Shown piece by piece: positions 1 to 40,641 of a DNA stretch of 40,641 bases. This stretch comes from Deltaproteobacteria bacterium. Its GTDB lineage: Bacteria > Desulfobacterota > Binatia > UTPRO1. Each line of letters begins with the position of its first letter. Positions within the stretch are counted from its first letter, which is position 1. The notes under the pieces are model-generated. The model was not told where the DNA came from. It searched no databases and saw only the letters and a program-made list of their open reading frames with translations. The stretch spans positions 1 to 40,641 of the forward strand of contig JADLHM010000119.1 in assembly GCA_020848745.1 (NCBI GenBank), written 5' to 3'. The translations under genes and the position numbers were made by a program.

Positions 1-125
1 GCGCGGCGGAACTCGGCGAGGCCCTTGCCGAGCGCCCGGGCGATCTCGGGGAGCCGCTTCGGGCCGAGGACGACCAGCGCGACCACCATGATCACCATGA
101 GCTCGGGCATGCCGATGCCGAACAT
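1..125 (-). CDS. TatA/TatB-family twin-arginine translocase subunit, 3' end cut by the window edge
   Basis: The first 41 residues read from an ATG at 125. They begin [10 protein letters not shown], continue as one hydrophobic helix (about residues 7-21), then a GPKRLPE hinge and the start of an amphipathic helix ([11 protein letters not shown]). This is the fold of TatA/TatB subunits, which with TatC move folded proteins with RR signal peptides across the inner membrane. The Glu at position 8 is common in TatB and in bifunctional TatA-like proteins, so the subtype cannot be settled from this fragment. A GGAG sequence lies 7 nt upstream of the ATG (bases 132-135) inside one arm of an inverted repeat. 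The C-terminal charged tail lies outside the window. Confidence 0.85.
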
Positions 126-131
126 TGCAGG

Positions 132-157
132 CTCCGTATTGCGGACCACTTACGGAG
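132..157 (-). promoter_or_regulatory. Inverted repeat covering the tat gene Shine-Dalgarno
   Basis: CTCCGTA (132-138) and TACGGAG (151-157) form a perfect 7-bp inverted repeat with a 12-nt loop. Read on the minus strand, the 3' arm contains the GGAG that serves as ribosome site for the tat gene starting at 125, so a transcript spanning it could hide its own ribosome site. Alternatively it is a DNA operator: a TTGACT hexamer (161-156, minus strand) overlaps the distal arm and could be a -35 element, in which case transcription would begin inside or after the repeat. Confidence 0.4.
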
Positions 158-198
158 TCAATTGCCCGCCGGCGCGATGCCGTGCGGCTCGCATCGGG

Positions 199-227
199 TT
201 CCTGCGCGGGGAGGCGGGGGTTATAGT
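199..227 (+). promoter_or_regulatory. Possible promoter giving a leaderless mRNA for the deacetylase-like gene
   Basis: A TATAGT hexamer at 222-227 lies 7 nt before the ATG at 235, the distance from a -10 box to a transcription start. The hexamer 17 bp upstream (TTCCTG, 199-204) is a poor -35. No Shine-Dalgarno sits at a normal distance from the ATG; the nearest GAGG is about 20 nt away. This fits a transcript starting at or next to the start codon. The inference rests on one good hexamer and its spacing. Confidence 0.4.
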
Positions 228-234
228 CGCGGCC

Positions 235-1260
235 ATGCGAACCGGGATCGTCCTCGACCGGCGGTACGAAGCACACGACACCGGCCCCGGCCACCCCGAG
301 CGCCCGGAGCGGATCCGCGCCATCCGCGAGCTCATGCGCGCGTACCGGCGCGCGGGGCTCGTCGACGTCGAGCCCCGGCTCGCGACCGACGCCGAGATCG
401 CCCTGAACCACGACCCGGCGCACGTCGCACGGGTCGCCGCGACCGCGCAGCGCGCTCGCGCCGCGTTCGACGCCGACACGCCCGTCTGCTCCGAATCGCA
501 CGCGACGGCGGCGCTCGCGGCGGGCGGCTATCTGCGGCTCCTCGAGGCGATCCTCGCCGGCGACGTCGACAACGGCTTCGCCTTCGTGCGGCCGCCCGGA
601 CACCACGCGGAGCCCGACCGCGCGATGGGCTTCTGCCTCTTCAACAACGTCGCGATCGGGGCGCGCTGGCTGCGCACGCGGGGCGTCGGCCGCATCGTGA
701 TCGTCGACTGGGACGTCCACCACGGGAACGGGACACAGGAGAGCTTCTGGGACGATCCCGACACGCTCTACGTGTCGACGCATCAGTACCCGTTCTACCC
801 GGGGACCGGCGCGGCGTCGGAGGTCGGGCGCGGCGCCGCGGCCGGCCGCACGCTGAACGTACCGCTGCCCGCGGGCTGCGGCGACGACGAATACGTCGCC
901 GCGTTCACCGAGCTGATCGCGCCCGTCGCCGAGCAATTCCGCCCCGAGCTCGTGCTGATCTCCGCGGGCTTCGACGCCGACTACCGCGATCCCCTCGCCG
1001 GCATGCAGGCGACCGATGCCGGCTTCCGCGCGATGACCCGGGTGCTCATGCGGGTCGCGGAGCGGCACGCGAGCGGGCGCATCGCCGCCATCCTCGAAGG
1101 CGGGTACGACCTGGACGCGCTCCGCGCCGCCGTGCCCGCCGTGCTCGACGAGCTTGCCGGCGCCGAGCTCGGAGAGGCGTTGCCGGCCCCGACCCCGCGC
1201 GGTCGAGTCCTCGCCGAGGCGCGCGCCGCGCAGAAGCCCTTCTGGGAGCTCCCGGAGTGA
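235..1260 (+). CDS. Histone deacetylase-family (HDAC-like) zinc amidohydrolase
   Basis: A 341-residue zinc-dependent deacetylase of the HDAC/AcuC/acetylpolyamine amidohydrolase superfamily. The catalytic parts are visible in order: a PGHPERPERI segment near residue 18; the tandem His of RPPGHHAEP (H123, H124); the metal ligands D160 and H162 in VDWDVHHGNG; the third ligand D247 in SAGFDADYRDP; and the active-site Tyr in LEGGYD (Y291). Length and motifs fit class II-like bacterial members, which remove acetyl or longer acyl groups from polyamines or lysine. The substrate cannot be read from sequence. The frame is open further upstream, but homology starts at MRTGIVLD, so the ATG at 235 is chosen. 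It overlaps the next gene by 4 nt (GTGA). Confidence 0.9.
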   Translation: MRTGIVLDRRYEAHDTGPGHPERPERIRAIRELMRAYRRAGLVDVEPRLATDAEIALNHDPAHVARVAATAQRARAAFDADTPVCSESHATAALAAGGYLRLLEAILAGDVDNGFAFVRPPGHHAEPDRAMGFCLFNNVAIGARWLRTRGVGRIVIVDWDVHHGNGTQESFWDDPDTLYVSTHQYPFYPGTGAASEVGRGAAAGRTLNVPLPAGCGDDEYVAAFTELIAPVAEQFRPELVLISAGFDADYRDPLAGMQATDAGFRAMTRVLMRVAERHASGRIAAILEGGYDLDALRAAVPAVLDELAGAELGEALPAPTPRGRVLAEARAAQKPFWELPE

Positions 1261-1871
1261 GGCTGGTGCGCCGGCAGCGTGCGGCTGCGTTGCTTGCCGT
1301 TGCGGCGCTGGTCTGCGTGGTCGCGCCGGCGCGCGCGGCGCGGCCGCCGGGGGTGGAGCAGGCGCTCCTCGCGGCGTCGGTGCTCGTCGGGCCGGGGTGT
1401 TCCGGCGTGCTCGTCGACGGGCCGGACCTCGTGCTCACGGCCGAGCACTGCATCCATGGTGGGGCTACGCACACGCTGCGGTTCTCCGACGGCTCGCAGC
1501 GGACGGGGTGGGTGGCGGGCGTCGACCACGCGGCCGATCAGGCGTTGCTGCTGCTCGAGGAGCCGGTGGCGCTCAAGCCGCTCATGCTCGTCCGCCAACG
1601 GCCGATCGCCGGGACCGTGCTCTACTTCGCCGGCAACCCGAGCCACCCGCGTTTCCAGGAAGCCAAGCTCGATCGCACCGGTCGATGTCCGTCGCTGCCG
1701 AGCCTCGGGAACGCGCTCTTCACCACGATCGACGGCATCCCGGGAGACTCCGGCGCGCCGATCGTCGACGGGGCCACCCGCGTCGTCGGCCTCGTGCACG
1801 GGGGCGCCCAGTGCCACATCGCGACGCCCTCCGATACGCTCCGCCGCTTGATCGCCGACGTGCTGAAGTAG
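1257..1871 (+). CDS. Secreted trypsin-like (S1 family) serine protease
   Basis: A 204-residue protein starting at a GTG that overlaps the stop of the preceding gene. It has a Sec signal peptide (RR-rich start, hydrophobic core about 9-24, AxA-type cleavage after ARA near residue 27). The chymotrypsin-fold triad is recognisable as H64 in TAEHC, D94 in AADQALL and S165 in GDSGAP. Four cysteines (C48, C65, C144, C186) could form two disulfides. It lacks PDZ domains, so it is a small periplasmic or extracellular protease rather than a DegP-type enzyme. The substrate is unknown. Co-translation with the deacetylase-like gene is suggested by the overlap only. It converges with the PBP1A gene 21 nt away. 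Confidence 0.83.
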   Translation: MRLVRRQRAAALLAVAALVCVVAPARAARPPGVEQALLAASVLVGPGCSGVLVDGPDLVLTAEHCIHGGATHTLRFSDGSQRTGWVAGVDHAADQALLLLEEPVALKPLMLVRQRPIAGTVLYFAGNPSHPRFQEAKLDRTGRCPSLPSLGNALFTTIDGIPGDSGAPIVDGATRVVGLVHGGAQCHIATPSDTLRRLIADVLK

Positions 1872-1892
1872 CGGCGTCGGGGCGGGGCGGCA

Positions 1893-4538
1893 TCAGTTGG
1901 TGAGCGGCTCTTCGATGATCTTCCGACCGCGCGGCGGCGGCGGCGGCGCGTTCACGCGATAGTCGTCGGCCGGCTCCGAGATCGGGCGGCGCGCCGGATG
2001 ATCCGACATGCCGCGATACGCGCCGTCGCCGTCCTCGCGCGCGCGACGGACGCGACCGTCCTCGAGGTAGTCCTCCGCGCGCGGTGCCGGACGCGTGTCG
2101 ATCTGCCGGAGATCCTCGTCGGCCGCCGCGGGGCCGAGATCCTCCTCCTGGTCCTGCGGTGCCCACGTCGGCTCCTCGCGGTCGAGTTCGTCGTCGCTCG
2201 GCGCGAGGTCGCGCTCGCCGTCGAGCTCGACGGGCTCGCGGCCGCGCAGACGCGCGACGGCGCGGTCGAGCTCGTCCTGGTCCTGGTTCGCCGCGAGCTG
2301 CCGCGCGCCCGGCTCGGTGCCCTTCTTGAAGCACTCGAGGTTGCCGTTGACGCTGACGAGCGTGACGCCCTCGGGAATCGCGAAGTCGCTCACCGGCGCG
2401 TCGCCGAGCGCTGCCTCCATGAAGTTGAGGAAGATCGGGGCGGCGACGCGGCCACCCGTCTGCTCCTTGCCGAGGCTGCGCTCGCTGTCGTAACCGACCC
2501 ACACGCCGGTCAAGAGCTCCGGCGTGTAGCCGACGAACCAGGCGTCGTGCATGTCGTTGGTCGTGCCGGTCTTGCCGGCGACCGGACGGCCGAGCGGCGC
2601 GACCCGCTTCCCGGTACCGCGCTCGATGACGCTCTCGAGCATGCTCGTGACGAGATACGCGGTCTCGGGAGCGATCACCGGATCGGATGGCGCCTGGAAC
2701 TCCTCCAGCACCCTGCCGTGCGGATCGGTGATCTTGGTGACGAAGATGGGGTCGAGGCGGCGGCCGCCGGTGCCGAATGCGGTGTAGGCGCGGGCCAGCT
2801 CGAAAAGCGTCACCTCGGCCGTGCCGAGCGAGATCGACAGGTTCTTCGCGAAGGGACGCGCGAAGCCGAAGCGCGGCAGGTAGTTGATCAGGTAGTTGAG
2901 CCCCATGCTCTGGGCGAGCTTCACGGTGACGACGTTCCGCGAGTGGGCGAGGGCGTTCCGGAGCGTCGTCGGTCCGATGAACTTCTCGTCGTAGTTCTGC
3001 GGCATCCAGGCCCGCCCGCCCCCCGCGAGCACGATCGGCTCGTCGACGATGATCGACGCCGGCGTCCAGCCGCGATCCATCGCCGCCGAGTAGACGAACG
3101 GCTTGAACGACGAGCCGGGTTGACGCTGGGCCTGCATCACGCGGTTGAACTGGCTGCGCTCGTAGTCGTAGCCGCCGACGAGCGCCTTCACCTGCCCGTT
3201 GGTGAGGTCGATCGAGACGAGCGCGCCTTCGAGCTGCGGGTCGCCGTCCATCTCGAGCTCGAGCCCGCCGCCCGTCTTCGTGACGTGGCGCCGAACCGCG
3301 ATCAGATCGTATTTCGCGAGGCCGGTCGGCAGCGGATGATCCTTGGTCGCGACCAGGAGCCCGGTGAGGCGGTTGACCTGGACCCGCACGCCCGACTTGT
3401 CGATCGACAGCACGAGCGCCTGGTAGGCACGTCCGGGTTCGGGCTCGTTGGGATCGCGCGCCGCCTTGGCCGCCTTGATGAAGCGGTCGGCCTCCCCGGC
3501 CGTCAGGCGGCGGAGCGGGCGGGCGCGGGTACGGCCCATGTCGATCGCGTCGAGATGGCTCCGGAGCGCTTCCTCGGCCGCGCGTTGAAGCCGCAGATCG
3601 ACCGTCGTGTAGACGTTCAAGCCGGCCTGGTACGGGGCGGTGCCGCCGTAGCGCTCCTCGAGGAAGCGCCGGACGTGCTCGACGAAGTAGGGCGCCGCGA
3701 CGTAGGTCGGCGCGCTCGCGTCGTGGCGCGTCAGCTGGATCTCCTCCTGGAGCGCCTGCTCGCTCTGCTCCCAGGTTACGATCTTCTCGCGCGCCATGCG
3801 CTCCAGCACGTACCGCTGCCGGTACTTCGCGCGGTCCCAGTGTCGTACCGGCGAGTAGCGGCTCGGCGCCTGCGGCAGTCCGGCGAGGAGCGCCGCCTCC
3901 GCGAGATCGAGGTCGGCGACGTCTTTCCCGAAGTACTCCTGCGCCGCGGCGCCGACGCCGTAGGCGCCGTTTCCGAGGTAGATGAGGTTCAAATAGAGAT
4001 AGAGGATCTCGTCCTTGGTGAGCTGCCGCTCGAGCCGGAGCGAGAGCAGGATCTCTTTGAGCTTCCGTTCGTAGCTCTTCTCGGGGGAGAGCAGCAGCGA
4101 CTTCACGACCTGTTGGGTGATCGTGCTGCCGCCCTGGACGACCGTTCCGGCGGTGAAGTTCGCCATCGCGGCGCGGGCGATCCCGAGGACGTCGACGCCT
4201 TTGTGTCGGTAGAAGCTCGAGTCCTCGGCGGCGATGAAGGCCTGGCGGACGACGTCCGGGATCTTGGCGATCGGCACCAGGTAGCGCTTCTCGGTGTAGA
4301 ACTCGCCGAGGAGCGTGCCGTCGGCGGCGTACACGCGCGTCGCGACGGGCAACTGGTAGCGTAGCAGCTTGTCGACCGGGGGGAGGTTGGCGCTGATCTC
4401 GCGGTAGACGATCCAGCCGGCAACACCGCACGTCGCCACTACGAAGAGCCCGACTCCCGCCGCGATCCGCCTGAGCCAGAGCCGCTTGGGCTTCTTCGCC
4501 TGCGCTTTACTCGGCATCCGTTGCTCGTCTTCGGTCAT
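1893..4538 (-). CDS. mrcA: Class A penicillin-binding protein 1A (glycosyltransferase and transpeptidase)
   Basis: An 881-residue bifunctional peptidoglycan synthase that polymerises lipid II and cross-links stem peptides at the inner-membrane periplasmic face. It has a basic cytoplasmic start and one membrane helix (about 24-46). The GT51 domain follows, with catalytic E105 in the EDSSFYRH motif, GGSTITQQ (137-143) and E162 in RKLKEILL. An OB-like linker precedes the transpeptidase, which shows SxxK (S476-K479), SRN (533-535) and KTG (656-658). The last about 135 residues form an Asp/Glu/Arg/Pro-rich, probably disordered tail. A GGGAG ribosome site lies about 8 nt before the ATG. Homology and all signature motifs make the call secure; the exact paralogue name is by family resemblance. 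Confidence 0.96.
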   Translation of the reverse strand: MTEDEQRMPSKAQAKKPKRLWLRRIAAGVGLFVVATCGVAGWIVYREISANLPPVDKLLRYQLPVATRVYAADGTLLGEFYTEKRYLVPIAKIPDVVRQAFIAAEDSSFYRHKGVDVLGIARAAMANFTAGTVVQGGSTITQQVVKSLLLSPEKSYERKLKEILLSLRLERQLTKDEILYLYLNLIYLGNGAYGVGAAAQEYFGKDVADLDLAEAALLAGLPQAPSRYSPVRHWDRAKYRQRYVLERMAREKIVTWEQSEQALQEEIQLTRHDASAPTYVAAPYFVEHVRRFLEERYGGTAPYQAGLNVYTTVDLRLQRAAEEALRSHLDAIDMGRTRARPLRRLTAGEADRFIKAAKAARDPNEPEPGRAYQALVLSIDKSGVRVQVNRLTGLLVATKDHPLPTGLAKYDLIAVRRHVTKTGGGLELEMDGDPQLEGALVSIDLTNGQVKALVGGYDYERSQFNRVMQAQRQPGSSFKPFVYSAAMDRGWTPASIIVDEPIVLAGGGRAWMPQNYDEKFIGPTTLRNALAHSRNVVTVKLAQSMGLNYLINYLPRFGFARPFAKNLSISLGTAEVTLFELARAYTAFGTGGRRLDPIFVTKITDPHGRVLEEFQAPSDPVIAPETAYLVTSMLESVIERGTGKRVAPLGRPVAGKTGTTNDMHDAWFVGYTPELLTGVWVGYDSERSLGKEQTGGRVAAPIFLNFMEAALGDAPVSDFAIPEGVTLVSVNGNLECFKKGTEPGARQLAANQDQDELDRAVARLRGREPVELDGERDLAPSDDELDREEPTWAPQDQEEDLGPAAADEDLRQIDTRPAPRAEDYLEDGRVRRAREDGDGAYRGMSDHPARRPISEPADDYRVNAPPPPPRGRKIIEEPLTN

Positions 4539-4576
4539 ATCGTCCGCTCCCGGGGATGGTCAATCGGCACTGGAGA

Positions 4577-4592
4577 CTCGCAGCGTTGCGAG
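4577..4592. repeat. Small inverted repeat between PBP1A and the sensor kinase gene
   Basis: CTCGCA (4577-4582) and TGCGAG (4587-4592) form a perfect 6-bp inverted repeat with a 4-nt loop in the 96-bp divergent intergenic region. It could be an operator for either gene or a transcribed hairpin. In sequence this GC-rich a 6-bp repeat can occur by chance. Confidence 0.3.
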
Positions 4593-4634
4593 CGTCGTCG
4601 ACGGGCTGCGATACGCGCGCCGGGGGGCTCCGAC

Positions 4635-5807
4635 ATGCACGCCATCCTCTGTGTGGACGACGATCGGGCGGGCCTGGCGACCGTCGCGCGAACCCTGCGC
4701 GAGATCGCGCCGGTCTTGACGGCGCATTCGGGAGGGGAAGCGCGCGCCGTGCTCGGGCCCGACATCGCCGTCGTCGTGAGCGACTATCGCATGCCGACGA
4801 TGCTCGGGACGGAGCTCCTCGCCGAGGTGCGGGCGCGCGACGCGAGCACGGGGCGCATCCTCCTGACCGCGTACGCCGACGTCGAGAGCCTGATGGACGC
4901 CATCAACCGCGGGCACGTCCACCGCTACGTGCCGAAGCCATGGGACCCGCGCGAGCTGCGCGCGGCCGTGCGGCAGGCGCACGAAGCGACGCTGGCTCTG
5001 CGCGCGAAGGCGCGGCTCGACGCCGAGACGGGGCGCGCCTGCGACCGCTTGCGCGAGCTCGATGCGCTCCGCGTCCGCTTCCTCACGCTGGCGGCGCACG
5101 AGCTTCGGACGCCGCTCCACGTGATCGGGGCGGCGCTCGACGCGCTCGGCGGCATGCCGCTCGAGGCGGACGCCGCGGAGCTGGTCGGGACCGCGCACCG
5201 CCACGCCGGCTGGCTCGGGCGCAGCGTCGCGGCGATGACCGATCTCGTTCGACTCTCGCATCCGGGTCCGCGTCGCCACGGTGCCGTCTGCCTGGCGACG
5301 GTGGTCCGCCGCGCGGCCGCCGACGTGCGGCCGTTCTGCGTGCGGCGGCGCCTGACCCTCGTCGTGGACGTCCCGCACGCCTGCGCCGTCTGGGGCGATG
5401 GCGGCGATCTCCAGCGCGCGCTCCTCAATCTCTGCTTGAACGCCGTGCGCTTCACCCCCGACGGCGGTCACGTGAGCCTCCGGCTCGCCGCGACCCCCGC
5501 CGGAGCCGAGGTCTCGGTCGCCGACACGGGCATCGGCATCGCGCCCGACCTCCGCCCGCGGCTCGGCGAGCCGTTCGTCACCGGCGCGCCGCTCGACGCG
5601 CACCACAGCGACCCGATCACGTTCCGTGCCGGCGGGGTCGGCCTCGGGCTCGCGGTCGTGCGCGCGATCGCCGCCGACCACGGCGGCGACCTCCGCGTCA
5701 CGAGCGAGGAGGGCGTCGGCACGCTCGCGACGCTCGTGCTGCCGGCGCGACAGCCGGGCAGCGCGTCGATTGACAGCCCGAGCGGGCGCCGAGACAATGC
5801 GCCGTGA
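4635..5807 (+). CDS. Receiver-histidine kinase hybrid signalling protein (REC-HisKA-HATPase)
   Basis: A 390-residue cytoplasmic two-component protein with the receiver domain first. REC (1-120) has the acidic pocket D8/D9, phospho-acceptor D50, switch T78 and K101 in the YVPKPWDP loop. The DHp helix carries phospho-histidine H155 in the AHELRTP box. The HATPase_c domain shows the N box (N265, N269), G1 (DTGIGIAPD, from D297) and G2 (GGVGLGLA, from G333). No membrane segment or sensor domain is present, so its input is probably phosphorylation of its own receiver by another kinase. No output regulator lies nearby. The start is the ATG at 4635 after a GGGGGG run, because the REC fold begins there. 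The stop overlaps the next start by 4 nt. Confidence 0.9.
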   Translation: MHAILCVDDDRAGLATVARTLREIAPVLTAHSGGEARAVLGPDIAVVVSDYRMPTMLGTELLAEVRARDASTGRILLTAYADVESLMDAINRGHVHRYVPKPWDPRELRAAVRQAHEATLALRAKARLDAETGRACDRLRELDALRVRFLTLAAHELRTPLHVIGAALDALGGMPLEADAAELVGTAHRHAGWLGRSVAAMTDLVRLSHPGPRRHGAVCLATVVRRAAADVRPFCVRRRLTLVVDVPHACAVWGDGGDLQRALLNLCLNAVRFTPDGGHVSLRLAATPAGAEVSVADTGIGIAPDLRPRLGEPFVTGAPLDAHHSDPITFRAGGVGLGLAVVRAIAADHGGDLRVTSEEGVGTLATLVLPARQPGSASIDSPSGRRDNAP

Positions 5808-6988
5808 CCGACACGCGCGTCCGCTTCCTCGATCTACAGGCGCAGTACGTCGGGTTGAAAGCGGACATCCGGCGCGCGGTCGACGCGGTCTTCGAAGCGC
5901 AGGCGTTCGTGCTCGGCCCCGCCGTCGCGGCGTTCGAGACCGCGCTCGGCCGCTACCTCGATGCGCCGCACGTGATCGGGGTCGCCTCCGGCACCGACGC
6001 GCTCTACCTGGCGCTCCGCGCGTGCGACATCGGTCCCGGGGACGCCGTGCTCACCACGCCGTACAGCTTCGCGGCGAGCGCGACGCAGATCGCCCGTACG
6101 GGCGCGCGGCCCTATTTCGGCGACATCGAGCGCGACTCGTTCAACCTCGACGTCGCCGGCGCGCGGCGTTGGCTCGCCGGGTCCTGCCGGCGTGAGGGGG
6201 GTGTGCTGCGGGCGCCCGGCGGCGAGGCGCTGCGCGCGATCGTCCCGGTCCACCTGTTCGGCCGGCCGTGCGCGATCGGGGCGATCGCGGCGCTCGCGGG
6301 CGAGCACGGGCTCGACGTCGTGGAGGACGCGGCGCAGGCGATCGGCGCGCGCGTCGACGGTCGTGGTCCGTACGCGGGGACCGTCGGACGCTTCGGCTGC
6401 TTCTCCTTCTATCCGACGAAGAACCTCGGCGGCGCGGGCGACGGCGGATGCGTGGTCGCGAGGCACGCCGCCGACGCCGACCGCGTCCGCTCCCTCGCGC
6501 GCCACGGTGCCGAAGGCGGGCCCTATCGCCACGTCGCGCTCGGGATCGCCTCGCGGCTCGACGCCCTGCAGGCGGCGGTGCTCGGCGTGAAGCTCGCGCA
6601 CGTCGATGCCTGGAACGCGGCGCGCCGCGGCCACGCCGAGCGGTACGAGCGGCTGCTCGACGCGGCGCTCGGCGCGGCCGGCGTCGTCGCCGCGCCGGCG
6701 CGCGTGCCGGGCCACGTCTTCCATCAGTACGTCGTGCGCGTGCCCGACCGCGACCGCGTGCGCGCCGAGCTCGCCGCGGCGGGCATCGAGACGCAGGTCT
6801 ACTATCCGATCCCGCTCCACGTGCAGCCGTGCTTCGCCGCGCTCGGCCATCGCCCGGGCGAGCGTCCCGAGGCCGAACGCGCCGCCGCCGAGTCGCTGGC
6901 GCTGCCGATCTATCCCGAGCTCGGCGACGACGCTGCGGCGGCGGTCGTCGCGGCGCTCGCCGGCGCGCTTCGTCGGCCCGGCGCGTGA
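5804..6988 (+). CDS. DegT/DnrJ/EryC1/StrS-family PLP sugar aminotransferase
   Basis: A 394-residue fold-type I aminotransferase of the family that makes amino sugars for O-antigen, capsule or glycoconjugates by transaminating nucleotide-linked keto-sugars. Visible features are LDLQAQY near the N-terminus, the ASGTDAL phosphate-binding loop (61-67), D175 in VVEDAAQA that contacts the PLP pyridine nitrogen, and the Schiff-base K206 in SFYPTKNLGG. It starts at a GTG embedded in the previous stop (GTGA) and ends with the same overlap into thiD, so the three genes are probably co-translated. No sugar epimerase or nucleotidyltransferase is adjacent, so the sugar substrate is open. Confidence 0.9.
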   Translation: MTDTRVRFLDLQAQYVGLKADIRRAVDAVFEAQAFVLGPAVAAFETALGRYLDAPHVIGVASGTDALYLALRACDIGPGDAVLTTPYSFAASATQIARTGARPYFGDIERDSFNLDVAGARRWLAGSCRREGGVLRAPGGEALRAIVPVHLFGRPCAIGAIAALAGEHGLDVVEDAAQAIGARVDGRGPYAGTVGRFGCFSFYPTKNLGGAGDGGCVVARHAADADRVRSLARHGAEGGPYRHVALGIASRLDALQAAVLGVKLAHVDAWNAARRGHAERYERLLDAALGAAGVVAAPARVPGHVFHQYVVRVPDRDRVRAELAAAGIETQVYYPIPLHVQPCFAALGHRPGERPEAERAAAESLALPIYPELGDDAAAAVVAALAGALRRPGA

Positions 6989-7779
6989 AGCGCCGCGAGC
7001 TCCCGTCGGCGCTCACGATCGCCGGCTCGGACAGCGGCGCCGGCGCGGGCATCCAGGCCGACTTGAAGACCTTCGCGGCGCGCAACGTCTACGGCACGAG
7101 CGCCCTGACGGCGGTCACCGCGCAGGACACGCGTGCCGTTCACGCGGTGCGGGTGCTGCCGGCGGCATTCGTGCGGGCGCAGGTCGACACCGTGCTCGAC
7201 GACCTCGGGGCGAATGCGGTGAAGACGGGCATGCTCGGCAGCGCGGCGGTCGTGGCGGCCGTCGCCGAGGCGCTCGTCGCGCATCGCGTGCGGCGCCTCG
7301 TCGTCGATCCGGTCCTGCACGCGAGCGCCGGCCGCGCGCTGCTCGGGCCTGGGGGCGCGGCGCTTCTCCTGCGGCGCCTCGTGCCGCTCGCCGAAGTGGT
7401 GACGCCGAACCTCGCGGAGGCGTCGCTGCTGGTCGGTTTCCCGGTCCGGGACCTCGGTGCGATGGAGGAGGCGGCGCGATGCCTGGTCCGTGCCGGCGCG
7501 CGTGCGGCCGTCGTGACCGGCGGACATCTCACCGGCGATGCGGTCGACGTGATGCTCGCCGAGGGCCGGCTCGTTCGCTTGCGCGCGGCGCGCGTGCCCG
7601 GGCCGACGCCGCACGGCACCGGCTGCACCTTCGCGGCGGCGATCGCGGCGGAGCGGGCCAAGGACGTCCCGCTCGTCGACGCGGTGCGCGCGGCGAAGCG
7701 CTACGTGACGACCTGCATTCGCCGCGCCCGCCCCCTCGGCCACGGTCGCCCCGTTTTGGGGCATCTCGCGCTCGAGTAG
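6985..7779 (+). CDS. thiD: Hydroxymethylpyrimidine/phosphomethylpyrimidine kinase (ThiD)
   Basis: A 264-residue ribokinase-family enzyme that phosphorylates HMP and then HMP-P to HMP-PP for thiamine synthesis in the cytosol. The N-terminal AGSDSGAGAGIQADLK motif is the family signature. KTGMLGS, DPVLHAS, TPNLAEA and the anion-hole HGTGCTF near residue 210 complete the active site. Length is normal for a single-domain ThiD. The GTG start overlaps the aminotransferase stop by 4 nt. No thiE, thiC or TPP riboswitch-like structure is visible nearby, so this copy seems to be outside a thiamine operon. Confidence 0.93.
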   Translation: MKRRELPSALTIAGSDSGAGAGIQADLKTFAARNVYGTSALTAVTAQDTRAVHAVRVLPAAFVRAQVDTVLDDLGANAVKTGMLGSAAVVAAVAEALVAHRVRRLVVDPVLHASAGRALLGPGGAALLLRRLVPLAEVVTPNLAEASLLVGFPVRDLGAMEEAARCLVRAGARAAVVTGGHLTGDAVDVMLAEGRLVRLRAARVPGPTPHGTGCTFAAAIAAERAKDVPLVDAVRAAKRYVTTCIRRARPLGHGRPVLGHLALE

Positions 7780-7836
7780 GTGCTCGCCCGGGCCTCGACG
7801 GAGCGTCGTAGGCCGCCGATTCTCCTGGTTTCCGCG

Positions 7837-7866
7837 TTGTTCCCGGCCGAGGGCCTAGGCTATAGT
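7837..7866 (+). promoter_or_regulatory. Possible sigma-70-type promoter upstream of ptsP
   Basis: TTGTTC (7837-7842) and TATAGT (7861-7866) are separated by 18 bp in the 191-bp gap before the ptsP-like gene. Predicted transcription would start near 7873, leaving a leader of about 100 nt before the ATG at 7971. The -10 hexamer is the same TATAGT seen before the deacetylase-like gene. Nothing else in the gap was recognised. Confidence 0.4.
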
Positions 7867-7970
7867 CTCGGCCCGAGCAGCCGGCCGTCGTCCACGCCTC
7901 GAGGCGCGGGCCGACGGTCTCCCTCCCACGGCGGCCTTCCCGAGTACGAGCGCGGACGTCTGATTCGAGA

Positions 7971-10403
7971 ATGGAGCGCATGAGCGAGCGAAAGATGGCG
8001 ACAGCCGAGACCACTGCTCGACGCGCGCGCGCACGGAAGGGGCAGGGCCTCTCCATTCTCGAGGATATCGGCACCGTCATCAGCCACTCGCAGACGCTGC
8101 AGGAGACCTTCGACAACCTCGTACGCATCGTCGCCGAGCGCATGAGTACGGAGGTCTGTTCGCTCTACCTCTTCGACCCGAAGGAAGAGTTGCTGACGCT
8201 CTGGGCGACGACGGGTCTCGAGCGCGCGGCGGTCGGCAAGGTGACGATGAAGGTGAGCGAAGGTCTCACCGGCCTCGTCATCGAGAAAGGCGAGCCGGTG
8301 ATGGTCGTCGATGCGCTCGCGCACGCCCGCTACAAATATTTCCCGGAAACGGGCGAGGAGCGCTATCACTCGTTCCTCGGCGTGCCGATCTCGGAGAAGC
8401 GGACCGCCCTCGGCGTGCTCGTCGTGCAGACGCTCCGCCGCCGCCGCTTCACGCCGAACGAGCTTCGGCTGCTGCGCGCGATCGCCGCCCAGGCGGGCGG
8501 CATCATCGTGCAGGCGCGGCTCATGGAGTCGCTCGAGAGCAAGGAGAAGGAGCGGCAGGAGTACCGCTCGCGGATGGTCGACGCGATCCGCCGCCTGCAC
8601 GCCTACGAGACCACCGACGAGCGGCCGGCGAAGGGCGCGAAGCGGCGTGCTGGTCAGCACCGGCTGACCGGCCTCGGGGCGTCGCCGGGTTTCGGGCGCG
8701 GGCACGCGCACCTCCTCCATCCCGAGGTGTCGCTCGATCACGTGGAGGAGCGTCACGTCGGTGATCCGGAAGGCGAGCGTACGCGCCTCCTGCACGCGGT
8801 CGAGCGTTCGGTCGAGGAGATGGTGCATCTCAAGGAGAAGATGCACACCGTCGCGCCCGAGATCGACGGCGCGATCTTCGACGCGCAGCGCATGATGCTC
8901 GAGGATGCGACGTTCCTCGGCAAGATCACGAGCCGCCTCGACGACGGTCTCGCGGCCGAGAGCGCGCTCAGGCAGGTGGTCGACGAGTACGTCGCCGCGT
9001 TCCTCGCGGTCACCGACGGCTATCTGCGCGAGCGCGCCGCCGACGTGCGCGACATCGGCCAGCGCCTCCTGCGCAACCTCCTCGGTCACGAGGAGCGCGA
9101 GCGCGGCTTCGCGGGCGACGTCGTGCTCGTCGCGCACGAGCTCACGCTCACCGATCTCACCCTCATGGAGCACGACCGCCTGAAGGGCATCGTGCTCGCG
9201 ACGGGCGGCGTGACGTCCCACGCGTCGATCCTGGCCAAGTCGTTCGAGATCCCGACCGTCGTCGGCGTCGGCCACGTCGCCGACGTGCTGCACGAGGGCG
9301 ACGAGATGATCGTCGACGGCAACTCGGGCGTGGTCTACGTGAACCCGGGCGTCGACGTGAGCCGCGAGTACCAGCGGCTCGACAAGGAGTACCGCGCCTT
9401 CAACCTGCAGCTCGAGGCGATCCGCGATCTTCCGGCCGAGACGACCGACGGCCACCGCGTGAACCTCTACGCCAACATCGGCCTGATCGGCGACTTGAAC
9501 TTCGCGCGCGATCACGGCGCCGAGGGCGTCGGCCTCTATCGCACCGAGGTGCCGTTCCTCTCGTACAAGGACTTTCCTGGCGAGGAGGAGCAGCTCGCGC
9601 TCTATCGCAAAGTGATCGACCGCATGCCCGGGCGGCCGATCACCATCCGCACGCTCGATCTCGGCGCCGACAAGTACGCGAGCTATCTCACGACGCAGCA
9701 GGAGGAAAATCCATTCCTCGGGTGGCGGTCGATCCGCATCTCGCTCGAGATGCCGGCCATCTTCAAGGCGCAGCTCCGCGCCATCCTGCGCGCCGGCGTG
9801 CACGGCAGCGTGCGGATGATGTTCCCGATGATCTCGAGCGTCGAGGAGATCCGGCGCGTGAAGGAGCTCCTCGTGGAGGCGTGTCAGGAGCTCGACGAGG
9901 CCGGACTGCCGTACGATCGCGCGATGCCGATCGGCATCATGATCGAGGTGCCCGCCGCCGTGTGGCTCGCTCCGCGGCTCATCGAGGAGGTCGATTTCTT
10001 CAGCATCGGCACCAACGATCTCATCCAGTACCTGCTCGCCGTCGACCGCAACAACTCGAAAGTGGCGCCGCTCTACGAACCGTTGCATCCCGCCGTGCTC
10101 GGCGCGATCGGCGAGGTCGCGCAGGCGGCGAAGGACGCGGGCAAGCTCGTCGGCATGTGCGGCGAAATGGCGTCCGATCCCCTCGCGACGCTGCCCCTCC
10201 TCGGGATGGGGCTCGACGACCTCAGCATGGGCCCGTTCTTCGTGCCGGTCATCAAGCGCTTCATCCGCTCCGTGCCGTACTCGCTCGCGGAGGAGGTCGC
10301 GCGCGACGTACGGACGCTCAGTACGGCGAAGGAGATCAAGGGCTACCTGTTCTCGCGCTTGAAGGAGCTCGGCGTGATCGAGCTCATGGACATCTATCAT
10401 TGA
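7971..10403 (+). CDS. ptsP: GAF-domain phosphoenolpyruvate-protein phosphotransferase (enzyme I of the nitrogen PTS type)
   Basis: An 810-residue cytosolic enzyme that takes phosphate from PEP and passes it to an HPr-like carrier. An N-terminal GAF sensor domain (about 28-185, starting ILEDIGTVISHSQTLQ) precedes the enzyme I part. That part has an HPr-binding helical region (about 230-400), the phosphohistidine H417 in ATGGVTSHASILAKS, and a TIM barrel with GLYRTEVPFL, NPFLGWRSIR, IGTNDLIQYL and the catalytic Cys near 730 in GMCGEMASDP. This GAF-EI layout defines PtsP, where glutamine or other ligands of the GAF domain tune flux. No HPr or EIIA gene is in the window. A second in-frame ATG lies 9 nt downstream at 7980 and could be the true start. 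Confidence 0.95.
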   Translation: MERMSERKMATAETTARRARARKGQGLSILEDIGTVISHSQTLQETFDNLVRIVAERMSTEVCSLYLFDPKEELLTLWATTGLERAAVGKVTMKVSEGLTGLVIEKGEPVMVVDALAHARYKYFPETGEERYHSFLGVPISEKRTALGVLVVQTLRRRRFTPNELRLLRAIAAQAGGIIVQARLMESLESKEKERQEYRSRMVDAIRRLHAYETTDERPAKGAKRRAGQHRLTGLGASPGFGRGHAHLLHPEVSLDHVEERHVGDPEGERTRLLHAVERSVEEMVHLKEKMHTVAPEIDGAIFDAQRMMLEDATFLGKITSRLDDGLAAESALRQVVDEYVAAFLAVTDGYLRERAADVRDIGQRLLRNLLGHEERERGFAGDVVLVAHELTLTDLTLMEHDRLKGIVLATGGVTSHASILAKSFEIPTVVGVGHVADVLHEGDEMIVDGNSGVVYVNPGVDVSREYQRLDKEYRAFNLQLEAIRDLPAETTDGHRVNLYANIGLIGDLNFARDHGAEGVGLYRTEVPFLSYKDFPGEEEQLALYRKVIDRMPGRPITIRTLDLGADKYASYLTTQQEENPFLGWRSIRISLEMPAIFKAQLRAILRAGVHGSVRMMFPMISSVEEIRRVKELLVEACQELDEAGLPYDRAMPIGIMIEVPAAVWLAPRLIEEVDFFSIGTNDLIQYLLAVDRNNSKVAPLYEPLHPAVLGAIGEVAQAAKDAGKLVGMCGEMASDPLATLPLLGMGLDDLSMGPFFVPVIKRFIRSVPYSLAEEVARDVRTLSTAKEIKGYLFSRLKELGVIELMDIYH

Positions 10404-10445
10404 GGAAGGGGGACGCCTGGTCGCCGCGCATGGCGCCGATGTCGA

Positions 10446-10472
10446 TTGACAAGGTTTTGAGCCGTCGATAAG
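10446..10472 (+). promoter_or_regulatory. Possible promoter for the acidic microprotein gene
   Basis: A consensus TTGACA (10446-10451) is followed after 15 bp by GATAAG (10467-10472), which matches four of six -10 positions. Transcription would start near 10479, about 12 nt before the AAGGAGG ribosome site. The spacer is shorter than the 17-bp optimum, so the -10 assignment is tentative. Confidence 0.45.
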
Positions 10473-10502
10473 CGACCTTGCCCGCTGCAAAAGGAGGGGC
10501 TC

Positions 10503-10622
10503 ATGTGGCTGCGCGAGGAAGACGAGGATTGGGACGACGACGACGATCTCGACGACGATGACGACGATTTCGACGACGACGAGGAGGAGGACGACGACGA
10601 GGAGTGGAACGCCGACGAGTGA
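10503..10622 (+). CDS. 39-residue extremely acidic microprotein
   Basis: The frame reads MWLREEDEDW followed by runs of Asp and Glu and ends EEWNADE. Of 39 residues, 29 are Asp or Glu and only one (R4) is basic. Three Trp, one Leu pair and one Phe are spaced among the acids. It is preceded by a near-perfect AAGGAGG (10491-10497) 5 nt before the ATG and by a TTGACA-containing promoter candidate, which argues for real translation. Codons mix GAC/GAT and GAG/GAA, so it is not a simple DNA microsatellite. No family is recognised. Possible roles, all guesses, include a DNA-mimic, metal or cation binder, or chaperone-like polyanion. It sits alone between ptsP and an acetyltransferase gene. Confidence 0.65.
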   Translation: MWLREEDEDWDDDDDLDDDDDDFDDDEEEDDDEEWNADE

Positions 10623-10661
10623 TCGTCGGCGTCGGGGCTGAGCGGCGGACCCGAGGGAGCA

Positions 10662-11252
10662 ATGGGGACGAGTCGCGCGTGGGACGCCCCGGTCTTTCCC
10701 TTCGAACGGGTCGACCTGCGTGACCGGGAGCTGTGGCTGCGTCCGCTGCTGGCGGCGGATGCGTTCACGCTCTTTCGATTGATCGACGCCGAGCGCGTGC
10801 GGCTCGGCCAGTGGCTTCCCTGGGTCGAAGAGACCCGCACGGAGCGCGATAGCGCGCGCTTCATCGCCGACGCCACCGAGGAGCGGCGGCGGCGGCGGAG
10901 CCTGGTGTTGGCGATGTGCGTCGAGGGCGCGATCGTGGGGACGATCGGCCTCCACTACGTCGAGTGGTTCGATCGCTCGGCGGAACTCGGGTACTGGATC
11001 ACGTCGGCGGCCGAGGGCCGCGGCATCGTGACGCGCGCGGCGCGGGCGCTCCTGACGTTCGCGTTCGGGACGGTGGGATTGCATCGCATCGTCGTGCGGT
11101 GCGCCGTCGGCAATGAGCGCAGCGCGCGGGTGGCGGAGCGGCTCGGGATGCGGCGGGAAGGGTTGTTGCGCGAGGCGCACTACGTGGGCGGGAGGTTTCT
11201 CGATCAGCACCTGTACGCTCTGCTTCGCCACGAGCACGCCGCCGACCGCTGA
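10662..11252 (+). CDS. GNAT-family N-acetyltransferase, RimJ/RimL type
   Basis: A 196-residue acetyltransferase similar to RimL/RimJ enzymes that use acetyl-CoA to modify protein N-termini or small amines. It shows the LRPL...DA strand-helix start (about 27-40), GTIGLHYV and ELGYWIT (about 93-111), the acetyl-CoA pyrophosphate loop AEGRGIVTRA (about 113-122), and the terminal NERSARVAERLGMRREGLLRE block that is typical of the RimL group. The substrate cannot be assigned. Its stop codon lies inside the left arm of the inverted-repeat element that begins at 11244, which may act as its transcript end. Confidence 0.87.
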   Translation: MGTSRAWDAPVFPFERVDLRDRELWLRPLLAADAFTLFRLIDAERVRLGQWLPWVEETRTERDSARFIADATEERRRRRSLVLAMCVEGAIVGTIGLHYVEWFDRSAELGYWITSAAEGRGIVTRAARALLTFAFGTVGLHRIVVRCAVGNERSARVAERLGMRREGLLREAHYVGGRFLDQHLYALLRHEHAADR

Positions 11253-11360
11253 AACGGGCCCATCCGCGGCGTTGCTCGGTCGTTCGCTTGTGCGGCATAG
11301 CTCCGCTATGCCTCCGCGCTCACTTCCTCGCGCCTTGCGGCTGGACCCGTTTGAGCGGTC
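11244..11360. repeat. 117-bp concentric inverted-repeat element
   Basis: Outer arms 11244-11267 and 11337-11360 are inverted copies, matching at 21 of 24 positions. In the centre lies a perfect hairpin, GGCATAGC (11294-11301), loop TCC, GCTATGCC (11305-11312). The inner and outer centres nearly coincide (about 11303 and 11302), so the whole unit is one symmetric structure able to form a long stem or cruciform. The left arm includes the GNAT stop codon. It resembles REP/BIME-like intergenic repeats or a non-autonomous mobile repeat. Only one copy is seen in this window, so its repetitive nature is unproven. It may serve as a strong transcript terminator or stabiliser. Confidence 0.6.
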
Positions 11361-11452
11361 GGCTCTGGTCGCCGTCGTTGGTGGTTGGCGCGTGGTGGGC
11401 GGGCTCGCTTCGCTCGTCGCCATCCTTGAGTTCTGTTTTTCGGAGGTTCGCG

Positions 11453-12196
11453 ATGGACTTGCAGCTTGCTGACAAGGTCGTGGTCATCACTGGCGGTGCT
11501 TCAGGTATCGGGCTTGTGACGGCGCGGATGTTTGCGGCGGAGGGTGCGCGGCTCGTGCTTGGAGACGTCAACGAGGGGGCGGTGGCAGCGGTCGCTGCGG
11601 AGCTGGAGGCCGTGGGGCAGCGGGTCGACGTGCGGGAATATCCGCAGTGCGTGGCGTTGATCGAGCGAGCGGTAGCGGTGCATGGGCGCGTCGACGTGCT
11701 CGTGAACAGCGCGGGGGTGGGGGGGATTCCGCGGCTCTTCCTGGAGTCGGATCCCGATGACGGGGATTGGGACGCGATGCTCGACGTCAATCTGCGCGGC
11801 ACCATGCATTGCTGCCGGGCGGTCGCGGAACGGATGACGGCGCAGCGCGCGGGGCGGATCGTGAACCTCGCGTCGGAGGCGGGAAAGCTGAACGAGAAGC
11901 GCATCGTCGTGTACGGCGCGACGAAGGGGGGAGTGATCGCGTTCACCAAGGGGCTTGCGATCGAGCTCGGGCGCTTCGGGATCACGGTGAACGCGGTCTG
12001 CCCGGGCGTGACCCGGACGCCGATGACCTCGTACATCACCGACGAGATGGAGCGGGAGTGGTCGCGCTACTACCCGCTCGGCCGCCTCGGGCGTCCCGAG
12101 GACATCGCGCCGATGATCGCGTTCCTCGCCTCGTCGCAGGCGTCGTGGATCACCGGCCAGGCGATCAGCGTGAACGGGGGCTTCGGGCGCTCCTGA
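11453..12196 (+). CDS. Short-chain dehydrogenase/reductase (SDR)
   Basis: A 247-residue classical SDR using NAD(P)(H). The Rossmann motif TGGASGIG spans 13-20. D38 at the end of strand 2 (VLGDVN) suggests NAD preference. NSAG (85-88), N113, and the catalytic S141, Y154 and K158 (YGATK) follow. The PG motif (CPGVTRTPM) and C-terminal GQAISVNGGF are typical of the glucose-1-dehydrogenase/FabG-like subfamily. The ATG at 11453 is chosen because GGAGG lies 6 nt upstream and the fold starts there, although the frame stays open upstream through the repeat element. Its substrate is unknown. It is transcribed apart from the acyl-CoA operons. Confidence 0.88.
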   Translation: MDLQLADKVVVITGGASGIGLVTARMFAAEGARLVLGDVNEGAVAAVAAELEAVGQRVDVREYPQCVALIERAVAVHGRVDVLVNSAGVGGIPRLFLESDPDDGDWDAMLDVNLRGTMHCCRAVAERMTAQRAGRIVNLASEAGKLNEKRIVVYGATKGGVIAFTKGLAIELGRFGITVNAVCPGVTRTPMTSYITDEMEREWSRYYPLGRLGRPEDIAPMIAFLASSQASWITGQAISVNGGFGRS

Positions 12197-12261
12197 CGCG
12201 CGCGCCGGCCGTTGCGGGCGCGCGCCATCCGGGATACCCGAGCCGCACACGGAGGAGCACG

Positions 12262-12951
12262 ATGGGTCGACGAGCAGGAGCGCGGGTGTGGCCGACGGCG
12301 ATCGCGAGCGTCATCATGGGGGCGGCGCTCGCCGGCTGCGCGGCGGGGCAGGCGGGGAAGGCCCGGCCGTCGGGGTTCCTCGGCGACTATGCGCAGCTCC
12401 GCGAGGGCGGCGAGGGACAGGCGCTCCTCGTGTACGTCGATCCGAGCGTGCGGTTCTCGACGTACCGCAAGATGATCATCGACCCGGTGACCATCTGGCG
12501 TGACGCCGGGACCAAGGACATCCCGCCCGACGAGGCGCAGGATCTGATCGACGACCTCGACGACGTGCTGCGCATGACGCTCGACGACGACTATCAACTC
12601 GTGAAGGAGCCGGGGCCCGACGTGCTGCGCCTGCGGGTCGCGATCACCGAGGCCGAGGGCTCGTGGCGGGTGGTCGACGGCCGCCTCGGCGACGAGCTCG
12701 ACGAGGATCTCCGGGCCGTCAAGACGAAGGAGCCGTCGGACGCCACCAAGAGCTTCGTCGGCAAGGCCGGCGTCGAAGCCGAGATCCTCGACTCGACGAG
12801 CGGGAAGCGCCTCGCGGCCGCGATCGATCGGCGGGTCGGCGCGCGCACGCTCAAGCCCGAGAAGAACGCGTGGTCCGACGTCGAGCGCGCCTTTCGCTAC
12901 TGGGCGGACCGGCTGCGGGACCGGCTCGGCGAGCTCCGCAAGCGCTCCTGA
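12262..12951 (+). CDS. DUF3313-like outer-envelope lipoprotein
   Basis: A 229-residue secreted protein with a lipoprotein signal: basic start, hydrophobic stretch and lipobox LAGC with the lipidated Cys at 26. The mature part begins with SGFLGDYAQLREG and contains the YRKMIIDPVTIW block, which resembles DUF3313 (PF11769) lipoproteins of unknown function in Gram-negative bacteria. The mature chain is rich in Asp, Glu, Arg and Lys. GGAGG lies 6 nt before the ATG. No partner gene is adjacent. The residue after the Cys is Ala, which does not indicate inner-membrane retention, so outer-membrane sorting is likely. Confidence 0.78.
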   Translation: MGRRAGARVWPTAIASVIMGAALAGCAAGQAGKARPSGFLGDYAQLREGGEGQALLVYVDPSVRFSTYRKMIIDPVTIWRDAGTKDIPPDEAQDLIDDLDDVLRMTLDDDYQLVKEPGPDVLRLRVAITEAEGSWRVVDGRLGDELDEDLRAVKTKEPSDATKSFVGKAGVEAEILDSTSGKRLAAAIDRRVGARTLKPEKNAWSDVERAFRYWADRLRDRLGELRKRS

Positions 12952-12982
12952 GTCGCCCCCGGACCGCCCGCTCGCGGCCGAG

Positions 12983-12997
12983 CATCCGGTGCGGATG
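12983..12997. terminator. Possible hairpin between converging genes
   Basis: CATCCG (12983-12988), loop GTG, CGGATG (12992-12997) is a perfect 6-bp hairpin in the 83-bp gap where the lipoprotein gene and the minus-strand acyl-CoA dehydrogenase gene converge. There is no T-run on either side, so termination is only suggested by position. Confidence 0.3.
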
Positions 12998-13034
12998 GGC
13001 CTCGCGACGCGCCCGGAAGGATCTTGCCGTCGCC

Positions 13035-14183
13035 CTAGAGTCCGAGCTCGCGCGCGATCATCTCGCGCTGTAGCTCGCTCGATCCCTCGCCGAGCTCGAA
13101 GACCTTGCAGTCGCGGTAGAAGCGGCTGACCGGCGACTCGGACATGAAGCCGCTGGCGCCGTGGTAGTGCAGCGCCCGCTCCACGATGCGCGTGCAGGCC
13201 TCGGTGGCGTAGAGCTTGGCCATGGAGGCCTCGCGGCCGTGGGGAAGTCCCCGATCGGCGGCGATCGCGGCGCGGTGGCACAGCAGGCGCGACGCTTCGA
13301 CCTGCACCGCCATGTCGGCGATGCCGAAGCGCACCGCCTGGAACGATCCGATCGGGTGGCCGAACTGCGTGCGCGCCCGCGCATGGCCGAGCGTGGCGTC
13401 GAGCGCCGCCCGCGCCAGCCCGACCGCGAAGGCCGCCGAGGCGATCCTCCCGAGCGTGAGCGTGTGGAGCGCGTCGAGAAAGCCGTGATGCTCTCGACCG
13501 ATCCGGTTGCCGGCGGGAACGCGGCAATCCTCGAAGACGAGCTCCGCCATCTCGGAGGCCCGCACGCCGAGCTTCGAGAGCGAGGCGGCCACGCGGAATC
13601 CCGGCCGGTCGCGCTCGACGAGGAAAAGCGAGAGTCCCTTGAGCCGCCGCTCGGGAGCCGTCGACGCGACCACGATCAGGAAATCCGCGATGGGTCCGTT
13701 GGTGATGAAGAGCTTCGCGCCGTTGATCACATAGGAGTCGCCGTCGGCGACGGCTCGAGTCGCGACCGAGCCCGCGTCGGACCCGGCGCCCGCCTCCGCG
13801 AAGGCCCATCCACCGATCCGTTCGCCCTGGAGCGCCGGGGGGAGCCAGTGCCGTCCGAGGTCCGCGGAGCCGAAACGTTCGAGCGCCGCGCAGGCCAGCG
13901 CCATGTGGACGTAGATGCCGAGCGCGATACCCGCCGATCCGTAGGCGAGCTCTTCGCAGAGGATCGCGTAGTCGAGGTTCGTCCCGCCCGATCCGCCGAC
14001 CTCCTCGGGAAAGCGCAGCCCGAGATAGCCGAGCGCGCCGAGTTGGGGGAAGATCTCTCTCGGGAAGCGCTCCTTCGCGTCGCAGGCGGCCGCGATGGGG
14101 ACGATCTCGTTCGCGACGAACTCCCGCAGTGCCCGCTGGAGCTCGCGCTGCTCGTCGCTGAGATAGAAATCGGGTTCGGCCAT
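13035..14183 (-). CDS. Acyl-CoA dehydrogenase
   Basis: A 382-residue FAD-dependent dehydrogenase that introduces a 2,3-double bond into an acyl-CoA and passes electrons to ETF. The N-terminal helical domain (from YLSDEQRELQRALREF), the middle beta domain with AEAGAGSDAGS and KLFITNGP, and the C-terminal helical domain are complete. The canonical catalytic base is kept: LGEGSSELQR aligns with the YEGTxEIQR motif, with Glu in the proper place. It is the last gene of a three-gene leftward operon, 1 nt after the crotonase stop. It differs from its paralogues on the other side of TetR, so each may act on a different chain or position. Confidence 0.93.
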   Translation of the reverse strand: MAEPDFYLSDEQRELQRALREFVANEIVPIAAACDAKERFPREIFPQLGALGYLGLRFPEEVGGSGGTNLDYAILCEELAYGSAGIALGIYVHMALACAALERFGSADLGRHWLPPALQGERIGGWAFAEAGAGSDAGSVATRAVADGDSYVINGAKLFITNGPIADFLIVVASTAPERRLKGLSLFLVERDRPGFRVAASLSKLGVRASEMAELVFEDCRVPAGNRIGREHHGFLDALHTLTLGRIASAAFAVGLARAALDATLGHARARTQFGHPIGSFQAVRFGIADMAVQVEASRLLCHRAAIAADRGLPHGREASMAKLYATEACTRIVERALHYHGASGFMSESPVSRFYRDCKVFELGEGSSELQREMIARELGL

Positions 14184-14184
14184 C

Positions 14185-14964
14185 TCAGCGGCCTCGGAAA
14201 ACCGGCGCGCGCTTCTCGTCGAAGAACGCCCGCACCCCTTCGCGATGGTCCTCGGTCTGGATGCAGTTCGTCTGGGCGAAGATCTCGTAGTCGAACTCCG
14301 CGTCCCGGGTGAGGTCGAGCGAGCGGCGGATGGCGCGCTTCGTGAAGGCCAGGGCGATGGGCGGCCCGTTGCGCAGCCGCTCGGCGAAGGATCGGACTTC
14401 GTCGTCGAGCGTCTGCGCCGGGACCACGCGATGCACGAGGCCGAGGGCGAGCGCTTCGTCGGCGTGAACGAGCCTTCCGGTCATCATGAGCTCGGTCGCG
14501 GCGCCGAGCGGGATGAGCCGCGGCAGGTAGTAGCCGGCCGCCATGTCGCAGCCCGCGAGCCCGATCCGCACGAAGGGCGCGCCCATGCGGATCCCCTCTC
14601 GCGCGATGCGGAAGTCGCAGGCAATGGCGAGGCCGAGGCCTCCGCCGACGGCGTCGCCCTGGAGCCGCGCGATGACGGGGATGTCGAGGTCGGCGATCCG
14701 GCGAACGGGGTCGAGGTACCGGTCCACGATGGGCGCCCATTCGCTCGGCGGGCGCTCGACCATCTCGGCGCGGTCGGCGCCGGCGCAAAACGCCGGCCCT
14801 TCCGCGGTGAGGATCAAGACCCGATCGTCGCGGGTACGGACCTCGTCCAACGCCTCGATCAAGGCATTCAACATTTCGGAGCCGAGGGCGTTCAGCTGTT
14901 TCGGTCGGGCGAGGGTGATGGTCGCGATGCCATCGTGGCTCTCCAGTCGAAGCGGCGCGCTCAT
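14185..14964 (-). CDS. Enoyl-CoA hydratase/isomerase-family (crotonase fold) protein lacking both catalytic Glu
   Basis: A 259-residue crotonase-fold protein acting on a CoA thioester. The start (ATITLARPKQLNAL), FCAGAD oxyanion loop and LQGDAVGGGLGLAIACDFRI oxyanion helix are clear. The two glutamates that hydrate enoyl-CoA are absent: the first site is Gly (GGGLGL instead of GGCEL) and the second falls in APFVRIGLAGCDM without Glu. The Asp in GLAGCD may serve instead, as the crotonase superfamily also includes hydrolases, isomerases, dehalogenases and lyases. The reaction is therefore open. It lies between the amidohydrolase (3-nt gap) and acyl-CoA dehydrogenase (1-nt gap). Confidence 0.88.
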   Translation of the reverse strand: MSAPLRLESHDGIATITLARPKQLNALGSEMLNALIEALDEVRTRDDRVLILTAEGPAFCAGADRAEMVERPPSEWAPIVDRYLDPVRRIADLDIPVIARLQGDAVGGGLGLAIACDFRIAREGIRMGAPFVRIGLAGCDMAAGYYLPRLIPLGAATELMMTGRLVHADEALALGLVHRVVPAQTLDDEVRSFAERLRNGPPIALAFTKRAIRRSLDLTRDAEFDYEIFAQTNCIQTEDHREGVRAFFDEKRAPVFRGR

Positions 14965-14967
14965 CGT

Positions 14968-15822
14968 TCAGCCCTCGAGGCCGAAGGCGCGGATCGCGTT
15001 GTCGCGCACGATCTTGCGGTAGGCGCTGTCCGAGACGCCGAGCTCGCGGAGCTCCGTGAGCGTGCGGTCGAAGGTGAGCAGCGGATAGTCGGTCGCCCAC
15101 AGCACCTTGTCCTGGCCGTAACCGTTCGCGAACTTGACGAACGACTCGGGCCAGTGTTTCGGCGTCCGCGCGCTCGTCTCGACGTAAACGTTCGGATGCT
15201 TCCACGCCAGCACCATCATCTCCTCGTGCCAGGGCTGCCCCAAGTGACACCCGAGAATCACGAGCTCGGGGAACGCGAGGGCGACCTCGTCGAGATAGAT
15301 GGGCCGACCGGCCTCCGAGGGGAGCAGCGGACCGGTGTGGCCCACCTGGATCGCGACGGGAAGCCCGAGCTCGACGCACTTGGCGTACACCGGCCAATAC
15401 ATCTTCTGGTTCGGCGGCGAGCCGACCGTGCCGTCGCCGTAGGCATAGGGCTCGAGACGGAGGCCGCGGAGCCCGAGCTGCTTCGCCAATCGCTCGATCT
15501 GGCGCACGACGTCCATGGGCTTGCCGCGCGGATCGACCGTGCCGACGCCGGTGAAGCGGTCGGGGTGCTTGGCGCAGCACTCGGCCACTTCCTCGTTCGT
15601 GATGATCTCGACGTTGCCGTAGCCGAACGCCGAGAGCATCAGCCGCTCGACACCGGCCGCGTCCATCTGGTCGATGAGCTGCGAGACGGTCACGCCCCGC
15701 TCGAAGAGCTCGAGGGTGCCGTAGCGCTTGAAGATGTGGATGAACTCGGCAGGCCACCGATCGAGGGTTCCCGGCCGAACGAGGGTAGCCCAGGCGTCGA
15801 TCGCTCCGACGGTCTTGCTCAT
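14968..15822 (-). CDS. Amidohydrolase-2 family metal-dependent hydrolase or decarboxylase
   Basis: A 284-residue TIM-barrel protein of the PF04909 group (ACMSD, resorcylate decarboxylase and lactone hydrolase relatives). Later metal-site motifs are visible: VGHTG, GCHLGQPWHEE and the WATDYPLL Asp. At strand 1, where the family usually has HxH, it reads DAW (residues 9-11), so metal binding may differ. This is a recurrent subgroup near acyl-CoA catabolic genes, and the reaction is unknown. The ATG at 15822 is preferred over an upstream in-frame start because it has AAGGAG 7 nt upstream and homology begins there. It is the first gene of the leftward arm, divergent from TetR. Confidence 0.85.
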   Translation of the reverse strand: MSKTVGAIDAWATLVRPGTLDRWPAEFIHIFKRYGTLELFERGVTVSQLIDQMDAAGVERLMLSAFGYGNVEIITNEEVAECCAKHPDRFTGVGTVDPRGKPMDVVRQIERLAKQLGLRGLRLEPYAYGDGTVGSPPNQKMYWPVYAKCVELGLPVAIQVGHTGPLLPSEAGRPIYLDEVALAFPELVILGCHLGQPWHEEMMVLAWKHPNVYVETSARTPKHWPESFVKFANGYGQDKVLWATDYPLLTFDRTLTELRELGVSDSAYRKIVRDNAIRAFGLEG

Positions 15823-15870
15823 GACAGTCTCCTTTCCGGTGGGACATGGGTCCCGGCTCGTCGTGGCAGT

Positions 15871-15910
15871 CGCATAACAAGTTGACAAAAGATCGTCAAC
15901 TGTTAAGTTG
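15871..15910. promoter_or_regulatory. Divergent promoter and TetR operator between amidohydrolase and TetR genes
   Basis: AGTTGAC (15880-15886) and GTCAACT (15895-15901) form a 7-bp inverted repeat with an 8-bp spacer, and a third half-site AGTTG follows at 15906-15910. A minus-strand promoter is visible: TTGACG (15899-15894), 17-bp spacer, TATGCG (15876-15871) with an extended TGT before it. On the plus strand TTGACA (15882-15887) is followed after 16 bp by TAAGTT (15904-15909), a weak -10 that would start transcription near the TetR ATG. Overlap of the half-sites with both -35 boxes suits autorepression and control of both arms. Confidence 0.6.
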
Positions 15911-15916
15911 CACGCA

Positions 15917-16537
15917 ATGCTCGAGTCCAATCAGGCCCCGGTGGAGTCGTCGGACGCGACCCGTGACACCATTCTCGAGGCGGCGCGGCGACGCTTCCTG
16001 CGCTTCGGGGTGCGCAAGACGACGATGGACGAGGTTGCGCGCGAGGCGGGTTGTTCGCGCACCACCCTCTATGCCCACTTCCGGAATAAGCAGGATCTCT
16101 ACGCACGGTTGCTCGAGCAGGATACGGAGACGTTCATTCGGGAGACGAGCGGTGTGCTCGCGACCGAAGGGAACGCCGGCGCGAAGATCCGCCGCATCGT
16201 CGAGATCACACGGCACACCTACGCGCGCAATCACGTCATGCGTCTGGCGCTCGCGCGGGATGCGGAGATGAGTCTCGAGCCCGTCGCGCGCGCGTTCACG
16301 CGCGACCAGGAGCAACGCATCGTCGGCCTGCTGCGCCAGGCTCTCGAGGAGGGCGTGAAGGAGGGGTCGCTGCGGTCGATCGACACCGAGCGTGTCGCCT
16401 ATCTGATGTTCCACCTCGGTCGGTTCCTCGTCGAGCGCGAGACGGCCGGCGTCGGCGACTACCCGTTCGACGAGATCGTGGCGCTCATGGACGAGGTCTT
16501 CGCGCGCGGCATCGGAAAGTCACGCGCGGGGCGCTGA
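15917..16537 (+). CDS. TetR/AcrR-family transcriptional regulator of the catabolic locus
   Basis: A 206-residue repressor. The N-terminal DNA-binding domain (about 14-60) contains ILEAARRRFLRFGVRKTTMDEVA and the recognition helix CSRTTLYAHFRNKQDLY. The C-terminal ligand and dimer domain has no recognisable subgroup. By family behaviour it probably binds the AGTTGAC repeat next to its own start and is released by an acyl-CoA or related inducer. A TTG at 15908 is in frame, but it overlaps the third operator half-site, so the ATG at 15917 is preferred. The first structural gene begins 9 nt after its stop, so the regulator is probably the first gene of the rightward operon. Confidence 0.9.
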   Translation: MLESNQAPVESSDATRDTILEAARRRFLRFGVRKTTMDEVAREAGCSRTTLYAHFRNKQDLYARLLEQDTETFIRETSGVLATEGNAGAKIRRIVEITRHTYARNHVMRLALARDAEMSLEPVARAFTRDQEQRIVGLLRQALEEGVKEGSLRSIDTERVAYLMFHLGRFLVERETAGVGDYPFDEIVALMDEVFARGIGKSRAGR

Positions 16538-16546
16538 GGAGGGTTG

Positions 16547-17740
16547 GTGGTCAGCTTCGAGCTTTCCGACACGATCCGGGCGGTTCGCGATCTCATACAC
16601 ACGTTCGCGGAGAACCAGATCCGGCCGGTCGCTCCTCGCCACGACGAGGACGAGTCGTTCCCGTGGGAGGTGCTCGAGAAGGCCAAAGCCATCGGACTCC
16701 TCCTCGACTACGCGCGTCCCGCCGACGAGTCCGACACTGAGCGTGCCGGGAATCCGGTGGCAGCGGAGCGGAACCTCCTCTCCGCCGTTGCGGCCGAGGA
16801 GCTCGGCTGGGGCTGCGCGGGGATCACGATCGCGATCCAGGGGACGGCCTTCGCCGCGGCCCCCGTCCAGATGTTGGGGACGCCTGGGCAGCGCGCCTTC
16901 TTCGGGGAGTGCCTCGATGGGCGCGACGAGGACGGTCACCTCAAGGTGGCGAGCCTCGCGCTGACCGAGCCGGACGCCGGATCGGACCTCTCGCGCGTCG
17001 CGACGACGGCGGTGAAGGACGGCGGCTGCTACGTCCTCAACGGGCGCAAGCAGTTCGCGACGAACGGGAGCCTCGCGAGCATCTATGTCGTCTGGGCCTC
17101 GGTCGATTCCGCGGCGGGCCGCGCTGGCCTGCGGGCGTTCCTCGTTCCCCGCGGCACACCCGGTCTGATTCCGGGGAAGAAGGAGCGCAAGCTCGGGATC
17201 CGGGCCTCGGACACCGCGGGCGTGATCCTCGAGGACTGCCGGGTTCCGGCAGCGCAGATGCTCGAGCCGCGCACGCCTCAGCGCGGGGGAGCCAAGGGGG
17301 TGCTCGACGCCACGCGGCCCATGGTGGGGGCACTGTCGCTCGGCGTCGCGCGGGCGGGGCTCGAGGTGGCCACCGAGTACGCGCGAGAGCGCGTCCAGTT
17401 CGGAGAGCCCATCGCCAAGAAGCAGGGCGTAGCCTTCCAGCTCGCGGACATGGCCATGGAGATCGAGGCCGCCCGCGGCCTGGTGTGGAAGGCCGTGTGG
17501 TTGGCGGATCGCGGAATCCCGAACGCGGCGATTGCGGCCATGTCCAAGGCGAAGGCCGCCGCCGTGGCCATGGACGTGACGACCCGGGCGATCCAGATCC
17601 TCGGCGGATACGGCTTCTGCCGGGACTACCCGGTCGAGAAGTGGTTCCGCGACGCCAAGATCATGGACATCTTCGAGGGCACGGGGCAGATCCAGCGCAC
17701 CATCATCGCGCAGGAGCTGACCGGTCTCGACTGCAAGTAG
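16547..17740 (+). CDS. Acyl-CoA dehydrogenase (canonical catalytic Glu)
   Basis: A 397-residue FAD enzyme. The middle domain shows LALTEPDAGSDLSRV and GRKQFATNGS. The C-terminal part has QILGGYGFCRDYPVEKWFRD and IFEGTGQIQR, in which Glu is the standard base that removes the alpha proton. It is close in style to short or branched-chain acyl-CoA dehydrogenases. GAGGAGGG (16536-16543) overlaps the TetR stop. The GTG at 16547 leaves 3-4 nt from it, while a TTG at 16544 would abut it, so the GTG is chosen. It is the first enzyme gene of a ten-gene rightward run, followed 12 bases later by another family member. Confidence 0.92.
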   Translation: MVSFELSDTIRAVRDLIHTFAENQIRPVAPRHDEDESFPWEVLEKAKAIGLLLDYARPADESDTERAGNPVAAERNLLSAVAAEELGWGCAGITIAIQGTAFAAAPVQMLGTPGQRAFFGECLDGRDEDGHLKVASLALTEPDAGSDLSRVATTAVKDGGCYVLNGRKQFATNGSLASIYVVWASVDSAAGRAGLRAFLVPRGTPGLIPGKKERKLGIRASDTAGVILEDCRVPAAQMLEPRTPQRGGAKGVLDATRPMVGALSLGVARAGLEVATEYARERVQFGEPIAKKQGVAFQLADMAMEIEAARGLVWKAVWLADRGIPNAAIAAMSKAKAAAVAMDVTTRAIQILGGYGFCRDYPVEKWFRDAKIMDIFEGTGQIQRTIIAQELTGLDCK

Positions 17741-17751
17741 GAGACGCCGCC

Positions 17752-18909
17752 ATGGCTTTCCCCCAGTGGACCGACGAGCACGAGGCCTTCCGCGAGAGTG
17801 TCCGGCGCTTCGCGGCCGAGGAGATCCGCCCCTTCGCCGAGAAGTGGCAGGCGGAGGGCGCCTTTCCGGACGATCTCTTTCGCAAGGCGGGAGAGAACGG
17901 CCTCCTCGGCGTGCGCTTCGACCCGAAGTGGGGCGGCAGCGGGCTCGACTACTGGTACACCGTCATCCTAGTGGAAGAGCTGGTGCGCGGCCGCGACATC
18001 GGTTGTGTCGTGGGTCTGCTGGTTCAGTGCGAGATGGCGACGGCCGTGATCCACGACCACGCCACCGACGCGTTGCGCAAGGAGTGGCTGGTGCCCGCGA
18101 TCACCGGCGAGCGCATCGCCGCGCTCGGCGTGTCGGAGCCGGGTGGTGGCTCCGACGTGGCGTCGCTCCATACGACCGCGAAGGCTGACGGCGACGACTA
18201 CGTCATCCGCGGCTCGAAGATCTTCATCTCGAACGGCGCGCGCGCGGATTTCGTCACCCTGGCGGTCCGCACCGGCGGCCCCGGGCCGGGCGGCGTGAGC
18301 CTCGTAGTGTGTCCGACCGACGCCGAGGGCTTCCAGGTGAGCCGCCGGCTCCAGAAGGTCGACCTCCACTCGAGCGACACGGTGGAGCTCTTCTTCGACG
18401 ACGTGCGGATTCCGCGGACCAATCTGATCGGCGAGGAGGGGCGGGGGTTCCGCTACATCATGCAGGCCTTCCAGGGCGAGCGCCTCGTGCTCGCCACCAT
18501 GATGAACGCGGTGTGCCGGGACGTCATGGAGGAGACGCTCGCCTACATGGGGGAGCGCAAGGTCTTCGGCCAGCCGATCGGATCGATGCAGGCGTGGCGC
18601 CATCGCATGGCCGACTGGATCACGCGCCTCGAGGCATCCGAAGCGCTCACCTATCGTGCGGCCGATCGACTCGCCGACGGCGATCCGCAAGGCGAGCTGG
18701 CCGTCAGCATGGCGAAGCTCTACGGCGCCGAGCTGATCCGCGGCCTCGTGCTCGACTGCGCCCAGGCCCACGGCGGCTACGGGTTCATGGCGGACAACTA
18801 CGTCGCGCGGTGCTCGCGGGGTCTCCAGAACTGGGGCATCGGAGCCGGCTCGAGCGAGGTGATGCGCGAGATCATCGCCAAGCGCCGGATGGCGGTGGCT
18901 GGCGCGTGA
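17752..18909 (+). CDS. Acyl-CoA dehydrogenase, isovaleryl-CoA dehydrogenase-like active site
   Basis: A 385-residue FAD enzyme with GVSEPGGGSDVAS and GSKIFISNGA in the flavin domain. At the usual base position it reads GIGAGSSEVMR, with Ala instead of Glu. This is the pattern of isovaleryl-CoA dehydrogenase, whose base sits earlier in a ERLVLA segment; the same GERLVLA is present here. The enzyme is thus expected to be active on branched or long substrates with a relocated catalytic Glu. ATG with AGGAGA about 7 nt upstream. It overlaps the next gene by 4 nt (GTGA). It pairs with the preceding dehydrogenase, either as two enzymes in series or as an unequal complex. Confidence 0.92.
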   Translation: MAFPQWTDEHEAFRESVRRFAAEEIRPFAEKWQAEGAFPDDLFRKAGENGLLGVRFDPKWGGSGLDYWYTVILVEELVRGRDIGCVVGLLVQCEMATAVIHDHATDALRKEWLVPAITGERIAALGVSEPGGGSDVASLHTTAKADGDDYVIRGSKIFISNGARADFVTLAVRTGGPGPGGVSLVVCPTDAEGFQVSRRLQKVDLHSSDTVELFFDDVRIPRTNLIGEEGRGFRYIMQAFQGERLVLATMMNAVCRDVMEETLAYMGERKVFGQPIGSMQAWRHRMADWITRLEASEALTYRAADRLADGDPQGELAVSMAKLYGAELIRGLVLDCAQAHGGYGFMADNYVARCSRGLQNWGIGAGSSEVMREIIAKRRMAVAGA

Positions 18910-20039
18910 GCCGGCGCGCGGTCATCGCCGGCGTGGGCCACACGGCCTTCGGGAAGTTCCCGGATCGCACGGCCTGGGATCTCGAGGCCGAGGCGGCCGC
19001 GGCCGCGGTCGCGGATGCCGGGCTTCGCCCCGCTGACGTGGACGGGCTCCTCACCGATCCGGGAGCCGTGCAGGGGATCCTCGACGGCATCACGCCGCAC
19101 TTCCTTCGCCTGGGCGCCCAACTCGGTCTCGACCCGACCTACACCGGGTCCGAGATCCTCGGCGGCGCCGGAAGCGTCGCGATCGTGGAGCGCGCCGCGC
19201 TCGCGGTCGAGGCCGGGCTCTGCGAGGCGTGCCTGTGCGTCTATGGCGACAGCGCGCTCTCGGGCGCCGACGCGTACGGGTACGGACGCGGCGACGAAGC
19301 CGCCTTCGGCTTCTTCGGAGCGGCCGGGCTGCACGCGCTCGCGGCGCGCCGGCACATGCACCGCTACGGCACGCGCCCCGAGCACCTCGGCGAGGTCGCC
19401 GTCGCTGCGCGCGCCTACGCGGCCCGGGTCCCGCATGCCCAGAAGCGCGGCGCGCTCGGCATGGACGAGTATCTCGCCTCCGATCCGATCGTCGAGCCGC
19501 TCCGGCGCCTGGACTGCTGTCTGGTCTCGGACGGCGCCGCCGCCGTGGTGGTGACGACGGCGGAGCGCGCCGCCGGGTCGCGCCGACCGGCGATCCCCAT
19601 TCTCGGGCACGCGCAGGCGCATAGCCTCTCGACCTATGCCTCGCCCGACCACTTCGACGCGCTGCCGGCCAGCCGCTCGGGCCCCGAGGCGTTCGGCCGT
19701 GCCGGTGTCGCACCGGCCGACGTCGACGTCGCGCTCCTCTACGATTGCTTCACCATCGTGGTGCTGCTGCAGCTCGAGGACTACGGCTTCTGCGAGAAGG
19801 GAGAGGCGGGACCGTTCGTCGAGGGGGGCCGGATCGGGCCGGGCGGGAGCCTGCCCGTGAACACCAGCGGCGGGCTCCTCGCCGAGGGGTACGGCGGCGG
19901 CATGCTCCACGTGATCGAGGCGGTGCGGCAGCTGCGCGGCGACGCCGGGGACCGCCAGGTCGCGGATGCCGAGGTGGCGCTCGTCTCCGGACATGGACTC
20001 GGCATGAACACCCACGCGACGCTGGTGCTGGGGGTCTGA
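18906..20039 (+). CDS. Thiolase-fold protein without nucleophilic Cys, SCP2/Ltp2-like
   Basis: A 377-residue thiolase-superfamily protein starting RRAVIAGVGHTAFGK. Where thiolases have the nucleophile (NxCxS), it reads GSEILGGAGSVAI, without Cys. The C-terminal CGGG element is also changed (SGHGLGMNTHA), while YDCFT, GFCEKGE and NTSGGLLAEGY blocks are kept. Such Cys-less members paired with DUF35 proteins include Ltp2, which with ChsH2 performs retro-aldol cleavage of steroid side-chain CoA esters. The DUF35 gene follows 1 nt downstream, supporting an aldolase complex rather than a thiolase. Substrate unknown. The GTG start overlaps the preceding stop by 4 nt. Confidence 0.87.
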   Translation: MSRRAVIAGVGHTAFGKFPDRTAWDLEAEAAAAAVADAGLRPADVDGLLTDPGAVQGILDGITPHFLRLGAQLGLDPTYTGSEILGGAGSVAIVERAALAVEAGLCEACLCVYGDSALSGADAYGYGRGDEAAFGFFGAAGLHALAARRHMHRYGTRPEHLGEVAVAARAYAARVPHAQKRGALGMDEYLASDPIVEPLRRLDCCLVSDGAAAVVVTTAERAAGSRRPAIPILGHAQAHSLSTYASPDHFDALPASRSGPEAFGRAGVAPADVDVALLYDCFTIVVLLQLEDYGFCEKGEAGPFVEGGRIGPGGSLPVNTSGGLLAEGYGGGMLHVIEAVRQLRGDAGDRQVADAEVALVSGHGLGMNTHATLVLGV

Positions 20040-20040
20040 C

Positions 20041-20460
20041 ATGTCCGTTACCTCCGCGCCGTTGGCTCCGCGACCCGACGCGTTGACGCGGCCCTTTTGG
20101 GAGGCCTGTAGCCGCGGAAGGCTGGAAGTGTCGGCGTGCGCGGACTGCGGACACCTGTTCTTGCCTCCCGGTCCCTGCTGTCCGCGCTGCTGGTCGCGGC
20201 GGCTCGCGGCGCGCGCGGTTTCCGGGAACGGGCGGGTGTGGAGCTTCGCGACCTACCGCCGCACCTACCATCCGGCCATGCCGGCGCCCTACGTCGTCGC
20301 CCTCGTCGAGCTCGACGAGGGGCCCCGCCTGATTTCCAACGTCGTGGGGTGCGCGCCGGAAGACGTCGCGATCGACATGCCGGTCCGCGTCCGCTTCGAG
20401 GAGGTCGGGGAGTTCACCCTGCCGCGCTTCGAGCCGCTGAGTGGCGGGGGACGATCGTGA
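20041..20460 (+). CDS. DUF35 zinc-ribbon/OB-fold partner protein
   Basis: A 139-residue protein. A helical start (ALTRPFWEACSRGRLEVSAC) leads to a zinc ribbon with C33, C36, C47 and C50 (CADC...CPRC), then an OB-fold (VWSFATYRRTYHP, APYVVALVEL). DUF35 proteins bind thiolase-fold enzymes and help deliver or position acyl-CoA. Examples are the archaeal thiolase-HMG-CoA synthase complex and ChsH2 with Ltp2. Position directly behind the Cys-less thiolase-like gene strongly suggests a physical pair. The ATG lies 2 nt past the previous stop, and the end overlaps the crotonase start (GTGA). Confidence 0.92.
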   Translation: MSVTSAPLAPRPDALTRPFWEACSRGRLEVSACADCGHLFLPPGPCCPRCWSRRLAARAVSGNGRVWSFATYRRTYHPAMPAPYVVALVELDEGPRLISNVVGCAPEDVAIDMPVRVRFEEVGEFTLPRFEPLSGGGRS

Positions 20461-21248
20461 CGATCCGCTTCGAACGCGCGGGAGCGATCGCGATCGTCAC
20501 GATCGATCGTCCCGAGGTGCTGAACGCGCTCGACGCCGCGACCAGCGACGCCCTGGTGGAGGCCTGGCGCCGCTTCCAGGCGGACGGCGATCTCCGCGTC
20601 GCCGTCTTGACCGGCGCGGGCGAGCGCGCGTTCTGCGCCGGCGCGGATCTCCGCGGGGTCGGCGACTTCTACCGGAGGCTCACGTCCGCCGAGCGCCTGC
20701 GGCGCTCGGAGCAGGCGCCCGGGCTCGGGGGGATCACGAAGAATCTCGCGATCGACAAGCCCATCCTCGCGGCGGTGAACGGCCACTGCCTCGCCGGGGG
20801 GCTCGAGATCGCCCTCGCGTGCGATCTCCGGATCGCCGCGGAGAACGCCACGTTCGGTCTGCCCGAGGTCACGCGCGGCATCCTCCCCGGCGCCGGCGGG
20901 ACGCAGCGCCTGCCGCGCCTGATCGGGCCGGCGCACGCCCTCGACCTGATCCTGACCGGTCGCCGGATCGATGCCCGCGAGGCGGAGCGGATCGGCCTGG
21001 TCACGCGCGTCGTCCCGCCGGCCGAGCTTCGCGATGCGGCGCTGGCCGTGGCGTCCGCCATCGCGGCGAACGGCCCGCTCGCCGTCCGTGCCGCCAAGGC
21101 CTCGGTGTGGCGCGGTCTCGATCTTCCCCTCGAAGATGGCCTCCGGCTCGAGCAGCTGCTCGCCGAGCCCGTGCGCCAGAGCGACGACGCCCAGGAGGGC
21201 GTGCGCGCCTTCCTGGAGAAGCGTCCACCCGACTTCAAGGGGAGGTGA
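20457..21248 (+). CDS. Enoyl-CoA hydratase with both catalytic Glu
   Basis: A 263-residue crotonase-fold enzyme expected to add water across 2,3-enoyl-CoA. It has the IDRPEVLNALD start, FCAGAD, the oxyanion helix GHCLAGGLEIALACDLRI with the first catalytic Glu, and FGLPEVTRGILPGAGG with the second. Both glutamates are present, unlike the crotonase at 14185-14964. C-terminal EGVRAFLEKRPPDFKGR is typical. It starts at a GTG in the previous stop, preceded by GGCGGGGG. In the pathway it would produce the beta-hydroxyacyl-CoA cleaved by the neighbouring thiolase-like/DUF35 pair. Confidence 0.93.
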   Translation: MTIRFERAGAIAIVTIDRPEVLNALDAATSDALVEAWRRFQADGDLRVAVLTGAGERAFCAGADLRGVGDFYRRLTSAERLRRSEQAPGLGGITKNLAIDKPILAAVNGHCLAGGLEIALACDLRIAAENATFGLPEVTRGILPGAGGTQRLPRLIGPAHALDLILTGRRIDAREAERIGLVTRVVPPAELRDAALAVASAIAANGPLAVRAAKASVWRGLDLPLEDGLRLEQLLAEPVRQSDDAQEGVRAFLEKRPPDFKGR

Positions 21249-21250
21249 GG

Positions 21251-22096
21251 ATGCCCGTTCCTCCGCGACGCCACGTCGGCCAGTACGTCGCCTCCGGAGA
21301 CTGGAGCGGCTACTGGACCACGCGCATCAGCCGCGCCGAGCGCGGGAAGATCTGGGTGCGCGGCTACCCGATCGAGGAGCTGATGGAGGGGCTCTCCTAT
21401 TCGGAGGCGGCCTTCCTGCTCCTGCGCGGCGAGCTGCCCGGCGCGCGCGAGGCCGCGCTCTTCGACCTCGCGCTGCGGAGCGGCATGGACCAGCAGCTCA
21501 TCAGCTCGGCCGCGTGCGCCGCGCGCTACACGGCCTCGGCGTTTCCCGACTCGCCGATCCCCGCGCTGGCGAGCGGCATCCTCGCGAGCGGATCGGTCAC
21601 GGGATCACCGCAGGAGCCGGCCGAGATGCTGATCGCGGCGGTGGGATGGGACATCGGGGAAGACGAGGCGGCGTCCCGCGCGCTCGATCACTGGCTCGCG
21701 CGCCGCGGATTCGTTCCGGGCCTCGGCCATCCCGTCCACAAGGGGAGCGAGCCCCGCGCGGTGACGCTGCGGCGGTTGGCACTCGAGCTCGACGGCTGGC
21801 GTGAGCACGGACGGATGCTCGATGCGATCGCGGCCGCGCTCGCCCGGCGCAAGCGGCGGGCGGTGCCCATCAACCTGGCCGGCGCCCTCGGCGCCGTCTA
21901 CGCCGACCTCGGCTTCGACCCGCTGGCGATCGGCGGCCTCGGGGCGCTCGGCTACGGGATGGCGCTGCTCGCTCACATCGTCGAGGAGATCCGCGAAGGG
22001 GTGCCGCTGCGGATCATTCCCGATGCGCTCGGCGCGCGCTACGCGGGCCCCGCCGAGCGGCACCTGCCGAAGCGGCGCCGCAAGAGTCGTCCATGA
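21251..22096 (+). CDS. Citrate synthase/citryl-CoA lyase-fold protein with altered active site
   Basis: A 281-residue protein of the short citrate-synthase family (citryl-CoA lyase-like). It keeps the domain start (RISRAERGKIWVRGYPIEELM), and GLGHPVHKG carries one of the catalytic His. Two other triad positions look changed: the GPLHG-type His region reads GSVTGSPQEP, and the NVD-type Asp region reads INLAGALGAV. By eye only one of three catalytic residues remains, so condensation of citrate-synthase type is unlikely; a lyase, hydrolase or scaffold role is possible. The ATG at 21251 is 5 nt after GGAGG. It overlaps the ligase gene by 4 nt (ATGA). Confidence 0.82.
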   Translation: MPVPPRRHVGQYVASGDWSGYWTTRISRAERGKIWVRGYPIEELMEGLSYSEAAFLLLRGELPGAREAALFDLALRSGMDQQLISSAACAARYTASAFPDSPIPALASGILASGSVTGSPQEPAEMLIAAVGWDIGEDEAASRALDHWLARRGFVPGLGHPVHKGSEPRAVTLRRLALELDGWREHGRMLDAIAAALARRKRRAVPINLAGALGAVYADLGFDPLAIGGLGALGYGMALLAHIVEEIREGVPLRIIPDALGARYAGPAERHLPKRRRKSRP

Positions 22097-23658
22097 TCCA
22101 TCCCTACGCGCACTATCCGGCGCGCGCGGCGAGGCGCTGGCCCGACCGGATCGCCCTCGTGGACGGCGTGCGCCGCCGGAGCTATCGCGACCTCGACCTG
22201 CGCGCGACGTGTCTGGCGCGCGCGCTGGTCGGCCTCGGCCTGCGCCCGGGGGAGCGCGTGGCGGTCGTGCAGGAGAACCGCATCGAGTACGTGGAGATCG
22301 TGATCGCGATCGCCCGCGCCGGCGGGGTGCTCGTGCCGCTGCTCGGCGCGCTCACCGCCGGCGAGCATGCCTTCATGGTGCGGGATTCCGAGGCTCGCTT
22401 CGTCGTGGCTCTGGGCGTGGAGGGCATCGCGCGCGCGCGTGCGGCGGCGGCCGGCGCCGACGCCATGGTGCTGACCCTGGCGGCCGGAGACGGCGCGACG
22501 GATCTGTCGGCGCTCGCCGATGGCGAGCCCGCGGAGCCGCTCGTCGTCGATCGCCCGCCCGCCTCGCTGGCGCAGCTCCTCTACACCTCGGGCACGACCG
22601 GACATCCGAAGGGCGTCACGCACAGCTACGCCAGCGTCGCCGCGGCGATGGGGGCGTGGGCGGGCGGCTTCCGGATCGGACCCGACGATCGGCTCCTCGG
22701 ACAGCTCGCGCTCTCCCATTTCGGGGGGCGGGCCATGGATGCCTGCTGGATCGCGGGCGCGACGCTCGTGATCCTCCCGGGACCCGACCCGAAGGCCGTG
22801 CTCGACGCCATCGCCGAGGAGCGCATCACGATGATCCTCGTGGTCCCGACCCTGCTGCGCATGTTGCTCGACCATCCGGACGCCGAGCGCACCGATCTCT
22901 CGAGTCTCCGTGCCGTCGTCTACGCGGCCGCGCCCGCGGCGCCGGCGCTCGTGCGGCGCTCGCTCGAGCGGCTCGGTCCCGTCCTCTACACCGGCTTCGG
23001 GCAGACCGAAGCCTACGGGCTCAATACCTGGATGGATCCCGAGGAGCATGTGGCGGCGCTCGACGCCGGGGGAGGGCGCCTGGCTTCCGTCGGACGCGAG
23101 TGCGCGGCCTTCGCGCAGGTCCGGATCGTCACCGAGGACGGACGGGTGGCGCCACCGGACGCCGTGGGCGAGATCTGCGTGTGCGCGCCCTGGACGACGC
23201 CCGGCTTCTGGAAGCGTCCCGATCTCGACCGTACGCGACTGCTGGAGGACGGCTGGCTCCGCACGGGCGACCTCGGTCGCGTCGATCGGGAGGGCTACGT
23301 CTTCCTCGCCGATCGCACGGAGGACAAGATCATCACGGGTGGCTTCAACGTGTATCCGGGCGAGGTCGAGGGAGCGCTCTCGGAGCATCCGGCGGTGGCC
23401 GAGTGCGGGGTGTTCGCGGTCCCCGATCCGAAGTGGGGCGAGGCGATCCGCGCGGCCGTGACGCTCCGGCCCGGCGCGAGCGCGAGCGCCGAGGAGCTGC
23501 TCGCGTTCTGCAAGGCGCGCCTCGCGCGTTTCAAGGTGCCGAAGGCGATCGACGTGGTGGCCGAGCTTCCGAAGAGCGGTGTCGGAAAGATCCTGCGGCG
23601 CGCGCTTCGCGAGCCCTGGTGGAAGGGCGAGCCGAGCGGCGTGCACGGAGCGGAGTGA
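22093..23658 (+). CDS. AMP-forming acyl-CoA synthetase/ligase
   Basis: A 521-residue ANL-superfamily adenylating enzyme that activates a carboxylic acid to its CoA thioester through an acyl-AMP. Motifs: P-loop YTSGTTGHPKGV (about 164-175), GFGQTEAYG, the A8 hinge region TGDLGRVDREGYVFLADR with EDKIITGGFNVYPGEVE, and the C-terminal catalytic Lys at about 499 in SGVGKILRR. Length is normal. Substrate is not predictable. The start ATG overlaps the previous stop. In context it would activate the acid made by the hydroxylase and dehydrogenases encoded downstream. Confidence 0.94.
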   Translation: MIHPYAHYPARAARRWPDRIALVDGVRRRSYRDLDLRATCLARALVGLGLRPGERVAVVQENRIEYVEIVIAIARAGGVLVPLLGALTAGEHAFMVRDSEARFVVALGVEGIARARAAAAGADAMVLTLAAGDGATDLSALADGEPAEPLVVDRPPASLAQLLYTSGTTGHPKGVTHSYASVAAAMGAWAGGFRIGPDDRLLGQLALSHFGGRAMDACWIAGATLVILPGPDPKAVLDAIAEERITMILVVPTLLRMLLDHPDAERTDLSSLRAVVYAAAPAAPALVRRSLERLGPVLYTGFGQTEAYGLNTWMDPEEHVAALDAGGGRLASVGRECAAFAQVRIVTEDGRVAPPDAVGEICVCAPWTTPGFWKRPDLDRTRLLEDGWLRTGDLGRVDREGYVFLADRTEDKIITGGFNVYPGEVEGALSEHPAVAECGVFAVPDPKWGEAIRAAVTLRPGASASAEELLAFCKARLARFKVPKAIDVVAELPKSGVGKILRRALREPWWKGEPSGVHGAE

Positions 23659-23661
23659 ATC

Positions 23662-24915
23662 ATGACGTACGACTACAAGGTGCTGGCCGGCCCCGTCTTC
23701 TTCCTGCTGATCGGGATGGAGGCCTGGCTCTCGCGGCGGCGCGGCTGGGGATACTACCGCCTGAACGACGCGGTCAGCGACGTCAGCACGAGCATGCTGA
23801 TGCAGCTCGTGATGTTGCTCTCACGGGGCGCGGTCGTGGCGGGATATTTCGTGATCCACGCGCACTTCCGCATCGTCGACCTCCCGGCGGATCGGGCCTG
23901 GACCTGGATCGCGTGCTTTCTCGGGGTCGACTTCGGCTACTACTGGTTCCACCGCTCGAGTCACGAGATCAACTTCCTGTGGGCGGCGCACGTGGTGCAC
24001 CACCAGAGCGAGGACTACAATCTCGCCGTCGCCCTCCGGCAGAGCACGCTGCAGCCCTTTTTCGGCGCCGTCTTCTACTGGCCGCTCGCGCTGCTCGGCT
24101 TCCCGCCCGTCGTCTTCCTGGCCTGCGCGTCCTTCAACACCATCTATCAGTTCTGGCTCCACACCCAGGCCATCGGGACGCTCGGGCCGCTCGAAGCCGT
24201 CCTGGTGACGCCGTCGCATCACCGCGTGCACCACGCGCGGAACCCGCGCTACATCGACCGGAACCACGGCGGGACGTTCATCGTCTGGGATCGGCTGTTC
24301 GGCACGTTCGAGCGGGAGCGGGAAGCGGTCGTCTACGGGATCACGAAGCCGCTCGCGAGCTGGAATCCGCTCTGGGCGAATCTCCACTACTGGGCGGAGC
24401 TCTGCCGGACGGCCCGGCGGACACCGCATCCGCTCGACAAGCTCCGGACCTTCCTGAAGCCCCCCGGCTGGTTTCCCGCGGATCAGGGCGGCTTCCGGCC
24501 CCCGCCTCCGGTGCCCGACGCGCCGGTGAAGTTCGATTGCCCCTATGCTCCGGCGCTCGGGCGCTACGCGCTCGTCCAGTTCGTGCTGCTCGTCGGCGCC
24601 ACCGTCGTGCTGAGCTTCTGCGCGGGCATGTACGAGCTCGGCGCCGGGCTCGCGGCGATCGGCGTCGTCGGGTGGGGCTTCGTGAACCTCGGAGGGCTCT
24701 TCGATGGGCGCGCGTGGGCCCGGCGCTCCGAAGCCGTGCGCGTCGTCACGGCGCCCGCCGTGGCGCTGCTCGTGCTCTCGGGCGCCGTTGCCTGGGCGAG
24801 CGCCGTGGTCCTGTTCCTCGGCGTGCCGTTCTTCTTCCTGGTATCGCGCGCCGGCAGCCGCGGCGCGCCCGCGCCCGAGTGGGGCATCGAGGCCGTGAGC
24901 GGGAGGAGCCGATGA
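23662..24915 (+). CDS. Membrane diiron fatty acid hydroxylase/sterol desaturase family protein
   Basis: A 417-residue integral membrane protein. Transmembrane stretches at about 8-20, 45-65 and 80-95 precede the histidine clusters: H97 and H101 (HRSSH), H110 with H113/H114 (HVVHH), H167, and H186/H187 with H190/H191 (HHRVHH). These bind two irons in enzymes that hydroxylate or desaturate sterols, fatty acids, carotenoids or alkylglycerols with O2. An extra C-terminal section of about 110 residues with three more hydrophobic helices (about 300-400) resembles alkylglycerol monooxygenase-like proteins. Inside this operon it probably performs the first oxygenation of a hydrophobic substrate. 3-nt gap from the ligase, 4-nt overlap with the dehydrogenase. 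Confidence 0.88.
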   Translation: MTYDYKVLAGPVFFLLIGMEAWLSRRRGWGYYRLNDAVSDVSTSMLMQLVMLLSRGAVVAGYFVIHAHFRIVDLPADRAWTWIACFLGVDFGYYWFHRSSHEINFLWAAHVVHHQSEDYNLAVALRQSTLQPFFGAVFYWPLALLGFPPVVFLACASFNTIYQFWLHTQAIGTLGPLEAVLVTPSHHRVHHARNPRYIDRNHGGTFIVWDRLFGTFEREREAVVYGITKPLASWNPLWANLHYWAELCRTARRTPHPLDKLRTFLKPPGWFPADQGGFRPPPPVPDAPVKFDCPYAPALGRYALVQFVLLVGATVVLSFCAGMYELGAGLAAIGVVGWGFVNLGGLFDGRAWARRSEAVRVVTAPAVALLVLSGAVAWASAVVLFLGVPFFFLVSRAGSRGAPAPEWGIEAVSGRSR

Positions 24916-25952
24916 AGGGCGTTCGCCTCCATCCGGGATCGTCGGTGCGGGTCGAGGAGCTGCCGGAGCCGGCGCTCGGGTCCGGTCAGGTCCGTATCGC
25001 GGTACGAGCGGCCGGTGTGTGCGGCACCGATCTGCACGCCGCGCACGGTCGCCTTCCCGTGCCGGCGCTGCCGGTGATCATGGGACACGAGGGGGCGGGT
25101 GTCGTCGAGCGGCTCGGTGCGGGCGTTTCGGGCGTCGCCGTCGGCGATCGTGTCCTGTTGCTGCCGAGCGAGACCTGCGGCGCGTGTCCGGCCTGCGAAG
25201 CGGGGCACCTCGGCCTGTGCGCGGGGGCGCGCATCCTCGGCATGGCGCGCGACGGCACCTTCGCGGAGCAGATCGCCGTGCCCGTGTCGTGCGTGTGTCC
25301 GCTCCCCGACGCCATTGCGTTCGAGCACGGCGCCATCCTGGCGGACGCGGTCGCCACGGCCTACCACGCCGCCGCCACGCGCGCGGCCATCACGGGCGGC
25401 GAGCGGGTGGCGGTGATCGGCTGCGGTGGCGTCGGGTATCATGTGATCCTGCTGGCGCGGCTGCTCGGCGCGCGGACGATCGTCGCGGTCGATGCCAGCG
25501 CGGGCGCTCGTCGCCGCGCCGAGGCCGCCGGCGCCGACGCCATCGTGGACCCGTCCGCTGCCGAGGCTCGCAAGGCCATCCGTCGCGCCGCGGGCGGCGA
25601 AGGCCCCGACCTCGTGATCGAGTACGCGGGGAAGAAGGAATCGGTCGAGCTGGCGATGGCGTCCGTGGCGCGGGGCGGGCGGGTGATCGTCGGCGGCGTA
25701 GGGATGGAGTCGCCGACGCTCGGTCCCCTGGTTTCCTTCGTCGGGCGCGAGATCGGCGTGCTGGGCTCGATGGGCTATACGCGCGCCGAGCTCGCGCGCG
25801 TGGTGGAGCTCGCGGCGTCGGGCCGGCTCGACCTCTCCGGCTCGATCACCGCCCGCTACCCGCTCGAGCGAGCGGTCGAGGCGCTCGCCGACCTGGCGAG
25901 CGGACGGGGCGATCCGGTGCGCCTCGTGCTCCTTCCCGGAGCGTCGGCGTGA
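24912..25952 (+). CDS. Zinc-dependent alcohol dehydrogenase (MDR family), first of two
   Basis: A 346-residue medium-chain dehydrogenase. The catalytic zinc site is C37 (GVCGTD), H59 and E60 (GHEGAG). The structural zinc cysteines are C89, C92, C95 and C103. The nucleotide motif GCGGVGYHV (from about 170) and an acidic residue after VAVDAS suggest NAD. It oxidises an alcohol, substrate unknown. ATG in the preceding stop (ATGA), with GGGAGGAG about 4 nt upstream. It is followed by a second, divergent MDR gene with the same overlap; the pair may take an alcohol through aldehyde or oxidise two different hydroxyls. Confidence 0.92.
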   Translation: MKGVRLHPGSSVRVEELPEPALGSGQVRIAVRAAGVCGTDLHAAHGRLPVPALPVIMGHEGAGVVERLGAGVSGVAVGDRVLLLPSETCGACPACEAGHLGLCAGARILGMARDGTFAEQIAVPVSCVCPLPDAIAFEHGAILADAVATAYHAAATRAAITGGERVAVIGCGGVGYHVILLARLLGARTIVAVDASAGARRRAEAAGADAIVDPSAAEARKAIRRAAGGEGPDLVIEYAGKKESVELAMASVARGGRVIVGGVGMESPTLGPLVSFVGREIGVLGSMGYTRAELARVVELAASGRLDLSGSITARYPLERAVEALADLASGRGDPVRLVLLPGASA

Positions 25953-27049
25953 GTGCGGGCTTGCGAACGCGCGCGGCGGTCGCGTTCGCGTGCGGCGAGC
26001 CTTTGCGCATCGAGGAGGTCACCGTCCGCGATCCGGGGCCGGGCGAGGTGCGGGTCCGCGTCGCCGCCTGCGGCGTCTGCGCCAGCGACCTGCACGTGTG
26101 GCGCACCGGCGAGGGCATCGGATTTCCCGCCGTCCTCGGTCACGAGGCCTCCGGGGTGGTGGAAGCGGTCGGCGCCGGCGTCACCGAGGTCGCGCAGGGA
26201 CAGGCCGTGGTGCTCGCCTGGATTCCCCGCTGCGGGAGGTGTCGCGCCTGCCGCGTGGGCCGCGCGCATCTGTGCGCCGGCATGCGAACCAATGCCGATG
26301 ACGGGTCGCTCGCGCTCGGCGGGGCGCCCCTCGGCCGCTACATGGGTGTTTCCGGATTGTCGGAGCACGTGGTGGTCCACGAGCGCGCGGCGATCCCGGT
26401 GCCCGAGGGACTGCCGTTGCGCTCCGTCTGCCTCGTCGGCTGCGGGGTGACGACCGGTTTTGGGGCGGCCGTCATCACGGGCGCGACGCGCTTCGGCGAG
26501 AGCGTCGCCGTCTTCGGGTGCGGGGCCGTCGGGCTCGCGGCCGTGCAGGGCGCGCGCATCGTCGGCGCGGCCACGATCATCGCCGTGGATCCGAATCGCG
26601 CGCGCCGGGAGCTCGCCGGGCGGCTCGGGGCCACGCACCTCGTTTCCCCCGAGGACGGCGCCGCGGTCACGGCGATCCATGCGCTCACCGACGGGGGCGT
26701 CGATCTCGCGATCGAGGCGGCCGGCAGCGCGTCCGTCGTTCGTCAGGCGTTCGACGCGCTCGCGCCCGGCGGCCGCGCCGTCGCGGTCGGCCTCACGAGC
26801 TACGTCGAGGAGGTCTCCCTTCCCGTCATCTCGCTCCTGCTCGACAAGTCGCTCCACGGCTGCCTCCACGGCTCCGCTGATCCCGGACGCGACTTCCCGA
26901 AGCTCTTCGCGCTCGCCGCGCGCGGCGAGCTTCGGCTCGAGGAGATGGCGGGTCCGGACGTGCCGCTCGCGCGGGTGAACGATGCGTTCGCCGCGCTGGC
27001 CGGCGGCCGGGCGATCCGTCCCCGGATCGTGTTCGCGGAGGCGCCGTGA
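25949..27049 (+). CDS. Zinc-dependent alcohol dehydrogenase (MDR family), second of two
   Basis: A 366-residue enzyme with C44 (GVCASD), H65/E66 (GHEASG) for catalytic zinc and C95, C98, C101 and C109 for structural zinc. A longer loop after the structural lobe (about 110-132) and the GCGVTTGFGA motif resemble class III-like alcohol dehydrogenases, including mycofactocin or NDMA-dependent types. Rossmann motif GCGAVGLAAV (about 190), then VDPN, indicating NAD. GTG start overlapping the previous stop. It is the last gene of the rightward operon; a hairpin lies about 90 nt beyond its stop. Confidence 0.92.
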   Translation: MSAGLRTRAAVAFACGEPLRIEEVTVRDPGPGEVRVRVAACGVCASDLHVWRTGEGIGFPAVLGHEASGVVEAVGAGVTEVAQGQAVVLAWIPRCGRCRACRVGRAHLCAGMRTNADDGSLALGGAPLGRYMGVSGLSEHVVVHERAAIPVPEGLPLRSVCLVGCGVTTGFGAAVITGATRFGESVAVFGCGAVGLAAVQGARIVGAATIIAVDPNRARRELAGRLGATHLVSPEDGAAVTAIHALTDGGVDLAIEAAGSASVVRQAFDALAPGGRAVAVGLTSYVEEVSLPVISLLLDKSLHGCLHGSADPGRDFPKLFALAARGELRLEEMAGPDVPLARVNDAFAALAGGRAIRPRIVFAEAP

Positions 27050-27140
27050 GCACGGCAGAGGCGACGGCGCGAATGCTTTCGCGTGACCTGACGGTTCTGG
27101 GATCTTCTCGTGGTGCGCGCGGCCGGCGTTTCTCACCCAT

Positions 27141-27163
27141 CCGGGTCACGATCGCCGACCCGG
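27141..27163. terminator. Possible hairpin between converging operons
   Basis: CCGGGTC (27141-27147), a 9-nt loop, and GACCCGG (27157-27163) form a perfect 7-bp inverted repeat in the 116-bp gap between the alcohol dehydrogenase operon and the leftward riboflavin kinase gene, 2 nt from the latter's stop. It lacks a T-run, so it is a candidate bidirectional terminator on position alone. Confidence 0.35.
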
Positions 27164-27165
27164 GG

Positions 27166-27606
27166 TCACCGCTCCGGCGCGGCGCGCCCCGGAGATCGCC
27201 GTCGCGTCGGATCTCGCGGCATGTCGAGCCCATCGTTCTCGAAGTAGCGCCGCACCGCGGACAGGTCGGAAGCGATCTTGAGCCGCAGCAGGTCGAGCGA
27301 CTCGAGGCGCTCTTCGTCGGAAACCTTCTTCAGCAGTCGCACCCGAAGCTCATGTCCGTAGAGGTTCCCGTCGAAGTCGAACAGGTGCACCTCGAGCAGG
27401 GGCTGCGTGCCCCCGACCGAGGGGCGTACGCCGACGTGGGCGAGCGCTCGGTAGGCGCGGGCGGCGATCGTCGCGATCGCCGCCCAGGATCCGTAGAGCG
27501 ACGCGTCGCCATGCGGGAGCACGACGTTCGCGGTCGGCGCGCCGAGCAGGCGGCCGAGACGCCGCCCGTCGACCACGATGCCGCCCATTTCCATCGCCAC
27601 CGCCAT
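27166..27606 (-). CDS. Stand-alone riboflavin kinase domain protein
   Basis: A 146-residue protein matching only the C-terminal kinase half of RibF. It has GIVVDGRRLGRLLGAPTANV with the G-x-P-T-A-N phosphate/Mg motif (22-27), the VGVRPSVGG block (58-66), the catalytic Glu E72 in LEVHLFDFDGNLYG, and the LRVRLLKKVSDEERLESLDLL end. The FAD synthetase half is absent. Normal enzymes have GVYAV after the PTAN strand; here it is SLYGSWAAI, so the binding loop differs. Expected to convert riboflavin to FMN, or bind flavin as a sensor. It follows the TetR gene by 1 nt and stands beside genes for FAD and FMN enzymes. Confidence 0.82.
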   Translation of the reverse strand: MAVAMEMGGIVVDGRRLGRLLGAPTANVVLPHGDASLYGSWAAIATIAARAYRALAHVGVRPSVGGTQPLLEVHLFDFDGNLYGHELRVRLLKKVSDEERLESLDLLRLKIASDLSAVRRYFENDGLDMPRDPTRRRSPGRAAPER

Positions 27607-27607
27607 C

Positions 27608-28243
27608 TCAATCGTCCGGGTGCAGGAGCCCCTGCAGGAAGAGGCTCTCCGTCTGCCGGATCGCGTCGGTGAGCGTCACGTCGACGCCGACCAGAAACTT
27701 CGCGTCGGTGACTGCGCGATAGGCGGCCACCAGAGCCCGCGCGGCGACGCCCGCATGCACTTTGCGAAAGGCTTTCGCCCGGACCCCGTCCGCGAGGATC
27801 TTCTCGAGCTGCCGCACGCGCGACTCCTGATGGGCGGCGAGGCGGTTGCGGGCGGCGGGCAACCCCGCGATGTCGGCGAAGAAGGCGGCGCTCGCGCCGC
27901 GCAGCTCGGCGATTCCGGGCTCGATGAACGCGGTCGCCTTCTCCTCGTAGGATGCGGCCTCGGCCGCCGCGACCCGCCCGGCCGCGTCGATGCGCCGCAA
28001 GAGCCGGTCGAGGACGAGCGCGAAGAGGTCGTGCTTGCTGGCGGCGAGCTCGTAGAGGCTCCGCCGCGAGCAGCGCAGGCGGGTGGCCAGCTCGCCGATC
28101 GTCATCCTCCGGAATCCCTCACGAAGGAAGATCTCCTCGAGGCCGCCGAGCAGCTCGTCGGCGCGCGCGCCGGCGCCCGAGGCGGGACCATCTTCCGATT
28201 CGGCACGAAGACCCGGAGAAGAACGTTGACGCCCGATGCTCAT
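27608..28243 (-). CDS. TetR/AcrR-family transcriptional regulator of the second catabolic operon
   Basis: A 211-residue regulator. After a variable Gly/Ser-rich start, the DNA-binding domain spans about 28-75, with EIFLREGFRRMTIGELATRL and the recognition helix CSRRSLYELAASKHDLF. The ligand domain follows. A TTG further upstream (28264) is in frame, but it lies inside the TGGTAC operator-like repeat, so the ATG at 28243 is preferred. Divergent from an acyl-CoA dehydrogenase gene and followed 1 nt later by the riboflavin kinase gene, it probably controls both arms. Confidence 0.87.
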   Translation of the reverse strand: MSIGRQRSSPGLRAESEDGPASGAGARADELLGGLEEIFLREGFRRMTIGELATRLRCSRRSLYELAASKHDLFALVLDRLLRRIDAAGRVAAAEAASYEEKATAFIEPGIAELRGASAAFFADIAGLPAARNRLAAHQESRVRQLEKILADGVRAKAFRKVHAGVAARALVAAYRAVTDAKFLVGVDVTLTDAIRQTESLFLQGLLHPDD

Positions 28244-28246
28244 GGG

Positions 28247-28283
28247 TGGTACTAGCGGTACCAAATTAAAATCTTTGGTACCA
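28247..28283. promoter_or_regulatory. TetR operator and overlapping divergent -10 boxes
   Basis: TGGTAC (28247-28252), spacer TAGCG, GTACCA (28258-28263) is a perfect 6-bp inverted repeat, and a fused copy TGGTACCA lies at 28276-28283. Between them is the only A+T-rich patch, containing TTTAAT on the minus strand (28270-28265) and TAAAAT on the plus strand (28267-28272), each five of six matches to a -10 box. No convincing -35 was found for either. The layout predicts that a dimeric repressor bound at the two sites blocks both promoters. Confidence 0.6.
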
Positions 28284-28323
28284 GGACTCTTCGACGGCCG
28301 GCTCTGGCCGATGAGGGTGGACC

Positions 28324-29541
28324 ATGCTCGATCATGACCTCGATTTGGACCTGACCGAGGACGAACGATCCGTTCGTCGGCTCGTGCATCGCTTCGCCGC
28401 GGACGTGATGCGACCGGCCGGCCGCGAGCTCGATCTGCTCGACAGCGAGGATGTCATCGAGCACGGGTCCGTTCTCTGGGACGTGCATCGGCGATGGGAT
28501 GCCCTCGGCGTGAGGCTGCTCTCCGGCGAGTCCACCGGCATGAGCCCGGCCTCGATCGCACGGCTCTCCTGCATCGTCAACGAGGAACTCGGGTGGGGAG
28601 ACTCGGGACTCGCGGTCAGCATCGGCGCCGCCGAGTTCCCGGCCATGCTGGCGCGCGCCACGCAGAACCCCGAGCTGATGGAGGCATTTCCCACCGGCAG
28701 CCTCGGGTGCTGGGCCATCACCGAACCCGACCACGGTAGCGACGAGCTCGACTGGAGCGCGGACGACGAACGACCGGTCCTGAAACGGCCGAATTGCGTC
28801 GCGGAGCGCTGCGGCGACGACTACGTGATCCGCGGCCAGAAGGCTGCGTGGGTCTCCAACGGCACCATCGCGTCGTCCGCCGCGCTGTATACGGCGGTCG
28901 ATGAAGGGGACGGGATCCGCGGCTGCGGGGTCGTGCTCGTCGACCTCTCCTCGCCCGGCGTCTCGCGCGGCAAGCCCCTCGAGAAGATCGGACAGCGGCC
29001 GCTTCCCCAGGGGGAGATCTTCTTTGACGACGTGCGCGTGCCCGCGCGCAATCTCGTCGTGCCGCCGGCGGCGTATCCCATGATGCTCGAGCTCACGCTG
29101 TGCACGGCCAACGGCTTCATGGGCGCGACGTTCGCCGGCGTGGCGCGCGCGGCGTTCGAGCACGCCGTTGCCTACGCCAAGGAGCGCATCCAGGGCGGCG
29201 TGCCCATCATCGCGCACCAGTCGGTGCGCGCGAGCCTCTTCGAGATGTTCCGCAAGGTCGAGGCCGCGCGCGCGCTCAGCCGCCGCGTCGTCCTCTACAA
29301 CACCGTGCAGTCGCCGATGTTCGGCGGTAGCGGCACGCCCGCCGTCGAGTTCGCCATCGCATCGAAGGTGACGTCGACCCAGACCGCGTTCGAGGTGGCG
29401 AGCCAGGCCATCCAGATCTTCGGCGGCAACGGTCTGAGCCGCGAATACCCGGTGGAGAAGCTGATGCGCGACGCGCGAGCGTCGATGATCGAGGACGGCG
29501 TGAACGAGGTGCTCGGCCTGCACGCCGCCGGGAAGTTCTGA
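28324..29541 (+). CDS. Acyl-CoA dehydrogenase with Asp at the canonical base position
   Basis: A 405-residue acyl-CoA dehydrogenase-family flavoprotein. The middle domain shows AITEPDHGSDEL and GQKAAWVSNGT; the C-terminal domain shows QIFGGNGLSREYPVEKLMRD. The base motif reads IEDGVNEVL, so the position normally held by Glu (before Gly) is Asp, preceded by a Glu. It is among the more divergent family members here and may be slower, act on a different substrate, or use the neighbouring Glu. It is the first gene of the rightward arm, with a GAGGGTGG ribosome site just before the ATG and a leader after the TGGTAC boxes. Confidence 0.88.
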   Translation: MLDHDLDLDLTEDERSVRRLVHRFAADVMRPAGRELDLLDSEDVIEHGSVLWDVHRRWDALGVRLLSGESTGMSPASIARLSCIVNEELGWGDSGLAVSIGAAEFPAMLARATQNPELMEAFPTGSLGCWAITEPDHGSDELDWSADDERPVLKRPNCVAERCGDDYVIRGQKAAWVSNGTIASSAALYTAVDEGDGIRGCGVVLVDLSSPGVSRGKPLEKIGQRPLPQGEIFFDDVRVPARNLVVPPAAYPMMLELTLCTANGFMGATFAGVARAAFEHAVAYAKERIQGGVPIIAHQSVRASLFEMFRKVEAARALSRRVVLYNTVQSPMFGGSGTPAVEFAIASKVTSTQTAFEVASQAIQIFGGNGLSREYPVEKLMRDARASMIEDGVNEVLGLHAAGKF

Positions 29542-29579
29542 GCGCGACGCCGCCGCGATCGTCGCAACGGAGGAGGGTC

Positions 29580-30374
29580 ATGGAACTGAGGGAAGTCATC
29601 GGTCGCCGCCGCTCGATCCGTTTCGTTCGCCCATACCAGCCGGTCGAGCCCTGGAAGATCCAGATGATGCTGGAAGCCGCCCGCATCGCCTCGCACTGGG
29701 GCAACGTGCAAAGCCTGAACGCGGTGGTCGTCTGTCGCGACAGCGCGCCGCAGAGCACGCTCGATGCCCTTCAGGCGCCCGTTGCCGGATGGCAGATCCG
29801 CTTCGCGCCCGTCATCATCGTCTGGTACATCGACACGGCCGCCGTGGACGTGCAGAGCGATCGGTTGCGCGAGCTCGTCGACGTCGGCGCGCTCGGGTTC
29901 GGTCCGAAGGAGCAACGGCGCGAGGCGCTCGAGAAGCAGATCTTCCCGATCTTCGAGGGCATCCGCGAGGGGCTGAAGCAGCCCGGCCTCGGCGAGGTCG
30001 ACTGCGGGCAGGGCATCGCGCAGGCGACGCTCATGGCCTACGAGCTCGGACTCGGGACCTGCTGCCTCGGCACGCCCAACGGCGACGCCATCCGCGCCGG
30101 CCTCGGCATGCCGGAGAGCTGTCGCGTGCTGGTGCTGCAGACGGTCGGGTATCCGGCCGAGCACTGGGAAGCCGGCGGGCAGCGACCGCGCCGCCCCTTC
30201 GAGTCTCTCTTCCACCTGAACGAATACGGCAAGGCCTTCCCGCGTGACCCCGAAGTCGTCGAGACGCTGCGCCGCGACAAGATGTTCACGCGGCCCGCTC
30301 CGCTGCCGGGCCGTGAGGAGGAGCTCGCGTACCTGAAGCAGGCCATGGGTCTGAAGGGCACGGGGCTGCTCTGA
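29580..30374 (+). CDS. Nitroreductase-family FMN oxidoreductase
   Basis: A 264-residue protein of the nitroreductase fold: ELREVIGRRRSIRFVRPYQ (FMN phosphate contacts), then LEAARIASHWGNVQSLNAVVV, the GQGIAQATLMAYELGLGTCCLG helix, and VLVLQTVGYPAE. The family reduces quinones, nitro groups, enones or flavins with NAD(P)H. A C-terminal extension of about 45 residues follows. In this operon it may reduce an enoyl or nitro intermediate, but nothing shows the substrate. GGAGGAGGG precedes the ATG. Spacing is 38 nt from the dehydrogenase and 55 nt to the thiolase gene. Confidence 0.87.
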   Translation: MELREVIGRRRSIRFVRPYQPVEPWKIQMMLEAARIASHWGNVQSLNAVVVCRDSAPQSTLDALQAPVAGWQIRFAPVIIVWYIDTAAVDVQSDRLRELVDVGALGFGPKEQRREALEKQIFPIFEGIREGLKQPGLGEVDCGQGIAQATLMAYELGLGTCCLGTPNGDAIRAGLGMPESCRVLVLQTVGYPAEHWEAGGQRPRRPFESLFHLNEYGKAFPRDPEVVETLRRDKMFTRPAPLPGREEELAYLKQAMGLKGTGLL

Positions 30375-30429
30375 CGATGGAGCGGGAAGAACGCGCCGCC
30401 GCGAGGCAGAGCGGCAAAGGAATGAAACC

Positions 30430-31662
30430 ATGAAAACGAACGCGATCGTCGCCGGCGTCGGCATGACCACCTTCGGCAAGCACATGGACATGGGACTGAA
30501 GGCCCTCGGGGGTGAAGCCGTGGCGGCGGCGCTCGCCGACGCGGGCTTGACGGCCGCCGACCTCGAGGCCGCCTACGTCGGCAACGCCGCGGCCGGACTG
30601 ATCACCGGCCAGGAATCGATCCGCGGCGAAGTCGTGCTGCGCGCCATGGGCATCGGCCGCATTCCGGTCGTCAACGTGGAGAACGCCTGCGCGAGCGCGT
30701 CCACGGCGTTCCAGCAAGCCGCCGCCATGGTCACCGCGGGATTCTACGACGTGGTGCTCGCCCTCGGCGTGGAGAAGCTCTACCACGAGGACAAGAAGAA
30801 GACGTTCAGCGCCTTCACGGGCGCCGTCGACGTCGAAGCGCTCGCCGGCATCCTGGCGATGCTCGCCGCCGGGGCGAAGAAGGGCGGCGCCGAGAAGGCC
30901 TCCGAAGGCGCCGGCGAGAAGCGCTCGATGTTCATGGACATCTACGCGGCCGCGGCGCGGAGCCACATGGAGCGCTACGGCACCAAGGCCGAGCACTTCG
31001 CCGCCATTTCCTCGAAGAACTCGGTGCATGGCAGCATGAACCCGCGCGCGCAGTTCCGCGACGTGCTCACGGTGGAACAGGTGATGGCGGCGCCGATGGT
31101 CGCGGAGCCGCTGACCCGGCCGATGTGCTCGCCGATCGGCGACGGCGCCGCGGCCGCCATCCTCGTGAGCGAGCGCAAGGCCCGCGCGCTCGGGCTCACG
31201 TCCCCGGTGCGCGTGGTCGCAAGCGTGCTCGGCAGCGGCTGGGACCACGGCGTAGACGAGGACGGCCTCGCCGAGCTCTGCTCGAGCAACGCCTACGAGG
31301 AAGCCGGGGTGGGTCCCGCTGACATCGACGTGATCGAGCTGCACGACGCTTCGGCGCCCGCCGAGCTCATGACCTACGAGTACCTCGGCCTGTGCGCCAA
31401 GGGCGAAGGCGCGCGCCTTGTCGACGAGGGCGCGACGCGCCTCGGCGGCCGGCAACCGGTCAACACCTCGGGCGGGCTGCTGCGCAAGGGCCATCCGGTC
31501 GGCGCGACCGGCATCGCGCAGATCGTCGAGCTCACCGAGCAGCTCCAGGGACGCGCCGGCGCGCGTCAGGTCGAGGGCGCGCAGGTGGCCCTCGCCCACA
31601 ACGGCGGCGGCAACATCGGCATCGACGCCGCCGCGATGTGCGTCACCATCCTGAAGAGGTGA
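30430..31662 (+). CDS. Thiolase-family acyltransferase (SCP2-type) with nucleophilic Cys
   Basis: A 410-residue thiolase. The nucleophile is C87 in VENACASAS. The NTSGGLLRKGHPVGATG block carries the catalytic His. At the C-terminus the second Cys motif CGGG is NGGG, as in SCP2-like and some lipid-transfer thiolases, so the proton-shuttle residue is changed. Expected to cleave 3-ketoacyl-CoA with CoA or to catalyse a related acyl transfer. A Lys/Glu/Gly-rich insert (about 155-165) is unusual. No DUF35 gene lies beside it, unlike the Cys-less thiolase-like gene in the first locus. Confidence 0.88.
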   Translation: MKTNAIVAGVGMTTFGKHMDMGLKALGGEAVAAALADAGLTAADLEAAYVGNAAAGLITGQESIRGEVVLRAMGIGRIPVVNVENACASASTAFQQAAAMVTAGFYDVVLALGVEKLYHEDKKKTFSAFTGAVDVEALAGILAMLAAGAKKGGAEKASEGAGEKRSMFMDIYAAAARSHMERYGTKAEHFAAISSKNSVHGSMNPRAQFRDVLTVEQVMAAPMVAEPLTRPMCSPIGDGAAAAILVSERKARALGLTSPVRVVASVLGSGWDHGVDEDGLAELCSSNAYEEAGVGPADIDVIELHDASAPAELMTYEYLGLCAKGEGARLVDEGATRLGGRQPVNTSGGLLRKGHPVGATGIAQIVELTEQLQGRAGARQVEGAQVALAHNGGGNIGIDAAAMCVTILKR

Positions 31663-31667
31663 CCGCC

Positions 31668-33275
31668 ATGTCCGCCTCTCGCGCGTGGAACGAGCTGGTG
31701 CTCGCGGAGCTGATCGCCTCGCGGGCGGAGGAGGCGCCGGACCTCGACGTGCTGACGTTCGAGAACGGCGACCGGCCCGATGAGGTGCGCACCTACACCG
31801 ATCTCTTGCGGCACGGCAGCAGCATCGCCGCCGCCCTCGCCGCGCGCGGGATGCGAGCCGGCGACCGCTTCGGGCTGCTGCTGCGAAACCATCCCGAGTT
31901 CGTCGAGACGATGGTCGCGGCGTCGATGAGCGGGTGCGTGTTCGTGCCCATCGACCCCCGCACCAGGGGCGACAAGCTCGCGTTCACCCTGCGCGATTCC
32001 CAGTGCAAGGGCGTCGTCTGCGCCGACTACTGCCTCGCGCAGGTCGCGGCCGTCCGCGAGCAGGTGCCGTCCCTGGAGTGGGCCCTCGTCCTCGAGAGCG
32101 GCGAGGAGCCCGGCGCGCTGCCGACGAGCGCGATGAAGGGCGCCGAGCCCTTCGCCGAAGCCCTGGCCACGCCAGCCCCGGCCTACCGCGGCGGCGAGCG
32201 CACGGCCGACGATCCGTTGGAGATCATCTACACGTCGGGAACCACCGGCGACCCCAAGGGCGTCGTCTGCTCGAACGGACGCTACGCAATGGCGACGATG
32301 TTCGGCGGGCTCTTCGGCCTGCAATCGGACGACCGCCCCTACACCGGCCTCTCGCTGACCCACGGCAACGCGCAGATGATGACGCTCGCGCCGGCACTCG
32401 GCCAGAAGTTGCGTGCGGTCTTCAGCCGCAAGTTCACCAAGTCGCGCCTCTGGGACATCACGCGCAAGTACGGCTGCACCGTCTTCAATCTGCTCGGCGG
32501 GATGGCCACGGCCATCTACAGCGAGCCCGCGAGGGCCGACGACGGCGACAACCCGGTGCGTTTCGTGATCAGCGCCGGCATGCCGGCCGCGCTCTGGGGC
32601 GCCTTCGAGAAGCGCTTCGGCGTGAAGATCCTCGAGTGCTACGGCGCCATCGAGGGCGGGCTCGCGATCAACCCGATCGGCGTCGGCCCGGTCGGGAGCT
32701 TCGGTAAGCCGCCGCCCAACCTCGAGATGAAGATCGTGGACGACGACGGCAACGAATGTCCGCCCGGCGTTCCCGGCGAACTGATCTCGCGGCCGGTCGG
32801 CAGCGAGGACGCCAAGGTCGAGTACTTCCGCAACGAGGAGGCCTCGCGCGCGAAGACGCGCGGCGGCTGGCTGCGCAGCGGCGACATCTGCCACCGCGAC
32901 GCGGAGGGCTGGTTCTATTTCGACTGCCGCAAGGGCGGCGGCATCCGCCACAATGGCGACTTCGTGAATCCGGGCTTCGTCGAGAAGGTCGTCGCCGAGC
33001 ATCCCGACGTCAGCGACGTCTTCGTCTACGGAGTGCCAGCGGCGTCCGGCGCCCCGGGGGAAAAGGACATCGTCGCGGCCATCGTCCCGGTTGCCGCCGA
33101 TCGTTTCGATGCGGCCGACGTGTTCCGCCATTGCGAACGCGGGCTCGAAGGCAACTTCGTGCCGTCGTACCTGCAGGTGGTTCCCGAGATCCCCAAGACC
33201 GCCTCGGAGAAACCGCAGGAACGTTTCCTTCTCGACCGCTTCGCTCTGGACGCGCCCACCGTGTACGCGCGCTGA
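31668..33275 (+). CDS. AMP-forming acyl-CoA synthetase, CaiC/FadK-like
   Basis: A 535-residue ANL-superfamily ligase. The P-loop IIYTSGTTGDPKGV spans about 186-199, LECYGAIEGG replaces the usual GxTE motif, WLRSGDICHRDAEGWFYFDCR forms the A8 region, and the C-terminal Lys is in KTASEKPQ. These features resemble carnitine/crotonobetaine-CoA ligases and medium-chain ligases. It would supply the acyl-CoA for the three upstream enzymes of its operon. 5-nt gap from the thiolase gene. It is the last gene before the restriction island; the 126 bp beyond hold only a weak inverted repeat. Confidence 0.92.
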   Translation: MSASRAWNELVLAELIASRAEEAPDLDVLTFENGDRPDEVRTYTDLLRHGSSIAAALAARGMRAGDRFGLLLRNHPEFVETMVAASMSGCVFVPIDPRTRGDKLAFTLRDSQCKGVVCADYCLAQVAAVREQVPSLEWALVLESGEEPGALPTSAMKGAEPFAEALATPAPAYRGGERTADDPLEIIYTSGTTGDPKGVVCSNGRYAMATMFGGLFGLQSDDRPYTGLSLTHGNAQMMTLAPALGQKLRAVFSRKFTKSRLWDITRKYGCTVFNLLGGMATAIYSEPARADDGDNPVRFVISAGMPAALWGAFEKRFGVKILECYGAIEGGLAINPIGVGPVGSFGKPPPNLEMKIVDDDGNECPPGVPGELISRPVGSEDAKVEYFRNEEASRAKTRGGWLRSGDICHRDAEGWFYFDCRKGGGIRHNGDFVNPGFVEKVVAEHPDVSDVFVYGVPAASGAPGEKDIVAAIVPVAADRFDAADVFRHCERGLEGNFVPSYLQVVPEIPKTASEKPQERFLLDRFALDAPTVYAR

Positions 33276-33367
33276 GCGGCCGGGCGCCGTCGTGGGGCGC
33301 TCGTCCTTCGACGGGGTCGCGTCATGCTCCCATGCCGCGAACTCCCAGGCCTCGCTATCGGCTTGCC

Positions 33368-33395
33368 CATGCAGCCCGACACCGTTCGCTGCATG
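33368..33395. repeat. Inverted repeat at the edge of the restriction island
   Basis: CATGCAG (33368-33374) and CTGCATG (33389-33395) form a 7-bp inverted repeat with a 14-nt loop in the gap between the plus-strand ligase gene and the stop of hsdR. It could be part of a transcript end for either side. No T-run, tRNA fragment or direct repeat marking an integration site was seen. Confidence 0.3.
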
Positions 33396-33401
33396 CCGTT
33401 G

Positions 33402-36400
33402 TCAGACTGCCCCTCTGGGTGATTCATCGGCTTCCCTCTCCGCCGCCCCCGTGGCGAAGCGCGTGCGAATGTACTCCCGGGTGCTGTCGGGAGGAAGCTT
33501 CACCGTCCCCGGACCACTGCGCACGAAGAAGTCGCCCTCACTCGTGGCTTCCAGCCCCTTCCACTTGAGAAACACCGGCTCGGGGCTGCGCTGGCAGGTC
33601 ACGACGCACACGGTCTTGCCCTGCACCATCTGGCATTTCGGGTCGATGCATGTCCCCGCGCGATCACCCAGACCGTTGCGGACGACCTGCGCGAGGTGGC
33701 GCATGAACTTGTCGTCGGACTCCAGCCGGTCGGCCTCGATGCCGACGATCGAGCCGTCGTCCGCCACGCCGATCAGGAGATCGCCGCCCTCGGTATTCAG
33801 GAACGCCGCGATCGTCTTGAGCACGGCGTGCGTCACGCCCTTGTCGTCCTGCCGGTCTTCCTTGAGGCTCCAGCGCAGCGTGGACTTGAACTCGAGCGTC
33901 TTCGACTCGCCGCGCTTGATCAGATCCTCGGCGTTGCGGTGGGCGCGCAGGTACTGGTCGAACAGGAAGTTCTTGACCGCCTCGCCGAAGGCGCGATCGT
34001 CGGTGATGCGCTTGTAGAGCTCGAAGTTCGAGTCCACGATCTCCTGGATCACGTGCTCGACCTTCTGGTCGAAGGTGAGCCGGACGTTCTCCCGCGTGTT
34101 GACGCGCGCCGCGGCGTCGAGCGCGACGTCGTCATCGAGCTTCTCCATCATCTGGCCGAGCGTCATCCGGTGCTCGGGGCCGAGGTTGAGACCGAAACGG
34201 TCGTTCAGCTCGGCGATGATGCGCGAGAGCGTTTCCAGCTCCTCGAGGGACACGCCGTGAGTCCCCTTGGTGCTCGCGGGGTCCAGCACGCCGGGCTTCC
34301 GTTCGAGCGCGATCTTGCCGCTACCCGTCTGCTGGATCCGGTACGACTCCATGTCGATATTCTGTTGCACCTCGCGGGGCAGCGCCTCCCGGTCGGCGGG
34401 CAGAAGGCGCCGGAGGTGGCGCGAGAAGACATACAGCTTCTCCAGGCTGGCATCGGTGAAGGGCATCACCTGGGCGAGGAAGGCGTAGAGGCGCACGTAG
34501 TCGGTGAGCTGGCCGCGGAAGTCCGCCTGCTCGTCCTTCGATAGCGTCTGGAACCGATCGACCAGGGGCGCTAGCACGGCGTAGAGCCGGTTCTGCGTCG
34601 CCTTGGGGTCGAAGTAGGCCTTCGCGAAAGCCTCGATGTCCGCCGCGGTGTAGACGGGGAACGCGGCGAGCCGGGTCTCCATCTCGTAGAGGAGATTCGG
34701 GTCGGTCGCCTCCGAGAGCAGCGTGGTCTCGTAGTAGGGCTCGAAGGCGGCCTGGATCTCGGCCGACTCGTTGGCGAAGTCGAGCACCATCGTGCCCTTC
34801 TTATCAGGGTGCGTGCGGTTCAAGCGCGAGAGCGTCTGCACGGCGTTCACGCCGCCGAGCTTCTTGTCCACGTACATCGTGTGCAGCAGCGGCTGGTCGA
34901 ATCCGGTCTGGAACTTGTTGGCGACGACGAGGAAGCGGTACTCCGGGCGCTCGAACGTCTTCGCGGTCTGCGTCTCGGAGAAGCCGTTCATGTTGGCCTC
35001 GGTGTAGTCCTTGCCGCCGTCCTTCACGGTGCCCGAGAACGCGACCAGCGCCTTGAAGGCGAGCCCGCGCTCGGCGAGGTAGCGGTCCACCGCGAGCCGG
35101 TAGCGCACCGCGTGCAGGCGCGAGCGGGTGACGATCATCGCCTTGGCTTTGCCGGCGATTTCGTTCTGCGCCTGCGCCGCGAAGTGTTCGACGCAGATCT
35201 TCACCTTCTCGGCGATCGCGTGCGGGTGCAGCTCGACGAACGACTTGAGCAGGTACGCGGCCTTCCGCTTGTCGTAGCGCGGGTCGTCCTCGATCTTCTT
35301 CAGCAGCCGCCAATAGGCCGTGTACGTGGTGTAGTTCTGGAGCACGTCGAGGATGAAGCCCTCCTCGATCGCCTGGCGCATGCTGTAGAGGTGGAAGGGC
35401 GCGAACCTTCCGTCCGGGCGCTTGGCGCCGAACAGCTCGAGCGTCTTGGGCTTGGGCGTGGCCGTGAAGGCGAAGAGCGAGAGGTTGGGAACGTGGCCGC
35501 GCTTGACCGCCTCGGCGAGCGCGAGGTTGTCCACTTCGTCCTCGCCCGGCTCGGCCGCCGCGTCCTCGCCCTCGGCGTCCTCCAGGTCCCTGGCCGCGAG
35601 CGACGCCTTGAGCGACTTCGTGCTCTCGCCCGACTGCGACGAGTGCGCCTCGTCCACGATCACGGCGAAGCGCCGGCCCGGCAGCTCGCCGATCTGGTTG
35701 GCGATGACGGGGAACTTCTGGAGCGTGGTGACGATGATCGTCTTCCCGGACTCGAGCGCGTCCTTGAGCTGCCGCGAGGTGGTGTCGATGTTCTCGACCA
35801 CGCCGAGCGTCTGCTCGAACTGGCGCATCGTCGTCTGGAGCTGGCGGTCGAGGACGCGGCGGTCGGTGACCACCACGATCGAGTCGAACACGCGCCGGTC
35901 GCCGGCGTCGTGAAGCGTGGCGAGCTGGTGGGCGAGCCAGGCGATGGTGAAGCTCTTGCCGCTGCCGGCCGAGTGCTGGATCAGGTAGCGCTGGCCCACG
36001 CCGCGGCCGCGCGCATCGGCGATGAGGCGGCGCACGCAATCGAGCTGCTGGTAGCGCGGAAAGATCAGGAAGCGCTTGCCGGTCTTCCTGCCCTTGTCGT
36101 CCTCGTCCTCGACCTCGTGGATGAACTGGCGCGCGAGCTCGAGCACGCTGTCGCGCGCCCAGGTCTCCTCCCAGAGGTAGGCGGTGGCGTAGCCCTTCCG
36201 CGTGGGCGGCACGGGCGGGTTGCCGGCGCCGCCGAACTTGCCCTTGTTGAACGGCAGGAAGCGCGTCCGCGCCCCCGCGAGGTGCGTCGTCACGTAGACC
36301 AGGTCCGGGTCCACCGCGAAGTGCGCGAGGCAGCGGCCGTAGGCGAAGAGCGGCTCGCACGGATCGCGATCCCGCTTGTACTGCCGGATCGCGTCCTCGA

Positions 36401-36959
36401 CGTCCTGGGCGTTGAGCGGGTTCTTCAGCTCAGCCGTGAAGATCGGGATGCCGTTCAGGAACAGCACGAGGTCGAGGGACTTCTCGTTCTTCGTGCCGTA
36501 GCGCACCTGGCGCACGATGGAGAACAGGTTCGCCGCGTGCAGCCGCCGCGTCTCCTCGTTGAGCCCGCTCGCGGGGCGGAAGTACGCGAGCCGGAGCTTG
36601 CATCCCGAGTCCTTGAGCCCGTTGCGCAGCACGTCGAGCGCCCCGCGCCGCTCGATCTCGGTGGCGAGGCGCCTGAGGAACTGCTCCCGCACCGCCGCGC
36701 CATGGTGCTGCTCGAGCTTCTTCCATTCTTTCGGCTGCGTGGCGAGGACGAAGTCCACCGCGTCGCGCGGCAGCAGGCAGAGCGCGCGGTCGTAGTCCTC
36801 GGGCTTGCGCTTGCGGTAGCCGCCGGGCGGGCTCTCGCCGTAGGGTGGCGACGTCTCGCGCACCGCGGTCGCATCGCCCGCACAGGCGTCCGGGCCGAAT
36901 TGCAGCAGCCCGCACTCGATCGCCGCCTCGAAGGCGCGTTCGGAGATCTCGGGGCTCAC
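33402..36959 (-). CDS. hsdR: Type I restriction endonuclease R subunit with C-terminal AlbA_2 (Schlafen-type) domain
   Basis: An 1185-residue motor-nuclease subunit. The N-terminal nuclease domain has D163 and E177-L-K179 (AELKN), the PD-(D/E)xK core. The translocase follows with Walker A HSAGSGKS (K335), DEAH (436-439), FTATP (498-502) and NKFQTGFDQP...QTLSRLNRTHPDK (681-720). The helical domain that meets HsdM extends to about 1010. An extra domain (about 1016-1155) begins GESKTLEFKST and contains HAVLKTIAAFLNTEGGDLLIG, the AlbA_2/Schlafen nucleic-acid-binding signature. It starts at a GTG that overlaps the fic stop by 4 nt. It cuts unmodified DNA after translocation, with HsdS and HsdM. 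hsdM is not in the window. Confidence 0.95.
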   Translation of the reverse strand: MSPEISERAFEAAIECGLLQFGPDACAGDATAVRETSPPYGESPPGGYRKRKPEDYDRALCLLPRDAVDFVLATQPKEWKKLEQHHGAAVREQFLRRLATEIERRGALDVLRNGLKDSGCKLRLAYFRPASGLNEETRRLHAANLFSIVRQVRYGTKNEKSLDLVLFLNGIPIFTAELKNPLNAQDVEDAIRQYKRDRDPCEPLFAYGRCLAHFAVDPDLVYVTTHLAGARTRFLPFNKGKFGGAGNPPVPPTRKGYATAYLWEETWARDSVLELARQFIHEVEDEDDKGRKTGKRFLIFPRYQQLDCVRRLIADARGRGVGQRYLIQHSAGSGKSFTIAWLAHQLATLHDAGDRRVFDSIVVVTDRRVLDRQLQTTMRQFEQTLGVVENIDTTSRQLKDALESGKTIIVTTLQKFPVIANQIGELPGRRFAVIVDEAHSSQSGESTKSLKASLAARDLEDAEGEDAAAEPGEDEVDNLALAEAVKRGHVPNLSLFAFTATPKPKTLELFGAKRPDGRFAPFHLYSMRQAIEEGFILDVLQNYTTYTAYWRLLKKIEDDPRYDKRKAAYLLKSFVELHPHAIAEKVKICVEHFAAQAQNEIAGKAKAMIVTRSRLHAVRYRLAVDRYLAERGLAFKALVAFSGTVKDGGKDYTEANMNGFSETQTAKTFERPEYRFLVVANKFQTGFDQPLLHTMYVDKKLGGVNAVQTLSRLNRTHPDKKGTMVLDFANESAEIQAAFEPYYETTLLSEATDPNLLYEMETRLAAFPVYTAADIEAFAKAYFDPKATQNRLYAVLAPLVDRFQTLSKDEQADFRGQLTDYVRLYAFLAQVMPFTDASLEKLYVFSRHLRRLLPADREALPREVQQNIDMESYRIQQTGSGKIALERKPGVLDPASTKGTHGVSLEELETLSRIIAELNDRFGLNLGPEHRMTLGQMMEKLDDDVALDAAARVNTRENVRLTFDQKVEHVIQEIVDSNFELYKRITDDRAFGEAVKNFLFDQYLRAHRNAEDLIKRGESKTLEFKSTLRWSLKEDRQDDKGVTHAVLKTIAAFLNTEGGDLLIGVADDGSIVGIEADRLESDDKFMRHLAQVVRNGLGDRAGTCIDPKCQMVQGKTVCVVTCQRSPEPVFLKWKGLEATSEGDFFVRSGPGTVKLPPDSTREYIRTRFATGAAEREADESPRGAV

Positions 36960-38113
36960 AGGGGCTCGGTCCCCTCGTTGAGGATGGCCAGGTATCGGTC
37001 GTAGCGGTACACACGGTTCCGCCGTTTTCCCGTCGTCTCGCTCACGATCTTCTGGTTCCCCAGCACGTCGAGCGCTTTCGCGATGGTCGGCAGGGTGAGG
37101 TGGGTGCGCCTGGCGAGACGTGGGATCGTACACAGCGGCGTGCGCAGCAGTGCCGCCTGCACGGCGGCGGCGGAGCCTGCTTTGCGGCCGAGGCTTGCCA
37201 GGCGCCCCCGATCCGTTTCGGCGAGGTCCAGCAATCGCCGCGCGGTCCCCACCGCGCTGTCCGACACCGAAGCGACCCCTTCGCAGAAGAACGCGACCCA
37301 GGTTTCCCAGTCGCCGTCGCGGCGCACGGCATCCAGCAGCTCGTAGTACCTGGCGCGATGCTGCTTCAGAAAGAGGCTCAGGTAGAGCATCGGCTCTCTC
37401 AATACCTGTTCGGCGCACAGGAGGAGCGTGACCATCAACCGTCCCACGCGGCCGTTGCCGTCGAGAAACGGGTGGATGGTCTCGAACTGGACGTGCCAGA
37501 GCGCGGCCTTCACCAGTGCCGGGGTCGCCGGGTCGTGCGCGAACTTCTCGAGCGCGCCCATCGCCTTCTGCACGCGGTGCGGCGGGGGCGGAACGAAGCG
37601 GGCGTTCCCCGGCCTCGTTCCGCCGATCCAGTTCTGGCTGCGTCGAAACTCGCCCGGGCTCTTTCCCGCGCCCCGGCCGCGCGAGAGGAGGATTTCGTGG
37701 ACTTCACGGATCAGGCGATTCGAAAGCGGGAACCTGCCGCGCAGGCGTTTCACGCCATGGTCCAGGGCGCGGACGTAGTTCGACACTTCAACCACGTCGT
37801 CGAGGGGGACGCCGGGCGATTCCTCGAGCTCGAACAGCAGCAGGTCGGTGAGCGTCGATTGCGTGCCCTCGATCTGCGAGGAGAGCACCGCCTCCTTGCG
37901 GACGTAGGTGTAGAGGAGGAGATGCGTGTCCGGGAGGACGCTCGAGACGCCGTCGAGGCGGCCGAGCGCGAGCAGCGCCGCGTCGAGGGCGGTGCGGACG
38001 CTGCCGTCGATGGCGACGGGCGGCGCCGGCGGCAGCGGCGCGGGCACGAAGGTCTTGACATTCTCGCCACCGACCGAGGTTGTCTCGTAGTTGCCGGTGG
38101 ATCTCCGTTTCAC
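36956..38113 (-). CDS. Fic-family AMP-transferase with inhibitory motif and C-terminal winged helix
   Basis: A 385-residue protein. The N-terminal Fic_N region (KRRSTGNYETTSVGG, FVPAPLPP) is followed by an inhibitory helix SSQIEG (S78, E82, G83) matching the (S/T)xxxE(G/N) class II rule. The catalytic motif HPFLDGNGRVGR lies at 214-225. A winged-helix-like end (about 320-385) follows. These enzymes transfer AMP to Ser/Thr/Tyr of a target; the inhibitory Glu keeps them in check. Homology starts at KRRSTGNYE, so the GTG at 38113, with AGGGGGA upstream, is preferred over an ATG at 38179 that would place the TGCTAAAGC repeats inside the gene. It is translationally coupled to hsdR, the only such neighbour. 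Confidence 0.88.
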   Translation of the reverse strand: MKRRSTGNYETTSVGGENVKTFVPAPLPPAPPVAIDGSVRTALDAALLALGRLDGVSSVLPDTHLLLYTYVRKEAVLSSQIEGTQSTLTDLLLFELEESPGVPLDDVVEVSNYVRALDHGVKRLRGRFPLSNRLIREVHEILLSRGRGAGKSPGEFRRSQNWIGGTRPGNARFVPPPPHRVQKAMGALEKFAHDPATPALVKAALWHVQFETIHPFLDGNGRVGRLMVTLLLCAEQVLREPMLYLSLFLKQHRARYYELLDAVRRDGDWETWVAFFCEGVASVSDSAVGTARRLLDLAETDRGRLASLGRKAGSAAAVQAALLRTPLCTIPRLARRTHLTLPTIAKALDVLGNQKIVSETTGKRRNRVYRYDRYLAILNEGTEPL

Positions 38114-38125
38114 CAGCAGTCCCCC

Positions 38126-38151
38126 TGCTAAAGCTGCTAAAGCGACTTTAG
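38126..38151. promoter_or_regulatory. TGCTAAAGC repeats upstream of fic
   Basis: Two tandem copies of TGCTAAAGC (38126-38134 and 38135-38143) are followed by an inverted partner, so that CTAAAG (38137-38142), CGA, CTTTAG (38146-38151) is a perfect 6-bp inverted repeat. The cluster lies 13-38 bp upstream of the GTG start of fic. It looks like an operator, possibly for the winged-helix end of Fic itself. A TTGACA hexamer on the minus strand (38210-38205) may be a promoter part, but no well-spaced -10 was found. Confidence 0.5.
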
Positions 38152-38262
38152 GTCGCGTAGCGGATAATAAAGTGAACATAAGTCAGATTTATTAGTGCAC
38201 CTCATGTCAATCTTGCTGATCATCGCAAGCCGCCCCGAAGGCAGGCTCTGAGATCTCACGGT

Positions 38263-38763
38263 TCAGGGAACAGCTCCAGTTCCCAGAACGAATCGTGCGC
38301 GCTCGACGCGGAGCATTTCGTAGGGCGTCATGCACTTGATCCCAAGGCCGATGCAGGCATCCGGAATCTTGATCTTGCGCGTCGAAGCGGCAGGCACCTC
38401 ATGCGTCACAACGGTATGGCGCCCCGCGTGTGCCTGCGACACGAGGTAGTAGTCGGCCACCTGGAGGAAAGTGCTCACCGCCGAAGCCTCGTAGCGCTGC
38501 CCCGAAGCCCAAGTGCTGACCGCGGCGAGAGACGGGGACACGCTGGCGTCCGGGCGCAGGAAAAAGCCGGTGCCTCGGGTCGCAGCCCAGGTCGAAAGCT
38601 CGTCGGCGATCGCCTTCACCTCGTCCCCGACCTTCTCGACGCTGAACACCCCACCGTCCCCATTGCGCTCGACGAGCCACTCCCAGAACGCCGGGCAGAA
38701 GTCGAACCCGTAGTGGAGGTTCTTGGCCCGTATGAAGACGTCGGCATCGAGGAGGTAGGCCAT
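38263..38763 (-). CDS. DUF4411 PIN-like domain protein, probable toxin
   Basis: A 166-residue protein matching the DUF4411 family, a branch of PIN-like nucleases. It begins YLLDADVFI with acidic D6 and D8; E43, D104 in QVADYYLVSQA and D135 in KIPDAC are further candidates for the metal site. The THEVPAAS and KIKIPDACIGLGIKCMTPYEML blocks are characteristic. The gene starts with an ATG sharing one base with the stop of the XRE/ImmA gene (TGATG), so both are co-translated. DUF4411 genes often follow such regulators and are predicted toxins with RNase activity. The toxin role here is inference from fold and pairing. Confidence 0.85.
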   Translation of the reverse strand: MAYLLDADVFIRAKNLHYGFDFCPAFWEWLVERNGDGGVFSVEKVGDEVKAIADELSTWAATRGTGFFLRPDASVSPSLAAVSTWASGQRYEASAVSTFLQVADYYLVSQAHAGRHTVVTHEVPAASTRKIKIPDACIGLGIKCMTPYEMLRVERARFVLGTGAVP

Positions 38764-39908
38764 CAGAACCCGACCCCCAGGCTGTGGCCGAGCTCGCGGA
38801 ACGTCGCCATCTTTCGGAAACCGAGCAGCCGGAAGGCCTCGGTGAACGACGAGCGCCCCTCCAACGTGCTGATCATGAGGGCGCGCGCAAAACGCTTGCC
38901 GGCTCGCGCCCCCAGCGTGAGATAGAAGTCGCCTCCGCCGCCACTCGGCAGAGAACGCAGCCGCTCCAGTTCCTCCTCGTAGGCCTGCCAGTAGGCATCG
39001 CCGCGCAGGCTCCCCGCGTCGTGCATGCGGCGCAGGACCACAAGCGTGCTCACCTTGAACTGGCGCGCGAGCCGATCGGACTCCGCACGAAGCTCCGCGT
39101 GGCGCTGGTGCGCCGTGCGAAAGGCCCCCATCGGCACGAGCAGCTCGGCCGCGACCTCGTTGCACCATCGCTCCACGGCCTGTGCCGGAACCTCGGCGGC
39201 ACGTGCATCGGAGAGGGCCGTCTCGCCGAGCCAGATGTGCGCCAGCTCGTGGGCAAGCGTGAACATCTGCGCCGCCTTGCTGTCCGCGCCGTTGATGAAG
39301 ACCAGCGGTGCGAGAGGATCGGCGAGCGCGAAGCCCCGGAACTCATCCGGATCGAGCCTGCGGCGATTGTTGCTGCCGACCACCCCGCTCACCATCACCA
39401 GGACGCCGAGCGCGTCAGTCTGCTCGATGAAACGGCGCAGCGCGTCGGTCCAGGTCGGCATCCGGCGGCGGGCGTCGAGATCGATGCCGAGCGCCGCGCG
39501 CATCACGGCCGCGGTTTGAACGACATCGTCGCCTACCCGCACGGAGCCGACGAACGGCAGAGGGTCCTCGCCGACCTGCCGTGCGAACTCGCGGTACCAG
39601 TCCTGGCGCAGCTGGCAGAGGTAGACGGTGTCGAGCAGATCCGGGCTTGGCCGCTGCGCCTTTGTGTCCGCTATGGTCCGGAAATCGGGAATGGGCACCG
39701 GTTCTTCAGGGGGCTGCTGGAGGAAGAGGTAGCCCACGGGCACGTGGACGGCCTTCGCGAAGCTCTCCAACTGTTTGAGGGTCGGCTGCGCCGCGCCCGC
39801 CTCCCAGTCGGCGAGCTTCGGGAATCCCCTGCGCAGACTCTCCACACTCCGGTCCGCGCGTTCGCGCGCCCAGTGAAGCATGCGCGGCTCGACGGCGACG
39901 CGGTTCAC
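38763..39908 (-). CDS. XRE-type DNA-binding protein with ImmA/IrrE metallopeptidase domain, probable antitoxin/regulator
   Basis: A 381-residue protein. A helix-turn-helix domain (about 5-65, RSVESLRRGFPKLADWEAG...PTLKQLESFAKA) precedes a COG2856-type peptidase domain with zinc motif H220-E-L-A-H224 and downstream Glu residues (E251, E255) in NEVAAELLVP. Family members cleave repressors or act as antitoxin-like regulators of the downstream PIN-like gene. Start is a GTG in the stop of hsdS (4-nt overlap). The C-terminal section (about 320-375) is a separate helical tail of unknown role. Being translated with hsdS ties this pair to the restriction system. Confidence 0.9.
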   Translation of the reverse strand: MNRVAVEPRMLHWARERADRSVESLRRGFPKLADWEAGAAQPTLKQLESFAKAVHVPVGYLFLQQPPEEPVPIPDFRTIADTKAQRPSPDLLDTVYLCQLRQDWYREFARQVGEDPLPFVGSVRVGDDVVQTAAVMRAALGIDLDARRRMPTWTDALRRFIEQTDALGVLVMVSGVVGSNNRRRLDPDEFRGFALADPLAPLVFINGADSKAAQMFTLAHELAHIWLGETALSDARAAEVPAQAVERWCNEVAAELLVPMGAFRTAHQRHAELRAESDRLARQFKVSTLVVLRRMHDAGSLRGDAYWQAYEEELERLRSLPSGGGGDFYLTLGARAGKRFARALMISTLEGRSSFTEAFRLLGFRKMATFRELGHSLGVGF

Positions 39909-40641
39909 GCTGCCGCCTCGGCTCGAAGGTCAATCTTGCCCGTCACCGCGGCGGAGATGAGGGCGGTGCGGAGTTCTTTGAGGCGGTCGATGGCGTCGCG
40001 GAGCTTGGTGATGAGAGCGTCGATGCGTGTCGCTTCTGTGTCGAGGGTAGCGACGACGCTCTCTTGTTCCTCGAGCGGCGGAAGAAACACCGAGAGGTCC
40101 GCGAATCGCTCTGGCTCAAGCCGCCATTGGCTCGGGCGGATGCCGTTCGACATCGCCAGGTACACGCTCGTCAACCGTTTATTGCGCAGAAAGTGATGCA
40201 GGAATCGCTCGTGCTCCTCATGCATTGGGGCGTAGACGATGTAATCGGGACTCGTGATACCCGAGAGGGAGGAGACCCCGAGTGAGCCCTGCCATGCCTT
40301 CATCTTGTTGATCACGAGATCCCCGGGGGCAACGAGCTGGTAGACGTCCAAGTCCTCCGGCGTACGGTTGAAGTTGTCGTCTCTCGACGACTTCTCGATC
40401 ACTCCGAACTCGCGGTAAACCGATAGAACCGTCATTTCGGGATGACCCTGCCGCTTATTAGCCTGTCGAAACAGCCGCTTGACCTTCTTCACCTCCCAAT
40501 GCGCTGGAATCTCGCCCAGCCACTCGACGCCGGAGTCCTTCATGGGGACGGTCGGGTCGAGGCCCTTGGTGACGGCGCGGGTGATGAGGGCGGTGCGCTT
40601 CTCCTGGAGCAGCTCGATCAGCCGCTCCTTCTTCGCCACCA
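39905..40641 (-). CDS. hsdS: Type I restriction-modification specificity subunit S, 5' part beyond the window
   Basis: The last about 245 residues of HsdS are present. The visible start KKERLIELLQEKRTALITRAVTKGLDP is the central conserved helix between the two target-recognition domains, so the first domain is off the edge and the GTG near 40639 is not the true start. The second recognition domain runs from WLGEIPAHWEVKKVKRLF to PPLEEQESVV, followed by a second helix (DALITKLRDAIDRLKELRTALISAAVTGKI). HsdS chooses the DNA sequence for HsdM and HsdR. It ends in a 4-nt overlap with the XRE/ImmA gene. Confidence 0.93.
   Translation of the reverse strand, partial: VAKKERLIELLQEKRTALITRAVTKGLDPTVPMKDSGVEWLGEIPAHWEVKKVKRLFRQANKRQGHPEMTVLSVYREFGVIEKSSRDDNFNRTPEDLDVYQLVAPGDLVINKMKAWQGSLGVSSLSGITSPDYIVYAPMHEEHERFLHHFLRNKRLTSVYLAMSNGIRPSQWRLEPERFADLSVFLPPLEEQESVVATLDTEATRIDALITKLRDAIDRLKELRTALISAAVTGKIDLRAEAAA

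Follow-up and report, generated by a model that had tools for sequence, protein, structure and literature searches.

Introduction

Two solved pairs of a thiolase-fold protein and a DUF35 protein stand closest, by sequence and by fold, to the locus described here, besides the thiolase-annotated entry 4u4e. The first is TcLtp2-ChsH2(DUF35) (6ok1), the steroid C3 side-chain aldolase, and the second is CtSal-Shy(DUF35) (9myr), the bile-acid side-chain aldolase of Comamonas testosteroni. Catalysis by Ltp2 relies on Tyr294 of its YDHF motif plus Tyr344; in CtSal, which carries YDCY, Tyr302 and Cys304 are both essential by mutagenesis, Gln residues are proposed to activate Cys304, and the nucleophile site is a Gly, so that CtSal is incapable of thiolysis (PMC12329534). 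The Trypanosoma brucei protein TbSLP has been proposed to be an aldolase as well (PMC12329534).

Release of an acyl-CoA from a branched acid by retro-aldol cleavage has also been described for ibuprofen (IpfD-IpfE), where the retro-aldolase releases propionyl-CoA (PMC9195938), and a similar logic applies to C24-branched sterols through Ltp3/Ltp4 (PMC6273163). We liken these systems to the present pair by their descriptions; unlike it, they have known substrates, and their other cluster genes differ.

Here we report a thiolase-fold/DUF35 pair that probably forms a separate branch beside the known steroid side-chain enzymes, within a conserved degradation cluster. It lies in a 40,641-nt stretch of bacterial DNA, the whole of which we refer to as the window.

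Results

Gene layout

The thiolase-fold gene and the adjoining DUF35 gene belong to a divergent cluster, in which we distinguished the following features:

13035-14183 (-): acyl-CoA dehydrogenase with a canonical catalytic Glu (EGSSE); kept in most clusters
14185-14964 (-): crotonase-family protein without both hydratase Glu residues; kept in most clusters
14968-15825 (-): Amidohydro_2 protein (ACMSD/decarboxylase-like) with AIDAWAT at the expected HxH; cluster-conserved
15908-16537 (+): TetR-type regulator, by its position the probable controller of the divergent cluster
16544-17740 (+): second acyl-CoA dehydrogenase, shared only with the nearest relative (L013)
17752-18909 (+): acyl-CoA dehydrogenase of LCAD/isovaleryl-CoA dehydrogenase (IVD) type, with Glu in xGERL and IGAG replacing EGT; cluster-conserved
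18906-20039 (+): thiolase-fold ORF, predicted acyl-CoA retro-aldolase; 377 aa, GTG start
20041-20460 (+): free-standing DUF35 ORF of ChsH2 type; 139 aa, Cys4 zinc ribbon and OB fold
20457-21248 (+): crotonase-type enoyl-CoA hydratase (ECH_20457), EchA19-like, with both catalytic Glu residues; cluster-conserved
21251-22096 (+): citryl-CoA-lyase-like protein, citrate synthase fold, GHP.H retained; cluster-conserved
22093-23658 (+): AMP-forming acyl-CoA ligase; cluster-conserved
24912-25952 (+): Zn-dependent MDR alcohol dehydrogenase, in many clusters but not all; absent from L111-L114

The GTG start of the thiolase-fold gene overlaps the stop of the upstream acyl-CoA dehydrogenase as GTGA (18906), a 1-nt gap (20040) separates its own stop from the DUF35 ORF, and a second GTGA overlap, at 20457, joins the DUF35 stop to the GTG start of the gene that follows.

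Active site of the thiolase-fold protein

The product of 18906-20039 matches the Pfam models Thiolase_N and Thiolase_C_1. The sequence-only reading had placed GGAGS at its nucleophile position, and the alignment bears this out: GGAGS forms residues 86-90, and against the Cys-bearing thiolases (IEAACAS, and VENACAS from the window's own second thiolase, 30430-31662) the nucleophile column is Gly87, with no other Cys in its place. Gly87 is invariant in 39 of 39 close (cluster) homologues and likewise throughout a wider alignment of 45 rows, which rules out a sequencing error or chance. With the nucleophile Cys missing, ordinary thiolysis is not open to the protein, as had been claimed. The accompanying description "Cys-less" is right for the nucleophile but goes too far for the active site as a whole. 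Where SCP2-thiolases have HDCF, the window protein has YDCF (Tyr279, Cys281), and Cys281, one of seven cysteines invariant in the window clade, occupies the second catalytic position of SCP2-thiolases. Tyr279, Asp280 and Cys281 are unchanged in the 39 close homologues, and YDC(F/Y) is retained in nearly all of roughly 80 aligned homologues. The GHP His of SCP2-type thiolases is absent, GEGYGG being aligned at that site.

Tyr279 and Cys281 correspond to the Tyr302/Cys304 dyad of CtSal. Since this is the pair that is conserved, the predicted retro-aldolase would, judging by its residues, most likely follow the Sal mechanism and not the Ltp2 mechanism. Tyr329 falls in the column of Ltp2 Tyr344 (Tyr in 37 of 39 close homologues, Phe in L111 and L112; His, Gly or Asn in some wider relatives), and an auxiliary contribution of the Ltp2 type from this residue is possible. 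The Gln pair beside the Cys of CtSal is not retained: Leu324 stands at the column of Gln347, and around Gln352, close to Tyr329, the alignment is gapped.

The loss of both the Cys nucleophile and the thiolase GHP His would also suit a degenerate, non-catalytic thiolase that serves other cluster enzymes only as a scaffold. This is very improbable; the substitute active-site residues are invariant in 39 clusters, down to 59-67% identity, which points to catalysis.

Fold and family placement

The AlphaFold model of the protein (pLDDT 93.7, pTM 0.94) has the SCP2-thiolase fold. Its best PDB matches, Ltp2 (6ok1, Z 53.2), Sal (9myr, 52.8), TbSLP (52.6), archaeal ACAT (52.4) and 4u4e, all fall at Z 51-53, a near tie, and the function is therefore not decided by fold alone; acyltransferases such as PhlC are found among the matches too. 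The highest sequence match (E 9.6e-73) is 4u4e, a 'thiolase' of Sphaerobacter thermophilus from the PRK06158 subfamily, which likewise has Gly at the nucleophile position. Its motif, however, is YDSF, and the window protein scores 346 with the PRK06158 model, below the cut-off of 421.

TcLtp2 shares with the window protein the lack of the nucleophile Cys, the catalytic Tyr of YDxF and the Tyr at the Tyr344 column, and its partner shares the four-Cys ribbon; the pair gives both the best DUF35 match and the best fold match. The Ltp2-ChsH2 pair had been named as the closest known logic. That comparison stands insofar as this pair is one of the two nearest solved ones in both sequence and fold, but the YDCF motif resembles CtSal and TbSLP, not the YDHF of Ltp2, and the window protein does not pass the NCBIfam Ltp2 model PRK07855, which requires 469 bits and gives it 255. 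A separate Ltp2 on another contig of the same genome (C32) passes it with 637 bits. In a tree of 59 proteins, in which Sal is a single, long-branched reference, the window clade is distinct from Ltp2 with support of 100/100, and TcLtp2 groups with the C32 protein, also at 100/100.

CtSal has the same Gly at the nucleophile, the same YDC(Y/F) dyad, a DUF35 partner and the same fold, at 33% identity over the structural alignment. The two systems nonetheless differ in several respects. The DUF35 domain of Shy is fused to a MaoC hydratase and has a Cys3His1 site, whereas the window DUF35 protein stands alone with a Cys4 site; the hydratase of the window cluster is a crotonase; and CtSal is steroid-linked while the window clade probably is not. 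The window pair is thus neither Ltp2 nor a demonstrated Sal.

TbSLP (5ab4-5ab7) shares the YDCF motif and the fold, but is eukaryotic and only 27% identical to the window protein; we know of no DUF35 partner for it. It has slow malonyl-CoA decarboxylase activity (PMC12329534), and together with the PhlC-type acyltransferases among the fold matches it brings up another explanation, namely that the window protein works in the synthetic direction, or is an acyl-CoA decarboxylase or Claisen-type enzyme that dispenses with a Cys nucleophile. We regard this as quite improbable: CtSal, with the same dyad, is without malonyl-CoA decarboxylase activity (PMC12329534), and the surrounding cluster of ligase, acyl-CoA dehydrogenases and hydratases appears catabolic.

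The DUF35 partner

The presence of a DUF35 gene next to the thiolase-like gene was confirmed. The product of 20041-20460 matches the Pfam models zf-ChsH2 and OB_ChsH2_C, in agreement with the four-Cys zinc ribbon and OB-fold read from the sequence; its Cys33, Cys36, Cys47 and Cys50 are invariant in 38 of 38 relatives, and its best PDB match is ChsH2(DUF35). A same-strand DUF35 gene lies within 1.5 kb in 74 of the 85 homologous loci. The exceptions inside the window clade are technical, one locus lying at a contig end (L025) and another having an adjacent DUF35 gene that was missed by frame bookkeeping (L041). We considered L041 as a fusion of the two proteins and rejected this, judging from the frames, as a stop-to-stop frame artefact.

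Genuine exceptions belong to distant members, such as those from Binatia. Five YDCF homologues, four from Binatia and one from a 'Deltaproteobacteria' metagenome-assembled genome (MAG) (L053, L054, L055, L057 and L061), showed no DUF35 gene in the fetched flanks, and their partner may have been lost or may lie elsewhere.

A conserved, patchily distributed cluster

Largely the same genes, in two main arrangements and with gene identities of roughly 43-95%, occur at 34 loci (L010-L043) in MAGs of Myxococcota/'delta', alpha-, beta- and gammaproteobacteria. The cluster is also present in five genomes of the same class (L110-L114, of which L110 is one and the same record as L024). The core consists of the CoA ligase, the LCAD/IVD-type dehydrogenase, the crotonase, the aldolase-DUF35 pair, the citryl-CoA-lyase-like protein and the amidohydrolase-like protein. 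It occurs patchily, in 9 of 148 genomes of the class, a distribution consistent with an accessory pathway that has moved horizontally.

The most compact version, L112, has seven genes in a row (amidohydrolase, thiolase-fold protein, DUF35, enoyl-CoA hydratase, citryl-CoA-lyase-like protein, ligase and acyl-CoA dehydrogenase). A Liv-type ABC transporter and a second ligase, both recognised by reading their sequences, are additionally present at some alpha- and betaproteobacterial loci. Even among the distant loci, 12 of 46 have a hydratase-like gene at most 4.5 kb from the thiolase-fold gene. All plasmid relatives fall below 60% identity, and no named isolate with a close cluster was found among them. 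Our literature search gave no match for a cluster combining amidohydrolase, citryl-CoA lyase, and DUF35 or a lipid-transfer protein. The monoterpene ring cleavage (mrc) genes of Castellaniella defragrans were considered as a known pathway and rejected; the genes central to that pathway are Bad-like, and the text of the paper never uses the term "thiolase".

Steroid markers in the carrier genomes

As the best-characterised relatives work on steroid-CoAs, the window pair might be a duplicated Ltp2 or Sal that attacks the side chain of a steroid or of a C24-branched sterol, in the manner of Ltp3/Ltp4. Indeed, the genome that carries the window holds steroid side-chain genes, in an igr-like operon (L107, contig C32, 6665-12760) that encodes Ltp2 together with a steroid 3-ketoacyl-CoA thiolase. 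The model nearest to ECH_20457, moreover, is that of EchA19, with 277 bits for a cut-off of 400, and Ltp3, Ltp4, FadD19 and EchA19 belong to branched-sterol degradation (PMC6273163). Against this stand the separation from Ltp2 in the tree and the failed Ltp2 model, and also the compact L112 operon, which is flanked by unrelated, non-catabolic genes such as a Mur ligase. Furthermore, searches of five cluster-bearing genomes (G034 and G148-G151) turned up neither Ltp2 (at E<1e-60) nor KshA_C, and nothing in them scored above the cut-off for FadA5. Carriers without these markers make a steroid role unlikely for the window clade, and we consider such a role for the window pair itself unlikely too.

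KshA_C has no match in the window's own genome, and the Ltp2 on C32 reads YDAF in place of YDHF. The same genome contains two more thiolase-like/DUF35 pairs without the nucleophile Cys, L001/L091 (C12) with YDCY and L004/L092 (C103) with YDCF; neither is a steroid Ltp2.

Discussion

Predicted reaction and pathway

The missing nucleophile, the adjoining DUF35 gene and the two closest solved pairs make a CoA-linked retro-aldolase, as proposed by the sequence-only reading, the best reading of the pair. From these comparisons and from the gene neighbourhood we infer its activity, complex formation, reaction direction and substrate: the pair is likely an aldolase that cleaves a 3-hydroxyacyl-CoA by a retro-aldol reaction of the Sal type, probably on a tertiary or otherwise non-oxidisable substrate. 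By analogy with Ltp2-ChsH2 and Sal-Shy we expect a heterotetramer, in which the DUF35 protein would shape one wall of the substrate cleft. By homology with CtSal, the 3-hydroxyl of the substrate would hydrogen-bond to the backbone at Gly87, the former site of the thiolase nucleophile; Tyr279 would take the hydroxyl proton as the C-C bond breaks, and the thiol of Cys281 would protonate the acyl-CoA enolate. Cleavage would release a carbonyl compound together with acetyl-CoA or propionyl-CoA.

The neighbouring enzymes suggest what precedes this step. The acyl-CoA dehydrogenase adjacent to the thiolase-fold gene has Glu at the LCAD/IVD-type position in every aligned relative (the LCAD entry 8w0z has Gln at exactly this position). 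Glu at this position is the catalytic base of these families, and IVD and LCAD accept branched chains. An acid would thus be activated to its acyl-CoA by the ligase, dehydrogenated to the 2-enoyl-CoA by the LCAD/IVD-type enzyme, hydrated to a tertiary 3-hydroxyacyl-CoA by ECH_20457, which retains both hydratase Glu residues, and cut to a ketone and acetyl-CoA by the aldolase pair. It is from this position, after CoA ligation, the LCAD/IVD-type dehydrogenase and the crotonase, that a tertiary (beta-branched) or non-oxidisable 3-hydroxyacyl-CoA appears the likely substrate and a ketone the likely product. By Pfam matches, there is no 3-hydroxyacyl-CoA dehydrogenase among the annotated cluster genes, as would be the case were the hydrated product cleaved without being oxidised. 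The MDR dehydrogenase of many clusters, although missing from L111-L114, could oxidise a 3-hydroxyacyl-CoA, which counts against this explanation. So does the finding that M. smegmatis needs EchA19, whose model is the nearest to ECH_20457, only in part (PMC6273163).

In our view the cluster is best read as a pathway outside steroid degradation that handles beta-branched or bulky acyl-CoAs. More tentatively, and with rather less than an even chance of being right, we suggest that the cluster encodes an undescribed pathway for beta-branched (for example isoprenoid or alicyclic) acids, which would proceed without biotin-dependent carboxylation, use a retro-aldolase cut and have spread between Myxococcota and Pseudomonadota. 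If so, the thiolase-derived aldolases, hitherto characterised mainly on steroid side chains, would reach into a non-steroid pathway, and the Sal-type Tyr/Cys dyad would be widespread. Relatives in the public record are labelled 'thiolase' or 'acetyl-CoA acetyltransferase', and re-annotating them would alter the predicted catabolism of many uncultured bacteria.

Other features of the cluster and the window

In the Amidohydro_2 protein, AIDAWAT or close variants replace the metal-binding HxH in 29 of 29 aligned relatives, and it may be a changed TIM-barrel enzyme. The crotonase-family protein at 14185-14964, which lacks both hydratase Glu residues and has a conserved LAGCDM stretch, is probably not a plain hydratase. 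The citryl-CoA-lyase-like protein is possibly a second C-C lyase of the same pathway.

A second catabolic block (28324-33275, forward strand) encodes an acyl-CoA dehydrogenase, a nitroreductase-family protein, a thiolase with the normal Cys (VENACAS) and an AMP ligase. In L014 the last three of these also lie near the cluster. The reverse-strand genes at 33402-40639 form a restriction/defence-like island adjoining the catabolic cluster. They encode an HsdR-like protein that bears a Schlafen AlbA_2 domain, a Fic protein and an ImmA-like protein with an M78 peptidase domain, as well as an HsdS-like protein recognised by reading its sequence.
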